From Alcanivorax sp. S71-1-4 (GTDB taxonomy: Bacteria; Pseudomonadota; Gammaproteobacteria; Pseudomonadales; Alcanivoracaceae): DNA of 51,794 nucleotides. The notes beneath the pieces were generated by a model. That model searched no databases and was not told where the DNA came from. It saw only the letters and a list, made by a program, of their open reading frames with translations. Both the position numbers and the translations under genes were made by a program. The stretch is from positions 1 through 51,794 of the forward strand of contig NZ_AQOR01000028.1 of the NCBI RefSeq assembly GCF_009846755.1, read 5' to 3'. This document shows, piece after piece, positions 1-51,794 of the stretch; positions within the stretch are counted from its first letter, which is position 1, and each line of letters starts with the position of its first letter.

Positions 1-19
1 GGAGTTATTCAGAGGTTCC

Positions 20-1375
20 TTAGAGCAACACGGCATGAGCGTCGTCCAGCACCGGGTCTGTGCCGAGCAGCGAATTGGCATAGGCTTCGGCGATGGTGAC
101 GGTGGCGAAATGGCCGATCAGGTCCAGGTCGTCGCTGCGGAAATTGACGATGCGGTTGTTCTCGGTGCGGCCCTTGAGCTGGCCGGGGTCTTTCTTCGAA
201 AAGCCGTCCACCAGGATGCGTTGGCGAGTGCCGACCATGCTGCGGCTGATATCCATGGCCTGCTGGATGATGCGTTGTTGCAGAATCGCCAGGCGCTGTT
301 TTTTCACTTCCATCGGCACGTCGTCCGGCAGATCGGCGGCCGGGGTGCCGGGGCGGGCACTGTAGATGAAGCTGAAACTGGCGTCGAAGTTCATCTCGTG
401 GATCAGCTTCATGGTGGCTTCGAAGTCGGCGTCTGTCTCGCCGGGGAAGCCGATGATGAAATCGGAGGACAGCGACAGGTCCGGGCGAATCTTGCGCAGG
501 CGGCGGATTTTCGACTTGTACTCGATGGCGGTGTGGTTGCGCTTCATCATTGCCAGTACGCGGTCCGAGCCGGACTGCACCGGCAGGTGCAGGTGGCTGA
601 CCAGCTCTGGCACTTCCGCATAGACCTCGATCAGGCTGTCGGAAAATTCCACCGGGTGGCTGGTGGTAAAGCGGATGCGGTCAATGCCGTCGATGTCACG
701 GATCAGCAGGATCAGGTCGGCCAGGTCCAGCGTCTCGCCCCGCTGGCCGGCGCCGCGGTAGGCATTCACGTTCTGGCCCAGCAGGTTGACCTCGCGCACA
801 CCCTGTTCGGCCAGATGGCGGATTTCCGCCAGCACCGGCGCCACCGGGCGGCTGACTTCCTCGCCCCGGGTGTAGGGCACCACGCAGAAGGTGCAGTATT
901 TGGAGCAGCCTTCCATGATCGAGACAAAGGCGGTGGGGCCGTCCACGGACGGCTCCGGCAGATTGTCGAACTTTTCGATCTCCGGGAAACTCACGTCCAT
1001 GGCCAGGCCACGGGTGCTGCTGGCCTGCTGGATCAGGGCGGGCAGGCGGTGCAGGGTCTGCGGGCCAAAGATCACGTCCACATAGGGCGCCCGGTCGCGA
1101 ATCGCGTCCCCTTCCTGGCTGGCCACGCAGCCGCCGACACCGATGATCAGGTCCGGCTTCCGTTGCTTGAGCTGCTTCCAGCGGCCGAGCTGGTGGAACA
1201 CCTTCTCCTGCGCCTTCTCGCGGATTGAGCAGGTGTTCAGCAGCAGCACGTCCGCCTCGTCCGGGTTGTCCGTCGGCGTGAGGCCGTGCGAGCCCTCGAG
1301 CAGGTCCGCCATGCGCGATGAGTCATACTCGTTCATCTGGCAGCCATGAGTCTGGATAAACAGCTTGCGGGACAT
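20..1375 (-). CDS. miaB: tRNA-2-methylthio-N6-dimethylallyladenosine synthase MiaB
   Basis: Radical-SAM methylthiotransferase that adds the 2-methylthio group to i6A37 of tRNAs reading UNN codons. The 451-residue product has the UPF0004 domain with cysteines C12, C49 and C83 for the auxiliary 4Fe-4S cluster. The radical-SAM motif CSKYCTFC places C157, C161 and C164, and a TRAM domain ends the protein. The open frame extends further upstream, but the start at 1375 gives the conserved N-terminus [17 protein letters not shown], so I chose it. The family is usually about 450-475 residues, so the gene is full length. It is divergent from the SCO1-like gene. In many gammaproteobacteria a phoH gene follows miaB; the window ends before that can be checked. 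Confidence 0.97.
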
Positions 1376-1566
1376 GGAACTGGGTACACCGGAGTGGCTC
1401 AAAAGGGTGCCGATTATACCCCCTGCGCCGGCCGGGATGCCACGCATGGCCCGGCCGGGATGCGCCCCGGTGCGGCAAAATGCCTCGCTCCGCGGCTGGC
1501 ATCCGCGCAGTACGCTGAGTATGGTAGCGCCCACTCATCCCGAAGTTGCCCTGGCGGAGGTTTTCC

Positions 1567-2157
1567 ATGAAGAAGCTGATACTGATGACTGTCGCTGTGG
1601 TGTGTGTGCTGGCGGTGGCGGTCCTCTGGCAGACCTCCCGCGACTCGGCCGGTAAACCCCTGCCGGTGAACACCCGCATGGGCGGCCAGTTCGAGATGAC
1701 CGACCAGGATGGCCAGCCGTTCAGCAGCGAGGCGCTCCAGGGCAAGGTGGTGCTGCTGTTCTTCGGCTTCACTCACTGTCCGGATATCTGCCCCGCCACC
1801 ATGGCGCGCATGGCACAGCTCTACAAAGACCTGGAACAGACCGGCGAGGCCAGTGACGTGCAGGTGGTGTTCATTACCTTCGACCCGGAACGCGACACCG
1901 CCGAATACCTGAAAAAATACCTGGCCTGGTTTCACCCGGACTTCATTGGCCTGACCGGCACCCCTGAGCAGGTGAAGAAAGTGGCTGCGCAGTACAGCGT
2001 GGTCTACCTGGCAGTGGGTGAGGACAGTGAAGGCGGTACTGAATTTGCGCACAGTGATTTTGTTTACCTGATCGACCGGGAGGGCAAGGTGCGCAAGCTC
2101 TATCCCGTCGACGCCGAGCTGGAGGAGATCAAACGTGACCTGCGGACGTTACTTTAA
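1567..2157 (+). CDS. SCO1/SenC/PrrC family copper chaperone for cytochrome oxidase
   Basis: Membrane-anchored, periplasm-facing thioredoxin-fold protein that helps load the CuA centre of cytochrome c oxidase subunit II. The 196-residue product has an N-terminal membrane anchor (about residues 5-21). The copper-binding CxxxC is HCPDIC with C71 and C75, and the conserved distal histidine is H162 in FAHSDF. The ATG at 1567 is preceded by GGAGG at 1556-1560 with a 6-nt spacer, which decides the start over an upstream ATG at 1546. The next gene, a PCuAC chaperone, starts inside this one, so the two are translationally coupled. The oxidase they probably serve is encoded about 30 kb away in this window (ctaC at 34-35 kb). 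Confidence 0.95.
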   Translation: MKKLILMTVAVVCVLAVAVLWQTSRDSAGKPLPVNTRMGGQFEMTDQDGQPFSSEALQGKVVLLFFGFTHCPDICPATMARMAQLYKDLEQTGEASDVQVVFITFDPERDTAEYLKKYLAWFHPDFIGLTGTPEQVKKVAAQYSVVYLAVGEDSEGGTEFAHSDFVYLIDREGKVRKLYPVDAELEEIKRDLRTLL

Positions 2158-2569
2158 ATCGGTGCTGCTGGCGGCCGCTACGCTACCGGCGCTGGCTGGT
2201 GCCGCCGATCTGACTATCGAGAACGGCTGGATTCGCGCGGTGCCGCCGGTGAGCCAGACCACGGCCGGCTATTTCACCCTGCACAACGCATCGCATCAGG
2301 ACCGGGTGATGACCGGCCTGAGCACCGACATTGCCGGGGCGGGTGAAATGCACACCATGGCGCCCCAGGAAGACGGTACCCGGCGCATGCGGCGCCTGCC
2401 GGAAGTGCCGGTGCCCGCTGGCGAGACGGTGGTGTTTGAGCCGGGTGCAAAGCACCTGATGCTGTTTCGTCTGCAGCGACCGTTGGTGGAAGGGGAAAAG
2501 ATTCCGCTTTGCCTGACGTTCAGCGAAGGGGAGCCGGTGTGTGCGGAGTTTGAGGTGGTGAAGCCGTAG
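2135..2569 (+). CDS. Periplasmic copper chaperone, PCuAC family
   Basis: PCuAC (DUF461) proteins bind Cu(I) in the periplasm and work with SCO1 in CuA assembly. The 144-residue product has a signal peptide (cleavage probably after about residue 23, ALAGAA). The family metal motif is visible: H73 and M75, then M85, followed after 21 residues by H107-x-M109 in the sequence GAKHLM. The start is a GTG at 2135 inside the upstream sco gene, preceded by GGAGGAG at 2121-2127; the 23-bp overlap indicates coupled translation. Two cysteines near the C-terminus (C122 and C132 by my count) could form a disulfide. The sco-pcuAC pairing is widespread and supports the copper-delivery role. Confidence 0.93.
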   Translation: MTCGRYFKSVLLAAATLPALAGAADLTIENGWIRAVPPVSQTTAGYFTLHNASHQDRVMTGLSTDIAGAGEMHTMAPQEDGTRRMRRLPEVPVPAGETVVFEPGAKHLMLFRLQRPLVEGEKIPLCLTFSEGEPVCAEFEVVKP

Positions 2570-2594
2570 CCGGGCATCGCGTAGAGATAAGAAT

Positions 2595-2660
2595 CGGCCC
2601 CGCAGGACGGGCTGCTTGCAGGTAAACAGCGAGGACCAGGGAGATTGTCCTGCGGGGCCG
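2595..2660. repeat. 14-bp perfect inverted repeat with 38-nt loop
   Basis: Arms CGGCCCCGCAGGAC (2595-2608) and its exact reverse complement (2647-2660) enclose 38 nt between the convergent pcuAC and torF-like genes. The plus-strand side is followed by AAAA and the minus-strand side by a T-rich stretch. It may act in termination or be a small repeat element. Function not established. Confidence 0.6.
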
Positions 2661-2667
2661 AAAAGGT

Positions 2668-2687
2668 GGGCTCTCATGAGAGAGCCC
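2668..2687 (-). terminator. Stem-loop downstream of torF-like gene
   Basis: Perfect 8-bp stem GGGCTCTC/GAGAGCCC with a 4-nt ATGA loop. Read on the minus strand it lies 29 nt past the torF-like stop and is followed by ACCTTTT. It is a plausible factor-independent terminator with a weak U-tract. Confidence 0.6.
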
Positions 2688-2715
2688 GTGTTGCAGTGCT
2701 TGCGATGGATCTGGT

Positions 2716-3396
2716 TTAGAACACGAAGCTGTAGGAAACGTGGAACAGCGGATCCTGGTCGTCGGTCACGTCGGCCAAGTCGTCAGAATCAACCACCTTG
2801 GACAATGTGAAGGTCAGGTTTTCGATCGGGCTGTAGCTCAGATCAACGTGAGTGTAGTCAGTGTCGTCTGCATCATTGATCGTCTGACCCACCAAGAAGC
2901 CGAATTTGTCATAAGCGTAGCCGAGTGTGACGTAGGTGAGGTCGCCGAAGGCCTTGTCCCCATCATTGTCGTCAGCGTAGCTGGCGTAGTAGGTCAGGCT
3001 GAAGCCGCTCAGGCCGAGACCCAAAATGAAGTCACCAGCTTCGCCAATACCTTGGTCGATCCCCGGATAGATGTAGCTAATGTAAGAAACGTCATAGCTC
3101 AGACCGCCAGCCTCACCAGCAAAGCCCGCGTAGACGTCATATTCGCCACCAACGGTGCTCAGAGCGCCTTCTGAAGAACCCCACACACCGGCATAGAGAC
3201 CGGAGTCGTGGCTGTAATCCAGGCTACCGTGAATCACACCTGCGCTGTTGGAAACATCCTGACCACGCCACAGGTAGAAGCTGGAAGCACCCAGGCTGGC
3301 GCTCACTTCCGCGTTGGCCACCATCGGTGCAGTCATGCCGGCCCCAGCCACAGCAGCAGCGATCAAAGTCGTTTTCAGTACGTTTTTGCTTTTCAT
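2716..3396 (-). CDS. TorF-like putative outer-membrane porin (TIGR02001 family)
   Basis: The 226-residue product has a signal peptide ending near ANAEVSAS. The mature part is acidic and aromatic-rich, with alternating patterns such as ASSFYLWRGQDVSN, and ends in an aromatic residue (YSFVF), as outer-membrane beta-barrels do. The FYLWRG-Q-D near the mature N-terminus is characteristic of the TIGR02001/TorF family. I chose the ATG at 3396 (MKSKNV) because the upstream AAGAGGG is well spaced and gives a clean signal peptide; an ATG at 3429 would add 11 residues. From general knowledge, relatives often sit beside glnK-amtB, suggesting a nitrogen-related role. Those genes are not here, but a sigma-54 promoter and NtrC-like site upstream fit that idea. 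Substrate unknown. Confidence 0.8.
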   Translation of the reverse strand: MKSKNVLKTTLIAAAVAGAGMTAPMVANAEVSASLGASSFYLWRGQDVSNSAGVIHGSLDYSHDSGLYAGVWGSSEGALSTVGGEYDVYAGFAGEAGGLSYDVSYISYIYPGIDQGIGEAGDFILGLGLSGFSLTYYASYADDNDGDKAFGDLTYVTLGYAYDKFGFLVGQTINDADDTDYTHVDLSYSPIENLTFTLSKVVDSDDLADVTDDQDPLFHVSYSFVF

Positions 3397-3473
3397 CCGA
3401 TTCAACCCTCTTGGTCCGTTTCTGTTCATACCTGAGCGCCGGGGGTTTTCCGCCAGCCGCTGTTTGAAGGTAA

Positions 3474-3489
3474 AGCACAGACCGTGCCA
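3474..3489 (-). promoter_or_regulatory. Predicted sigma-54 (-24/-12) promoter of torF-like gene
   Basis: On the minus strand the sequence is TGGCAC-GGTCT-GTGCT. This matches the sigma-54 consensus TGGCAC-N5-TTGCW with exact GG/GC spacing and a single mismatch in the -12 element. Transcription would start near 3462, leaving a leader of about 65 nt before the ATG at 3396. Confidence 0.65.
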
Positions 3490-3571
3490 GTCCTGTTAGC
3501 TGTTTGTTAACAAGGGGTTAGCCAGATGGGGGAGGGGGAAGGAAAAAGCGGGGTGTTTCATGGTGGTGCGC

Positions 3572-3588
3572 CGCACCAAATTGGGGCC
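3572..3588. promoter_or_regulatory. NtrC-like upstream activator site
   Basis: CGCACCA-AAT-TGGGGCC matches the NtrC consensus TGCACCA-N3-TGGTGCA at 11 of 14 conserved positions. It lies roughly 115 bp upstream of the predicted sigma-54 start site, the usual distance for an enhancer. Extra half-sites TGGTGC occur at 3564-3569 and 3594-3599. The block also overlaps the 3' flank of the lipoprotein gene, so some of the symmetry could belong to a terminator. Confidence 0.45.
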
Positions 3589-3612
3589 TGGCATGGTGCG
3601 GCGCGGCGCGGT

Positions 3613-4092
3613 TCAGTCGCAAGCCCATGGAACGCGCACGGCATCCGGGGCCGGCGTGCCGTCGGCCAGGCTGACGCCCAGCCCGCATTGGCTGCCATCG
3701 CGCACGAAATGTGCGGAGTAACTGGCACCGGCCTGTGGCGTGAACATCACGGCGGCATTGCAGCGGAAAGGCGTCGGGTTGCCCATTCCGCGTGGTTCGC
3801 TGAACTTCACGCCAAGGCGGATTGGGGCGCCACCGGGCACTGAGGTGGTGACTTCGGTGTTTTTGCGCATCGCCTCGTTCAGTTCGTTCAGGGCATCCAG
3901 ATCCGAGTCATGCCGCGACAGTGCATAGCGGGTCGATTGAAAGCCTTTACCGGGCAGGCAGACCATCGGCTGGGCGGCCACGCGATTGCTGGTAAACACC
4001 ACGGTGGCGGCATCGCTGCCTTCCGGGCCGTGGTAATGGCTGCAACCACTGGCGAGGGCAACAAGTGAAACAAGCAGTATCGGGCGGATCAT
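3613..4092 (-). CDS. Hypothetical lipoprotein
   Basis: The 159-residue product begins with a lipoprotein signal peptide and a lipobox LASGC, so residue C17 should be lipidated. The mature part contains four further cysteines (in MVCLPG, FRCNAA, SQCGLG and the C-terminal WACD), which could form two disulfides in the periplasm. I recognise no enzymatic motif. The ATG at 4092 is preceded by GCAGGAG. It is a separate transcription unit between the M14 peptidase and the torF-like promoter. Function unknown. Confidence 0.75.
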   Translation of the reverse strand: MIRPILLVSLVALASGCSHYHGPEGSDAATVVFTSNRVAAQPMVCLPGKGFQSTRYALSRHDSDLDALNELNEAMRKNTEVTTSVPGGAPIRLGVKFSEPRGMGNPTPFRCNAAVMFTPQAGASYSAHFVRDGSQCGLGVSLADGTPAPDAVRVPWACD

Positions 4093-4206
4093 GGGCGAGC
4101 TCCTGCAAAGGGCATGGCAACGAGTCTAGCAGGCTGGGGCCTGCCGTGGTGCCCTGTGCTAATGCAAAAGTCGCGCCGAAATGGTGCGCGCCAACGAAAA
4201 AGCGTC

Positions 4207-5280
4207 TCAGCCCTCTTCGGCCTGTGCCATGAACCAGGTGCGGATCGCTTCCCGGGTCAGGGCCGGGCGCTGGCGGGCCAGCGGAATCCAGTTCTGCCAG
4301 TTGTCGGTGGCGGCCAGCAGGAAATCGAACAGCGGCAGGTGCTGGCGCAGCACGCGGCTTTGCCGGTGGGCGATGATCGGATTGAAGTAGCCGAAGAAAT
4401 CGAACATCTGGCGCGGGTTCTTGCGCACCCAGAGCCAGGAGCCCATTTCCAGCGTGAACGGCAGGAACATGTGATGCGGATGGCTGGTCAGGGCACCGTC
4501 GTAGAGGTAGTCCCATAGGTCGCCATGGGTGGTGTAGTTCACCGACTGCGGTTCGATGATATAGGGGTGATGGTTGGGGTAGGTCTTCTCCAGCAACTGC
4601 TTGAGCGTGAACACCTCGGCGATATGGGCGATGGGCTGATGGCTGCGCGCATAGCAGCACCACAGGCGGTCGCGGCGGCCAAAGCCGCTGTGGCAGTCGA
4701 CGCTGAGGGAAAACGGGGCGTTCAGCATGCGCTGGCGTACCACCCGGATTACCGCCTGGGCTTCCGGTTCCATTGGCGCATCGCGCCTGCCCCGGTACCA
4801 GGGCAGGCGGTTGCTGAGGCGGTGCCCGCCGACCAGAAAAGGTACTTTGCCGATGGCGTCGATGGGTGCGTTGCGCATCAGATCGACGCCGCTCGGGTTG
4901 CTGCGGGTGCGTTGCCAGATGCCGCCGGGGTTGATCATTGGCATGAACAGGATGCGCACCCGTTCCAGTCGGCGTGCCATCTGTTCGTCCCAGTCCAGAC
5001 GTTGCACCAGCGAGTGCAGCCAGGACAGCAGCACCTGGCTGCCGATCCGCTCCACGCCATGCACCCCTCCGAAAAAGCCAATGACGGGCGCGTTCCTGGA
5101 TGTGCTGCCCAGTTCGATCACCTGCACCGGCAGGGGTAACCCGCCGTGCTGCACAGTCAGCACGGTGTCGCAACGCAGCCAGCGCGCGCCCTGGTGAAGC
5201 AGTTGCTCCAGTTGAAGCTGTTCGGGCAAGTGGCGTTGCAGCAGGTAGAGACGTTGTTCTATCGCGGGGGAGTCGGGCAT
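4207..5280 (-). CDS. M14-family zinc carboxypeptidase-like protein
   Basis: Predicted metallo-carboxypeptidase or amidoligand hydrolase of the M14 fold. The 357-residue product has the zinc ligands H74 and E77 in GGVHGVE and H197 in SVDCHSGFG. The substrate carboxylate-binding region NPGG...RSNPSGVDLMRN is present, and E278 in TLEMGSW is the likely general base. The start at 5280 (MPDSPAIEQ) gives the family-like N-terminus; the reading frame continues upstream into sequence that looks non-coding. No signal peptide is visible, so the protein is probably cytoplasmic. It is divergent from the YiiX-like gene, sharing a promoter region of about 150 bp. A peptidoglycan-peptide or cofactor-peptide substrate is possible, but the sequence does not decide. 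Confidence 0.85.
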   Translation of the reverse strand: MPDSPAIEQRLYLLQRHLPEQLQLEQLLHQGARWLRCDTVLTVQHGGLPLPVQVIELGSTSRNAPVIGFFGGVHGVERIGSQVLLSWLHSLVQRLDWDEQMARRLERVRILFMPMINPGGIWQRTRSNPSGVDLMRNAPIDAIGKVPFLVGGHRLSNRLPWYRGRRDAPMEPEAQAVIRVVRQRMLNAPFSLSVDCHSGFGRRDRLWCCYARSHQPIAHIAEVFTLKQLLEKTYPNHHPYIIEPQSVNYTTHGDLWDYLYDGALTSHPHHMFLPFTLEMGSWLWVRKNPRQMFDFFGYFNPIIAHRQSRVLRQHLPLFDFLLAATDNWQNWIPLARQRPALTREAIRTWFMAQAEEG

Positions 5281-5427
5281 GCCGGCAGTCGCTTCCGTCC
5301 TGGGGCTGGCGCGAAAAGAAGGCCAGCATGCCCGCTGGGCATGACAGTCTGATGACGGTGCGCCGGTCACCAAACCATGACGCAACTGTCACATGGGCGT
5401 CACTGCCGCTCCCTAGCCTTCCGTCAC

Positions 5428-6162
5428 ATGAGCGTAATGGAGCGATACTCCCCCGTGATCAGGTTGCTGCCGCGTTGCCCGCAACTGGAACACTCTCCGC
5501 CAGGCCCACTGGCCGGCACGCTACGCACCGGTGATCTGCTGTTGTTTGCCGGGCGTGGGCCGATCAGCGATACGATCCGCTTCTTTACCCGCAGCCATTG
5601 GAGCCATATCGGCATGGTGGTGCGGCTGCCGGAACACGACACCCCCCTGATTCTGGAATCCACCACACTGAGCGAATCCGCTGATATTCATGTTGGTGCG
5701 CCGGTGGCGGGTGTCGGGCTGGTGCCGATCATGAAGCGGATCGAGGAATACGATGGCGATATAGCGCTGCGCCAGCGGCTGGGTGAACCGCTCACGGATG
5801 CACAGCAACGCATGGTCGCGCGCATCGCGCGCCGCCTGCACCAGCGACCGTACAAGAATTATGTGCTGACACTGGCCCGCGATACCGTCACGGGGTTCCG
5901 GCGCCGGCCGGATTTTTCCGGCATGTTCTGCAGTGAGCTGGTGGCCGAGATCTACCGGCGCCTGGGCTGGCTGGCGCGGGAACAACGGCCAAGCCTGCTG
6001 GTGCCGGGGCATTTTGGCTCGGAGCGCATGACATTGCGCCAGGGCAGCCTGGCACCGCCGGTCCTGCTGCGTGCGGCTACAGCCAGCGCCGTACCCGCGC
6101 CCGGTATGCCTGCCAGGCCGCGCCGAATTGCCGCTGGTGAAAGGCTTCCTCTGCCGCAATGA
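5428..6162 (+). CDS. YiiX-like permuted papain-fold (NlpC/P60-related) hydrolase
   Basis: The order of motifs matches permuted NlpC/P60 proteins of the YiiX/YebB type: an N-terminal LRTGDLLLF segment, then the catalytic histidine in SHWSHIGMV, and the catalytic cysteine late in the protein in GMFCSELVAEIY. Known members are thought to be amidases or proteases acting on lipid- or peptide-linked amides. The product is about 244 residues from the ATG at 5428; ATG 5437 and an upstream ATG at 5377 are alternatives and no strong ribosome-binding site decides. The last 28 residues are Pro/Ala/Arg-rich and overlap the 3' end of the convergent methyltransferase-like gene by 86 bp. Confidence 0.82.
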   Translation: MSVMERYSPVIRLLPRCPQLEHSPPGPLAGTLRTGDLLLFAGRGPISDTIRFFTRSHWSHIGMVVRLPEHDTPLILESTTLSESADIHVGAPVAGVGLVPIMKRIEEYDGDIALRQRLGEPLTDAQQRMVARIARRLHQRPYKNYVLTLARDTVTGFRRRPDFSGMFCSELVAEIYRRLGWLAREQRPSLLVPGHFGSERMTLRQGSLAPPVLLRAATASAVPAPGMPARPRRIAAGERLPLPQ

Positions 6163-6541
6163 CGTGGCGGTCCATGACGACCACCACCAGCGGCAGTGTC
6201 AGCAGCATGCCCGGGCTGCCGTTGGCGATGGCGCAGGCCAGATGCAACAGCGCGAAGGACAGATAGATCGGGTTGCGTGAAAAGCGGAACGGGCCTTGCG
6301 TCACCAGTGTGCTGGCGGCGCGTTGCGGCAGAATGGTGGTGCGGTGACGGCGGAACAGCAGTGCGCTCCAGAGGATCAGCGCCACGGCCGGCAGGGCGGG
6401 CAACAGCGCCAGCATCACCCGCTCATCGGACGGCGCCAGCTGCCAGTGAAAGACCTGATCCAGTGTATAACCGATAAACAGCCCGCCCAGGTGCAGCAGT
6501 GGCGGGGGCATCAGTACCTCGGGATGATCCTGCGATGTCAT
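6077..6541 (-). CDS. Isoprenylcysteine carboxyl methyltransferase / PEMT-like membrane protein
   Basis: The 154-residue product has about four hydrophobic segments. It carries the family signature of small ICMT/PEMT-like methyltransferases: GPFRFSRNPIYLSF in the middle and EEAFHQRQFGAAWQAYRARVRRWL-type sequence at the end, where the E-E and Y-x-x-x-V-x-R-W residues line the SAM pocket in relatives. Bacterial members methylate unknown lipid or small-molecule acceptors. The start at 6541 (MTSQDHPE) is preferred over an in-frame ATG at 6574. The 3' end overlaps the convergent YiiX-like gene by 86 bp. Confidence 0.85.
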   Translation of the reverse strand: MTSQDHPEVLMPPPLLHLGGLFIGYTLDQVFHWQLAPSDERVMLALLPALPAVALILWSALLFRRHRTTILPQRAASTLVTQGPFRFSRNPIYLSFALLHLACAIANGSPGMLLTLPLVVVVMDRHVIAAEEAFHQRQFGAAWQAYRARVRRWL

Positions 6542-6648
6542 GTCATTTCCTGAACTGTTTTTACACGCCGGCAACGATACCGCGATCCGATCTGTTGTGC
6601 GTGCAAAAAAACCGGGTTATGTTTGAGACTCTTCCCGCCCTTGCGGGA

Positions 6649-6662
6649 GTGATCGCGATCAC
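6649..6662. promoter_or_regulatory. 14-bp perfect palindrome in divergent promoter region
   Basis: GTGATCGCGATCAC is a perfect palindrome between the methyltransferase-like gene (start 6541, minus) and phoH (start 6819, plus), just after a short CCCGC/GCGGG hairpin at 6634-6647. Its position suggests an operator. I cannot assign a regulator. The rest of this 277-bp gap shows nothing else I recognise. Confidence 0.4.
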
Positions 6663-6818
6663 CAGTACCAGGCAACATCGAACCGTCGTTAGTCAGTGAA
6701 CCCGGCGGCAGGTGGTGGCGTCACTCTCGGCTTTACGTCAGCGATATATTGCCCACGAGTTACGTCATTTTGCCCGCCGCTGTCCCTAACCGACTCGCCT
6801 GTCCTCAGGGGGATAAGC

Positions 6819-8330
6819 ATGGAAGAACGCGCGGCTGCCGTACACTCCGTCCCGATCACTTCGGGCAAATCACGCCAACAGAGAGCCGAGCACGCTCCAC
6901 CCGACACCCGCCCCAACAGCACCGGCAACACCACCGCAGAGATTGCCCGGCACGAGAAAGTGTATGTGCTGGATACCAACGTCCTGATCCATGATCCTAA
7001 TTCCTTGCTGAGCTTTGAAGAGCACGGTGTCGTCGTACCGATGACTGTGCTGGAGGAACTCGACCGGTTGAAATCCGGCAAGTCACACATCGCCGCTGAT
7101 TGCCGCGCGGCGATTCGCCTGATCGACCAGATACTTGGCCCGGCACTGCCGGAGCAGGTGGACGCTGGCGTGCCGATCCCGCGGGGGCAGGACAACACGC
7201 TGGGCACATTGTCGGTGCTGATGCCGAGGCCGCTGGCCGAAGGCGAGGGCGCGTTGCCGGAACACCTGAACGACAACCGCATCATCAACGATATCGTCTC
7301 GATGAAAGCCCGCGACCCGTTGCGCCGCTATGTGCTGGTGACCAAGGACATCAACATGCGCCTGAAGGCGCGCGCCTGTGGCATCGAAGCGGAGGATTAT
7401 CACAACGACCAGCTGGTGTCGGACATTCGCCAGTTGTCACGCGGTTATTTCGAGCTGAGCGGCTCCTTCTGGGACCGCATCAGTAACGTGGAAACCGAGC
7501 AGCACGGGCCGGAAACGCTTCACCGGATTTCCCACGGGCTGCTGGTCAGTGAAGTGCTGGGCGAGGAAATCTACCCCAACCAGTTCATCATTGACGAGGA
7601 AGGCTTTGTCGGCCGGGTGCTGAGTGTGGAGCAGGGTGTGGTGACGTTGCGTCACTTGCCGCCGGAATCGCTGCTGGAACAACAGGCCTGGGGCCTGAAG
7701 CCGATGAATATCCATCAGGCCATCGCCCTGAACCTGCTGCTCGATCCGGATGTGCACCTGGTCACGCTGACCGGCGCCGCCGGTTCCGGCAAGACCATTC
7801 TCGCGCTGGCGGCGGCCATCGAGATGACGATCGAGCACCGGCGTTACAACAAGATCATCGCCACCCGTTCGACACCGCCGCTGGCGGAGGAGCACGGCTT
7901 CCTGCCAGGCACCGAAGAGGAAAAAATGGATCCCTGGCTGGGCGCAATCAATGACAACATCGAGGCCCTGCACCTCAATGATGAAAACCCCAGCGGCAGC
8001 ATCAACTATGTGAAAGAGCGCGCCAATATCCAGTTCAAGGCGCTCAATTACATCCGTGGTCGCAGCTTCCAGAAATCACTGATCCTGATTGATGAAAGCC
8101 AGAACCTGACGCCGCACCAGATGAAGGCGATCGTGACGCGGGCCGGCGAAGGCAGCAAGGTCGTGTGCCTGGGGAACCTGTCGCAGATCGATACCCCTTA
8201 CCTCAGCCCGACCAGTTCCGGGCTGACGTACATGACGGAGCGTTTCAAGGGGTTTGCGTTTGGCGGCTCGGTGCAGCTGAACGGCGTGCCGCGCTCGTTG
8301 CTGGCGGAGTACGCAGAGACGCACCTGTAA
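6819..8330 (+). CDS. PIN-domain PhoH-family ATPase (PhoH2/YlaK type)
   Basis: Fusion of an N-terminal PIN endoribonuclease domain and a C-terminal PhoH P-loop ATPase, a family shown to act as RNA helicase/RNase (PhoH2). The 503-residue product has the PIN start VYVLDTNVLIHDP near residue 48 with its acidic aspartate. The Walker A motif GAAGSGKT lies near residue 319, and the Walker B motif is ILIDESQNLTPHQ. The start at 6819 is set by AGGGGGAT just upstream; an earlier in-frame ATG at 6696 lacks such a site. The gene stands alone, followed by a palindromic repeat. It is distinct from the short PhoH (YbeZ) that usually accompanies miaB. Confidence 0.95.
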   Translation: MEERAAAVHSVPITSGKSRQQRAEHAPPDTRPNSTGNTTAEIARHEKVYVLDTNVLIHDPNSLLSFEEHGVVVPMTVLEELDRLKSGKSHIAADCRAAIRLIDQILGPALPEQVDAGVPIPRGQDNTLGTLSVLMPRPLAEGEGALPEHLNDNRIINDIVSMKARDPLRRYVLVTKDINMRLKARACGIEAEDYHNDQLVSDIRQLSRGYFELSGSFWDRISNVETEQHGPETLHRISHGLLVSEVLGEEIYPNQFIIDEEGFVGRVLSVEQGVVTLRHLPPESLLEQQAWGLKPMNIHQAIALNLLLDPDVHLVTLTGAAGSGKTILALAAAIEMTIEHRRYNKIIATRSTPPLAEEHGFLPGTEEEKMDPWLGAINDNIEALHLNDENPSGSINYVKERANIQFKALNYIRGRSFQKSLILIDESQNLTPHQMKAIVTRAGEGSKVVCLGNLSQIDTPYLSPTSSGLTYMTERFKGFAFGGSVQLNGVPRSLLAEYAETHL

Positions 8331-8340
8331 TAAAAATGGA

Positions 8341-8509
8341 GTAGGGTGGGTAGAGCCAAAGGCGAAACCCACCATGTCCATGCCCGTTAATCACTCCCGC
8401 AAAACCATCGAAATCACCCGGCTTGGGAGGTGGGTGGTTTCGATGATTCTGTGCGAGCAGTGTGCTGCATGGACACGGTGGGTTTCGCCTTTGGCTCTAC
8501 CCACCCTAC
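8341..8509. repeat. REP/BIME-like inverted repeat pair
   Basis: A 40-bp arm at 8341-8380 is repeated in inverted orientation at 8470-8509 with 39 of 40 positions matching. Each arm contains GGTGGGTTTCGCCTTTGGC and a complementary ACCCACC, so it can also fold alone. A second, inner inverted repeat pairs 8401-8419 with 8432-8450 (16 of 19). The whole makes a nested cruciform-capable structure between the convergent phoH and rhodanese genes. The GGTGGGTTTCGC-type core recurs between genes in many gammaproteobacteria. Confidence 0.8.
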
Positions 8510-8515
8510 CTACAT

Positions 8516-8839
8516 CTAGGAGTTGTTAACGCAGCTATCGGGGTAAACCTGACGCCAGTGTTCAAAGCCGCCGCTCAGGCTGACAGCGCGCTCGAAGCCT
8601 TCGCTGTGCAGGAAGGCGGTGGCGTCCAGGCTGCTGCGGCCATGGTAGCAGTAGACCACGAGGGTGCGCTGGCGGTCTGTGCTGGCCAGAAAATCATCCA
8701 CGTTCGCCTGGCTGAGTGGCTGTGCATCGCGAATGCGTGCCTGGGCGTGACTGGCCGGATCGCGGATATCCACGAACAGCACATCGCCCTGTTCAAGCAG
8801 GGCGTATGCTTCGCCAGGATCAATTTCGGGTGGGTTCAT
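8516..8839 (-). CDS. Single-domain rhodanese (GlpE-like thiosulfate sulfurtransferase)
   Basis: The 107-residue product is almost exactly the size of E. coli GlpE. The catalytic cysteine is C64 in the active-site loop YCYHGRSS, preceded by the rhodanese CH2A-like motif [15 protein letters not shown]. It would transfer sulfane sulfur to cyanide or a protein/thiol acceptor in the cytoplasm. The ATG at 8839 is chosen because GAGGAG lies 10 nt upstream; an in-frame start at 8875 is less likely. The gene begins within the last 20 bp of rhlB, so the two are probably co-transcribed. No glp genes are adjacent, so the glycerol link implied by the name should not be assumed. Confidence 0.9.
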
Positions 8840-10145
8840 CAGTGCGTGTCTCCTCGGCGGCGGGCTCGGACTCACTGGCGTTGGTCGCCTCGGGAGAGGG
8901 TGTTTCCTTTTTCGGTGGAACCGGCTCAGGCTCGCCCAGCAGTTCCTCCGGCGGATAGATGCAGTCCAGTTTCATGCCAATGGCTTTCTCAAGCTCTGGC
9001 AGCAGGAAGGCGTCGTCCTCGCAGGCGAAGCTGATCGAGGTGCCACTGGCGCCGGCCCGGCCGGTCCGGCCGATACGGTGCACGTAGTCTTCCGGGTCTT
9101 CCGGCAGGTTGTAGTTCACCACGTGGGACACGCCGTCGATGTGGATGCCGCGGCCGGCTACATCGGTGGCGATCAGTACGCGTACCTTGCCCCCACGGAA
9201 GCGCTCCAGCGTCTTCAGGCGCTGGTTCTGCGGCACATCGCCGGAAATCATGGCGGCGTTGATGCCTTTCTTCTGCAGGCGTTCACACAGCCGGCGGGTG
9301 ATGTCGCGGCGGTTGGCGAACACCATCACCTTGTCCAGGTTTTCCTTGACGATCAGGTTGTGCAGCAGGTTGTACTTCTTGGAGGTTTCGGTGATGAAGA
9401 CTTTCTGCTCGACGGTTTCGGTGGTGACCTGCGTCGGTTCGATTTCCACCACTTCGGCGTGCTGGGTCCAGCGCTTGGCCAGGTTCATCACGTCCTGATT
9501 GAAGGTGGCGGAGAACAGCAGTGTCTGGCGGTAGTCCGAGACTGGCGTGTGGCGCACGATGCGCTTCACGTCAGGAATGAACCCCATGTCGAGCATGCGA
9601 TCGGCTTCGTCCAGCACCAGCACTTCGACCCGGTCCAGCCACAGGTCGCGGCGGTTGCAGAAGTCGAGCAGCCGGCCCGGTGTCGACACCAGGATATCGA
9701 TGACGGATTTCTGCAGGCGCTCCTGCTGGCGGTTGAAATTCATGCCGCCCACCACGCTCATCACGCGCAGGTCGGTATGCTTGCACAGGCCGCGCGCATC
9801 CTTTTCGATCTGCAGTGCCAGTTCGCGGGTCGGGGCGACGATCAGTGCCCGCGGTTCACCGGCGTAGCGCTTGACGGTGACCGGATGCTTGAGCAGGTCG
9901 TTGATGATGGTGATCAGGAAGGCGGCGGTCTTGCCGGTGCCGGTCTGGGCGCGGCCGATGGCGTCGGCGCCGGCGAGGGTGTGTGCCAGGACCTGCGCCT
10001 GGATCGGCGTGCAGTAGGAAAAGCCCTGCTCGGCAATGCCGCGCATCAGCGGCAACTCAAGATCGAAATCGTGAAAACGCGTTTCGCCTTCTTTGGGGGC
10101 GACCTGGAACTGCTCCAGGGTCCAGCTCTTATCGCTGTTCGGCAT
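8820..10145 (-). CDS. rhlB: DEAD-box ATP-dependent RNA helicase RhlB
   Basis: RNA helicase of the RNA degradosome, which unwinds structured RNA for RNase E/PNPase. The 441-residue product has all core motifs: the Q-motif region (FSYCTPIQ), Walker A AQTGTGKT (66-73), PTREL, GG, TPGR, the DEAD box LVLDEAD (179-182), SAT (212-214), and the C-terminal helicase motifs RGIHID and HRIGRTGR. The tail after about residue 395 is acidic and Pro/Glu-rich, typical of pseudomonad-type RhlB. The start agrees with the family N-terminus. It overlaps the glpE-like gene downstream by 20 bp. Confidence 0.92.
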
Positions 10146-10231
10146 GGGTCTCTTCTATCTGTGGTCTGTCCGTCGGGCTGCGCGGCAAGGCCGTTATTGT
10201 AGGGCCTGCCGGCCCTGAAATGCACAGTGGT

Positions 10232-10259
10232 AAAAAGGGCGACGGCGGGTGCCGCCGTC
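10232..10259 (-). terminator. Intrinsic terminator overlapping the DUF938 stop codon
   Basis: Stem GACGGCGG (10241-10248) pairs with CCGCCGTC (10252-10259) over a 3-nt loop. The stem includes the stop codon of the DUF938 gene. On the minus strand it is followed by GCCCTTTTTACC, a good U-tract. Confidence 0.8.
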
Positions 10260-10848
10260 AGGCTTTTCTGAACACCAGTGTGCGATTGTTGGCCGGCATG
10301 GCGTGATCCGCAATCAGGGTCAGCCCGGCGGTCTGCATCTGCTCAACGACCCAGCTCTGATCCCGCAGACCAGAGGCCGGATTGCGTGCGCGCAGCCAGC
10401 CATCAAAGCGGGCATTGCTGTCCGATGTGAAGTCGCCATCGTAATTGAACGGCCCGTAGACCACAAACAGGCCGCCGGCGGGCAGGCGCGCGCCGCCGGT
10501 GGCGATGGCGCGGGCCACCCCGTCGGCGGCAAGGATGTGGAAGGTATTGACGGTGAACAGATGGTCGAAATCCAGCGCCGGCCAGGGCGCGGCCATGTCC
10601 AGGATGATCGGCGCCGCCACGTTGGGCAGGGCCGCATCGTCGAGCCAGGCGCGGATGCCAGGCAGGTTGTCGGCCAGTTCGGAAGGCTGCCAGGCAAGGT
10701 GTGGCAGGTGAGCCGGCAGCCAGGCGGCATGCTGGCCGGTGCCGCTGCCCAGTTCGAGGACGGTGGCGGGTGTGGTGAGATAGCGCCGCAGTACCGCCAG
10801 GATGGGGCCGCGGTTGTTGTCGCAGGAAGGCGCGTAGGGTTTGTCCAT
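10258..10848 (-). CDS. DUF938 family SAM-dependent methyltransferase
   Basis: Class I methyltransferase fold of unknown substrate. The 196-residue product contains the SAM-binding loop VLELGSGTGQHAAW near residues 30-43. The DUF938-specific start (YAPSCDNNRGPILAVL) and the late GPFNYDGDFTSDSNARFDGWLRARNP segment match the family closely. Members are about 200 residues and occur as stand-alone genes in proteobacteria, often near lipid or quinone genes. The gene has terminators on both sides, so it is probably monocistronic. Confidence 0.88.
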   Translation of the reverse strand: MDKPYAPSCDNNRGPILAVLRRYLTTPATVLELGSGTGQHAAWLPAHLPHLAWQPSELADNLPGIRAWLDDAALPNVAAPIILDMAAPWPALDFDHLFTVNTFHILAADGVARAIATGGARLPAGGLFVVYGPFNYDGDFTSDSNARFDGWLRARNPASGLRDQSWVVEQMQTAGLTLIADHAMPANNRTLVFRKA

Positions 10849-10858
10849 GGAAAGCCTC

Positions 10859-10890
10859 GGTGCTGACGGGCGCTTCGCCCCGTCAGCACC
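10859..10890 (-). terminator. Stem-loop downstream of the SDR gene
   Basis: A 12-bp perfect stem GGTGCTGACGGG / CCCGTCAGCACC encloses 8 nt. It lies 9 nt past the SDR stop and just before the DUF938 start. There is no strong U-tract, so efficiency is uncertain. Confidence 0.6.
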
Positions 10891-10899
10891 GGGAGGCGA

Positions 10900-11739
10900 T
10901 CACGCGCGCTTGCGCATCAGCTTCTGGCCGTTGACGATCAGGCGCTGATACAGGGTGGGCAGGGTGCGCTGCATGGTGTCGATGGCATACGCATCACCGC
11001 CGATCAGGATGCGACGCTTGTTGCGGCGCACACCGTTGATGATGGTGCTGGCGGCATCGGCAGCCGTGGTGCGGAACATCTTCTCAAAATCGGCGATGGA
11101 TTTCTCGGCATCGGCACCGGTGATGTGGGAGACATCATTCATGCGTGCATTGCGGGCGATGTTGGTCTTGATGCCGCCGGGGTGCACGCAGGAGCAGGAT
11201 ACGTTGCCGCCCTCGATCTCCAGCTCCATGCGCAGTGATTCGGTAAAGCCGCGCACGGCGAATTTGGCCGCGTTATAGGCTGACTGGGTCGGAATGCCGA
11301 CCAGGCCGAACACGCTGGAAATGTTGACGATATGGGCTTCATCGGCCTGTTTCAGAAACGGCAGGAACGCCTTGGTGCCATACACCACGCCCCAGAAGTT
11401 GATGCCCATGAGCCACTCGAAATCGTCATAGTTCATGTCTTCAACGGTGGCGCCCAACGCCACACCGGCATTGTTGATGACCAGGTTCACCTGGCCGTAG
11501 TGGGCGTGCACGCGCTCGGCGTAGTCGTAGAAGGCCTGGCGGTCGGCGACGTCCAGCTTCTCACTGTGGACCTCATGGCCATTGGCACGCAGGGTCTTGG
11601 CCAGCGCCTCGAGATCCTTGCTGTTCACATCGGAAATGGCCAGCCGGCAGCCGGCTGCAGCCAGTTGTTCCGCCAGTGCCTTGCCAATCCCCGAGGCAGC
11701 GCCGGTAATCACGGCGACGCGGTTTTCCAGTACCTTCAT
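10900..11739 (-). CDS. Short-chain dehydrogenase/reductase
   Basis: Classical SDR oxidoreductase of 279 residues. It has the NAD(P) loop TGAASGIG (12-19), the structural NNAG (89-92), and the catalytic Ser (NISS, 141-142), Y155 and K159 (SAYNAAK). The C-terminal extension after the fold (RRNKRRILIGGDAYAIDTMQRTLP) is basic and amphipathic, typical of lipid-associated SDRs related to acyl/fatty-aldehyde reductases in hydrocarbon-degrading bacteria. The family is too broad for a firm substrate. Two matching inverted repeats upstream suggest dedicated regulation. Confidence 0.85.
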   Translation of the reverse strand: MKVLENRVAVITGAASGIGKALAEQLAAAGCRLAISDVNSKDLEALAKTLRANGHEVHSEKLDVADRQAFYDYAERVHAHYGQVNLVINNAGVALGATVEDMNYDDFEWLMGINFWGVVYGTKAFLPFLKQADEAHIVNISSVFGLVGIPTQSAYNAAKFAVRGFTESLRMELEIEGGNVSCSCVHPGGIKTNIARNARMNDVSHITGADAEKSIADFEKMFRTTAADAASTIINGVRRNKRRILIGGDAYAIDTMQRTLPTLYQRLIVNGQKLMRKRA

Positions 11740-11767
11740 GGTGACCCTCTCTGCTATCCGTCAATAG

Positions 11768-11785
11768 TGACAGTGGCGAATGTCA
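11768..11785. promoter_or_regulatory. Operator-like inverted repeat, proximal copy (TGACA-N8-TGTCA)
   Basis: TGACA at 11768-11772 and TGTCA at 11781-11785, 29 bp upstream of the SDR start codon. The same half-sites with the same 8-bp spacing recur at 11839-11856, which argues against chance. The regulator is unknown. Confidence 0.5.
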
Positions 11786-11838
11786 TTGTCGTTGGGGAGG
11801 CAGTGTAACGACTGCGGGCAGGCAATGTGGGCCAATTT

Positions 11839-11856
11839 TGACATGGGGTCATGTCA
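11839..11856. promoter_or_regulatory. Operator-like inverted repeat, distal copy (TGACA-N8-TGTCA)
   Basis: TGACATG (11839-11845) and CATGTCA (11850-11856) form a 7-bp perfect inverted repeat whose outer half-sites repeat the proximal copy exactly. The copies are 71 bp apart, about seven helical turns. This site is 100 bp upstream of the SDR start. Confidence 0.5.
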
Positions 11857-11867
11857 CAATGATCAGG

Positions 11868-11887
11868 GCGCCCGGCAGGCCGGGCGC
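11868..11887 (-). terminator. Stem-loop downstream of plsC-like gene
   Basis: Perfect 8-bp stem GCGCCCGG / CCGGGCGC with a CAGG loop, 10 nt past the acyltransferase stop. There is no U-tract. It could stop transcription entering the SDR regulatory region. Confidence 0.5.
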
Positions 11888-11896
11888 TGCGGTCGG

Positions 11897-12640
11897 TTAC
11901 TGGGCGATGATGACGCCGCTGCGGGACTGGCCGCTGATGATGCGCTCACGGCTTTCCTGCAGCAGGGCCTCGACGGCCTCGTCGCTGGTGCCGTGTGCGG
12001 CGATGGGCGGATGAATGCAGATGTGCGCGTGGCCGGGTGACAGATGGAGGCTGTCCGCAGGCAGCACATCGCGGGTACCGGACAGGGTGATCGGCAGGAC
12101 CGGCAGCGCCAGGTCCGCCGCCATGCGGAACGCGCCTTTCTTGAACTGCCGGGGCTGGCCGTCGCGGCTGCGGGTGCCTTCCGGGAAAAAGATGATACAG
12201 GTGCCATCGCTGACCTGCTGCTGTGCCGCCCGCAGGCTGGCGATGGCACGGTCCGGATGCGAACGGTCGATGAAGATATGCCCCAGCGCCACGCAGGAAA
12301 TGCCGACGATGGGGATGCGCCGCACTTCCTGTTTGGCCACCCAGCGGATGTCCATGCCCAGATAGCCGTAGAGCACCCAGATATCGAAGTGGCTGAGATG
12401 ATTCGCGACGATCACGTAACTCTGCCCTGGCTGGGCGTGGCCCTGGCCTTCCACACTGACCGACACGCCGGACAGCAGCAGGCCGGCGCGCGCCCAGGGC
12501 ACTGCACACAGGCGGCCCGCCTGGCGCGGCCCTATAAAAGGTGCAGTAGCCAGACACAACAGGCCCATCGCCAGGGTGATGATCAGCATTGCCGGCACGA
12601 ACACCAGCCAGATATAGAGGGTGTAAAACAGTCGTGGCAT
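11897..12640 (-). CDS. 1-acyl-sn-glycerol-3-phosphate acyltransferase (PlsC family)
   Basis: Membrane-bound acyltransferase that acylates lysophosphatidic acid, or a related acceptor, from acyl-ACP/CoA. The 247-residue product has an N-terminal membrane segment (about 8-33), the catalytic NHLSHFD (H81, D86) and the substrate-binding FPEGTRS (152-158), followed by a PlsC-type VLPITLSG strand. The ATG at 12640 has GGAGAG 7 nt upstream; longer in-frame starts to 12685 lack family similarity. It may be the housekeeping PlsC or one of several paralogues, which this window cannot settle. Confidence 0.9.
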   Translation of the reverse strand: MPRLFYTLYIWLVFVPAMLIITLAMGLLCLATAPFIGPRQAGRLCAVPWARAGLLLSGVSVSVEGQGHAQPGQSYVIVANHLSHFDIWVLYGYLGMDIRWVAKQEVRRIPIVGISCVALGHIFIDRSHPDRAIASLRAAQQQVSDGTCIIFFPEGTRSRDGQPRQFKKGAFRMAADLALPVLPITLSGTRDVLPADSLHLSPGHAHICIHPPIAAHGTSDEAVEALLQESRERIISGQSRSGVIIAQ

Positions 12641-12681
12641 TGCGGGCTCTCCCATACCCTGTCGCTGACCAGACCAGCGCT

Positions 12682-12748
12682 CCAACAGGCTGTTGAAAAG
12701 CAGCCTGTGCTGACGGCTTGAAAAAGCCGCAAAGAGGCCCTTTCAACA
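12682..12748. repeat. MITE-like or remnant stem-loop repeat
   Basis: TGTTGAAAAG at 12691-12700 pairs with CCTTTCAACA at 12739-12748 (9 of 10). Two internal hairpins lie between them (CAGCCTGTGCTG and CGGCTT-GAAA-AAGCCG). The left edge CAACAGGCTGTTGAAAA resembles insertion-sequence termini of the GGCTGTTGAAAA type. There is no coding capacity. It fills most of the plsC-START gap. Confidence 0.4.
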
Positions 12749-12832
12749 CCATGCTACAGGCCGGCCTGGTGCCGCCGGCCCTGGGATGATAGCGCAACGC
12801 TGGCGCCGGGCGCATTTCCCCGGGGGGAATTG

Positions 12833-13594
12833 TTACGTTTCCGGGTCAGCCTCGACTGGCGGGGTGCCTGGGCCCTTGAGATCCAGGTAGTCGTAGTAAT
12901 GGCCCTGATATTCCGGGCGTTTCACGATGCGGCGTAGCCGGTCCAGTGTGAAGTAGGGGGCATCGCGCAGCAGGATATTGGCCAGCCAGGCAGGGATATA
13001 ACCGCCCGGATCCAGCACCAGTTGATAGGTGATTTCGACGGTATCGTGACCAAGATCGCTGACACCGAAGATGCCCTGCATTTCGGGGAAGCGGATGTAG
13101 TCGTCATTCGGGGGCAGGCGCTGCGGTGCGTTGCTCAGCAGCACTTCCACGCGCTGTGCGTCCTGGCTGCGAATTTCGCGCACGTCGGCGCGCAGTACGG
13201 CCTCGCGGTTGGCCAGTGGCCAGGGCAGCAGCGTGGTGAAACGCAAATAACGCAACAGCTCCGACTCGCGGCCGATTTCTTCCGCGCTGTCGACGAAATG
13301 CAACCAGCGGGGATAGGCTTCGTAGTCGTTCAGCACCGCCACCAGTGCGTACTGGTCAGTAAGGGTAAAGCGGGTGACACCGCGGAAGGTTTTCAGGCGG
13401 GTATCGTCGCGGTGGCGCATGTAGACCTGGATGTCGTTACGGTCGCTGACAAGCCGCCAGCTGTCATCCAGTGCTTCCAGATCGCCTTCGGCATACCCCG
13501 CCGGCGCCGCCAGCATCAGGCAGCAGGCCAGTGCTGTCCAGGCAACGGCGGAAAGCGAAAAGAAGCTGCGCTGGGCAGAAGCGTGCCGTGTCAT
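12833..13594 (-). CDS. START-domain (polyketide cyclase/lipid-binding fold) secreted protein
   Basis: The 253-residue product has an N-terminal signal peptide or anchor (hydrophobic run AVAWTALACCLMLAAPAG) and a START/SRPBCC domain. Typical features are WRLVSDRNDIQVYMR at the start, LNDYEAYPRWLHFVDSAEEI in the middle and the late FTLDRLRRIVKRPEYQ helix. Bacterial proteins of this group are thought to bind hydrophobic ligands, here probably in the periplasm. The ATG at 13594 has GGAGG 10 nt upstream; the frame extends 40 codons further but without a better start. Confidence 0.82.
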   Translation of the reverse strand: MTRHASAQRSFFSLSAVAWTALACCLMLAAPAGYAEGDLEALDDSWRLVSDRNDIQVYMRHRDDTRLKTFRGVTRFTLTDQYALVAVLNDYEAYPRWLHFVDSAEEIGRESELLRYLRFTTLLPWPLANREAVLRADVREIRSQDAQRVEVLLSNAPQRLPPNDDYIRFPEMQGIFGVSDLGHDTVEITYQLVLDPGGYIPAWLANILLRDAPYFTLDRLRRIVKRPEYQGHYYDYLDLKGPGTPPVEADPET

Positions 13595-13743
13595 GGTGCC
13601 GTGTCCTCCGACGTGAAGCGCAAGTCCGTTTGTGTTTGCGGGTGATGCCTCGCGCCGGACGCTGTGCCGGGGTGGCGGGGCCGCGTCAGTATCTCCGAAA
13701 CGGCGGCCGCGCAAAGCACGGACTTGTAAAAAAGGACAGGCGG

Positions 13744-15489
13744 TCAGGCCGGCCAGAGCGTGTCGAATGCCTGTGGCCGATCAATGTGATAGCCCTGCGC
13801 ATAGTCCACGCCAAGTTCGCGAAGAATATCGAGAATTGTCGGGTTCTCGACGAATTCCGCCACCGTCTTCAAACGGAATGCCCGTGCCACATCCACCAGT
13901 GCCTGGATCAGCACTTTGTGCTCGTCGTTTTCGTGCAGATGACGGATGAACGAACCGTCTATCTTGACGAAATCCACCGGCAGTTTTTTCAGATAATAGA
14001 GCGATGAAAAGCCGACGCCGAAATCATCCAGCGCAAACCGGCAGCCGAGTGTCTTCAGCGCCTGCATGACTTCGATGGTGGCGGCGATATCGGCCAGCGC
14101 GGCGGTTTCGGTGATCTCGAAAATAATGTCCTGCGGGTTCACCTGATAATGCCGTATCCAGTGACGGACCTGACTGATCAGGCGCGGGTTGCGGAACGAC
14201 ATGCCGGACAGGTTCAGCGCCAGTTGTGCACGAATGCCGGCGCGGTTGAGCGCCGCGAGATGATGACAGACCTGCTGGATGACCCGCTCGTCCAGTTGCA
14301 CGATCATGCCGGACTGTTCGGCGGCATTGATCAGATGCTGGGTGGCGAGAAACCCCCCGCGCCCGTCGCTGACGCGCAGCAGGGCTTCATGGTGGCTGAT
14401 CTCGTTGTCGGCGATGTCGAGGATCGCCTGGAAGTGCATTTGCAGGCCGTCGCCGGTGAGGGTTTCGCGCACGCGCTGTTCCCAGTAGACCCGCTCATGG
14501 ATGCGCTCGCGGTGCTCGTCATCGCCACTGCAGACGTGCCAGGCGTTGCGGCCCTGCGCCTTGGCCTGGTACATGGCGATGTCGGCGTTGGCCAGCAGCG
14601 CTTCGATGCTCTCGCCATCGCGCGGGCAGATGCCGATACCGATGCTGGTGGTGACGGGCAGGTTGGCGTCGCCCTGCTGCACGGACAGGTCGGCCAGCGC
14701 CTGGCAGCACCGGCTGGCGGCTTGCTCGATGGCCTCCGGCTGGTCGCTGGCCAGCAGGATGCCGAATTCGTCGCCCCCCAGCCGGGCGATCACATCTGAC
14801 TGGCGCAGGGTGTCGCGCAGCAGCCGGGCCACCTCCTGCAGCAGTCGGTCGCCCTGATGGTGGCCATTGAGGTCGTTGATGTCCTTGAACTGGTCCAGAT
14901 CCAGCAGCATCAGCGCAAAGCCGGGCCGGGTGCCGGCGGCGGTGGCGGACAGCCAGCGACGGCCTTCTTCGATAAAGCGGCGGCGGTTGAACAGGCCGGT
15001 GAGCGGGTCGTGGGTCGAGAGCCAGCCGATATGTTCCTCAGCAATGCGCTGGTCGGAGATGTCCAGGCCAATACTGATCACCCGGCGCTTGCGTCCGTGG
15101 TCCAGACTCCAGGCTGTGTGCCACCAGGACAGCAGCAGGGTGTCCCCGTTTTCACGACGCATGGCCGTTTCATGCCGGAAGCCGTGATGACGGCCTTCGG
15201 CCACTTCGGCCAGGCGCTCGGGCAGGTCGGAAGGGGCAGCAGAGAGCAGGTCGATGAAAGCGCGGCGGCGCACATTGGTCAGCGCCTTGCCACACAGCCA
15301 GCGCCCGTAGCGGTTCACTGACAACACGCGGCCACGATGGTCCTGGGTGATGACCACGATGTCAGCGGTATCCTGCAGCAGACGGCTGAAATCTTCCTGA
15401 TCGGCCAGTCGCCGGGCAAGGCGCATGGCGTCCGAAGGCCCCGGTTCCCCCGAACGGGCTCGTGACTGAAGACTCAAAGACACTGGCAT
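13744..15489 (-). CDS. PAS-GGDEF-EAL cyclic-di-GMP turnover protein
   Basis: Likely bifunctional c-di-GMP enzyme with an N-terminal PAS sensor (about residues 34-147), a GGDEF diguanylate cyclase domain and an EAL phosphodiesterase domain. GGDEF is intact at about 238-242, and five residues upstream is an RxxD product-inhibition I-site (R229, D232). The EAL motif is intact (EALLR, 368-372), with the catalytic N of LNLSG, EITET, LDDFG (488-491), the lysine of FVKIDGSF and the E of AEFVEN. The usual AxGVE is changed to AEFVE. No transmembrane segment is seen, so it is cytosolic. The start is uncertain: ATG 15489 is used, GTG 15498 is possible, and neither has a clear ribosome-binding site. Confidence 0.9.
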   Translation of the reverse strand: MPVSLSLQSRARSGEPGPSDAMRLARRLADQEDFSRLLQDTADIVVITQDHRGRVLSVNRYGRWLCGKALTNVRRRAFIDLLSAAPSDLPERLAEVAEGRHHGFRHETAMRRENGDTLLLSWWHTAWSLDHGRKRRVISIGLDISDQRIAEEHIGWLSTHDPLTGLFNRRRFIEEGRRWLSATAAGTRPGFALMLLDLDQFKDINDLNGHHQGDRLLQEVARLLRDTLRQSDVIARLGGDEFGILLASDQPEAIEQAASRCCQALADLSVQQGDANLPVTTSIGIGICPRDGESIEALLANADIAMYQAKAQGRNAWHVCSGDDEHRERIHERVYWEQRVRETLTGDGLQMHFQAILDIADNEISHHEALLRVSDGRGGFLATQHLINAAEQSGMIVQLDERVIQQVCHHLAALNRAGIRAQLALNLSGMSFRNPRLISQVRHWIRHYQVNPQDIIFEITETAALADIAATIEVMQALKTLGCRFALDDFGVGFSSLYYLKKLPVDFVKIDGSFIRHLHENDEHKVLIQALVDVARAFRLKTVAEFVENPTILDILRELGVDYAQGYHIDRPQAFDTLWPA

Positions 15490-15498
15490 ACCCCGCAC

Positions 15499-15747
15499 TG
15501 CATTTTTTGTGGGTGTTATCTAGCGGGCAACTCGCAGGGATCGACGTTATCAGCGCTGCCGGGGCAGCACAAGCGCGCGGGTGCTGCTAGACTTGTGGAC
15601 TTTGGTGCCTGCCACTAAGAAACTGGCCTGAGCGCCAGAATCATACTTTCTACTGGCGCCGCTTGTTAAGGGCCGCCCGGGCCGGGGCTTATTGCGGATA
15701 ACCCCTTGTGTTTATCAGAAAACATCGGATAGCCGAACGATTCAGCC
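15499..15747. other. Divergent intergenic region with a 7-bp hairpin
   Basis: This 249-bp gap separates the GGDEF-EAL gene (minus) from the BNR gene (plus). GCGCCAG (15632-15638) and CTGGCGC (15653-15659) form a perfect stem with a 14-nt AT-richer loop. I see no convincing -10/-35 pair, RNA gene or small ORF. Confidence 0.35.
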
Positions 15748-17085
15748 ATGACAGTGCATAAAAACAAGACCCTACACCTATTGATTGGCGGATTGCTGGT
15801 GCTGGCCTATTACGCTGGCCTGCCCGCGCACCTGTGGGAGCCGGAGCCGGGGTTTGCCGTACCGGCGCCCTCGCAGAACACGCCGGCCCCGGACGATAGC
15901 TGGCAACTCAACTTTGCCTCCGACGGTACGACGATGCAGACCCACGCGGCGTCCATGGTGGAACTGCCGGACGGTCGCATCCGTGCCTTCTGGTTTGCCG
16001 GCACCCGAGAGGGCTCGGCGGACGTCAATATCCATTCTTCCGTGTTTGATCCGGCCTCTGGCGACTGGAGCGGCGAGCAGGTTCTGCTGACCCGCGAGCA
16101 GGTCAGTGAAGGGCTGGGCCGCTATGTGCGCAAGCTGGGCAACGTGGTCCCGGCCGTAGACAGCGATGGCCGGCTGCGCCTGTATATGGTGGTGGTCAGC
16201 TTCGGTGGCTGGGCGGCAAGCCGGCTGGCCGTGGCCGAGTCCGACGACGATGGCAGCACCTGGCACATCTCTGATGGGCTGGTGACGTCACCGTTCTTCA
16301 ACCTGAGTACGCTGGTAAAGGCACCGCCGATCCGCTATGAGGACGGCACCATCGGCCTGCCGGTGTACCACGAGTTCGCCGCCAAGTTCGGCGAAGTGCT
16401 GCGGCTGGACGAAGACAACCGCATTCTGGAGCGTTCGCGCATCGGCAAGCTGCGTGAATCCCTGCAGCCGCTGGTGCTGGTCAACGGTCCCGATTCCGCA
16501 GTGGCGTTCCTGCGCAACGCCAACAACAGCCGGCCTGGCATTCTCTGGCGCAGCGATACCCGGGATAGCGGCCATAGCTGGTCCTCGCTGGATGACGGGC
16601 AGTTGCCCAATCCGGGTTCCGCCGTCGGCGGGGTGCGCCTGGGTGACGGCCACTGGTTGCTGGTAGCGAACAACAACGCGGTGGAACGTGATGATCTCTA
16701 TATTCTGGAGACCCGCGACCACGGCCAGAGCTGGCAGACCCTGCATGCCATGCACGACGATGCGGCCCTGCGTACCGCGCCGGTGTCAGTGGAAGGCTTC
16801 CGCGACATGGTGCGTACCGCGCTCTCCACTATTGATGAAGGCCCGATGACCAAAGACCAACGCGACCGTGTGATGCAGGCAGCGGTGCGCAACAACTGCC
16901 GCAGTGATTTCTGCGTTTCGCAATTCGACTATCCCTACGTGATCCGCGCCAGCAATGGCGACATCCACATTCTCTATTCCTGGAAAAAGAGCCTGATCGC
17001 CCATGCGTGGTGGCGGGCGGCGCAACAGTATGACCGGCCCTTGCCGCTGGACCAGCGCCAGGCACACGTGGAGGGGGCACGATGA
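15748..17085 (+). CDS. Membrane-anchored sialidase-fold (BNR/Asp-box) protein
   Basis: The 445-residue product has an N-terminal membrane anchor (about residues 9-24) and a six-bladed beta-propeller of the BNR_2/exo-alpha-sialidase-like family. Asp boxes are visible at SDDDGSTW (165-172), TRDSGHSW (271-278) and TRDHGQSW (322-329). The RIP motif with its catalytic arginine, expected near the start of a true sialidase, is not present; the equivalent region reads QTHAASMVELPDG. Sialidase activity is therefore doubtful. It would face the periplasm. Two cysteines (RNNCRSDFC) near the end may form a disulfide. The stop overlaps the start of the next gene (ATGA), indicating coupled translation. Confidence 0.8.
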   Translation: MTVHKNKTLHLLIGGLLVLAYYAGLPAHLWEPEPGFAVPAPSQNTPAPDDSWQLNFASDGTTMQTHAASMVELPDGRIRAFWFAGTREGSADVNIHSSVFDPASGDWSGEQVLLTREQVSEGLGRYVRKLGNVVPAVDSDGRLRLYMVVVSFGGWAASRLAVAESDDDGSTWHISDGLVTSPFFNLSTLVKAPPIRYEDGTIGLPVYHEFAAKFGEVLRLDEDNRILERSRIGKLRESLQPLVLVNGPDSAVAFLRNANNSRPGILWRSDTRDSGHSWSSLDDGQLPNPGSAVGGVRLGDGHWLLVANNNAVERDDLYILETRDHGQSWQTLHAMHDDAALRTAPVSVEGFRDMVRTALSTIDEGPMTKDQRDRVMQAAVRNNCRSDFCVSQFDYPYVIRASNGDIHILYSWKKSLIAHAWWRAAQQYDRPLPLDQRQAHVEGAR

Positions 17086-17699
17086 TCAGCAATACGATTC
17101 TTTCCTGGCCGTTTGCCACGCTGGTGACGGCGCTGGTGATGGCGTCCATCGTGCTGCGCCTGCTGCGTATCCGCCAGTTGCATGTCGGCCTGCCGCTGGT
17201 GGTGATTCTGGTGCTGGTGGCGCTGCTGCCGATGCCGTGGGGCCCGGGCATGTGGGCGCGCAGTTATCTGGGCGAATTCAGCATCAGCATGGGGCTGCTG
17301 GCGGTGATGTTCATGCAGCACCGGCTGGGCAGCCCCTGGTACCTGCCGACCTCCGAACTGCGGGCGCTGAACGTGCTGATCGTGGCCACGGCGGCCTGGT
17401 TTTACCCGATGAGCCTGGGGCTGACCTATCTGGATCCTTACGGCCTCGGCTTTGGTGATTTCCGCTTCAGCACGGCGCTGTTGCTGGTCGGTCTGGCGGC
17501 CTGGGTGATGCGCGCCTATGGCATCTGCCTGATGCTGGTGGCGGCCCAGTGTGCCTTCGCCCTGCGGTTGCTGCCGTCAGACAACCTGTGGGATTACCTG
17601 CTGGACCCCTGGTTGACAGCCTGGTCGCTGGGCTGGCTGGTGCGTGACTACCTGTTGACCCGCAAGGCGCGCCGCACGCCTGTGGCGGCGGCCGCCTGA
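17082..17699 (+). CDS. Polytopic membrane protein of unknown function coupled to the BNR protein
   Basis: The 205-residue product has about six hydrophobic segments, a short conserved-looking loop SYLGEFSISMGLLAVMF, and a basic C-terminal tail (RDYLLTRKARRTP). I do not recognise the family. It overlaps the BNR gene by 4 bp, so it is probably a dedicated partner, perhaps a membrane platform for the periplasmic propeller. The 3' end is only 6 bp from the convergent symporter gene. No motif suggests an enzyme. Confidence 0.7.
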   Translation: MISNTILSWPFATLVTALVMASIVLRLLRIRQLHVGLPLVVILVLVALLPMPWGPGMWARSYLGEFSISMGLLAVMFMQHRLGSPWYLPTSELRALNVLIVATAAWFYPMSLGLTYLDPYGLGFGDFRFSTALLLVGLAAWVMRAYGICLMLVAAQCAFALRLLPSDNLWDYLLDPWLTAWSLGWLVRDYLLTRKARRTPVAAAA

Positions 17700-17705
17700 C
17701 GCTGC

Positions 17706-19241
17706 TCAGGCGGCGGCATCCGCCGCCGTGCGCCGGCGGCCCCACAGCAGGGCCGCCGCATACCCCACCCCGAACATGATCAGGTTGCCGATCAGCCCGG
17801 TGTAGTAGAGGTCGAAGGGCGCCGCCATGGCGTCCGGCAGTACGTCGTGGCCGGCGGCCACGGTCCAGCCGGTGAACAGCAGCGTGCAGACAATCCCGCA
17901 CCACGCAGCCCGTGCATCGCCGCGCCGGCTGATGAAGCCGAGCACATACAGCCCCAGCAAGCCGCCGCCGAGCAGCGACACCATGATCAGGATGACGTCC
18001 TGCAGCGTATTGGTGCTGGCACGTTCCAGCAGCAGCGCGCCAGCAATCATGCACAGGGTGGTGGCCGCCGCGATGGCCCAGGCGGCATGCAGATAGTGGC
18101 GGTCGGTGGCACCGGGCCGCACATGCCGACGGTAGACGTCCACCACCGAAACGGTGGCAATGGCATTGATGCTGGAGTCCATGGATGACATGGCCGCGGC
18201 CAGGGCGGCGGCCAGCACCAGGCCAGTGATGCCCGGCGGCAGAAACTCGGTGATGAACCAGGGCAGCAACTGCTCGGCCTTGCGTGTGCCATCCAGGATT
18301 TCCGTCGCCGGCAGTGCCGGCTGCACCTGAAACAGCACCCACAGGGCGGTGCCGAGGAACATGTAGAACGCCCAGATCGGCAGGCTCGCCAGCACACACA
18401 CCAGCATGCCACGCCGTGCTTCGGTGGTGGACGCGGCGGCGCAGTAGCGCTGCACGGTGTTCTGGTTGCTGGTGTACTCGGTCAGCCAGTTGGTCAGGCC
18501 CACCAGCAGCATGCTGCCGGTCTTGGCAGACAGCGACAGGTCCCAGCGCGGGGCGGTGATCTCGCCCTGCTGCATTTCGCCGAAACTGAACTTGCCGGCC
18601 TCGGTGGCGGTGCTGAGGATCTGCCCCAGCCCGCCGGGCAGCAGGTCGACGATAACCCACAGACAGGCCATCCCGCCGAGCAGCAACACGATGGTCTGGA
18701 TTACGTCGGTCCAGATCACGGCGTCGATGCCGCCGAGAATGGTATAGGTGCCGACAAACAGCCCGCTGAGCACGATGGCGGTAGCCGGCGACAGCCCGGT
18801 GATCTGCTGCAACAGCAACGACAGCAACCACAGAATGGTGGCCAGCCGCACCAGTTGCGCAATGATGAACGCCGCCGCCCCGTACACACGCACCGACGGC
18901 CCAAAGCGGTGTTCCAGAAATTCGTAGGCGGTGGTCGTACGGCCGCGGCGAAAAATCGGCAGGATCAACCAGGCCGCCAGGGCCACTGCCAGCGGCAGGG
19001 TGAGATTCGGCAGATAGCGCAGCCAGGTGGTCTTGAAGGCATCGGCCGGGTAGGCGATGAAGGTTACCGAGCTGATCGAGGTGCCGACCAGCGACAACCC
19101 GATCACCCAGCCACGAAAACGCCGGCCGCCAACGAAATATTCCTCGGTGCTGTCATTGCCCCGGGCAAACCACAGCCCGATACCGAACACCACCACCAGG
19201 TAGCCCAGCAGAACGCCGGCATCCAGCGCGGATATCTGCAC
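17706..19241 (-). CDS. Sodium:solute symporter (SSS/SLC5 family)
   Basis: The 511-residue inner-membrane protein has about 13 predicted helices. It carries the SSS signatures GGRRFRGWVIGLSLVGTSISS in the first helices (Na+ site) and the GGxxAVIWTDVIQ-type segment in GGIDAVIWTDVIQTIV. The AAALAAAMSSMDSSINA helix contains the Ser/Asp sodium-binding residues of TM8. Substrates of the family include sugars, sialic acids, monocarboxylates, amino acids and iodide, and sequence alone does not choose. It is convergent with the BNR pair, so any link to sialic acid would be positional only. The C-terminal codons form an 8-bp hairpin (17709-17727). Confidence 0.88.
   Translation of the reverse strand: MQISALDAGVLLGYLVVVFGIGLWFARGNDSTEEYFVGGRRFRGWVIGLSLVGTSISSVTFIAYPADAFKTTWLRYLPNLTLPLAVALAAWLILPIFRRGRTTTAYEFLEHRFGPSVRVYGAAAFIIAQLVRLATILWLLSLLLQQITGLSPATAIVLSGLFVGTYTILGGIDAVIWTDVIQTIVLLLGGMACLWVIVDLLPGGLGQILSTATEAGKFSFGEMQQGEITAPRWDLSLSAKTGSMLLVGLTNWLTEYTSNQNTVQRYCAAASTTEARRGMLVCVLASLPIWAFYMFLGTALWVLFQVQPALPATEILDGTRKAEQLLPWFITEFLPPGITGLVLAAALAAAMSSMDSSINAIATVSVVDVYRRHVRPGATDRHYLHAAWAIAAATTLCMIAGALLLERASTNTLQDVILIMVSLLGGGLLGLYVLGFISRRGDARAAWCGIVCTLLFTGWTVAAGHDVLPDAMAAPFDLYYTGLIGNLIMFGVGYAAALLWGRRRTAADAAA
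17709..17727. terminator. Hairpin at the convergent gene boundary
   Basis: GGCGGCGG / CCGCCGCC perfect stem with a 3-nt CAT loop at the very end of the symporter gene, 10 nt past the opposing membrane-protein stop. Neither side has a U-tract. It may mark the shared 3' end. Confidence 0.35.
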
Positions 19242-19297
19242 ACTGTCCCCTTGAGATTATTGTTTTGAGGGCCTTGCCTGGCGGCCCGGAGGCCGTT

Positions 19298-19906
19298 TCA
19301 GCTTTCGATCACCACGCGGTCGGCCTGTTCGCCGCGATCCGTCTCATTGACCACGAAGCGTACCCGCGAGCCCTGTTGCAGGCTGCGGCGCCCGCCGTTT
19401 TCCAGAGCGCGGAAATGCACGAAGATTTCGCGACCATCGTCGGCGGTAATGAAGCCGAAGCCCTTGTTGGGATTGAACCACTTGATCTCGCCCGCCAGCG
19501 TTTCGCGGCTGGACAGCGCGTGGCGCAGATTCGGCAGGCGCCAGGGCACCAATGGCAGCGCGAACAGCAGCACCGGCACCAGCAACCACAGGCCGATAAA
19601 GCCGGAGGGGTTGTCCAGCAGCGCGGTGCCATGGCTGCCGACAAACGCCAGCAGAAACAAGAGCAGCAGCCAGTGCAGGTTGCGGCGCAGGGCGCCAGCG
19701 GCGACGCACAGGGCGCTCAGTGCTGCGGCCAGCAGCAGACCGATACCGGCCTGGCGTGCCAGCACCGGGGAAATCTGGGTGCCGTCCTGGTCAGGGTGCC
19801 AGAGATTGATCAGGTGGCCCGGCGCGAGCGCCAGCCCCAGGCCCGAGGTGGCGAGGATGAAGGCAAAAGACATGTAGAAGAGCATGAGAAATCGGGAGTC
19901 TTGCAT
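19298..19906 (-). CDS. Membrane protein with C-terminal cold-shock domain
   Basis: The 202-residue product combines an N-terminal part with about four hydrophobic segments (roughly 8-30, 52-71, 78-93, 104-120) and a C-terminal cold-shock domain (about 138-202). The nucleic-acid-binding RNP1 KGFGFI (148-153) and RNP2 IFVHF (161-165) are intact. This fusion would hold a CSD, which binds single-stranded RNA or DNA, at the cytoplasmic face of the membrane. Membrane-CSD fusions are known in proteobacteria (often with DUF1294); the N-terminal part here does not look like DUF1294 and resembles small DUF4345-like membrane domains more, with low certainty. It follows the convergent region, 56 bp from the symporter start. 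Confidence 0.82.
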   Translation of the reverse strand: MQDSRFLMLFYMSFAFILATSGLGLALAPGHLINLWHPDQDGTQISPVLARQAGIGLLLAAALSALCVAAGALRRNLHWLLLLFLLAFVGSHGTALLDNPSGFIGLWLLVPVLLFALPLVPWRLPNLRHALSSRETLAGEIKWFNPNKGFGFITADDGREIFVHFRALENGGRRSLQQGSRVRFVVNETDRGEQADRVVIES

Positions 19907-20134
19907 GAGACCTGACGCTACCTTTTCAATTCAACCATCATGTTGTGCCCCGGGCGTTGCGGTCCCGGTGGCGGAATCCTGCCGCGGCGCGGCGCGGTAC
20001 GCTGAAAACGTGCGGTATGTGGTCCGCATCACCGCCGGCCACATACGCGCCGGCAGTTTGCCGCTATTGTAACCAAGCTGCGCGTGAATCTCATGCCGAA
20101 CCGGTATCAGCAGTGTAGTAAGGAGTCACTTTTA

Positions 20135-21211
20135 GTGCCGGAATATCCGTTTTTACGTCAGGACTGGCTGCAGGCCTTCGTCAGCAGCGGGGCGGTGGCG
20201 CCTGCCGGGGCCGGTGACGGGGCCGGCTGGCGGGACCTGTCGGTGCGCGACGCCCGTGGTGAATACCTGCTGCCGCTTTATCGCAAACTGCATTCCTGGG
20301 GGGAGTACGTCTTTGACCAGTCCTGGGCGAGGGCCTATGCCCGGCACGGGTTGGGTTACTACCCGAAGCTGGTCACGGCGGTGCCCTACACGCCCATTAC
20401 CGGCCCTCGCTGGGCGTTGCCGCCGGGGGTGACCGATGCGGCGGGCTGGCTGTGGCCGCAGGTTGAGGCGGCGCTGGCGGACCAGCAGGCGTCGGGCTGG
20501 CATCTGCTGTTTCCCGACGATAGCGCCCGTCAACTGCTGGCGGACCTGCCGCTGGTGGCCCGCCAGGCCTGTCATTTCCGCTGGTTCAACCGGGATTACC
20601 GCAGCTTCGATGATTTTCTCGCTGCCCTGGTCTCGCGCAAACGCAAGTCGCTGCGGCGTGAGCGCACGCGCATCGTCGAGCAGGGGTTGCGTGTCGAACG
20701 TGCGGCGGGTGATGCGATTCCCGAGCAGTGGTGGCAGGCCTTCTATCCCTGTTACGCCGACACTTATCTGCGTCGCGGGCAGGCGCCATATCTCTCCGAG
20801 GCCTTTTTCCGCTCCCTTCGGGCGCACCTGCCAGGGCAACTGATGCTGGTGGCCGCATTCGATGATGACCCGGCCCTGCCGGTGGCGATGGCGCTGTATC
20901 TGTTCGACGATGCACGGCTTTATGGCCGTTACTGGGGCGCGTTGCGGGATTACGACGCGCTGCACTTCGAGCTGTGCTACTACCAGGGCATTGAATTCAG
21001 CATTGAGCGTGGTCTGCAGGAATTCGACCCCGGTGTGCAGGGCGAACACAAGCTGCTGCGCGGTTTTGAGCCGGTGATCACCTGGTCGCTGCATCATCTG
21101 GTGGAGCCGGCATTTCAGCGCGCGGTGGCTGAATTCTGTCAGGAAGAAGCGGTTGCCGTGGCCGCCTATCAGGCGGAGGCCCGTACACTGCTGCCATTTC
21201 GCCAACCCTGA
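20135..21211 (+). CDS. DUF482 / peptidogalycan-biosynthesis-type GNAT-like protein
   Basis: The 358-residue product matches the DUF482 (Peptidogalycan_biosys_N) family of FemAB/GNAT-like acyltransferase folds. The diagnostic segments are YYPKLVTAVPYTPITGPR near residue 80 and SRKRKSLRRERTRI in the middle, with a late FDPGVQGEHKLLRGFEP. The function of the family is unresolved; an aminoacyl or acyl transfer role is inferred from fold. I chose the GTG at 20135 because AAGGAG lies 9 nt upstream. In-frame GTG 20084 and ATG 20093 would add 17 or 14 residues with no ribosome-binding site. It is followed 184 bp later by the CFA synthase gene in the same direction. Confidence 0.8.
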   Translation: MPEYPFLRQDWLQAFVSSGAVAPAGAGDGAGWRDLSVRDARGEYLLPLYRKLHSWGEYVFDQSWARAYARHGLGYYPKLVTAVPYTPITGPRWALPPGVTDAAGWLWPQVEAALADQQASGWHLLFPDDSARQLLADLPLVARQACHFRWFNRDYRSFDDFLAALVSRKRKSLRRERTRIVEQGLRVERAAGDAIPEQWWQAFYPCYADTYLRRGQAPYLSEAFFRSLRAHLPGQLMLVAAFDDDPALPVAMALYLFDDARLYGRYWGALRDYDALHFELCYYQGIEFSIERGLQEFDPGVQGEHKLLRGFEPVITWSLHHLVEPAFQRAVAEFCQEEAVAVAAYQAEARTLLPFRQP

Positions 21212-21395
21212 CAGGCGGCTGGCAAGGCCCGGCCGCGGGCGATTCCTCTCAATTAGGTAAAATCGGTCGGCGGTGGTTTGTCAGCCCCGGAGGGCTGTTT
21301 CATACTGCCTGGACGTGTTCCACGGCAGTGGCCCGACGTCATGACCGGCGTGGGCCGGAGCGCGGATCTTCGACATGGATTTGTGGGAGGTGATG

Positions 21396-22730
21396 ATGCC
21401 ACGCGATACCGCACCTGCGCTGGCCCGGCGACGCAATGCGCTGTCCGTGCCGTTGGCCCGTACAAGAGTGACCCGTACACGAGCGGCCCGGCGGGTCTGG
21501 CCCCAGGAAAGAGTCCTGCTGCGCTGGCTCTACCGGATGGCCGGCGATCCGCCCCTGGCCCTGCAGCTCTGGGATGGCAGCGGGGTCGGGCCCGAGCCGG
21601 CGCGCTACACCCTGCGCATTGGCGACCGCGCCGCGTTTTACCAACTGCTGCGCCGGCCGGCCATGGCCTTCGGAGATCTCTACAGTGCCGGGCGGCTGAC
21701 CGTGCGGGGGGACCTGCGCGAGTTGCTGGTGATGCTCTATCCGCTGATGGACGCTGCCCGCGAACGCCGGCCGGCCTGGCTGGAATGGCTGTGGCGGGAC
21801 CGCGCCCAGGCCGGTGCTTCGGAGGAGGGGGCGCGCAGCAACATCCACCATCACTACGACCTCGGCAATGCCTTTTACCGCCTGTGGCTGGATCAGGCGG
21901 CCATGCAGTACACCTGCGCCTATTTCGAGGCGCCGGACTACACCCTGGAAGAAGCCCAACTCGCCAAGCTCGAGCATGTCTGCCGCAAGCTGCGGCTGCG
22001 CCCTGGCCAGACGGTGGTCGAGGCCGGTTGCGGTTGGGGCGGGCTGGCCCGCTACATGGCGCGGCACTACGGTGTGACGGTGCTGGCCTTCAACATTTCC
22101 GACGAACAGATTCGCTGGGCGCGGGAGCAGGCTGAACGCGAAGGGCTGGCCGGGCAGGTGACCTATGTGCAGGACGATTACCGCAACGTCGGCCGGCATC
22201 TGCCGGCGGCGGGCTGTGATGCGTTTGTCTCGGTGGGCATGCTTGAGCATGTGGGCCTGGCCAATTACCAGGCCCTGGCGGACACCATCAACGGTGTGCT
22301 CAAGCCGGATGGCATCGGGCTGATCCACTCCATTGGCCGCAACCGGCCACGCCCGATCAACGGCTGGATCGAGCGGCGCATCTTTCCCGGCTCGTACGTG
22401 CCGAGCCCGGTGGAACTGATGCGGATTTTTGAGGGCGGCCGTTTCTCCGTGCTCGATATGGAGAACCTGCGCCTGCATTACGCCCGCACGCTGGATCACT
22501 GGCTGGAACGGTTCATGGCGCATCGCGAGCAAGTGGCCAGCGACTATGACGACAGTTTCCTGCGCGCCTGGCAGTTGTACCTGGCCGGCTCCAGCGCGGC
22601 CTTTACAACCGGGGCGCTGCAGCTGTTCCAGGTGGTGTTCGCCCCGGCTGGCGCCAATAACGTGCCAAGCACCCGGCGACACCTGTATCGCCACAGCGCC
22701 CTGCAGGCAGGAGCGGAAAACAATGGCTGA
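21396..22730 (+). CDS. cfa: Cyclopropane-fatty-acyl-phospholipid synthase family methyltransferase
   Basis: SAM-dependent enzyme that methylenates cis double bonds of phospholipid acyl chains at the inner-membrane face. The 444-residue product has an N-terminal regulatory/lipid-binding part, SNIHHHYDLGN and MQYTCAYF (C174, the conserved active-site region), and the SAM loop EAGCGWGG (209-216). VSVGMLEHVG and the ending LQLFQVVF are typical of Cfa. It is longer than E. coli Cfa (382) because of a basic Arg-rich start. The start is uncertain among ATGs at 21375, 21393 and 21396; GGGAGG at 21385-21390 favours 21396. The stop overlaps the following flavoprotein start by 8 bp, so the products probably act on the same lipid. 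A 10-methyl-branched product rather than a cyclopropane is possible. Confidence 0.9.
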   Translation: MPRDTAPALARRRNALSVPLARTRVTRTRAARRVWPQERVLLRWLYRMAGDPPLALQLWDGSGVGPEPARYTLRIGDRAAFYQLLRRPAMAFGDLYSAGRLTVRGDLRELLVMLYPLMDAARERRPAWLEWLWRDRAQAGASEEGARSNIHHHYDLGNAFYRLWLDQAAMQYTCAYFEAPDYTLEEAQLAKLEHVCRKLRLRPGQTVVEAGCGWGGLARYMARHYGVTVLAFNISDEQIRWAREQAEREGLAGQVTYVQDDYRNVGRHLPAAGCDAFVSVGMLEHVGLANYQALADTINGVLKPDGIGLIHSIGRNRPRPINGWIERRIFPGSYVPSPVELMRIFEGGRFSVLDMENLRLHYARTLDHWLERFMAHREQVASDYDDSFLRAWQLYLAGSSAAFTTGALQLFQVVFAPAGANNVPSTRRHLYRHSALQAGAENNG

Positions 22731-23856
22731 TCCCTATGATCTGATCATCGTCGGTGGCGGCCCGGCCGGGGCCACGCTGGCCCGGGCCATGGCCACGTCG
22801 GGCTGGCGGGTGCTGGTGATCGACAAGGCAGAGTTCCCGCGCGACAAGACCTGCGCCGGCTGGGTGACCCCGGCGGTACTGACCTCGCTGGATGTGGCAC
22901 CGGAAGAGTACGCCGCCACTGGCCGGGTGTTGCAGCCGATTCATCGTTTCAGCATCGGCATGATGGGGCAGGCCGCCTGCATCAATGAACATGGCGCCGA
23001 ACCGGTCAGCTATGGCATTCGCCGCTGCGAGTTCGACCGTTACCTGCTTGACCGGGCACCGGTCACCAAGGTGCTCGGCGAGCCGGTGAAGACGCTGTCG
23101 CGGGACAGCGGTGAATGGGTGGTCAATGGGCGCTGGCGGGCCCCCTGGCTGGTCGGTGCCGGTGGCCATTTTTGCCCGGTGGCGCGGTCGCTGGGCGACG
23201 GGCCGGGCCGTCACGAGGTGGCGGTGGCGGCCAAGGAAGTGGAGTTTCATCTGGACGCCGCGCAACGGGCGCAGTGCGCGGTGCAGGGCGACTGCCCCGA
23301 ACTGTGGTTCTGCCGTGACCTGAAAGGCTATGCCTGGGTGTTTCGCAAGGGGGATTATCTGAACATCGGCCTTGGCCGGGAGGACAACCACCACCTCAGT
23401 GATCACCTGGCCGATTTCGTGCAGGGGATGCAGGAACGTGGCCGGCTACCCCCTGACCTGCCGCTGCATTACAAGGGGCATGCCTACCTGCTGTACGGTC
23501 ACGCCGAACGGCCTTTGCGTGGCGACGGTGTGTTGCTGATTGGCGATGCTGCCGGGCTCGCCTATACGCAGAGCGGCGAGGGAATTCGTCCGGCGGTGGA
23601 ATCCGCCCTGCTGGCGGCTGAAGCGCTCAGCCTGGCACCGGCGGAGGCCGCCGCCGACCGCTATGAGGCCGCCTTGCGGGCGCGCTTCGGGTTGCGCGGC
23701 GATCAGCCCGCACGGGGCTGGCAACTGCCGGATGCCCTGCGGACGCGCCTGGCCGCCTCACTGATGAGCCGCCCGTGGTTTACCCGGCACGTGGTCACGG
23801 ACCGCTGGTTCCTGCACAAGAAAACGCCGGCATTGCCGGCGTGGGGGGTTGCATAA
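22723..23856 (+). CDS. FAD-dependent oxidoreductase, geranylgeranyl-reductase-like
   Basis: The 377-residue flavoprotein has the N-terminal dinucleotide motif IIVGGGPAGATLA (8-20), the segment FPRDKTCAGWVTP that follows it in geranylgeranyl reductases and halogenase-like enzymes, and the second FAD motif GDAAGLAYTQSGEGI near residue 275. These enzymes reduce or oxidise isoprenoid or acyl substrates. The gene starts inside the CFA synthase gene (8-bp overlap), which implies a joint lipid-modification step, for example reducing an intermediate made by the methyltransferase. This is inference. The last codons contain a hairpin that reads as a terminator for the opposite strand. Confidence 0.85.
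   Translation: MADPYDLIIVGGGPAGATLARAMATSGWRVLVIDKAEFPRDKTCAGWVTPAVLTSLDVAPEEYAATGRVLQPIHRFSIGMMGQAACINEHGAEPVSYGIRRCEFDRYLLDRAPVTKVLGEPVKTLSRDSGEWVVNGRWRAPWLVGAGGHFCPVARSLGDGPGRHEVAVAAKEVEFHLDAAQRAQCAVQGDCPELWFCRDLKGYAWVFRKGDYLNIGLGREDNHHLSDHLADFVQGMQERGRLPPDLPLHYKGHAYLLYGHAERPLRGDGVLLIGDAAGLAYTQSGEGIRPAVESALLAAEALSLAPAEAAADRYEAALRARFGLRGDQPARGWQLPDALRTRLAASLMSRPWFTRHVVTDRWFLHKKTPALPAWGVA
23824..23842 (-). terminator. Intrinsic terminator of the 24-kb hypothetical gene, inside the opposing CDS
   Basis: ACGCCGGC / GCCGGCGT perfect 8-bp stem with a 3-nt loop. On the minus strand it is followed by TTTTCTTGTG, a usable U-tract. It lies about 77 nt past the stop of the minus-strand gene but within the last codons of the flavoprotein gene. 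A second hairpin CCGGTGG/CCACCGG (23889-23906) sits between the two stops. Confidence 0.65.
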
Positions 23857-23918
23857 GGCAACAAGGGTACGCGTCTGGAGAGACGAGTCCGGTGGACAAC
23901 CACCGGCGCGGTGGACGT

Positions 23919-24290
23919 TCAGGCCGCCGCGCCGTGCTGGTTGTCAAAAAAGATCAGCGACATGGTGATCAGGTCGCGAATGTCGCTCTCGGGGTGGGCC
24001 GGGTCTTTCGGGCCGAGTTCACTGGTGACGTCGTCGAATTCGCCCTCGTCGGGCTGGTTCAGATCGACGAAATACTCAAATACACGGCGGTCCTGGGACA
24101 CCAGGGTGCCGGAAAAGACGTTGTCGTCGAACAGCCCGACGCACGGGAACACCGCCCGCTGGATATCCACGCCACGTTGATAGAGCCAGTCCGCCAGGGC
24201 GGGATGGGGCACATTCCCCTGCCGCATGGCCGTGGTGGCGTCCGCCACGGCATTCCAGGCGTTCTGTTCGCTGGCTTTCTCAAATTCCAT
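23919..24290 (-). CDS. Hypothetical acidic protein
   Basis: The 123-residue soluble protein is acidic, with clusters such as DLNQPDEGEFDDV and ESDIRDLI. It has no signal peptide, no membrane segment and no motif I recognise. The ATG at 24290 (MEFEKASEQ) has a purine-rich GGGGAA upstream and removes an Arg-rich non-coding-looking extension. It is isolated: convergent with the flavoprotein gene and downstream of a 252-bp gap. That gap contains a near-perfect 16-bp palindrome, GTAGGCATATGCTTAC (24448-24463), and nothing else evident. Confidence 0.6.
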   Translation of the reverse strand: MEFEKASEQNAWNAVADATTAMRQGNVPHPALADWLYQRGVDIQRAVFPCVGLFDDNVFSGTLVSQDRRVFEYFVDLNQPDEGEFDDVTSELGPKDPAHPESDIRDLITMSLIFFDNQHGAAA

Positions 24291-24542
24291 GTTGAGTTCC
24301 CCGTACCCCGATGGGCACTTTAGGCAAAAAGTGTGACCTGTCCCACAAAATGGTGCGGGCGTGCAGATCACTGGTGCCATCATCCTGACAAACGGCATTC
24401 TTGCGCGCCGGCGTCTCCGCCGAAAGCAGACAATGGCCATAGGTTTTGTAGGCATATGCTTACATTGCCAGGATCGCTTCCCCCCAGCCTGCCAGCCCCG
24501 GGGGCTGCCGTCCGCGACCGGCGCGGCATTTCTGTGTGGTCG

Positions 24543-26489
24543 TCAGCCGTCCTGATCGTCGGTGAACAGGGGCGGCATGGGGCAATCCAGCAGGGTGCAG
24601 ACGGCGCGCAGCAACTCCGCTTCCCTCACCTGCACACGTCCGTCGGCCAGCACGGCGTCGGCGCAGGCATCCACCAGCCCTGCTTTCAGCAGTGGCGTCA
24701 GGCGGGCCAGGCGCATCAATGCACGGGACAGGGCATCCAGCTTGCACTCATTGATGGGCAGCAGTGCCGTGCCGGGCGGCAGCACCGCCGCGCTCAGACC
24801 ATGGAATTGCCGGGTGGCGGTATCGTCGCGGGCCCCGGAGGCATGCACCATGACGGACAGCAGCAGGCGGATATCCGCCGCCAGTGGCCGGTAGCTGCGG
24901 AACGCCACCGTCGGGTTGCGGTGCGCGCCGTGGCCGAGGTGATCGGCCAGGATATGGGTGAGCACGAACTCGAACAGGGTGACACGCTGGTCGGCGCGGA
25001 TCAGCGCGTCCAGGCGTGCCAGCAGCCGGTCGCGGTCTGCCTGTGGCGCCTGTTTGAGTGCCGGGATGGCCAGGTCTGCCAGCGGCAGCCGCAGCCGGGT
25101 CCCCAGAGCCTGGACCTGTCGCAGGCGCTGGCTGACGCGCTCTGCCGAGGCGGGCGGCAGCGCCAGGGTGTCGAGCAGCGGGCCGGGTTCACCCTCGGAG
25201 ACACTGAGGACCAGGGCGTACATCACCAACTCGGCTTCGTCGCTGCGATGCAATGCGGTGCGCAGAGACTCGGGGATGGATTCATGAATACGGCGCGCAT
25301 ACCCCAGATGGGCCGGCGTCACGGTGCCCACGGTCGCGGCGGCGTGCACTGCCGATGGCACGGTGGCCGCCAGGGGGGTGGCTGTTTCGGCGAACGCATG
25401 TGCCTGCGCCGGTGTGGTGCCGGAAGCCGTTGCCGTTGCCGTTGCTGGTGCTGGTGCTGGTGCGGCGGCGCGCTGGCGGGCATCGACCCGTGCCCGCGCC
25501 AGCCATGGCGTGCCCAGTGCGGCGAGTCGTTCGTCCACGCTCGGGTGGGTGGCCAGCAGGCCGCGCAACCGGAAGGTCAGCGTTTCACCAAAGCACATGT
25601 GGCTCATGTCCTCGGCATGGCGGCTGTTCAGGTGCGAGCCCTCGCCGTTGCGGATGCGGATCAGGGCACCGGCAATGCCGGCCGGATTGCGGGTGAACTG
25701 TACCGAGCCGGCATCGGCGAGCAATTCGCGTTGGCGCGAAATGGCCGCCTTGATCAGCCGGCCGAAGAACAGCCCGATGTAACCGATCACCATCAGCGCC
25801 AGCCCGGCCACGACCAGCAACCCGGCACCGTTGTTGCGGCTGCTGCGGGCACTGGCAGCGCCATGGCGCACGCTGTGCAGCAGGAATTCGCCGGTTTTGC
25901 CGATCGCGAGAATGCCGGCCAGTGCGGCGATCAGGCGCAGGTTCAGGCGCATGTCGGCATTGAAGACGTGGCTGAACTCGTGGGCGATCACACCCTGTAA
26001 TTCATCGCGATCAAGTTGCTGCAAGGCGCCCCGCGTGACGATCACGCTGGTTTCCGTGGGGCGGAAGCCGGCCACCAGGGCATTGATGGCCGGTTCGTTG
26101 TCGAGCACAAACAATTGCGGCACCGGAATGCCGGAGGCGATGGCCATTTCCTCGACCACATTGACCAACTGCCGCTCGTCGGCGAGACGCGTGTGCGGGT
26201 CGATGCGGCGTGCCTGCAACATGCCGGCCAGTGCCGCGCCTCCGCCGCGCAGTTGCCAGAAACGCAGTGCGCTGCCCCCGGCCACTATCAACAGAGTCGC
26301 GCCGGCGATCCACAGGGCGGGCGGGGAGCCCAGCCAGGCTGTCAGGGTGATTGGCTGCGCCAGCCATTGCCAGGCCAGCAGGCAGGCGAGGTTCACCGCC
26401 GCCATGGTCAGCAGCAGCGCCAGCGTGAAGTAGGCCACCAGCAGGCCCGTGCGCCGTCGCGCGCGGGTCTGGTGCTCGAAGAAATTCAT
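24543..26489 (-). CDS. M48-family membrane metallopeptidase with C-terminal TerB-like region
   Basis: The 648-residue inner-membrane protein has two N-terminal helices (about 15-40, 58-73), the zinc motif HEFSH near residue 170, further helices after it, and the late glutamate-containing RQRELLADAGSVQFTRNP typical of HtpX/M48B. An Ala/Pro/Thr-rich linker follows, encoded partly by hexamer repeats. Then comes a helical C-terminal half of about 240 residues ending in VDACADAVLADGRVQVREAELL, which resembles TerB-like domains. M48 peptidases of this type are paired with LemA, and lemA is directly upstream here with an 11-bp gap. The likely role is membrane-protein quality control. Confidence 0.88.
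   Translation of the reverse strand: MNFFEHQTRARRRTGLLVAYFTLALLLTMAAVNLACLLAWQWLAQPITLTAWLGSPPALWIAGATLLIVAGGSALRFWQLRGGGAALAGMLQARRIDPHTRLADERQLVNVVEEMAIASGIPVPQLFVLDNEPAINALVAGFRPTETSVIVTRGALQQLDRDELQGVIAHEFSHVFNADMRLNLRLIAALAGILAIGKTGEFLLHSVRHGAASARSSRNNGAGLLVVAGLALMVIGYIGLFFGRLIKAAISRQRELLADAGSVQFTRNPAGIAGALIRIRNGEGSHLNSRHAEDMSHMCFGETLTFRLRGLLATHPSVDERLAALGTPWLARARVDARQRAAAPAPAPATATATASGTTPAQAHAFAETATPLAATVPSAVHAAATVGTVTPAHLGYARRIHESIPESLRTALHRSDEAELVMYALVLSVSEGEPGPLLDTLALPPASAERVSQRLRQVQALGTRLRLPLADLAIPALKQAPQADRDRLLARLDALIRADQRVTLFEFVLTHILADHLGHGAHRNPTVAFRSYRPLAADIRLLLSVMVHASGARDDTATRQFHGLSAAVLPPGTALLPINECKLDALSRALMRLARLTPLLKAGLVDACADAVLADGRVQVREAELLRAVCTLLDCPMPPLFTDDQDG
25426..25461. 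repeat. Coding hexanucleotide tandem repeats
   Basis: (GCCGTT)x3 is followed directly by (GCTGGT)x3 inside the M48 gene. On the coding strand these specify the Ala-Pro and Ala-Thr dipeptide linker. Copy-number change would keep the frame and only alter linker length. Confidence 0.75.
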
Positions 26490-26500
26490 CGCGGCTCAGC

Positions 26501-27091
26501 TCAGAACTGGACCTTCGGTGCCTTGCGGGCTTCCGGTGTCTCGATATCAAGCAGTTCGGCGTGCTGGAAGGTGCCGCCGAACAGGCCTGCAACGATGTTG
26601 TTCGGCACCTGTTCGCGGTAGGTGTTGTAGTCCATCACCGCATCGTTGAACGCCTGCCGGGCAAAACCGACCCGGTTTTCGGTGGAGGACAGCTCTTCCA
26701 TCAGTTCGGCAATGCTCTGGTTCGCTTTCAGGTCCGGGTAGTTTTCCGAGACGGCGAGGAAATTCGCCAGTGAACCGGACAGCATGGATTCTGCTCGGCC
26801 GAGCCCGGTAATGGCCCCGGCGTCGTCCGGTTTGCTGCGCGCCGCCTGGCGTGCGCTCTCGGCCTGGTTGCGGGCTTCGGTGACACGGCTGAGGGTGTCC
26901 TTCTCGTGCGCCATATAGGCGCGCGCGGCTTCGACCAGATTCGGGATCAGGTCGTGGCGGCGCTGAAGTTGCACGTCGATCTGCGCAAAGGCGTTCTTGA
27001 ATCGGTTGCGCAGCGTGATCAAACGGTTGTAGACGGAGATGGCCAGCACCACGATCAGTGCGGCAATCCCGAGGAAGAGAAACGTACCCAT
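26501..27091 (-). CDS. lemA: LemA family protein
   Basis: The 196-residue product has one N-terminal membrane helix (about 4-20) followed by the LemA helical bundle: YNRLITLRNRFKNAFAQIDVQLQRRHDLIPNLVE, then YPDLKANQSIAELMEELSSTENRV and ARQAFNDAVMDYNTYRE. These are the standard conserved blocks. The N-terminus is probably outside the cell membrane's inner face and the bundle periplasmic or cytoplasmic depending on topology, which is unsettled for the family. It forms an operon with the M48 peptidase. Confidence 0.95.
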   Translation of the reverse strand: MGTFLFLGIAALIVVLAISVYNRLITLRNRFKNAFAQIDVQLQRRHDLIPNLVEAARAYMAHEKDTLSRVTEARNQAESARQAARSKPDDAGAITGLGRAESMLSGSLANFLAVSENYPDLKANQSIAELMEELSSTENRVGFARQAFNDAVMDYNTYREQVPNNIVAGLFGGTFQHAELLDIETPEARKAPKVQF

Positions 27092-27262
27092 GGCAACTCC
27101 CGATCGGCAGAGATAGCTGTGTCGCTGAGGCTAGCTGATGCGCGCAGTGGCGCCCAGACCATTCAGCCGCTCAATGCTGCCACGCGGGGGTAAAAACGGC
27201 GACACCGCTGCAGCAGGCGGTTGAAAACACCCGCATAAACAGCAGTGTCGCGATGCGGCAGG

Positions 27263-28162
27263 TCAGGCGATGGTGCCGAGCACACCGACCGGCACGTAAT
27301 GATCCACCAGCAGTGCTGCAAACAGCACGAACAGGTAGGTAATGGAATAGCCGAAGGTTTTCATCGGCGTGCGCGGATCGTTGCCGAACCGCAACCGGAT
27401 TGCGTGCAGCATGAAAATCACGCCGAGCACGACGGCGGCGACCAGATAGATCAGGCCACTCATGCCGGTCAGGTAGGGCAGCAGCGATGTCAGCAGCAGC
27501 AGGATGGTGTAGTACAGCACGCTGGTGCGGGTAAACGGGATGCCGTGTGTGACCGGCAGCATCGGGATTTCTGCCTTGGCGTAGTCATCGCGGCGGTGAA
27601 TCGCCAGCGCCCAGAAGTGCGGCGGCGTCCAGACGAAAATGATCAGCACCAGCAACCAGGCGTACGGGTGCATTTCACCGGAAACCGCGGTCCAGCCGAG
27701 CAGGGGCGGGATAGCGCCGGCCAGGCCGCCGATGACAATGTTCTGCGGCGTTGCGCGTTTGAGGTACAGCGTATAGATGAACGCGTAACCGACAAAACCG
27801 AACAGGGTCAGCAGTGCGGTAAGACGGTTGACCATCTGATCCAGGATCAGCATCGACAGCGCGGCAAGGATCACCGCAAAGGTCACGGCCTTGCGGGTGT
27901 TCAGGCGGCCGGTAACGATCGGCCGCTTTTCCGTGCGCGCCATCACCGCATCGATTTTCTGGTCCATGATCTGGTTGATGGCCGCCGACGCCATCATCGC
28001 CAGTGTCAGGCCGAAAAATGCCGGCACCAGCGTGCGCAGCGGCACCATGCCGGGCGGATCAGTGGCGAGGAACATGCCGGCAATGGCGGTGACCATCAGC
28101 AGCAGCACCACGCCGGGCTTGGTCAGCGCGAGGTAATCGCGCCAGCCTGTCGTCTCAGACAT
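27263..28162 (-). CDS. ctaB: Protoheme IX farnesyltransferase (heme O synthase)
   Basis: UbiA-family prenyltransferase that adds farnesyl to heme B to give heme O, the first step to heme A for cytochrome oxidase. The 299-residue product has about nine helices. The first Asp-rich motif is NQIMDQKIDAVMARTEKRP, and the second loop is HRRDDYAKAEIPMLP. The start at 28162 (MSETTGWRDYLALTKPG) matches the family, with upstream in-frame codons rejected. It overlaps ctaA by 8 bp, so heme O and heme A synthases are translationally coupled. The flanking oxidase genes support the role. Confidence 0.96.
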   Translation of the reverse strand: MSETTGWRDYLALTKPGVVLLLMVTAIAGMFLATDPPGMVPLRTLVPAFFGLTLAMMASAAINQIMDQKIDAVMARTEKRPIVTGRLNTRKAVTFAVILAALSMLILDQMVNRLTALLTLFGFVGYAFIYTLYLKRATPQNIVIGGLAGAIPPLLGWTAVSGEMHPYAWLLVLIIFVWTPPHFWALAIHRRDDYAKAEIPMLPVTHGIPFTRTSVLYYTILLLLTSLLPYLTGMSGLIYLVAAVVLGVIFMLHAIRLRFGNDPRTPMKTFGYSITYLFVLFAALLVDHYVPVGVLGTIA

Positions 28163-29222
28163 CCGGCTGCCTCCGCTCGGGCTGTATGGAAATGGCACGC
28201 AGGAACAGCACCAGCGTGACCAGCAGTACCACCGCGCCAAAGTTATGCGCCACCGCCACGTTCAGCGGCACACGGAACAACACGTTGCTTACCCCCAGGG
28301 CGAACTGGGCCAGCACCACGGCGCCCAGTGTCAGGCCGAGGTTGCGGTACAGCGCACAGCGTGCCCGCCGCACCACGCGGAACGCCAGCAGCCCCACCAC
28401 CAACAGGGTGGCAATGGCGCCGAAGCGATGCATCACGTGGATGGTAGTGCGCGCGTCGTTCTCCAGCACGCCGAATTCGAAATCTTCACCGTCATGATCA
28501 TGCCCGAAGAACGTGAAGGCATCGGCGAAGTTGATGTGCGTGGTCCAGCCGTCCTCGCAGATCGGCAGTTCGGTACAGACCACGGCAGCGTAGTTGGCGG
28601 TGGTCCAGCCCCCGAGCGCAATCTGCAGGATCACGATGACCAGTGCCGTGATGCCCAGCGGTTTCAGTGAGCGCACGTCGCAGTCGTTACGGAAATGCGG
28701 CCAGCGGAACAGCTTGGCCGCCAGCCAGCAGAGCAGGGTGATGGTGGAAAAGCCGCCGAGCAGGTGCAGCATCACGATGGTGGGGTGCAGCCCCATGGTG
28801 ACGGTCCATTTGCCGAGTATGCCCTGGAAGATGACCAGGGCCAGCAGCACGCTGGGCAGCACCAGTGGCTGGCCGCTTTGTTTGCGATTGCGCCAGGCAA
28901 GCGCGGCAATGATCAGGATCATCAGGCCCAGCAGGCTGGCGAAGTAGCGGTGTACCATTTCCGGCACGGCCTTGTGGGCTTCGCGGTAGGTGCCCGGCTG
29001 GATCTCGTTTTTCGAATTGACGTAATCCATCGCCTTGCGCACATCCATGTGGCCGTAGCAGCCTGGCCAGTCTGGACAGCCCAGGCCGGCGTCGGACAGG
29101 CGTGTCCAGGCGCCGAGCATGATGACACCTGCGGCAAGCAGGATGGTGATAATCACCAGACGACGTTGCCAGATGAGCGCACGGGGCATGGCGGGCATGC
29201 TGCGGTGTGGGGTATCAGACAT
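28155..29222 (-). CDS. ctaA: Heme A synthase (CtaA/COX15)
   Basis: Converts heme O to heme A by oxidising the C8 methyl group, using a second heme. The 355-residue membrane protein shows the duplicated four-helix architecture, the first-loop TRLSDAGLGCPDWPGCYGH with the conserved cysteine pair, and the histidines of EMVHRYFAS, MLHLLGG, VMHRFGA and VAHNFGA that ligate or position the hemes. The start at 29222 is 4 bp from the stop of the upstream SCO-like gene. It is in the minus-strand operon SURF1 - SCO-like - ctaA - ctaB. Confidence 0.96.
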   Translation of the reverse strand: MSDTPHRSMPAMPRALIWQRRLVIITILLAAGVIMLGAWTRLSDAGLGCPDWPGCYGHMDVRKAMDYVNSKNEIQPGTYREAHKAVPEMVHRYFASLLGLMILIIAALAWRNRKQSGQPLVLPSVLLALVIFQGILGKWTVTMGLHPTIVMLHLLGGFSTITLLCWLAAKLFRWPHFRNDCDVRSLKPLGITALVIVILQIALGGWTTANYAAVVCTELPICEDGWTTHINFADAFTFFGHDHDGEDFEFGVLENDARTTIHVMHRFGAIATLLVVGLLAFRVVRRARCALYRNLGLTLGAVVLAQFALGVSNVLFRVPLNVAVAHNFGAVVLLVTLVLFLRAISIQPERRQPDV

Positions 29223-29226
29223 GGGA

Positions 29227-29838
29227 TTAGCCTATTGCTGAGCCTTTCAGGGTGCGCTTGAGATCGTCACGGATGTTGTCCGCCTCAAGCAGCGTGGCAT
29301 CCTGGTCCGGGTGGGTCGGATACCACATGAAAATCATGCCGTCCGGGCTGATCAGGAAAATATGACCGGCGGCGGAGGTGTCCGGTTGCATGGCGTCATG
29401 CAGCCGGGTCTTGATCACATTGGCGTCGGCGCGCACTTCGGTCATGCCGGCGACGTTGTCGTCCAGAAAGGCGCGCAATGCGGTGTCGGGCTCGGCGGTA
29501 TGGATGATCAGCCGGCGCACGCGGTGTGCGTCGCGATCCAGTGACAGGCGCAGCTGACGGATCAGGTAAAACAGGCCGTTCTTGCAGGCGTCGTCGCAGC
29601 TGCCGTTGGCGACGTAGGTCAGGCTCCACTGGCCGGCCATGTCTTCGCTGGTATAGGGCGCACCGTTTTCATCACGCAGGTCGAGGGTGTCGACGCTGAC
29701 GTGCGGCACGATCAGTGTGCCCTTGTTCAGGCGTGGCAACTCGTCCGGGTTGATCAGGAAGCGGCCAGCCAGAAAGAAGGCGACAAACACGCCGACGATC
29801 AGGCCCAGTATCAGAAAATTCTTGCTCCGTTCCTGCAT
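29227..29838 (-). CDS. SCO-like thioredoxin-fold membrane protein of the oxidase locus
   Basis: The 203-residue product has one N-terminal membrane helix (about 8-27). The soluble domain shows SLTYVANGSCDDACKNGLFYL, with a CxxxC pair at C81 and C85, and a later histidine H159 before IFLISPDGMIFMWY, in the place where SCO proteins keep their metal histidine. Proteins of this type are commonly found between SURF1 and ctaA in gammaproteobacteria and are usually annotated as hypothetical. I infer a copper-transfer or thiol-redox role in CuA/CuB assembly, parallel to the SCO1-like gene at 1.6 kb. It is in tight operon with SURF1 and ctaA. Confidence 0.82.
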   Translation of the reverse strand: MQERSKNFLILGLIVGVFVAFFLAGRFLINPDELPRLNKGTLIVPHVSVDTLDLRDENGAPYTSEDMAGQWSLTYVANGSCDDACKNGLFYLIRQLRLSLDRDAHRVRRLIIHTAEPDTALRAFLDDNVAGMTEVRADANVIKTRLHDAMQPDTSAAGHIFLISPDGMIFMWYPTHPDQDATLLEADNIRDDLKRTLKGSAIG

Positions 29839-29875
29839 GACCCTACCTGTACCTCAACGCTGCGATGCCGGCCGT

Positions 29876-30610
29876 TCAGGCGACGTCCTGCGGGCGGCGC
29901 CGGACGCTGACAACGATGTAGAAGATCACCACGGTGGCGGCGAGGCCGAACCATTGCACGGCATAGGCGCGGTGGCGTTCCGGTGTCATCACCGTGTCCA
30001 GCCAGACGCGCGGCAACTGTTCGCCCTGCTCCAGAGTGGCATCCGGATCGACCCGGATCTCGAAGGGCGCCAATTCTACCCCAAGTAGTGGCGCAATGGC
30101 TCCCATTTCCACCTTCTGCACGCGCAGTGGCCAGGTGGGCTGTGACAGATCGTCTTCGGCCAGTACAAAGGTGCGCGGGCTGTACACGTAGGTGCGGCCG
30201 ACCACCGTGGCAGGGCCCTCGATGGGCGGGATGTCGGGCAACACGTTGCGGTCGGGCCCCCGCGGAATCCAGCCCCGGTTGACCAGCACCCACTGGCCGT
30301 CGTCGCTGCGCAGCGGCGTCAGCAGGTGATAGCCGGCCACGCCATTGAGGGTACGGTTATCCAGCAGGATGTTGTGGCGGTTGTCGAATTCGCCACGGGT
30401 TCGCACCGGATAGTGATTGTTTTCGTCCAGCGCCAGCAGGGAGGCCAGGGTCTGGTCACCCTGGGCCAGGCGTTCACTGTAGGCGGCCAGCGCGCGGGCC
30501 TTGGTATTGCCCCGGTCGAGCTGCCAGAACGCGGCTTTCAGGCACACGGCAGCGACCACCAGCATGGCCAGCGTCGCCACCAGGCCGGGACGGAACTGAC
30601 GTGTTGCCAT
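29876..30610 (-). CDS. SURF1 family cytochrome oxidase biogenesis protein
   Basis: SURF1 proteins help insert heme a into cytochrome c oxidase subunit I. The 244-residue product has the two flanking membrane helices (about 10-28 and 213-232) and the family motifs FWQLDRGNTKARAL, GWIPRG and YAVQWFGLA. It is the first gene of the minus-strand assembly operon and is divergent from the DUF2909 gene, with 155 bp between them. Confidence 0.94.
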   Translation of the reverse strand: MATRQFRPGLVATLAMLVVAAVCLKAAFWQLDRGNTKARALAAYSERLAQGDQTLASLLALDENNHYPVRTRGEFDNRHNILLDNRTLNGVAGYHLLTPLRSDDGQWVLVNRGWIPRGPDRNVLPDIPPIEGPATVVGRTYVYSPRTFVLAEDDLSQPTWPLRVQKVEMGAIAPLLGVELAPFEIRVDPDATLEQGEQLPRVWLDTVMTPERHRAYAVQWFGLAATVVIFYIVVSVRRRPQDVA

Positions 30611-30765
30611 GCGTTTCTCCAGGGCCGCGGTGGGGTGGTTGCTTGCCGGCGCGCCGCAGCGTCTGGCGCGTCTGATGTCACTGATGGCTCGCCGGAGCGG
30701 TCAGCACAGGCGGTTTTTCGGCAGCCTGTTACAATGGGCGCCTATTGTACACAAGGGTATGCGTT

Positions 30766-31023
30766 ATGTGGTGGGTAAAGCTGGTGGTGCTGTTGTTGCT
30801 TGCGGCGGTGGTGGTATCGCTGTTCCGGGGGCTCACGGCACTGGTGAAGGGGCAGGGGCGCGAAGGCAAGACGGCGCGCGCGCTGACCTGGCGGGTCATC
30901 TTTTCAACGGCAGTGCTTGGCTTCCTGTTCCTGTCGATGTACATGGGCTGGCTGAAGCCGCACGACGTGAATCCGACCACACGTGGTGGTGTGCCGATTG
31001 AGCAGAAGACAACGGCTGAATGA
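30766..31023 (+). CDS. DUF2909-type twin transmembrane protein
   Basis: The 85-residue product has two membrane helices (about 4-25 and 43-62) separated by a basic loop VKGQGREGKTARAL. Small proteins of this DUF2909 type occur next to SURF1 and oxidase genes, suggesting a structural or assembly role in the oxidase; this is by association. The ATG at 30766 (MWWVKLVV) gives the family-like start; an in-frame ATG at 30745 adds only seven residues. A strong bidirectional terminator follows. Confidence 0.78.
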   Translation: MWWVKLVVLLLLAAVVVSLFRGLTALVKGQGREGKTARALTWRVIFSTAVLGFLFLSMYMGWLKPHDVNPTTRGGVPIEQKTTAE

Positions 31024-31035
31024 GGTGAATGCCAC

Positions 31036-31072
31036 AAACAGAAAGGGCGCCGTGAAGGCGCCCTTTCTGTTT
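31036..31072. terminator. Strong bidirectional terminator
   Basis: A perfect 16-bp stem (31036-31051 with 31057-31072) has a 5-nt loop, flanked by AAAC on one side and GTTT on the other. It sits between the convergent DUF2909 and ctaE genes and can terminate both. Confidence 0.9.
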
Positions 31073-31088
31073 GCCGGGGAGGCTGGCG

Positions 31089-31973
31089 TCAGAGCCAGTA
31101 CACCGCGACGAACAGGAACAGCCAGACCACGTCCACAAAGTGCCAGTACCAGGCCGCGGCTTCCCACGCGAAGTGGTTTTCCGGGGTGTAGTGGCCTTTC
31201 AGCACGCGCAGGAAGGTAACGATCATGAAGATCGTGCCCAGGAAAACGTGCGCGCCGTGGAAGCCGGTCATCAGGAAGAACAGTGACCCGTAAATGCCCG
31301 CGTCGATGGTCAGGCCCATGTGGTAGGCGTGAACGTACTCCAGTGCCTGCAGGCCCAGGAAGATCACGGCCAGCACGATCGTGGCAGCCTGGAACGCGAT
31401 GACCTTGCCGCGCTGGTTGGCCAGCAGGGCGTGGTGAGCGATGGTCAGCGTGATGGAGCTGGTCAGCAGGATCGCGGTGTTGATCGCCGGCAGGCCCCAG
31501 GCGCCCATGGCGGCGGTGGTGCGGCCATCCGGCGCGACCAGCAGCGGCCACATGGCCTGGAAGTTCGGCCACAGCAGTTCGTGTGTCATCGCATTGCTGC
31601 CGGCGCCGCCGAGCCACGGCACGATCAGCCAGCGGGTGTAGAACAGTGCACCGAAGAAGGCGCCGAAGAACATGACTTCCGAGAAGATGAACCAGATCAT
31701 GCCCTGACGGTAGGAACGGTCCATCTGGTGGCTGTGCAGGCCGCCCAGGGATTCCTTCACGGTGTCGCGCCACCACATGAACATGACGCCGATCATCCAC
31801 AGCACGCCGATGGCGAGGATGACGCCGCCGAGCTTGCCATCGTTCTGTACCTTGTCGGTGTGTTGCTGGATGAAGTTGGCGCCGCCAACGGCCAGCAGCA
31901 GCAAGCCGATAGAACCCATCAGCGGCCAGGGGCTGCTCTCGGGGACGTAATACTGTGTTGTTTTCTCAGCCAT
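31089..31973 (-). CDS. ctaE: Cytochrome c oxidase subunit III
   Basis: Core subunit of the aa3-type oxidase. The 294-residue product has seven helices. Recognisable segments are YYVPESSPWPLMGS at the start, HSHQMDRSYRQGMIWFIFSEVMFFGAFF, GFHGAHVFLGTIFM and the C-terminal AWYWHFVDVVWLFLFVAVYW. It is the last gene of the ctaC-ctaD-ctaG-ctaE unit and is closed by the strong terminator at 31036-31072. Confidence 0.97.
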   Translation of the reverse strand: MAEKTTQYYVPESSPWPLMGSIGLLLLAVGGANFIQQHTDKVQNDGKLGGVILAIGVLWMIGVMFMWWRDTVKESLGGLHSHQMDRSYRQGMIWFIFSEVMFFGAFFGALFYTRWLIVPWLGGAGSNAMTHELLWPNFQAMWPLLVAPDGRTTAAMGAWGLPAINTAILLTSSITLTIAHHALLANQRGKVIAFQAATIVLAVIFLGLQALEYVHAYHMGLTIDAGIYGSLFFLMTGFHGAHVFLGTIFMIVTFLRVLKGHYTPENHFAWEAAAWYWHFVDVVWLFLFVAVYWL

Positions 31974-32007
31974 GCCTGTGTCTCCTGGAAACCTGTCTGC
32001 TCAGTGC

Positions 32008-32580
32008 TCAGCGAGCGGCAACCTCGCCAGCCCTGCCGCTTGCGCGGTCAGTGATGTCGAATAGGGTGTAGGACAACGTGATCGTGGTGACATGCTTCGG
32101 GATCGACGGATCGATGTAGAAGATCATCGGCATCACCTGTTCGCTGTGTGCCGCCAGCGGTTGCTGGTCGAAACAGAAGCACTGTGTTTTCTTGAAATGG
32201 CTGGCGGCCAGGCCTGGCGCCAGAGACGGAATGGCCTGGCTGATCATGTCCCGGTCGGTGTCGTTGCGGACGCGGAAGTTCACGGCCTTGATCTCGCCGG
32301 GATGCACCCGCACCGAACGTTCCATCGGTTCAAACAGCCACGGCATGTGCGGGTCGTTGCGGGTGACGAACTGCACCAGCACCGAACGATCCTCGTCCGC
32401 TTCCATTCCTTCCGGCACGTGGGTAATGGCAGCGCTGTTGGTCTTGCCATTCAGGCCGGTAATGTCACACAACACGTTGTACAAGGGCACCATGGCGAAC
32501 GCGAACACGAACATGCCGGCCACGGTCAGCACCAGTTTCTTGATGATCCTGCGGTTTCGCTGGTCAAGATTCTCGCTCAT
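32008..32580 (-). CDS. ctaG: Cytochrome c oxidase assembly protein CtaG/COX11
   Basis: Membrane-anchored copper chaperone that delivers copper to CuB in subunit I. The 190-residue product has one N-terminal helix (about 14-36) and the Cu(I)-binding motif QCFCFDQQPL in the periplasmic domain, followed by PMIFYIDPSIP and a conserved TLSYTLF strand. It lies between ctaD and ctaE, the standard order. Confidence 0.96.
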   Translation of the reverse strand: MSENLDQRNRRIIKKLVLTVAGMFVFAFAMVPLYNVLCDITGLNGKTNSAAITHVPEGMEADEDRSVLVQFVTRNDPHMPWLFEPMERSVRVHPGEIKAVNFRVRNDTDRDMISQAIPSLAPGLAASHFKKTQCFCFDQQPLAAHSEQVMPMIFYIDPSIPKHVTTITLSYTLFDITDRASGRAGEVAAR

Positions 32581-32613
32581 GGTGCCCTCCTCTTTACAAA
32601 AACGGGTGCAACG

Positions 32614-34200
32614 TTACTTCACAACCGGCGGTGTATCGAAGGTGTGGAACGGGGCCGGAGACGGTACCGTCCATTCCAGACCTTCCGGATTTTCCCACAC
32701 TTCCGCCGTCGCCTTCTCGCCTTTCTTCAGGAAGCAGGCCTTGATCAGTACCCACAGCAGGAACAGCTGGGAAATACCGAACCAGAAACCACCAATGCTG
32801 ATCCAGAAGTTGTAGTCGGCGAACTGCAGCGCGTAGTCAGCGTAACGGCGCGGCATGCCGGCCAGGCCAACAAAGTGCATCGGGAAGAACAGCAGGTTGA
32901 CCGACAGCAGCGAGCTCCAGAAATGGACTTCACCCCAGAATTTGTCGTACATCACGCCGGTCCACTTCGGCAGCCAGTAGTACACGGCGGCGAACATGGA
33001 GAAGATCGCACCGGACACCAGCACGTAGTGGAAATGCGCCACCACGAAGTAGGAGTCGTGATACTGGATGTCGGCCGGGGTGATCGCCAGCATCAGGCCG
33101 GACAGGCCGCCGATGGTGAACAGGATCACGAACGCAATGGCCCACTTCATTGGCAGTTCAAACGTCAGCGAGCCGCGCCACATGGTGGCCACCCAGTTGA
33201 ACACTTTCACGCCTGTCGGGACCGAGATCAGCATGGTCATGTACATGAAGAACAGCATGCCGGCCAGCGGCATGCCCACCGCGAACATATGGTGAGCCCA
33301 AACCACGAATGACAGCAAGGCAATGGAGCCGGTCGCGTACACCATTGAGGCGTAACCGAACAGCGGCTTGCGGGCGAACGTCGGGATGATCGCGGAGACC
33401 ACGCCGAACGCCGGCAGGATCATGATGTACACCTCGGGGTGACCGAAGAACCAGAAGATGTGCTGGAACAGTACCGGGTCACCGCCGCCGGCGGCATTGA
33501 AGAAGCTGGTGCCGAAATGGCGGTCGGTCAGCATCATGGTGACCGCACCGGCCAGTACCGGCATTACGGCGATCAGCAGGAACGCGGTGATCAGCCAGGT
33601 CCAGACGAACAGCGGCATCTTCATCATGGTCATGCCCGGTGCGCGCATGTTCAGCACGGTCACGATCACGTTGATGGCACCCATGATGGAAGAAATACCC
33701 ATCATGTGAACGGACAGAATGAAGAAGTCGGTGGACGCCGGGCCGTAGGTGGTCGACAGCGGGGCGTAGAAGGTCCAGCCAAAGTTCGGTGCCTGCGGAT
33801 GGCCGGGGCCAAAGGCGCTCATCAATACGGAGCTGACCAGGATGGCGAACGCGGCTGGCAGAATCCAGAACGACCAGTTGTTCATCCGTGGCAGCGCCAT
33901 GTCCGGCGCGCCGATCATCAGCGGAATCATCCAGTTGGCCAGGCCCACGAAGGCCGGCATCACGGCGCCGAACACCATGATCAGGCCGTGAGTGGTGGTC
34001 ATCTGGTTGAAGAAGTCAGGGTCGACAACCTGCATGCCCGGGTACAGCAGTTCGGTCCGGATCACCATGGCCAGCAGGCCACCGATCAGGAACATGATGA
34101 AGCTGAACCACAGGTACAGGGAACCGATGTCCTTGTGGTTAGTGCTGAACAGCCAGCGTTTCAACCCGGTCGGGGCGTGGTGCTCGTGATGGTCTGCCAT
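32614..34200 (-). CDS. ctaD: Cytochrome c oxidase subunit I
   Basis: Catalytic subunit with low-spin heme a and the heme a3-CuB centre. The 528-residue product has twelve helices. The heme a histidine is in TTTHGLIM. GHPEVYI carries the A1-type proton-channel glutamate and the CuB/Tyr crosslink. WAHHMF gives the two CuB histidines, and AHFHYVL the heme a3 and a ligands. A strong GGGAGGGGAG precedes the start. It sits 15 bp after ctaC. Confidence 0.98.
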   Translation of the reverse strand: MADHHEHHAPTGLKRWLFSTNHKDIGSLYLWFSFIMFLIGGLLAMVIRTELLYPGMQVVDPDFFNQMTTTHGLIMVFGAVMPAFVGLANWMIPLMIGAPDMALPRMNNWSFWILPAAFAILVSSVLMSAFGPGHPQAPNFGWTFYAPLSTTYGPASTDFFILSVHMMGISSIMGAINVIVTVLNMRAPGMTMMKMPLFVWTWLITAFLLIAVMPVLAGAVTMMLTDRHFGTSFFNAAGGGDPVLFQHIFWFFGHPEVYIMILPAFGVVSAIIPTFARKPLFGYASMVYATGSIALLSFVVWAHHMFAVGMPLAGMLFFMYMTMLISVPTGVKVFNWVATMWRGSLTFELPMKWAIAFVILFTIGGLSGLMLAITPADIQYHDSYFVVAHFHYVLVSGAIFSMFAAVYYWLPKWTGVMYDKFWGEVHFWSSLLSVNLLFFPMHFVGLAGMPRRYADYALQFADYNFWISIGGFWFGISQLFLLWVLIKACFLKKGEKATAEVWENPEGLEWTVPSPAPFHTFDTPPVVK

Positions 34201-34215
34201 GTGTGCTCCCCTCCC

Positions 34216-35433
34216 TTACTTCGCTACGTCTTCGGGTTGAATCAGGTCACCACCGCTGTTACCGAAAGAATGGCGCTGGTAGGTGATGACCGCGGCGATT
34301 TCCTTCGGTGACAACTGGGCGCGGAACGATGGCATGGCGCCACGGCCGTTGATCAGGATATCGATGTTTTCCTGGCGACGATCCGGGTTGTTCATCAGGT
34401 CGGAGCCCTGGAAGCTCAGGCCGATGCCGCCCTGGCCTTCAGCGCCGTGACACATGGCGCAGGCGCGCTGATAGATGCCCTGGCCCATTTCCATGGCGGC
34501 TTCCATGTTGGCGAACGGGGTCATGTCCGGACCGCTGGCGGCAGCTTCTTTCTGCTCATCCAGCCAGGCGGCAAATTCTTCCTGGGGCAGCACTTCCACC
34601 ACGATCGGCATGAAGGCGTGCAGGCGGCCGCACAGCTCGGCGCACTGGCCGCGATAGAGGCCGGTGGCGTCTTCCGGGATTTCAGCCCAGGTTTCGTTCA
34701 CGAAACCGGGGATGGCGTCTTTCTTGACGCTGAAATCCGGCACCCAGAAGGAGTGGATCACGTCGTCCGCGGTGACCAGAAAACGTACTTTCTGGCCGGC
34801 CGGCAGGATCAGCTTGTTATCCACTTCCAGCATATAGTTGAAGGTGTTTTCGTTGTCGGTGGAGAGCGGCTCACGCTCGGCGCCGACACGCTCCTGGGCC
34901 GTGCCGATCGGGAACAGACCGCCGCTGAGGACCGGACGCTCCCAGATTTCCGGCTTGGTGGCCAGGTTGGAGAAGAAGCCGACGTGGATGTTGTTGTCAT
35001 CCTCATAGGCCAGGTATTCATAGTGCCACTTCCACTGCGAGCCGGTGACCTTCACGGTCAGTGCCGCTTCAGAAGAGTCATCCATCTTGATCAGCACGCG
35101 GGTGGCCGGAATGGCCATGCCGATCAGAATGAAGAAGGGAATGATGGTCCAGACCACTTCAAGGACGACGTTCTCGTGGAACTTGGCGGGGACAGGGTTT
35201 TTCGATTTGCGGTGCGCGAAGACCGACCACATGATCAGGCCGAACACCAGCAGGCCGATAGCGGTACAGATCCACAGGATGATCATGTGCAGGCTGTAGA
35301 CTTCCTGACTGAGGGCGGTGACCCCGGGCCGCATGTTCTCTGCGGATCTCTGGGTCCAGTCAGCTGCCGCCACGCCACTGAGCATCAGTGTCGTGAGCAG
35401 AGCGGCTGCACGGTGGAACAGTGTTGACTGCAT
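34216..35433 (-). CDS. ctaC: Cytochrome c oxidase subunit II with fused cytochrome c domain (caa3-type)
   Basis: The 405-residue product has a signal peptide, two membrane helices (about 47-71 and 90-111) and the CuA domain, with H227 (VIHSFW), C264, C268 and H272, M275 in CAELCGRLHAFM. A C-terminal cytochrome c domain carries CAMCH (C325, C328, H329) and the likely axial M367 (RGAMPSF). Fusion of the cytochrome makes this a caa3-type subunit. The start at 35433 is supported by GGGAGC upstream and the signal peptide; the frame runs 84 codons further without good start features. It leads the oxidase operon. Confidence 0.95.
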   Translation of the reverse strand: MQSTLFHRAAALLTTLMLSGVAAADWTQRSAENMRPGVTALSQEVYSLHMIILWICTAIGLLVFGLIMWSVFAHRKSKNPVPAKFHENVVLEVVWTIIPFFILIGMAIPATRVLIKMDDSSEAALTVKVTGSQWKWHYEYLAYEDDNNIHVGFFSNLATKPEIWERPVLSGGLFPIGTAQERVGAEREPLSTDNENTFNYMLEVDNKLILPAGQKVRFLVTADDVIHSFWVPDFSVKKDAIPGFVNETWAEIPEDATGLYRGQCAELCGRLHAFMPIVVEVLPQEEFAAWLDEQKEAAASGPDMTPFANMEAAMEMGQGIYQRACAMCHGAEGQGGIGLSFQGSDLMNNPDRRQENIDILINGRGAMPSFRAQLSPKEIAAVITYQRHSFGNSGGDLIQPEDVAK

Positions 35434-35882
35434 GCGTTTGCTCCCTGTTTTCCCCAGCGGCTGCCTGGGCGGGCAGACGCATCTCATCGCCGCCAATGCG
35501 GCACCTGGAAAGCGGTTCAGGATGATGCGGACGAGGGGCCTTTGCCGGGTTGTCACACCCGCCGGCGGGAACATGATCAGGGGATGATCACTGTCACCTC
35601 GGTTGGCCAAAAGTGCAGCCAAAACAGGCACCTGGGTTGCAGGTGACAGTGGTAGCACTTTCCGGGGTGCGGCAAATTGCCCCACGTTGCATTGTGGGCG
35701 CTAACTCTAGTCACTCGGGGGGGTAAAGTCCAGCCAAAACGCAGGGTTTTCCGGCGCTTGCGGGTGATACTTTCGGGGCCCTTCGAAGGTGGCAGCCACT
35801 GGCGTGGTGGCATCAGGGCGGGCATGTATTCAGGCCGGAATGTGCTATGCTTGCCGCCCTTTTTTCGGTGCCCGCGCCCACG
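35434..35882. other. Long divergent intergenic region upstream of ctaC and DUF1820 gene
   Basis: The 449-bp region holds no ORF I would support. CACTGTCACCT (35589-35599) and its exact complement AGGTGACAGTG (35641-35651) form an 11-bp inverted repeat over 41 nt; a competing small hairpin CACCTG/CAGGTG sits at 35629-35645. CAGCCAAAAC occurs twice (35617-35626 and 35731-35740). The length of the ctaC side suggests a long leader or several control sites. Promoter elements were not clear by eye. Confidence 0.4.
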
Positions 35883-36218
35883 ATGTCCAAGCCACGCCAG
35901 ATCTACAAGGTGATCTTCCTCAACCAGGGGCAGATCTACGAGCTGTACGCCAGCAACATCTACCAGAGCGACCTGTACGGGTTTATCGAGGTAGAGGAGT
36001 TCCTGTTTGGCGAGCGTGCGCAGATGGTGGTGGACCCGTCCGAAGAGCGCCTGAAGAACGAATTTGCCGGGGTGCAGCGTTCCTTCATTCCCATGCACGC
36101 CATCATCCGCATCGACGAAGTGGAGAAAGAAGGCATCGGCAAGATCGTCGAGGCCGGCCCTGGCGGCAACATTCACTCGTTTCCCCTGCCATTCAGCCCG
36201 GGCCCCAAGGGCAAGTGA
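35883..36218 (+). CDS. DUF1820 family protein
   Basis: The 111-residue soluble protein has the DUF1820 pattern IYKVIFLNQGQIYELYASNI, GFIEVEEFLFGE and HAIIRIDEVEKEG. Function unknown; relatives are small stand-alone proteins conserved in gammaproteobacteria. The ATG at 35883 (MSKPRQIYK) is preferred to an in-frame ATG at 35847 because family similarity begins there, although no clear ribosome-binding site is visible. Confidence 0.88.
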   Translation: MSKPRQIYKVIFLNQGQIYELYASNIYQSDLYGFIEVEEFLFGERAQMVVDPSEERLKNEFAGVQRSFIPMHAIIRIDEVEKEGIGKIVEAGPGGNIHSFPLPFSPGPKGK

Positions 36219-36248
36219 GCGCCTGCTGACTTTCGGCCGGGCGCGCCG

Positions 36249-36635
36249 TCAGCGGCAGGCCCGGGGCGTCAGGACATCCACCAGGGCCTGACTGCCGGCG
36301 ACAATCCTCAGAATACAGCCTTCTATATATAGGTCCCGCGTTCCCTGCGGTGTGGGGGCCAGCGCGAGCGCCAGCCGTGCCGGCACCGGGCGCGCCCGCT
36401 TGAGCACCGACAGCGGCACCGCGCGGCGCAGGGCCAGCCGGGACAACCAGGCCGGGGTGCGGTACTGGTCGCGCAGATAGAGTCCGAGATTGCGACGATC
36501 CGAATGACTGAAATGCAGCAGACGCAGGCCGTCTTCCAGCGTACAGCGGCGTAGCTGGCTGTGCCGGCGCCCGCTCGGGCCGGCGTGGCGGGGTTCTTCA
36601 GGAAGGGAGGTTGGTGGCGTCATCCTTGTCTGCAT
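36249..36635 (-). CDS. Hypothetical protein with RcnB/CigR-like C-terminus
   Basis: The 128-residue basic protein shows no signal peptide from the ATG at 36635, which has GAGG 7 nt upstream. The second half (AVPLSVLKRARPVPARLALAL-type repeats of 'PLP..L..R', then DLYIEGCILRIVAGSQALVDVL) resembles the C-terminal pattern of RcnB/CigR-like periplasmic proteins. The next gene upstream ends with a similar motif. Function unknown. Confidence 0.5.
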   Translation of the reverse strand: MQTRMTPPTSLPEEPRHAGPSGRRHSQLRRCTLEDGLRLLHFSHSDRRNLGLYLRDQYRTPAWLSRLALRRAVPLSVLKRARPVPARLALALAPTPQGTRDLYIEGCILRIVAGSQALVDVLTPRACR

Positions 36636-36769
36636 GGGGCATCCTCGCTGCCGGATATCTAGGCAGGATGAGAACATGATGCGCGCAGTAATGTTCCGGA
36701 TAACAGTCTGTTTTACCGGGGAAAAGTCAGAATTGTGCGGCCGGTCGTGATCGTGCTGTGTTGCCGCGC

Positions 36770-37177
36770 TCAGGCCGGCCGCATCACGTCGAGCACGGTG
36801 CGATCACTGCGTCGCAGACGTACGACATGGTCCTGAATCAGCAGCACGGTGATGTCGGCGTCCATCGGCGAGAGCTGGCTGATGACATGCCCGGGCAGCG
36901 TCCGGGCGCTGCGCAGCAGATCAAAGCCCAGCGTCTGCCCGGCGCTGACCGCCACACTGGCGCGCGGCAGCGCACCCAGTTCACGAACATGGTTGCGCAG
37001 CACGGCGCGGTCACCGGCGCTGAAGCGATTGCGCTGAGCGGTGGCGACGACGCGCACTTCTTCCGTATGGCCGCGGCGGCTGCCATCGCGTTTGCTGTCG
37101 GCAGCGGTCGGGGCGGCCTGGCCGAGCCAGGCCATGGTGGTGATGGCCAGCAAGCTGTTCAGGGCGAGCTTTTTCAT
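36770..37177 (-). CDS. Secreted hypothetical protein with RcnB/CigR-like C-terminus
   Basis: The 135-residue product has a signal peptide (MKKLALNSLLAITTMAWLGQA). The mature part ends in ADITVLLIQDHVVRLRRSDRTVLDVM, matching the pattern 'hydrophobic-D-x-VVRL-x-VLDV' of small periplasmic proteins annotated as RcnB or anti-virulence CigR family. I infer a periplasmic location and possible envelope function; no activity can be claimed. It lies 134 bp upstream of the similar gene at 36.3-36.6 kb. Confidence 0.6.
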   Translation of the reverse strand: MKKLALNSLLAITTMAWLGQAAPTAADSKRDGSRRGHTEEVRVVATAQRNRFSAGDRAVLRNHVRELGALPRASVAVSAGQTLGFDLLRSARTLPGHVISQLSPMDADITVLLIQDHVVRLRRSDRTVLDVMRPA

Positions 37178-37280
37178 GGTGGGGTTCCCGCGTTGATTCT
37201 TCCTGTCCGACAGCGCATGCGGCGGATGTATCCCGAGGGGATGGGGTTCAGCGTGGAGGAAAACAAGGGGGGTACAAGCG

Positions 37281-37308
37281 AACAGGCCCGTGCAAGACCG
37301 GGCCTGTT
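37281..37308 (-). terminator. Hairpin following the tRNA-Met 3'-end copy
   Basis: Perfect 10-bp stem AACAGGCCCG / CGGGCCTGTT with an 8-nt loop, directly after the 40-nt tRNA-Met fragment in its direction of transcription. It may be the original tRNA terminator displaced by the insertion. Confidence 0.6.
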
Positions 37309-37313
37309 GAAGA

Positions 37314-37353
37314 TGGTGGCTACGGGTGGATTTGAACCACCGACCCCGGCATT
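37314..37353 (-). repeat. Partial tRNA-Met 3' end (attachment-site-like direct repeat)
   Basis: Forty nucleotides match the 3' end of the complete tRNA-Met at 38476-38515 in the same orientation with 38 identities, including the T-arm, acceptor 3' strand and CCA. The match stops abruptly inside the anticodon arm. This is the pattern left when an element integrates at the 3' end of a tRNA gene. It cannot encode a functional tRNA by itself. Confidence 0.8.
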
Positions 37354-37576
37354 GATCCCCTTCTTTTCGCGCGGCTCTCGAATTTGAGTCAACTATGCAA
37401 TTGAGTGGCGGGTGATGCCCCCATTTCCAGTGGCACCCAGACGTAGAAGCCGGCCGCCATGGCCAGCTTCGTCGCCCAGCGCCGGGTCTGGCTGCTCATC
37501 AGTTCGCCGCATTCAGCCAGCCGGACGGTGTTCGCGATTTGCCGATTCATAGCCAGTTGTCCAGGGTCCAGAATCA

Positions 37577-37605
37577 TGGACAGCGAGGCGTGCACTGACT
37601 ATAGT
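37577..37605 (+). promoter_or_regulatory. Sigma-70 promoter of the toxin-antitoxin operon
   Basis: TGGACA (37577-37582) and TATAGT (37600-37605) are separated by 17 bp, each one or two changes from consensus. The -10 element lies within the perfect palindrome GACTATAGTC (37597-37606). Transcription would start near 37612. Confidence 0.7.
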
Positions 37606-37609
37606 CGCG

Positions 37610-37624
37610 AAAGGTATTACCTTT
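37610..37624. promoter_or_regulatory. Palindromic operator at the toxin-antitoxin start site
   Basis: AAAGGTA-T-TACCTTT is a perfect inverted repeat around the predicted start site and ends 17 bp before the antitoxin ATG. RHH antitoxins usually bind such short palindromes to repress their own operon. Confidence 0.65.
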
Positions 37625-37641
37625 TAGCAAAAGGAGCGATC

Positions 37642-37920
37642 ATGGCATCCGCGACGTCGATCAAGCTCGATGACGAACTCAAAGGCCGTGTGCAGCACCT
37701 CGCTGAATCCCGGCGCCGCACATCGCACTGGATCATGCGGGAGGCTATCAAGCAGTACGTTGAACGAGAGGAAAAGCGCGAGGCGCTGAGGCGAACCACG
37801 AGCAAGGCGTGGGAGGAATTTCAGGCCACCGGTCTGCACGCCACGGCAGAGGAAGTCGATAAATGGTTGGCGAGTTGGGGAACTGAAAACGAGTTGCCCG
37901 CGCCCGTATGCCACAAGTGA
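37642..37920 (+). CDS. Ribbon-helix-helix antitoxin (CopG/ParD-like)
   Basis: The 92-residue product has an N-terminal RHH DNA-binding domain (TSIKLDDELKGRVQHLAESRRR, then TSHWIMREAIKQYVE) and a helical, Glu/Trp-containing C-terminus (EEFQATGLHATAEEVDKWLASWG) that would wrap and neutralise the toxin. AAGGAG lies 5 nt upstream of the ATG at 37642, which fixes the start inside a longer open frame. It overlaps the toxin gene by 13 bp, and the promoter carries a palindromic operator. The module sits between a tRNA-Met gene and its 3' copy. Confidence 0.88.
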   Translation: MASATSIKLDDELKGRVQHLAESRRRTSHWIMREAIKQYVEREEKREALRRTTSKAWEEFQATGLHATAEEVDKWLASWGTENELPAPVCHK

Positions 37921-38201
37921 TATTTGCCCCGGCCGCGCTCCGGGATTTGCAGCGGCTCCGTGATTTCCTGCGCCCCAAGAACGTCGACGCTGCCCGCCGG
38001 GCCGGTGAAGCAATCCGGCAGGGGGTGCAGGTGTTGAGTGCGCATCCGCAAATGGGTCTGCTGGTGGAAGACCTCCCGGAGCAATACCGGGAGTGGCTCA
38101 TCGACTTTGGCGATAGTGGCTACGTTGTCCGATACTGCATTGCAGATGATGCTGTGATCATTCTTGCTGTTCGGCACCAGAAGGAAGTGGGCTTCTCATG
38201 A
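37908..38201 (+). CDS. RelE/ParE superfamily toxin
   Basis: The 97-residue product has the RelE/ParE pattern: FAPAALRDLQRLRDFL at the start, a middle helix PKNVDAARRAGEAIRQGVQVL, then PQMGLLVEDLPEQYREWLIDFGDSGYVVRYCIADDAVIILAVRHQKEVGF with the usual C-terminal RH-x-x-E. ParE members act on gyrase and RelE members cleave mRNA; the sequence leans to the ParE/YoeB-like border and I do not decide. Translation is coupled to the antitoxin. Confidence 0.88.
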   Translation: MPQVIFAPAALRDLQRLRDFLRPKNVDAARRAGEAIRQGVQVLSAHPQMGLLVEDLPEQYREWLIDFGDSGYVVRYCIADDAVIILAVRHQKEVGFS

Positions 38202-38439
38202 CGGACCAGTTCCGTTGTCCTCGTAAGTGCCAGGCATATATGTGCCTGTTCAATCTACCCATTCATTGGCACTCAGTAGCCGCGCCTTGCTACTGCATGC
38301 TGTAGCGCCCGCAGAATCACCGGGGAGTCCTTCAGGGGTTCTCTGGCCAGTCGCCCGACCACCTGAGAAGTGCGATATCGCTCAATCCGCTGGCCCCGAG
38401 TCAGGGTTGGGGCAACGTTGGGTCAACCAACAAAACAAA
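38202..38439. other. Non-coding stretch between toxin and tRNA-Met
   Basis: About 240 bp without a supportable ORF, RNA gene or repeat. It may be residual element sequence. Confidence 0.4.
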
Positions 38440-38469
38440 AAGGGCCTAGGCGAACGCGCCTAAGCCCTT
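38440..38469 (-). terminator. Intrinsic terminator of tRNA-Met
   Basis: Stem 38440-38452 with 38457-38469 (12 of 13 pairs), followed on the minus strand by TTTTTGTTTTG. It lies 6 nt past the CCA end of the tRNA gene. Confidence 0.85.
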
Positions 38470-38475
38470 GATATT

Positions 38476-38552
38476 TGGTGGCTACGGGTGGACTTGAACC
38501 ACCGACCCCAGCATTATGAGTGCTGTGCTCTAACCAACTGAGCTACGTAGCC
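38476..38552 (-). tRNA. tRNA-Met (anticodon CAT)
   Basis: A complete 77-nt cloverleaf with encoded CCA: acceptor GGCTACG/CGTAGCC, D-arm AGCTCAGTTGGTTAGAGCA, anticodon arm with CTCATAA, and T-arm GGTTCAAGTCC. It is elongator type, since the first acceptor pair is G-C, unlike the mismatched initiator. It has its own promoter and terminator. Its 3' 40 nt are duplicated at 37314-37353. Confidence 0.95.
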
Positions 38553-38567
38553 ATTTCGGGAGCGCGA

Positions 38568-38596
38568 ATTCTCAGACAGTGGCTGCGTGCTGTCAA
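38568..38596 (-). promoter_or_regulatory. tRNA-Met promoter
   Basis: On the minus strand TTGACA (38591-38596) and GAGAAT (38568-38573) are separated by 17 bp, ending 15 nt before the mature tRNA 5' end. This is a near-consensus sigma-70 promoter. Confidence 0.8.
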
Positions 38597-38611
38597 GCTT
38601 CGGTGTTTCCT

Positions 38612-39370
38612 TCAGGGCGCTTTCGCCAGCTTCGCTTCAATCTCCTGTGCATGCTGCTGCAACGCGCGCGCCACTTCGCGGATTTTGCCCGGGTTCAGGC
38701 GCGTGGTCGGCGCTGACAACGAAATGGCCAGCCGCACTGGTCGCACGCCTGGTACGGCCACTGCGACACAGCGCAGGCCGGTTTCCACCTCCTCGTCATC
38801 GACCGCATAGCCGCGCCGGCGGATCAGCCGCAACTCGTGGCGCAGGGCGTCCGCCGAGACGGTGGTCTTGTCGGTAAAGCGCTGGAAGCTCTGCTGGCGG
38901 ATGCAGCCTTCCAGCGAGGTGTCGTCCAGTTGCGACAGCAGCGCCTTGCCCAGCCCGGTGCAGTAGGCTGGCAGCCGTTTGCCGATGTGGGTGATCACTG
39001 TCAGGCTGCGCGAGCCTTCTCCCTTGGCCACGTAACACACCATGTCATTGTCCAGAATGGCGGCATGGATGGTTTCGCCGAACTGTTGTGCCAGTGCCTC
39101 GACATGGGGCTGGGCAAGGCTGTGCATGGCATCGCTGATGGATACGCGGCCGCCGAGATCGGCCAGCAGCAGGCCCAGTTCAAAGGCGCCGTCCGGGGTG
39201 CGCACCACCGCGCCGACCTGTTGCAGCGTGAGCAGAAAGCGGTGCAGGGTGGCAACGTTGATATCCAGCCGCGCAGTGAGCTGCGCCAGTGTCAGTTTTT
39301 CGCCGGCATACGTGAACGCATTGAGAATACGGAATGCCTTGGTCACGGAGGCGTTGACGGGGGTTGCCAT
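38612..39370 (-). CDS. IclR family transcriptional regulator
   Basis: The 252-residue product has an N-terminal winged helix-turn-helix (KLTLAQLTARLDINVATLHRFLLTLQQVGAV) and the IclR effector domain (CYVAKGEGSRSLTVITHIGKRLPAYCTGLGKALLS, RGYAVDDEEVETGLRCVAVAV). The family often controls aromatic-acid catabolism (PcaR, PobR, and related regulators). It lies downstream of, and in the same direction as, the aromatic operon, separated from it by the Nudix gene, so it is the best candidate for its regulator. Its target site was not identified. Confidence 0.92.
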   Translation of the reverse strand: MATPVNASVTKAFRILNAFTYAGEKLTLAQLTARLDINVATLHRFLLTLQQVGAVVRTPDGAFELGLLLADLGGRVSISDAMHSLAQPHVEALAQQFGETIHAAILDNDMVCYVAKGEGSRSLTVITHIGKRLPAYCTGLGKALLSQLDDTSLEGCIRQQSFQRFTDKTTVSADALRHELRLIRRRGYAVDDEEVETGLRCVAVAVPGVRPVRLAISLSAPTTRLNPGKIREVARALQQHAQEIEAKLAKAP

Positions 39371-39433
39371 GGAAGTCCCTTGCCAGTGGTCACGGGCCGG
39401 CCAGTGTAATACGCGGCCAGCGGGGCGGACAGC

Positions 39434-40024
39434 TCAGGCAGGCTGCAAGGCCTGCCGCAGTTCGCGCATGATACGTGCGGTCAGGCCCCAGATGGCATGG
39501 CCGCCATAGTCCATCACCAGTGTGTCGCGTAACTCGCCGCGATAGTAACGATGACGTGGCAGGTAATGCTGCTCTGTCAGAAAAAATGACAACGGGACTT
39601 CCAGAACCTCGCTGACCTCCGCTGGTTGCAGCCGCCAGACGGGCCGCTGTGTCAGCGTGCCGAGTACCGGATAGACGCGCACGCCGCTGCTGTTGCGCAG
39701 CGCCGGCAGCACGGTGTGGACCCGCACGGCGCTGGGCGAGAGGCCGAGTTCTTCGTCCGCTTCGCGCAGCGCGGCGCGCACCACGTCGGTATTGTCTTCC
39801 GGTTCCAGCAGGCCACCGGGCAAGGAGATTTCGCCGGCATGATGACGCATGTCGGCGCTGCGTCGGGTCAGGATCACCGGGCAGTCCGGCTCGGTGGCCA
39901 GCAATGCGATCAGCACCGCCGCCACGCGGTCTTCGCCCGGGGCGGGAAATGGTCCCGGCGGGGCGCTCGCACTGGCGGTGCCGCCGAGGGTGCTCAGACG
40001 GTGGTGCAGTTGCTCTGGCGTCAT
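39434..40024 (-). CDS. Nudix hydrolase, CoA pyrophosphatase-like (NudL/YeaB)
   Basis: Hydrolyses CoA or acyl-CoA to phosphopantetheine derivatives and 3',5'-ADP. The 196-residue product contains the NudL-type region MRHHAGEISLPGGLLEPED followed by the Nudix box end AALREADEELGL (about 84-95), the acidic residues being the metal ligands. It is 15 bp downstream of the reductase gene and may be co-transcribed with the aromatic operon by read-through; a specific role in it is not evident. Confidence 0.88.
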   Translation of the reverse strand: MTPEQLHHRLSTLGGTASASAPPGPFPAPGEDRVAAVLIALLATEPDCPVILTRRSADMRHHAGEISLPGGLLEPEDNTDVVRAALREADEELGLSPSAVRVHTVLPALRNSSGVRVYPVLGTLTQRPVWRLQPAEVSEVLEVPLSFFLTEQHYLPRHRYYRGELRDTLVMDYGGHAIWGLTARIMRELRQALQPA

Positions 40025-40039
40025 GGCGTGTCCCGTCGC

Positions 40040-41053
40040 TCAGAAGAATCGGTCAAAGTGTACCTGTTGTTGCGGTACCTGGTGATCCAGCAACAGCATG
40101 CGCGTGGTCGCTTGCACCATCGGCGGCGGGCCGGCCAGGTAGCATTCCAGCGTGGCCAGCCTGTCCCCGAGTGTGTGCGACACCAGTTCATGGATAAAGC
40201 CGGTGGCGCCGTGCCAGCTATCGCTGGCGCCCGGTTCGGAGACGGCGACATGAAACCCGGCGCGCTCACTGAAACCGGGCAGGCTTTGCAGTTCCGCCAG
40301 ACCGCAGATGTCTGCGGGCGTGCGTGCACCGAAAAAGAAATGCAGCCGGCGCTGCGCCAGCGTCGGGTCGCTGAGCAGCCCCCGGGCGATCGACAGCACG
40401 GGCGAAATACCGGACCCGCCGGCAATGCACAGCACATCGCGCGGCGACGCCGGTTGCAGGTGCGCGAGGCCATAGGGCCCGTCCAGCAGCAGGCTGTCGC
40501 CGGGATGCAGGGAGGCAAACAGCGCTTCACTCACTTCACCGCCCGGCTTGCGCCGGATCCAGAAATCCCAGATGCCGTCGTCGTTACCGAGATTGCTCAT
40601 TGAATAGGCACGTGGTGCGCGAGCACCGTTCAACGTGAGCATGGCGTACTGCCCCGGTAAAAAATGCGCCGGCGCGTCGGTGTGGAAACGGAATTCGATG
40701 ATATCCGCAGTGACATCGCGGCGCGCCACAAGCGTGGCGTGCTGGCGTCGTGGCCGGTACAGCGGTACGAACTGCGCATCGTTCGGCATGCGAATGGTGA
40801 TGTCGCCGAGCGCGCGGCACTGGCAGGCCAGCTTGCGGCCTTTCTTGATGTCGCGCGGTGTCAGCGCCGGCGCATCGGGCCAGAGTTCCTCGATCTCGCC
40901 GTCCAGCAACTCGAATTTGCAACTGCCGCAACCACCGGAGTTGCACTCGTACGGCAGGCCGATGCCCTGGCTCAGCCCGGCCCGCAGCAGCGTGTCGTGC
41001 GTCTCGCCCTGTTCGAAACGGATGTCGGTATTGTGCAGATGAACTGTCGGCAT
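40040..41053 (-). CDS. Ring-hydroxylating dioxygenase ferredoxin reductase (2Fe-2S, FAD, NAD)
   Basis: Electron-entry flavoprotein of the Rieske oxygenase. The 337-residue product has an N-terminal plant-type 2Fe-2S domain with C37, C42 and C45 (CNSGGCGSC) and C77 or C79. The FAD domain carries RAYSMSN, and the NAD domain carries CIAGGSGISPVLS and a late CYLAGPPPMV. It is the NahAa/BenC architecture. The start at 41053 has AAGGAG upstream; an upstream in-frame extension is rejected. It is next to a separate Rieske ferredoxin, so the system is probably three-component with two electron carriers (class III). Confidence 0.92.
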   Translation of the reverse strand: MPTVHLHNTDIRFEQGETHDTLLRAGLSQGIGLPYECNSGGCGSCKFELLDGEIEELWPDAPALTPRDIKKGRKLACQCRALGDITIRMPNDAQFVPLYRPRRQHATLVARRDVTADIIEFRFHTDAPAHFLPGQYAMLTLNGARAPRAYSMSNLGNDDGIWDFWIRRKPGGEVSEALFASLHPGDSLLLDGPYGLAHLQPASPRDVLCIAGGSGISPVLSIARGLLSDPTLAQRRLHFFFGARTPADICGLAELQSLPGFSERAGFHVAVSEPGASDSWHGATGFIHELVSHTLGDRLATLECYLAGPPPMVQATTRMLLLDHQVPQQQVHFDRFF

Positions 41054-41055
41054 GA

Positions 41056-41406
41056 TTACTCCTTCGCGCGGCCGGCGCGCAGGTTGATGTAGACCTTGCC
41101 GTCTTCCACCTGCACGGGATAGCTGCGCACCGGCAGCACACAGGGAAACGACAATGCCTCGCCGGTCCGGATGTCGAAGGTGCCTCCGTGCCAGGGGCAC
41201 TCGACCACGAAATCCTCGTCCACTTCGCCTTCTGACAGCAGTGCCTGACCGTGGGAGCAGGTATCGTCGGTGGCATAAAACGCATCGTCGACCCGATACA
41301 GGGCTACCGGATCATGGCCCGGTGGCTTGATCTGGCGAATATGGTTGTTGGCCAGTTCGCTGGCCTCGCACACATAGAAGCGGGCGAAATCAATGACGGC
41401 GTTCAT
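41056..41406 (-). CDS. Rieske-type ferredoxin of the dioxygenase
   Basis: The 116-residue soluble protein has the Rieske cluster ligands C50/H52 (DTCSHGQALL) and C70/H73 (ECPWHGGTFD). It would shuttle electrons from the reductase to the oxygenase alpha subunit. Only 2 bp separate it from the reductase gene. Typical Rieske ferredoxins are about 105 residues, so it is full length. Confidence 0.93.
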   Translation of the reverse strand: MNAVIDFARFYVCEASELANNHIRQIKPPGHDPVALYRVDDAFYATDDTCSHGQALLSEGEVDEDFVVECPWHGGTFDIRTGEALSFPCVLPVRSYPVQVEDGKVYINLRAGRAKE

Positions 41407-41433
41407 GAGTCTTCTCTCCGTGTTAGGGGCAGT

Positions 41434-42330
41434 TCAGGCGATTCCGTAGGCGCTCACCAGCACCACACCGGCCACGGTAGCGACCGTGCCGGTGATGACT
41501 TTTGGGGTGAACAGTTCATCGGCACGCAGAAACAGCCAGGACACCAGCAACACAAACAGCGGCGTGGTGGCGGCAATCGGTGCAATCACCACCAGCGCTT
41601 CGCGTTGCAGGGACAGGTAAAGCAGCATTGGTCCCAGCCCGGAAAACACACCGGCCAGAACAAAGAAGAAAAATTCCCGGCGGCTGCAACGAATCTCGCC
41701 CGCCTTGCCGGTGGCCAGCACGTACAGGCTGGCGAACAGCCAGGACGAAAAGCAGGTGACTGCTGCTGCAGTGATGGCATCCGTGCCGAGGTCGATGCCC
41801 ATCTTGCGGAACACCACCGAAATGCCATAGCACAGCGAGGCTGCCAGCGGCAGCAGGAGGTAAGTGCGCGGTACCTGCGCCAGGCTGCGTGTACCCTGCT
41901 GCCCGCCTTCGGAACCCACGATCACGCTGCCGACCACTACCAGCAGGGCGCCAGCCATGCCGAGCCAGGACAGATGCTCGCCGAGAAACAGGATCGCCAG
42001 CAGGACCGACACCACCGGGTGCGTCAGTGTCAGCGGCGTGGTGATGTTGGCGCCCAGGTAGGTCATGCCGTGGAACTGGAACATGCGGCCCAGCAATGGC
42101 GCGAACATGCCGGACAGGAAAAAGTAGCGCCATTGCCACCAGTCACCGAACTGCGGCCCGTACATCGCCAGGCTGATCAGCCACAGGAACACCACGTTCA
42201 CCGACAAGGTGACCCACAGTGCCGTCGTGGTGCTGGCTGTTTTTACGCCGACACGCACACACACGAACGTCAGCGCAAACATCAGCGCGGACAGCAGCGC
42301 GATGACGACCGGAAACAGTGCGGGCATCAT
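41434..42330 (-). CDS. EamA/DMT-superfamily permease
   Basis: The 298-residue product has ten predicted helices in two EamA repeats. The first starts with FALTFVCVRVGVKTASTTTALW and the second with LPLAASLCYGISVVFRKMG; the second-repeat signature is LLYLSLQREALVVIAPIAATTPLFVLL. These are metabolite exporters or importers. Adjacent ATGs at 42330 and 42327 make the exact start uncertain. Its place inside the aromatic operon suggests it moves a pathway substrate or by-product. That is inference. Confidence 0.85.
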   Translation of the reverse strand: MMPALFPVVIALLSALMFALTFVCVRVGVKTASTTTALWVTLSVNVVFLWLISLAMYGPQFGDWWQWRYFFLSGMFAPLLGRMFQFHGMTYLGANITTPLTLTHPVVSVLLAILFLGEHLSWLGMAGALLVVVGSVIVGSEGGQQGTRSLAQVPRTYLLLPLAASLCYGISVVFRKMGIDLGTDAITAAAVTCFSSWLFASLYVLATGKAGEIRCSRREFFFFVLAGVFSGLGPMLLYLSLQREALVVIAPIAATTPLFVLLVSWLFLRADELFTPKVITGTVATVAGVVLVSAYGIA

Positions 42331-42358
42331 CGTGCCGAACCTCCGACGAGACAGGCCA

Positions 42359-43165
42359 TCACGCCATGTCCCCGTCAAGGCGCATGCCGCGTTTCCCCGT
42401 GTCGATCACTTCACCGGTGACGTAGGAAGCGTCGTCCGAGGCCAGGAAGGCGATCACGGCGGCCTGTTGTTCTACCGTGGCCGGGTGGTCGAACAGGCCT
42501 TCGCGGGTGACGTAGTCATAGAAGTACTTGTTCCAGCGCTGTTCCTGTTCATCCAGCGGGCGTTCCAGGCGCGGTGTTGGCCGTTCTTTCACTGCCGTGT
42601 TGCCCGGGGCCACGCAGTTGACGCGGATATTCAGGTGTGCCAGTTCGACCGCGAGAGCAGTGGTCAGGCCCACCACGCCGCCCTTGGAGGCGGAATAGGG
42701 GATGCGGAAAATGCCCATGGTCGCGTTGGAGCCGACATTGACGATGCTGCCGCCACGTTGCATGTGCGGGATGACGGCGCGACAGCACCACAGCGGCGGC
42801 CAGAAAGAGCGGTCCACTTCTGCCCGGATTTCGTCTTCGCTGTAATGCCAGAACGGCTTTTTCCAGATGGTGCCGCCAACGTTGTTGACCAGTACATCAA
42901 TCTTGCCGAAAGCCTCCTGCGCGCGGGCCATCGTGTCCTGCGCGCCGTCAAAGGTGGCCAGGTCGGCGATGGCCGTGACGGCCTGATAGCCTTCCGCACG
43001 CAGTGCGTCGGCGGCGGCCTGCGCCGGGCCGGCGGCCTTGTCGGCCAGCACGACATTGGCGCCCTCGCGCGCCAGCCGCCAGGCGGTGGCCAGGCCGATG
43101 CCCTGGCCTGCGCCGGTAATCACTGCCACTTTGCCGATAAAGCGTTTGCAGCCGTGTTCGCTCAT
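42359..43165 (-). CDS. cis-dihydrodiol dehydrogenase, BenD/CmtB-like SDR
   Basis: Oxidises the cis-diol made by the dioxygenase to a catechol, with decarboxylation if the substrate is a benzoate-type 1,2-diol. The 268-residue SDR has TGAGQGIG (17-24), NNVG (94-97) and the catalytic triad S146, Y157, K161. The segment NNVGGTIWKKPFWHY and LWCCRAVIPHMQ are strongly characteristic of BenD and CmtB, and separate it from ordinary SDRs. It directly follows the extradiol dioxygenase gene. Whether it decarboxylates depends on the position of the diol. Confidence 0.85.
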   Translation of the reverse strand: MSEHGCKRFIGKVAVITGAGQGIGLATAWRLAREGANVVLADKAAGPAQAAADALRAEGYQAVTAIADLATFDGAQDTMARAQEAFGKIDVLVNNVGGTIWKKPFWHYSEDEIRAEVDRSFWPPLWCCRAVIPHMQRGGSIVNVGSNATMGIFRIPYSASKGGVVGLTTALAVELAHLNIRVNCVAPGNTAVKERPTPRLERPLDEQEQRWNKYFYDYVTREGLFDHPATVEQQAAVIAFLASDDASYVTGEVIDTGKRGMRLDGDMA

Positions 43166-43202
43166 GCAATGTTCTCCTGTCGGGACGGACTGTGCCCGTC
43201 AA

Positions 43203-44060
43203 TTACTCGCTGAATTCCTTCACGTTCGGGCGCGCGCCCCACATGCAGAACGAGGTGGGCTTCATCTCGAAATGCCGTGGCACATACTCTGCTTCATCGG
43301 TGATGCGCTTGACGCCTGAGGAGTACTCATAGACCCGTTTGTCCGGGCCGAGGAAGTAGATAAAGATCGCGGTGGATGTGGGGTGGCGGCCGGGGCCAAA
43401 TACGATCGGCACCCCCTGTTCCTGCAGGAAGTACCAGGAGCGCATCACGTCGTCGATGCTTTCCACCTGGAAGTTGACGTGCTGCACGCCGGTCTTGTCG
43501 GAAGAAAACAGCGCGATCTTGTGGTGCACCGGATCAATGCGCAGCAGGGCGCCATCGCCGATACGGTCGCTGACGCGCGCGCTCATGGTCTGTGTCCAGA
43601 ACGCGAGGTCGCGTTCGATGTCGCGGCTGTGCAGGCCAAAATGCCCGAACTCGGTGATACCTGCATCGCGGCAGGGGAAGTAGCGCACGCCCGTCACGTG
43701 CGGACGGTACACCAGCTCAATGCGGTTTTCGTTCGGGTCGACAAACTCAAAGAAGGCGTCCACGTGCCGTTCAGCGCAGGCTGCCTCGTCACCCCATTGC
43801 ACCGCGATGCCGAGAGCCTGGAGTTCCTCGGCGGCCTGACGCAGCTGCGCGTATTCGCTGAGCTCGAACGCCGAGGCGTCGTAGCCGGCATCGCCCTGGA
43901 TGTAACATAGGTTGAACGCGCTGTTGTCCCCGCGCAAATACGCGTGGGTGGCGGTGCGTTCGCGCAACTCCAGGCCGAGGATGCGGGTGCCGAACTGCAC
44001 CATTTCATCCAGGTCCCGGCAACCCAGGCGGAGATAACTGATGTCATGCAGCGGAATCAT
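43203..44060 (-). CDS. Type I extradiol ring-cleavage dioxygenase (VOC family, CmtC-like)
   Basis: Two-domain vicinal-oxygen-chelate enzyme that cleaves a catechol next to its hydroxyls. The 285-residue product keeps the Fe(II) ligands in the C-terminal domain: H140 (FGHFGL), H194 (GVQHVNF) and E245 (YEYSSG). Also present are the likely acid/base H180 (VHHKIAL) and H226 in GPGRHPTST. Size and ligand spacing match BphC-type enzymes, and the local motifs resemble 2,3-dihydroxy-p-cumate 3,4-dioxygenase relatives. The ATG at 44060 has GGGAGA upstream. It lies 27 bp after the TRAP permease gene. Confidence 0.88.
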   Translation of the reverse strand: MIPLHDISYLRLGCRDLDEMVQFGTRILGLELRERTATHAYLRGDNSAFNLCYIQGDAGYDASAFELSEYAQLRQAAEELQALGIAVQWGDEAACAERHVDAFFEFVDPNENRIELVYRPHVTGVRYFPCRDAGITEFGHFGLHSRDIERDLAFWTQTMSARVSDRIGDGALLRIDPVHHKIALFSSDKTGVQHVNFQVESIDDVMRSWYFLQEQGVPIVFGPGRHPTSTAIFIYFLGPDKRVYEYSSGVKRITDEAEYVPRHFEMKPTSFCMWGARPNVKEFSE

Positions 44061-44087
44061 GATGAATCTCCCGATCAACTCAAGGGG

Positions 44088-46034
44088 TCACTGTTTGCTG
44101 TGGGCAGCATGTTGTTTCAAAGCCGTGTAGCGTGGGGTGCTGCGCAGGCGACGGCTGATCAGGTAGCCACCGGCAAGCACCAGCGCTGTGATCCCGGCTG
44201 CGGTCCACGGCGAGAATGCCAGCAAGACCGCACTCACCAGCGCCACGCGTACCGTCCTGGACAGCTGGCCGTGGTACCAGCCTTCGGACGTGCAGGCGAG
44301 GATCATCACCGACGCGGTGGCAAGCGAGATATCCATGACGATCTGCTGCCACTCACCGATCAGCAACAGCCCCGGGTGGTAGATGAACGCGTACGGCAGC
44401 GCGAACACCACCATGCCGATGCGTGCGGCGGTCAGTGATACCGCCATCGGGCGTTCATCGGCGATGGTGCTGGCCACGTAGGCGGACACCGCCACCGGCG
44501 GGGTGATGTAAGACGCCACGGCGTAGAAAATCAGAAACAGGTGGGCCTGCAGCACGGTCAGGCCGGCATCCACCAGTGCGGGGGCGACCATCACCGCGAC
44601 CAGCGAATAGACTGCCACCACGGGCATCCCCATGCCGCAGATGATGGTGACGACGGTAGCCAGCATCAGTGCCAGCAGCAGATGTGCTTCGGCGACGCTG
44701 AAGATCAGTGCCGAGAGTTTTGATGCGAGGCCGGTGAGATTCAGTCCGAGCATCAGGATGCCGGCACCGGCCACGGCGGCGATCAGTGGCGCCAGGGCGG
44801 TGCAGACTTCCACACAGCCTTCAATAAAGCGTTTTGGCGTGATGCGTTGTCCTTTGATCAGCCAGCTCGCCACGATCACAGTCAGTAAAGAGGTGCTGGC
44901 GGCCAGCGCGGGCGTATGGCCATTGAGCATGTAGTAGACCAGCAGCGCCAGCGGCAGGATGAAGACCCAGCCGGTGCGGACCACCGCCCAGAAGGAGGGC
45001 ACCAGTTCGCTGTCGATCTGTCCGACTTTGTGCCGGCTGGAATAATTGTGCACCTGGATGTAGATGCCGAGGTAGTAGAGCAGGGCGGACGCCAGGATCG
45101 ACAGCAGAATGTCGCTGTAGGCAATGCCGGTGAATTCCACCATCAGGAACACCACCGCGCCCATGACCGGTGGCAGCAGCGCGCCACCGGTAGAGGCCAC
45201 CGCTTCCACGGCGGCGGCATAGCGGCCGCCGTAGCCGGCGCGTTTCATCATCGGAATGGTGATGGAACCGGTGGTCATCACATCCGCTGCCGGGCTGCCG
45301 GAGATCATCCCGAACAGACCGCTGGAGGTCACCGCCACTTTGGCCGAGCCGCCGACACGACGCCCGGCCAGCAGCGCGGACAAGTTGAAGAAGAAGTTGC
45401 CGCCGCCGCTTTTCTCCAGGAACTTGCCGAAGGTGACGAACAGGAAAGCGTACACCGCCGCGACCTGCACCGGCGCCGAGAACAGGCCGCCGTCATGGGG
45501 CGATACCATCAGACCCTCAAGCAGGTAATCCCATTCCAGCCCGCGGTGGCCGAAAAAGCCGGGCAGGTGATCGCCGAACAGGCAATAGGCGATCACCGTC
45601 CAGACCACCACCGAGATGCCTGGCCCGACACATCGGCGCAGCAGTTCCAGCGTCAACAGCAGATAGAGGCCCGCCACCAGCAGGTCGGTGGTTTCGAAAA
45701 AACTCAGGCCGCTGATCCATTCGTGATAGCGACCCATCTGGGAAATCAGATAAAGCCCGCCCGCCAGGGCCAGCGCGGAAAGCAGATAATCCACCGGCGT
45801 ACTGCGGTGTACGTCCGGTGCATAGCTGAATGCCAGAAAGGCGATCACATACATCGGCACGATGAACACGATCGCCAGCTCCAGGCGACCGAATTCGCCA
45901 GCCAGCGCGTACCAGATCTCGAACAGGGTCAGTGGCACTGCCAGGCAGGCGAAGAAAATATACTTGTAGCGGTTCATGGGCACTTTGTTGCCCATCTGGA
46001 ACAGCAACCAGAATGCACGTTTGATGTAGTACAT
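44088..46034 (-). CDS. TRAP transporter fused permease (TAXI type)
   Basis: The 648-residue inner-membrane protein fuses the small (DctQ-like, about four helices in the first 170 residues) and large (DctM-like, 12+ helices) TRAP subunits. The DctM part is recognisable by GLFGMISGSPAADVMTTGSITIPMMKRAGYGG and SPHDGGLFSAPVQVAAVYAF. Such fusions partner with TAXI binding proteins, and one is encoded two genes upstream (47.6-48.6 kb). It would take up an organic acid with a Na+ or H+ gradient. A possible short upstream ATG (46034) is used, with AGGTG nearby. Confidence 0.93.
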   Translation of the reverse strand: MYYIKRAFWLLFQMGNKVPMNRYKYIFFACLAVPLTLFEIWYALAGEFGRLELAIVFIVPMYVIAFLAFSYAPDVHRSTPVDYLLSALALAGGLYLISQMGRYHEWISGLSFFETTDLLVAGLYLLLTLELLRRCVGPGISVVVWTVIAYCLFGDHLPGFFGHRGLEWDYLLEGLMVSPHDGGLFSAPVQVAAVYAFLFVTFGKFLEKSGGGNFFFNLSALLAGRRVGGSAKVAVTSSGLFGMISGSPAADVMTTGSITIPMMKRAGYGGRYAAAVEAVASTGGALLPPVMGAVVFLMVEFTGIAYSDILLSILASALLYYLGIYIQVHNYSSRHKVGQIDSELVPSFWAVVRTGWVFILPLALLVYYMLNGHTPALAASTSLLTVIVASWLIKGQRITPKRFIEGCVEVCTALAPLIAAVAGAGILMLGLNLTGLASKLSALIFSVAEAHLLLALMLATVVTIICGMGMPVVAVYSLVAVMVAPALVDAGLTVLQAHLFLIFYAVASYITPPVAVSAYVASTIADERPMAVSLTAARIGMVVFALPYAFIYHPGLLLIGEWQQIVMDISLATASVMILACTSEGWYHGQLSRTVRVALVSAVLLAFSPWTAAGITALVLAGGYLISRRLRSTPRYTALKQHAAHSKQ

Positions 46035-46098
46035 AACACACCTGTTGGGTGGCAGTTACGGGCAGGCCCCGGTTGTGCCGTGGCCTGCGCGGTCAGGA

Positions 46099-46128
46099 GA
46101 GCGGGCCGGCCACGTCAGCGGCCCGCTC
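46099..46128 (-). terminator. Stem-loop between porin and TRAP permease
   Basis: Perfect 10-bp stem GAGCGGGCCG / CGGCCCGCTC with a 10-nt loop, about 23 nt past the porin stop. There is no U-tract, so it may only reduce expression of the downstream genes. Confidence 0.5.
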
Positions 46129-46151
46129 CGGTGTCACGACCGGTCAGGGGG

Positions 46152-47477
46152 TTACCATTCCACCTGCGCACGGGCCTGGACGAAGGACGGCTCGTCGCCG
46201 TCGTTGGGACCGCCATCGACGTTCAGCACGCTGCCGTATTCCAGCGTGAAGCGCAGCCGCTGTTCCGGATACCAGTTGATGCCGAGCGCGGCCATGTCGA
46301 TCTGACCGCCAGTAATACTCTGGTCACTCAATTCCAGCGTGCTGTAGTTGGCCACCAGTTGCCAGGCACCGGCGCCGCCCTGGCTCAACGGGCGTGCGGG
46401 AGTGGGTGGGCCGAACACATTCAGCCGTGGATCGTAGGCACGGGATTCGCCAGTCAGGAACACACCCACATTGACAAAACCGCCAGTGAACTCCGGCTTT
46501 TCACCATCAGCGGCGCCACCCTGGATCGCGTCGTAGTCCTGCTGGAAGTACTCCGTTTCCAGTTCGAAGCGGCCGCGCTGGTACATGGCCTGTGCGCCAA
46601 CGGCGGAGAAGCCGTCGGAGATAAAGGCGCCGGTGTCCACCGGGCGGAACGAGCTCAAGTGTGTTTGCGGGCGCGTGCGCAGGCGATGGCTGTCCGATCC
46701 TTTCGAGGACTGCTCGCGAAACGAGGCGCCAAGCATCAGCACGTGGCCCTTTTCACGGATCGGCGAATAGGTCACCTGGGTGGCGATATCCACCGGATCA
46801 TCCAGGTTGTTGTCGGTGGCACGGCTGCCCAGCGGCGCGCGGGCCACTGCGGTGCTCCAGCGCCAGCCGTCACCCAGCACATCCGCGCGCAGGCTCAGGC
46901 GGCGTTCGCCGGCGCCGAGCATCAGGCTCGGGTTCGGCTGCTCCATGAACATGGTGTACTTCGGGCTCTGCTGGCCGAGAAAACCGAACGGCAGGAACTG
47001 GTTGCCCAGGCTGACCAGCACCGGCGTGCCGGCCACGTCCAGATTGTTGTAGCGCAGGTAGGCATCCTTGATGCCGTCTTCGGCGCTGCCGGTGAAGTCG
47101 TACTGGAACACATAGGACCAGTGTTTATAGAGCGTGCCGCTGGCTTCCAGGCGCGCCTGGCGGAACTTGGTGCCACCGCCCATGGGCGAGATGTCTTCGT
47201 CGTACCAGGCGGTATCGAGCAGCATGCGGCCGCCGACGCGCGCGGTGAAGTTGCCGTCATCGCTGTTGAACTGGATACGGCCGCCGCGTTGCTGCGCACT
47301 GACATTGCCCTTGTTGCTGTTTTCCAGGCGTTCTTCCAGCTGGCGAATACGTTCGGCCAGCTCCTCATTGCTCTGTGCCTGCGCCGGTTGTGTGCCGGCG
47401 GCGAGCAGGCCGCCAAGCAGCAGCAGAGACAGCGGTGCGCGGCGTGCGCGCAATGAGTCCATTGAGAGTCTGTTCAT
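46152..47477 (-). CDS. Outer-membrane porin (OprP/OprO-like)
   Basis: The 441-residue product has a signal peptide (ending near QPAQAQSN), a short coiled-coil (NEELAERIRQLEERLENSN) and a beta-barrel of the phosphate-selective-porin-like family, ending in an aromatic residue (QVEW). Features include GGRIQFNSDDGNF, GTKFRQARLEASGTLYKHW and NFLPFG-like GNQFLPFGFLGQ. Placed between the TRAP binding protein and permease genes, it probably admits the aromatic substrate across the outer membrane. The start at 47477 is chosen from ATGs at 47516, 47495 and 47477 by the signal peptide. Confidence 0.88.
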   Translation of the reverse strand: MNRLSMDSLRARRAPLSLLLLGGLLAAGTQPAQAQSNEELAERIRQLEERLENSNKGNVSAQQRGGRIQFNSDDGNFTARVGGRMLLDTAWYDEDISPMGGGTKFRQARLEASGTLYKHWSYVFQYDFTGSAEDGIKDAYLRYNNLDVAGTPVLVSLGNQFLPFGFLGQQSPKYTMFMEQPNPSLMLGAGERRLSLRADVLGDGWRWSTAVARAPLGSRATDNNLDDPVDIATQVTYSPIREKGHVLMLGASFREQSSKGSDSHRLRTRPQTHLSSFRPVDTGAFISDGFSAVGAQAMYQRGRFELETEYFQQDYDAIQGGAADGEKPEFTGGFVNVGVFLTGESRAYDPRLNVFGPPTPARPLSQGGAGAWQLVANYSTLELSDQSITGGQIDMAALGINWYPEQRLRFTLEYGSVLNVDGGPNDGDEPSFVQARAQVEW

Positions 47478-47573
47478 CTCGGTTCCCTTTGTCATTCTTA
47501 AATAGTGAGAATTCATCTTCGTATCTGGTCAGGCTAAAAAAAGGCGGCGCTGGCCGGTGGCGGCCGGCGCGGC

Positions 47574-48608
47574 TTACTTGATCAGCCCGATTTCCCGGTA
47601 AAAGGCCTCGGCACCCGGATGCAGTGCCAGGCTGCCCATGTCCGGCAGGCGCTCGCGGCTGGCCAGCGACAGCGCCGGATGCAGCGAACGATAGCGCTCC
47701 ATTTGCTCGTACATGGCTTTGGCCAGCTTGTAGGCATCGTCGAAAGTGGCTTCCGGCCCGGCCACAATGATGAAGCTGGTGAACGGCACGATCAGGTCTT
47801 CCTGCTGGAAGCTGTAGCTGCCGCCGGGAATCACGCCGGTCTTGATGCCCAGTTCTTCGGCGACGTATTCGGCCAGTTCTTTCGAAAGGGGTACAAAGGC
47901 GATGTCCTGCACGCTGCCGAGTTCGACGATCGAGCCGGACGGTGTGGCGCCGCCGGTGATGATCACGTCCAGGCGGCCATCACGCATCAGGTCGTTGGAG
48001 GCACCAGTGGGTTGCGGCACCAGACGGCCGCCCCAGCGCTCAATGTCCTCCATCGTCTTGTCGTAATAGGCCAGCAGTGCGCGCACATGTTCGCGTGCCC
48101 AGAGGTTGCCCGGCTGGTTGACGGAAACACGCATCGGGACCTGTTTTTTGATCAGGTCGTCAAAGGTTTCTACGCCATGTTCTTCAAGGAAGGCGCGTCG
48201 CGCGTATACTTTCAGCGCGAACACGTCCGGTGCGCCATTGAGCACCCCTGTGATGCTGCCTTCGGGGTAAGGGGCGCGGAATGGTGCGCGACCGGCATAG
48301 GCCATGCGCGGTTCAATAATGCTTTCCAGCGCGAACGGTCGGCGTCCGGTACGCAGATGCTCAAGGCCGCCGGCCGGGTTGCCCGGTTCATAGATGATGC
48401 TGGAGTTGGGGTAGGCGCGGCGCACGGCGTCGATCACGCCTTCGCCGAAGACCGTCACCTGGCCGCCGGAGGAATAGCCGGCGATGGTCACGTTGACGGG
48501 GCTGTCATTCACGTCGGCCGCATGAATGAACGGGGCGAGGCAGGTCAGTATCCCTCCGAGAAGGGCAGTCACAATGAGGCGGCAAGGCCGCTGTAGCGCG
48601 TTCAGCAT
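47574..48608 (-). CDS. TAXI family TRAP transporter solute-binding protein
   Basis: The 344-residue periplasmic protein has a signal peptide (CRLIVTALLGGILTCLAPFIHAA). The TAXI-family features are GGQVTVFGEGVIDAVRRAYPNSSIIYEPGNPAGGLEHLRTG and the later PMRVSVNQPGNLWAREHVRALL. It binds the substrate and presents it to the fused TRAP permease. The ATG at 48608 is used; the frame extends upstream without a signal peptide. It sits 166 bp after the dioxygenase beta gene, across a terminator-like hairpin. Confidence 0.92.
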   Translation of the reverse strand: MLNALQRPCRLIVTALLGGILTCLAPFIHAADVNDSPVNVTIAGYSSGGQVTVFGEGVIDAVRRAYPNSSIIYEPGNPAGGLEHLRTGRRPFALESIIEPRMAYAGRAPFRAPYPEGSITGVLNGAPDVFALKVYARRAFLEEHGVETFDDLIKKQVPMRVSVNQPGNLWAREHVRALLAYYDKTMEDIERWGGRLVPQPTGASNDLMRDGRLDVIITGGATPSGSIVELGSVQDIAFVPLSKELAEYVAEELGIKTGVIPGGSYSFQQEDLIVPFTSFIIVAGPEATFDDAYKLAKAMYEQMERYRSLHPALSLASRERLPDMGSLALHPGAEAFYREIGLIK

Positions 48609-48722
48609 GATGTTTCTCCGTGTCTGTCGTTTCTTGTAGAAATAGTTGTCTTGCCGCGGGCACTCCGGCCCGTCGTCGATCCGCACTGCGTGGGTAATCG
48701 CGGTGCGGACAGCTCCTTCTGA

Positions 48723-48750
48723 AGCGGGCGCCTGGCGTCTGGCGCCCGCT
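48723..48750 (-). terminator. Stem-loop between dioxygenase beta and TAXI genes
   Basis: Perfect 10-bp stem AGCGGGCGCC / GGCGCCCGCT with an 8-nt loop, 24 nt past the beta-subunit stop. No U-tract is seen. It may attenuate expression of the transport genes relative to the catabolic ones or stabilise the upstream mRNA. Confidence 0.5.
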
Positions 48751-48774
48751 GTTCCTGCGTTGCACGTCGCTGGC

Positions 48775-49305
48775 TTACACCAGAAAAGTCAGGTTTGGCA
48801 TGGCGTCGTCGTTGTTCAGCAGCATCACTTTCTTGCTGCGGATGCGGTAACCGTCGGCGCTGTCGATCAGATGATAGTGGGTCTTTCCCAGCCAGATGTT
48901 CTGCACGCCGACGCGGGTTTCGCCGAGCACGAAACTCGCCGCCACTTCCAGTTCATTGCCGTTCACTGACAGCGGCACCACACCGCTGATACTGCGCACC
49001 AGCCTGGCCAGCGGCCGGTAGGCATGGGCTGTCTTGTCTTTCAGCCGCATGACGCGCTCCAGCAACCGGGCGCGGTTGTCATAAATAATGGCAATGCCGG
49101 TCGCCGGGTCCTGTTCATCACTGTTGCAGGGCACCCAGTACAGCACTTCATCGCTATCCCACAGGGTGATCCAGCGGTCGTACTCGTGCGCATCCATCAG
49201 TGCGGCTTCCAGTGCCAGGAAGCGCTCCAGCCGTTGTTGTGTGTGCGTATCGACGATGCCGTGGTGAATCACTTCCGGCATTGCCTTGACGATCTGTTGA
49301 GCCAT
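48775..49305 (-). CDS. Aromatic-ring-hydroxylating dioxygenase, small (beta) subunit
   Basis: Structural beta subunit of an alpha3beta3 Rieske dioxygenase. The 176-residue product is the usual size and shows the family pattern LERFLALEAALMDAHEYDRWITLWDSDEVLYWVPC, HAYRPLARLVRSISGV and TYHLIDSADGYRIRSKKVMLLNND-like C-terminus (HYHLIDSADGYRIRSKKV). It follows the alpha subunit by 28 bp. Confidence 0.92.
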   Translation of the reverse strand: MAQQIVKAMPEVIHHGIVDTHTQQRLERFLALEAALMDAHEYDRWITLWDSDEVLYWVPCNSDEQDPATGIAIIYDNRARLLERVMRLKDKTAHAYRPLARLVRSISGVVPLSVNGNELEVAASFVLGETRVGVQNIWLGKTHYHLIDSADGYRIRSKKVMLLNNDDAMPNLTFLV

Positions 49306-49333
49306 TCAGGTGTTCTCCCAAAACGCCGTGGCA

Positions 49334-50635
49334 TCAGCCCCGGGTCATCAGTTTTTTCCATTCCTGCATCTGTGCGCGCTGCGTGATCTCATCGCTGATA
49401 CAGGCTGCCACCGATCCGTCTTCATCCACTTCTTCGCGCTGGATGCCACGACCAAGCTGCACCCAGGGATCGGCGTCGGCGAGCAGGCCGCGCTGGGTAC
49501 GCTCGAAAATTTCTGCATCATCCGGTGAGCCGGCCGCCGCCGGGCCATAGAACGCCTCGTGGGCGCGCAGGCGTTTCTCGTTGATCGACTGGCCGACGCC
49601 TTTCAGGAACACCGGGTACATCAGGACTTCGGTTTCGCCGGGGCTGATCGGGATCACCACGCGCACATGGTCGTGAATCAGTTGCAGGTTGGGGAACAGG
49701 CCCAGGTGCGGGTCGCCGTGCCAGGCAATCAGGTCGTGGGCACGTTCTTCGCCGTAGGCGCCGACCATGTCATCAACGTAGCGTGCGCCTTCTTCCGTGC
49801 GCCGCAGTTCCTCGATAGAGGCGTCCGCGTGGGGGCGGCGCTGCTCGCGAAAATCCAGGCAGGCATGGCCATTCGGGAAACCTCGTGTGCGGCTTTTCGA
49901 AGTATCCGCGAACGGGTCTTCCAGGTGCAGAGCGCCGACGGCGGAGCCGGTGGTGCTTTCGCGCTTGCTGAAAATCTTGAACACGGACATATGCACGTAA
50001 TGCGGGTGATAGCCGTCCATGCCCACCTGCTTCCAGTTGCCCCGGTAGCGGGTGCGGTTCACCACGCCCGGCTTGACCTGCAGCTCGCCAGTGGGCGAGG
50101 CATCGACCATGATGTCGATATAGGGTTTGGTCGGGCCGAGGTATTCCGACAGCGATATGCCTTCCCTGGCCACGCTGGCGAAAACAAAACCACGATAACT
50201 TTCCACGCGCGGCAACCGGGTCAGGCCGTGCGCCTCACACTGGAAATCCTTGTCGTAGGCTTCCGGGCCGGTCAGGCCGACCAGATCGCCCCGGGTGTCA
50301 TAGGTCCAGCCGTGATACCAGCACTGGAAACGACGCGTGTTGCCATGGCTGGATTCACACACTTGCGCGCCACGGTGGCGGCAGCGATTGATCAGCAGAT
50401 GGATCTCGCCCTGCTCGTCGCGCGTGGCGATGACCGGATAACGGCCAATCTGCAGGCGTTTGAAATCCCCGGCGTTGGGAATCTCGCTTTCGTGCAGGGC
50501 AAACAGCCAGGTGCTGTGGAAGATACGTTCCATCTCATCCTGGAAAATCTGTTCGTCGGTGAAGATCGCGCTATGGACGCGGTCTTCCTGTACCAGTGCG
50601 TTGTAGTCGCGACCGGTGGGGATGCGGGTTGTCAT
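49334..50635 (-). CDS. Aromatic-ring-hydroxylating dioxygenase, large (alpha) subunit
   Basis: Catalytic Rieske subunit that inserts both oxygen atoms of O2 into an arene to form a cis-dihydrodiol. The 433-residue product has the Rieske ligands C85/H87 (NRCRHRGAQV) and C105/H108 (CWYHGW). The mononuclear-iron region GNWKQVGMDGYHPHYVH has D207, H210 and H215. With a beta subunit, a Rieske ferredoxin and an FAD/2Fe-2S reductase in the same operon, the system is complete. The start at 50635 (MTTRIPTGRDYN) fits family length; a longer open frame upstream overlaps the hydrolase gene and is rejected. Confidence 0.93.
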   Translation of the reverse strand: MTTRIPTGRDYNALVQEDRVHSAIFTDEQIFQDEMERIFHSTWLFALHESEIPNAGDFKRLQIGRYPVIATRDEQGEIHLLINRCRHRGAQVCESSHGNTRRFQCWYHGWTYDTRGDLVGLTGPEAYDKDFQCEAHGLTRLPRVESYRGFVFASVAREGISLSEYLGPTKPYIDIMVDASPTGELQVKPGVVNRTRYRGNWKQVGMDGYHPHYVHMSVFKIFSKRESTTGSAVGALHLEDPFADTSKSRTRGFPNGHACLDFREQRRPHADASIEELRRTEEGARYVDDMVGAYGEERAHDLIAWHGDPHLGLFPNLQLIHDHVRVVIPISPGETEVLMYPVFLKGVGQSINEKRLRAHEAFYGPAAAGSPDDAEIFERTQRGLLADADPWVQLGRGIQREEVDEDGSVAACISDEITQRAQMQEWKKLMTRG

Positions 50636-50688
50636 TGCCGATGTCCTCGTTACTGCGCTTGCGTCAGGCTGCTCACGGGTTGGGCTGG

Positions 50689-51522
50689 TCACTCGTCCAG
50701 GAAGTGGCTGACCAGCAGGTTGAATCGCGCCGCGTGCTCGATCTGCGTCCAGTGCCCGCACTGGCCGAACAGATGCAATTGCGCACGCGGCAACAGGGAA
50801 AACAGTTTCTCGGAGGTTGCCGGCGGCACGATGGTGTCCTCGCGGCCGTGGATGATCAGAGCCTCCTTGTCGATGGCCTGGATATCCTCGTCGCGGCTGG
50901 CCAGCGCATCGACCCAGCGTTGCCGTGGGGCTGGAAACATTTTCGCGAACGATTCCTGGTAGCCGGGGCGTACGCTGGCGCGATAGCGCAGCTCCGCCAG
51001 CTCGTCGCTGACCAGATCCTTGTTGAAGGCAAAGGTGTCCATCAGCGTACGCATGTTGCTGACCGAGGGCGTATACCCCCACACCTGATCCAGCCCTTTT
51101 GTCAGGGTAAACGGCACACCGGCCGCGCCCATCAGCACCAGACGACGTACCCGCTCCGGATGACGGATCGCCAGCGCCAGCGCCAGCGCACCGCCGTAGG
51201 AATTGCCGACGACATCCGCCTGCGGAATGTCCAGCGCGTCCAGAAAACCGATGGCATGACCGACCCAGGTATCCAGGTTGTAATCGATGCCTTCGGGGCG
51301 CTCGGTATAGCCGAAGCCGACCATGTCCGGCGCGACCACGCGGCGCCCGCTGGCCAGCACCGGAATGTTCAGGCGCCAGTTGGCCCAGGCGGTCACGCCC
51401 GGCCCGGAGCCGTGCAGCAGCAACAGCGGTGTGCCGGTGTCATGGCCCTGGTCGTGATAATTGGTATCGATGCCGGCAGCCTGGATATGCAGGCCGATTT
51501 CAGGATTCTGCGCGCTGCTCAT
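50689..51522 (-). CDS. Meta-cleavage product hydrolase (alpha/beta-hydrolase, DmpD/XylF/CmtE-like)
   Basis: Hydrolyses the C-C bond of the yellow ring-cleavage product, giving 2-hydroxypenta-2,4-dienoate and a carboxylic acid. The 277-residue enzyme has the family hallmark LLLLHGSGPGVTAWANWR (oxyanion region), nucleophile S108 (VGNSYGG), D229 (HGREDTIVP) and H257 (GQCGHW). It overlaps the tautomerase gene by 4 bp, so translation is coupled. A hydrolase rather than only a dehydrogenase branch suggests the ring-cleavage product is a ketone or carries a side chain. Confidence 0.92.
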   Translation of the reverse strand: MSSAQNPEIGLHIQAAGIDTNYHDQGHDTGTPLLLLHGSGPGVTAWANWRLNIPVLASGRRVVAPDMVGFGYTERPEGIDYNLDTWVGHAIGFLDALDIPQADVVGNSYGGALALALAIRHPERVRRLVLMGAAGVPFTLTKGLDQVWGYTPSVSNMRTLMDTFAFNKDLVSDELAELRYRASVRPGYQESFAKMFPAPRQRWVDALASRDEDIQAIDKEALIIHGREDTIVPPATSEKLFSLLPRAQLHLFGQCGHWTQIEHAARFNLLVSHFLDE

Positions 51523-51719
51523 TGCGCACCTCCGTCACGTTTCGCAAGCGAAACGCCGGCGCTGCCCCAGTGGGTTTTCGGCACTTCCTGAATCACGACA
51601 CGCACGGATTCCTTTTTCACGCCGAGTGTGTCCACCAGCGTGTCGGTCAGGTTGGCGATCAGTGATTCGATCTGTTGCGGTGTGCGGCCGTGGGTCAGGG
51701 TGACCTGCAATAGCGGCAT
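51519..51719 (-). CDS. 4-oxalocrotonate tautomerase family enzyme (2-hydroxymuconate tautomerase)
   Basis: A 66-residue enzyme with the catalytic N-terminal proline (MPLLQVTLTHGR), exposed once methionine is removed. The conserved arginine/lysine region VKKESVRVVIQEVPKTHWGSAGVSL resembles XylH/DmpI. It isomerises 2-hydroxymuconate or the dienol products of the lower meta pathway. It overlaps the hydrolase by 4 bp and follows the aldolase gene by 24 bp. Confidence 0.9.
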   Translation of the reverse strand: MPLLQVTLTHGRTPQQIESLIANLTDTLVDTLGVKKESVRVVIQEVPKTHWGSAGVSLAKRDGGAQ

Positions 51720-51743
51720 GGTGTTCTCCCGTTGTGTTGTGCT

Positions 51744-51794
51744 TCAGGCGTTGCGCATGTCCAGCGCCACGTCCACGATCATGTCTTCCTGTCC
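51744..51794 (-). CDS. 4-hydroxy-2-oxovalerate aldolase, C-terminus only (runs off window)
   Basis: The last 16 codons read GQEDMIVDVALDMRNA before TGA. This matches the invariant C-terminus (GGQEDMIVDVALDL) of DmpG/BphI/MhpE-type aldolases, which cleave 4-hydroxy-2-oxovalerate to pyruvate and acetaldehyde. It is the first visible gene of the operon in transcription order; the rest lies beyond the right edge. Confidence 0.85.
   Translation of the reverse strand, partial: GQEDMIVDVALDMRNA

Follow-up and report, generated by a model that had tools for sequence, protein, structure and literature searches.

A probable opa-type o-phthalate operon in an Alcanivorax-family bacterium, with several pathway steps apparently encoded elsewhere in the genome

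The phthalate 2,3-dioxygenase route has so far been described only in Pseudomonas sp. PTH10, according to the accessible part of a 2026 review (PMC13040137). In the accessible sections of the original description (PMC6362003), the opa cluster of that strain (accession LC314585) begins o-phthalate degradation with 2,3-dioxygenation; a decarboxylating BenD-like dehydrogenase then gives 2,3-dihydroxybenzoate, the ring of which is opened by extradiol cleavage. Assays there covered the oxygenase, the dehydrogenase, the extradiol enzyme, and the decarboxylase. PTH10 OpaA acts on o-phthalate, with benzoate, terephthalate, and isophthalate not depleted, and an opaD mutant does not grow on o-phthalate, which indicates that the CHMS decarboxylase step is needed in PTH10 (PMC6362003). 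OpaB matches BenD at 50%, OpaC matches DhbA at 55%, and OpaM matches a porin of Alcanivorax pacificus W11-5 at 61% (Table 1), while OpaO was labelled hypothetical (PMC6362003).

The window analysed here, 51,794 nucleotides of Alcanivorax sp. S71-1-4 (contig NZ_AQOR01000028.1), holds at its right-hand end an operon that is very probably of this opa type, acting on o-phthalate by the 2,3-dioxygenase route; orthology to PTH10 suggests both substrate and uptake. The operon most likely lets this Alcanivorax-family bacterium take up and degrade o-phthalate, with several steps apparently encoded elsewhere in the genome. Open reading frame and profile searches of the window recovered every gene named in the original prediction on the minus strand and in the expected families, which bears out the aromatic-carboxylate uptake and meta-cleavage operon proposed there. 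In transcription order, the genes are:

51744..51794, minus: opaJ/dmpG 3' end, 4-hydroxy-2-oxovalerate aldolase, 16 codons and stop (PF07836, 20.8 bits, below cut-off, E 0.004)
51519..51719, minus: opaF-like 4-oxalocrotonate tautomerase (4-OT), 66 aa (TIGR00013, 59.0 bits, cut-off 56.9)
50689..51522, minus: opaH-like meta-cleavage C-C hydrolase, 277 aa (profile matches, length)
49334..50635, minus: opaAa-like Rieske oxygenase alpha subunit, 433 aa (profiles; Rieske and non-haem iron motifs present)
48775..49305, minus: opaAb-like Rieske oxygenase beta subunit, 176 aa (PF00866)
47574..48611, minus: opaL-like TAXI solute-binding protein, 345 aa (TIGR02122, over cut-off)
46152..47516, minus: opaM-like outer-membrane porin (Porin_O_P), 454 aa (PF07396, 168.6 bits)
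44088..46034, minus: opaN-like fused TRAP permease, 648 aa (TIGR02123, 521.5 bits, over cut-off)
43203..44060, minus: opaC-like type I extradiol dioxygenase (putatively 2,3-dihydroxybenzoate 3,4-, by orthology), 285 aa (profiles, length)
42359..43165, minus: opaB-like cis-diol dehydrogenase (BenD-like SDR), 268 aa (NF040811 BenD, 297 bits, below its cut-off of 380)
41434..42378, minus: opaO-like EamA/DMT-family permease, 314 aa (PF00892)
41056..41406, minus: opaAc-like Rieske ferredoxin, 116 aa (profile match)
40040..41053, minus: opaAd-like ferredoxin reductase (Fer2-FAD-NAD), 337 aa (profile matches)
39434..40024, minus: Nudix hydrolase, not listed in the original prediction (PF00293)
38612..39370, minus: IclR-family regulator at the operon end (PF01614, PF09339)

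The 14 genes lying whole within the window are open reading frames. The contig stops at position 51794, thus cutting the aldolase gene; a DmpG-type gene occupies the same place in a closed congener (G035), which is 88–98% identical across the 14 whole proteins. In the tautomerase, Pro follows the initiator Met, and Arg11 and Arg39 are present; we take these residues to be important. The ferredoxin reductase gene starts 2 bp past the ferredoxin gene, at the site occupied by opaD in other operons. A Nudix gene lies near the operon end in five of nine close operons (the window, G035, the relative A. mobilis G023, the related MAG G027, and Pseudoxanthomonas spadix; the Pseudomonas taeanensis and UBA2684 loci stop short of this position), and the IclR gene also stands at the operon end in G035, G023, and G027. 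At the opaO place, P. taeanensis has a 300-aa gene that likewise encodes an EamA protein.

Searching the end of contig C21 and two aldolase families revealed that a DmpG-type gene terminates three contigs, and no aldolase match in the window strain's contigs passed the TIGR03217 cut-off; we therefore read the upstream part of the operon from closed G035. Contig C49 carries a divergent MarR gene upstream of the operon and the dmpF copy heading it; in the draft assembly, the reading frame of this dmpF is broken prematurely by a stop, at a codon that is open in G035 dmpF. The draft contig bearing this stop terminates in a collapsed repeat.

A comparison with PTH10 opa by family, length and mass (PMC6362003, Table 1), and order showed agreement in family, and mostly in length, for each of the 12 opa-type genes that are whole. 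Window and PTH10 lengths are the same for Aa (433/433), C (285/285), Ad (337/337), and F (66/66), fall within four residues for H (277/276), B (268/269), and L (345/349), and lie 5–42 residues apart for Ab (176/171), Ac (116/110), N (648/660), O (314/300), and M (454/412); the start codons of the alpha, TAXI, extradiol, and reductase genes had been chosen inside longer open reading frames before this comparison. The order J-(F)-H-Ab-M-C-O-Ad equals the RT-PCR order of PTH10 (PMC6362003). Both clusters have a class III Rieske system, a BenD-like SDR, and TAXI-TRAP transport plus a porin: in the window, the alpha and beta subunits, Rieske ferredoxin, and FNR-type reductase of a three-component oxygenase lie in a single operon, the SDR gene adjoins that of a type I extradiol enzyme of OpaC length, and the genes for the TAXI protein, porin, and fused TRAP permease lie inside the operon. 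Pseudomonas loci with 79–81% alpha identity have lengths near those of PTH10, under a lenient check in which start codons were picked to come closest to the published lengths, and contain opaD.

The original prediction had left the substrate unassigned, and had named a match to a characterised cluster of known substrate as what would overturn it; family, length, and order place the operon with just such a cluster, the o-phthalate opa genes. The tautomerase, which it had considered a misfit, is OpaF of the hydroxymuconate branch. Its BenD-like dehydrogenase stood, through the sub-cut-off NF040811 match, as did its proposal that a carboxyl is retained past ring cleavage, given that the opa route loses one phthalate carboxyl at the BenD-type step and the other after cleavage (PMC6362003, accessible part). 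In contrast to PTH10 opa, the window operon has no opaE, opaI, opaG, or opaD; it has the divergent MarR gene upstream and the Nudix-IclR pair at its end, candidate regulators in MarR and IclR, whereas the PTH10 cluster is said to lack any regulator in the accessible text of PMC6362003.

Much of the same gene order recurs in other genera at approximately 80% alpha identity, which excludes a chance arrangement. The alpha and beta subunits are 79–96% and 66–88% identical to those of the eight other close operons, and the hydrolase is 72–97% identical to seven of these eight and was not found at the P. spadix locus. The gene opaD (ACMSD-type, CHMS decarboxylase) is present in six of the nine operons and absent in the window, G035, and G027; the operons of G035 and G027 also lack opaE, opaI, and opaG (for HMS dehydrogenase, hydratase, and oxalocrotonate decarboxylase, respectively), which are missing at the C49 and C21 ends too. 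The operon is therefore not complete, as it had at first appeared. No OpaD match at E ≤ 0.01 was found in the window genome (G000) or closed G035; G027 had a 27% match, and the window strain had two weak hits to PF04909, the OpaD superfamily (38.5 bits, over cut-off, and 25.2 bits). The opaD-less form occurs in only two or three lineages (the node of G027 and A. mobilis has 62% support), being common to the window, its congener G035, and G027, a MAG of another genus. Since P. spadix keeps opaD, with opaE-H, transport, and reductase genes not seen within the available stretch, and the three transport genes are missing at the TH41 locus, losing the lower genes does not depend on losing opaD.

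Homologues of opaE, opaI, and opaG were found on contigs C46 and C38 of the window strain, in a second TAXI/TRAP-Rieske operon that is, as far as we found, undescribed. Its HMSDH, DmpE, and DmpH scored over the NCBIfam cut-offs, and genes of this type form one operon in G035. This operon also encodes a BenA-like oxygenase, a threonine-dehydrogenase-like ADH, its own TAXI-TRAP system, and an OpaC-related extradiol enzyme. A plasmid search gave 936 records, of which 12 were listed; the best of these 12 reached 50.9%, and 6 were annotated as BenA; isophthalate or another dicarboxylate as its substrate is only a guess.

A class II aldolase-type protein, our candidate CHMS decarboxylase, is encoded in all three opaD-less genomes; A. 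mobilis keeps OpaD and has no close copy of it. In the window strain its gene lies on contig C77, apart from both operons, next to genes that by eye resemble those for LysR, TRAP, and hydroxyacyl-CoA dehydrogenase proteins, and in G035 it is approximately 140 kb from opa. The protein had no NCBIfam family match at E ≤ 1e-20, and its PDB relatives include fuculose-phosphate aldolase (best, E 6.4e-10) and the decarboxylase NovR. Of the 46 family genomes, five encode it (E ≤ 1e-30), the same five that have the C46-type extradiol (76–100% identity), and G044 shows the order reductase-extradiol-class II aldolase-HMS dehydrogenase-hydrolase. Because two of these genomes, G022 and G044, have the class II aldolase with no opa alpha found, the protein tracks the C46-type extradiol and not opa.

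From these gene contents, we propose that the porin OpaM and the TAXI-TRAP pair OpaL/OpaN would import o-phthalate, that OpaAaAbAcAd would dihydroxylate it at C2/C3, and that the BenD-like OpaB would oxidise the diol with loss of CO2 to 2,3-dihydroxybenzoate, the ring of which the OpaC-like extradiol enzyme would cleave. The DhbB-like class II aldolase-family decarboxylase on C77 may then take off the second carboxyl in place of OpaD. The second operon would supply the dehydrogenase, hydratase, and oxalocrotonate decarboxylase, and the window tautomerase, hydrolase, and aldolase, together with the second operon's copies, would lead to pyruvate and acetyl-CoA. We somewhat favor this replacement of OpaD and supply in trans and, to the same modest degree, the broader view that the o-phthalate operon is a reduced plug-in feeding a second resident pathway, with OpaD replaced by an unlinked, non-homologous class II aldolase-type decarboxylase.

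The substrate could not be assigned by PDB sequence searches: of the best alpha matches (E 1.4e-51 and 7e-51), one was a phenylpropionate-dioxygenase-like chain and the other a Rieske protein with no further name, and the best extradiol match (E 1.8e-19) was a glyoxalase/dioxygenase-family chain without assigned function. Evidence on the substrate came from the nine operons, in which 286 of 433 alpha columns are invariant and no alpha position is fixed differently between the three opaD-less and six opaD-bearing operons, arguing for one substrate in all nine; five extradiol and two SDR fixed differences separate the two groups, in a test of weak power since TH41 and the NGEE bin have nearly the same operon. 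These counts speak against a route from a mono-carboxylate (benzoate or toluate) to catechol and a TOL-like meta pathway, under which loss of opaD would reflect a substrate change and no CHMS decarboxylase would be needed. We consider that route unlikely: the missing opaD, the BenA-like alpha and BenD-like SDR, and a 4-OT and hydrolase that suit a catechol meta pathway are in keeping with it, but the BenA and catechol 2,3-dioxygenase profiles reached only 225.1 bits (TIGR03229, cut-off 780.95) and 78.3 bits (TIGR03211, cut-off 320.2), PTH10 OpaA did not deplete benzoate (PMC6362003, accessible part), and all three opaD-less genomes have a CHMS decarboxylase candidate.

Slightly less probable still is that the operon is decaying and no longer works, which would be compatible with the o-phthalate assignment and would account for the loss of opaD, opaE, opaI, and opaG and for the in-frame stop in the acetaldehyde dehydrogenase gene dmpF. 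All 14 whole window genes are open, however, the congener conserves their products and has dmpF open at that codon, the stop is in a draft contig ending in a collapsed repeat, the reduced form also occurs in a MAG of another genus, and substitute genes lie elsewhere in the genome.

Known p-cumate (cmt) operons contain a CmtD-like class II aldolase decarboxylase. The p-cumate and CmtC-like analogy of the original prediction is the least probable reading; under it, a mono-carboxylated alkylbenzoate would keep its carboxyl through 2,3-dioxygenation and extradiol cleavage, then be decarboxylated and split by C-C hydrolysis to an alkanoate. In its favor are the presence of a type I extradiol, a C-C hydrolase, and a BenD-like SDR, and the 51% identity of PTH10 OpaC to Rhodopseudomonas palustris PsbC2, named 2,3-dihydroxy-p-cumate dioxygenase. 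Against it, OpaC matches CmtC of P. putida KL47 at only 26%, PTH10 OpaA acts on o-phthalate (p-cumate is not among the substrates reported as tested in the accessible part of PMC6362003), no class II aldolase decarboxylase is among the operon genes (the copy found is on C77), and the alpha subunit has no fixed difference from opaD-bearing operons. The opaD-bearing operons of A. mobilis, P. taeanensis, and UBA2684, which are syntenic, also encode HMS dehydrogenase, 4-OT, and oxalocrotonate decarboxylase homologues, enzymes suited to an aldehyde as the cleavage product rather than an alkyl ketone.

The opa-type assignment places this operon in Alcanivoracaceae, which are best known for alkanes, and in the genomes of P. 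taeanensis and, partly, P. spadix. o-Phthalate is a plasticizer breakdown product. In the proposed pathway, a non-homologous enzyme would also have taken over one step, the old enzyme being kept by the relative A. mobilis.

Beyond PTH10, Pseudomonas reinekei MT1 has a 2,3-dihydroxybenzoate (dhb) pathway which, as described in the accessible part of PMC6362003, shares a DhbA-type extradiol, and its class II aldolase-family decarboxylase DhbB acts on the carboxylated cleavage product, as proposed here; o-phthalate conversion by MT1 was never reported, according to the same source. In contrast to MT1 dhb, the class II aldolase gene here is unlinked to the operon. Plasmid searches listed 25 alpha matches (931 records) and 30 extradiol matches (242 records), all below 60% identity. 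A Caballeronia zhejiangensis plasmid p3 cluster (NZ_CP084287, L038) is 51% (alpha), 44% (beta), 52% (extradiol), and 61% (hydrolase) identical to the window, and differs in having a PdxA-type protein and no SDR match, an MHS transporter rather than TAXI-TRAP, and its class II aldolase gene inside the cluster. The TOL/dmp catechol meta pathway has the aldolase, acetaldehyde dehydrogenase, 4-OT, and hydrolase families in common with the window, which differs by its separate Rieske ferredoxin and its probable dicarboxylate substrate.

The operon at the right end of the window (38612-51794, minus strand) is real and is largely explained as a known pathway, the o-phthalate 2,3-dioxygenase route, in a new lineage and in a reduced, split form. 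All genes named in the original prediction were found in a compact arrangement; the predicted aldolase is present, but only as a C-terminal stub, as the contig ends inside the gene. The substrate, which that prediction had left unassigned, would be o-phthalate, an assignment resting on orthology to the opa cluster of Pseudomonas PTH10, and the missing steps may be complemented in trans from elsewhere in the genome. We found no prior report of this pathway in Alcanivoracaceae in the open-licence papers searched. Where a 2026 review treats the 2,3-dioxygenase route, it gives PTH10 as the only described case, and it also reports o-phthalate uptake via TAXI-TRAP in denitrifiers (PMC13040137).

The window is one complete contig (C21) out of 77 in the draft genome. 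DmpG-type genes also terminate contigs C38 and C40, and DmpF-type genes terminate C46 and C49; because several contigs end in such genes, the assembly was probably interrupted at almost identical copies of dmpFG. Closely similar dmpG genes are cut at three contig ends, namely window 51744-51794 and the right ends of L014 (C38) and L015 (C40), and a TIGR03217 profile search gave no matches over cut-off in the genome, rated 100% complete. Besides its dmpG end, L015 (6064-16017) carries genes that by eye resemble those for thioesterase, reductase, branched-chain ABC, porin, and tannase proteins. The operon of the closed congener G035 reads MarR (divergent), dmpF, dmpG, 4-OT, hydrolase, alpha, beta, TAXI, porin, TRAP, extradiol, SDR, EamA, ferredoxin, reductase, Nudix, and IclR; the 14 proteins lying entirely in the window share 88-98% identity with their G035 counterparts. 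Since the end of C49 matches the head of the G035 operon (MarR 100% and dmpF fragment 96% identical, with the same upstream DNA), we take C49 to adjoin C21. The dmpF heading the operon on C49 (L024, frame start near 16403) has a premature in-frame stop in the draft, which could be genuine or an assembly error; the G035 and C46 copies are open at that codon. At the other end of the operon, a Nudix gene (39434-40024) is present in five of the nine operons compared.

These nine operons were those of the window, G035, the related MAG G027, Alloalcanivorax mobilis MT13131, Pseudomonas taeanensis, Pseudomonas UBA2684, Pseudomonas TH41, an NGEE bin, and Pseudoxanthomonas spadix, with one further locus at 36% excluded. 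The ACMSD-family gene opaD occurs in six of them, between ferredoxin and reductase or, in P. spadix, after ferredoxin; the A. mobilis product scored 118.1 bits to PF04909, and its PDB search matched ACMSD (E 7.5e-57). It is missing from the operons of the window, where the ferredoxin-reductase gap is 2 bp, G035, and G027. No OpaD homologue was detected in the window genome or G035 at E<=0.01, the best match in the G027 genome was 27%, and PF04909 had two matches in the window genome, at 38.5 bits (over cut-off) and 25.2 bits. The same three operons have no opaE, opaI, or opaG, and that of G027 had no match for 4-OT. The P. spadix stretch compared kept opaD and had no match for opaE-H, transport, or reductase genes, and TAXI, porin, TRAP, and 4-OT were unmatched in the TH41 and NGEE operons; the TH41 HMS dehydrogenase match was partial (49%), and the NGEE contig begins within dmpG. 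These absences follow no simple rule. In UBA2684, HMS dehydrogenase and hydratase flank a further hydrolase-like gene of the operon (L042 4446-5273, 67%), where the PTH10 report (PMC6362003) puts xylF/dmpD.

Apart from CHMS decarboxylase, the lower steps missing from the opa operon could be supplied by a second TAXI-TRAP/Rieske operon, judging from its gene content:

L025 (C46) 1-12569: second operon, C46 part
L014 (C38) 7047-9567: second operon, C38 part
L069 1022-17896: second operon as a single run

On C46, GntR, TAXI, TRAP, BenA-like alpha (519 bits vs cut-off 781), beta, threonine-dehydrogenase-like ADH, and BenC-like reductase genes are followed by extradiol (57% to the window extradiol), HMS dehydrogenase, DmpE, and the DmpF start; C38 has the DmpG end, DmpH, a 4-OT-like gene, and a putative outer-membrane protein. 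HMS dehydrogenase, DmpE, and DmpH exceeded equivalog cut-offs, and the C46 and C38 genes form one run in G035. The threonine-dehydrogenase-like Zn-ADH stands where a diol dehydrogenase would be expected; it is present in G027 and the family genome G022, and is uncalled in G035, where the ORF caller took the opposite-strand frame. Separately, L073 (C15, 3485-12370) carries a LigB-type ring-opening dioxygenase, Rieske alpha/beta-like genes, and a hydratase.

OpaD itself may be replaced by a class II aldolase-family protein (PF00596) that has a relative inside a Caballeronia meta-cleavage cluster (56-58% identity in the window genome, G035, and G027). CHMS decarboxylation by such an enzyme has precedent in DhbB of P. 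reinekei MT1 (PMC6362003). In opaD-bearing A. mobilis, the best match to the aldolase-family protein was only 22%. At E<=1e-30 this protein occurs in five of 46 family genomes (the window genome, G035, G027, G022, and G044), and the same five have the second-operon extradiol at 76-100% identity, both counts uncorrected for kinship; G044 has both genes in a single run that also includes reductase, HMS dehydrogenase, and hydrolase. However, opa alpha was not found in G022 or G044 (89% complete) at E<=1e-60, and the window-strain aldolase gene sits in a TRAP-type cluster:

L071 (C77) 8108-13893: class II aldolase with LysR-, TRAP-, hydroxyacyl-CoA dehydrogenase-, and DctP-like neighbours (all but the aldolase named by eye); recurs in L072 and L092

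On Caballeronia plasmid p3 (L038 14525-27148), by comparison, the class II aldolase lies in line within the related cluster, and a PdxA-type protein is annotated where the window has a BenD-like SDR.

As to whether the operons share a substrate, no fixed alpha difference separates the three without opaD from the six that have it (286 of 433 columns invariant); the extradiol has five such positions and the SDR two. In the concatenated tree, G027 grouped with A. mobilis at 62% support, a placement that would imply, though weakly, that opaD was lost twice.

The PTH10 cluster comprises opaEIKJGFH, AaAb, L, M, N, C, B, D, O, Ac, and Ad (Kasai et al., 2019; PMC6362003), and the assays and deletion mutants described there assign o-phthalate conversion to 2,3-dihydroxybenzoate to OpaA and OpaB, CHMS formation to OpaC, and CHMS conversion to hydroxymuconate semialdehyde to OpaD. 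Our comparison with PTH10 covered families, lengths, and order. The RT-PCR order in that report is E-J-H-Ab-M-C-O-Ad, where B directly follows C and D comes at some point beyond B; exact positions of L, N, Ac, and D were taken from syntenic Pseudomonas loci. In P. taeanensis MS-3, UBA2684, and TH41, whose alpha subunits are 79-81% identical to that of the window, most lengths equal those of PTH10 when the start codon nearest the printed length is picked, but some still differ (beta, 176 vs 171; one OpaG, 257 vs 264), and masses are up to 1450 Da off. The closeness of PTH10 OpaM to an Alcanivorax pacificus W11-5 porin is given as 61% identity in the same report (PMC6362003). For the 12 opa-type genes lying entirely within the window, length matches PTH10 exactly in four and to within four residues in three; in the remaining five (beta, ferredoxin, TRAP, EamA, and porin) it is off by 5 to 42 residues.
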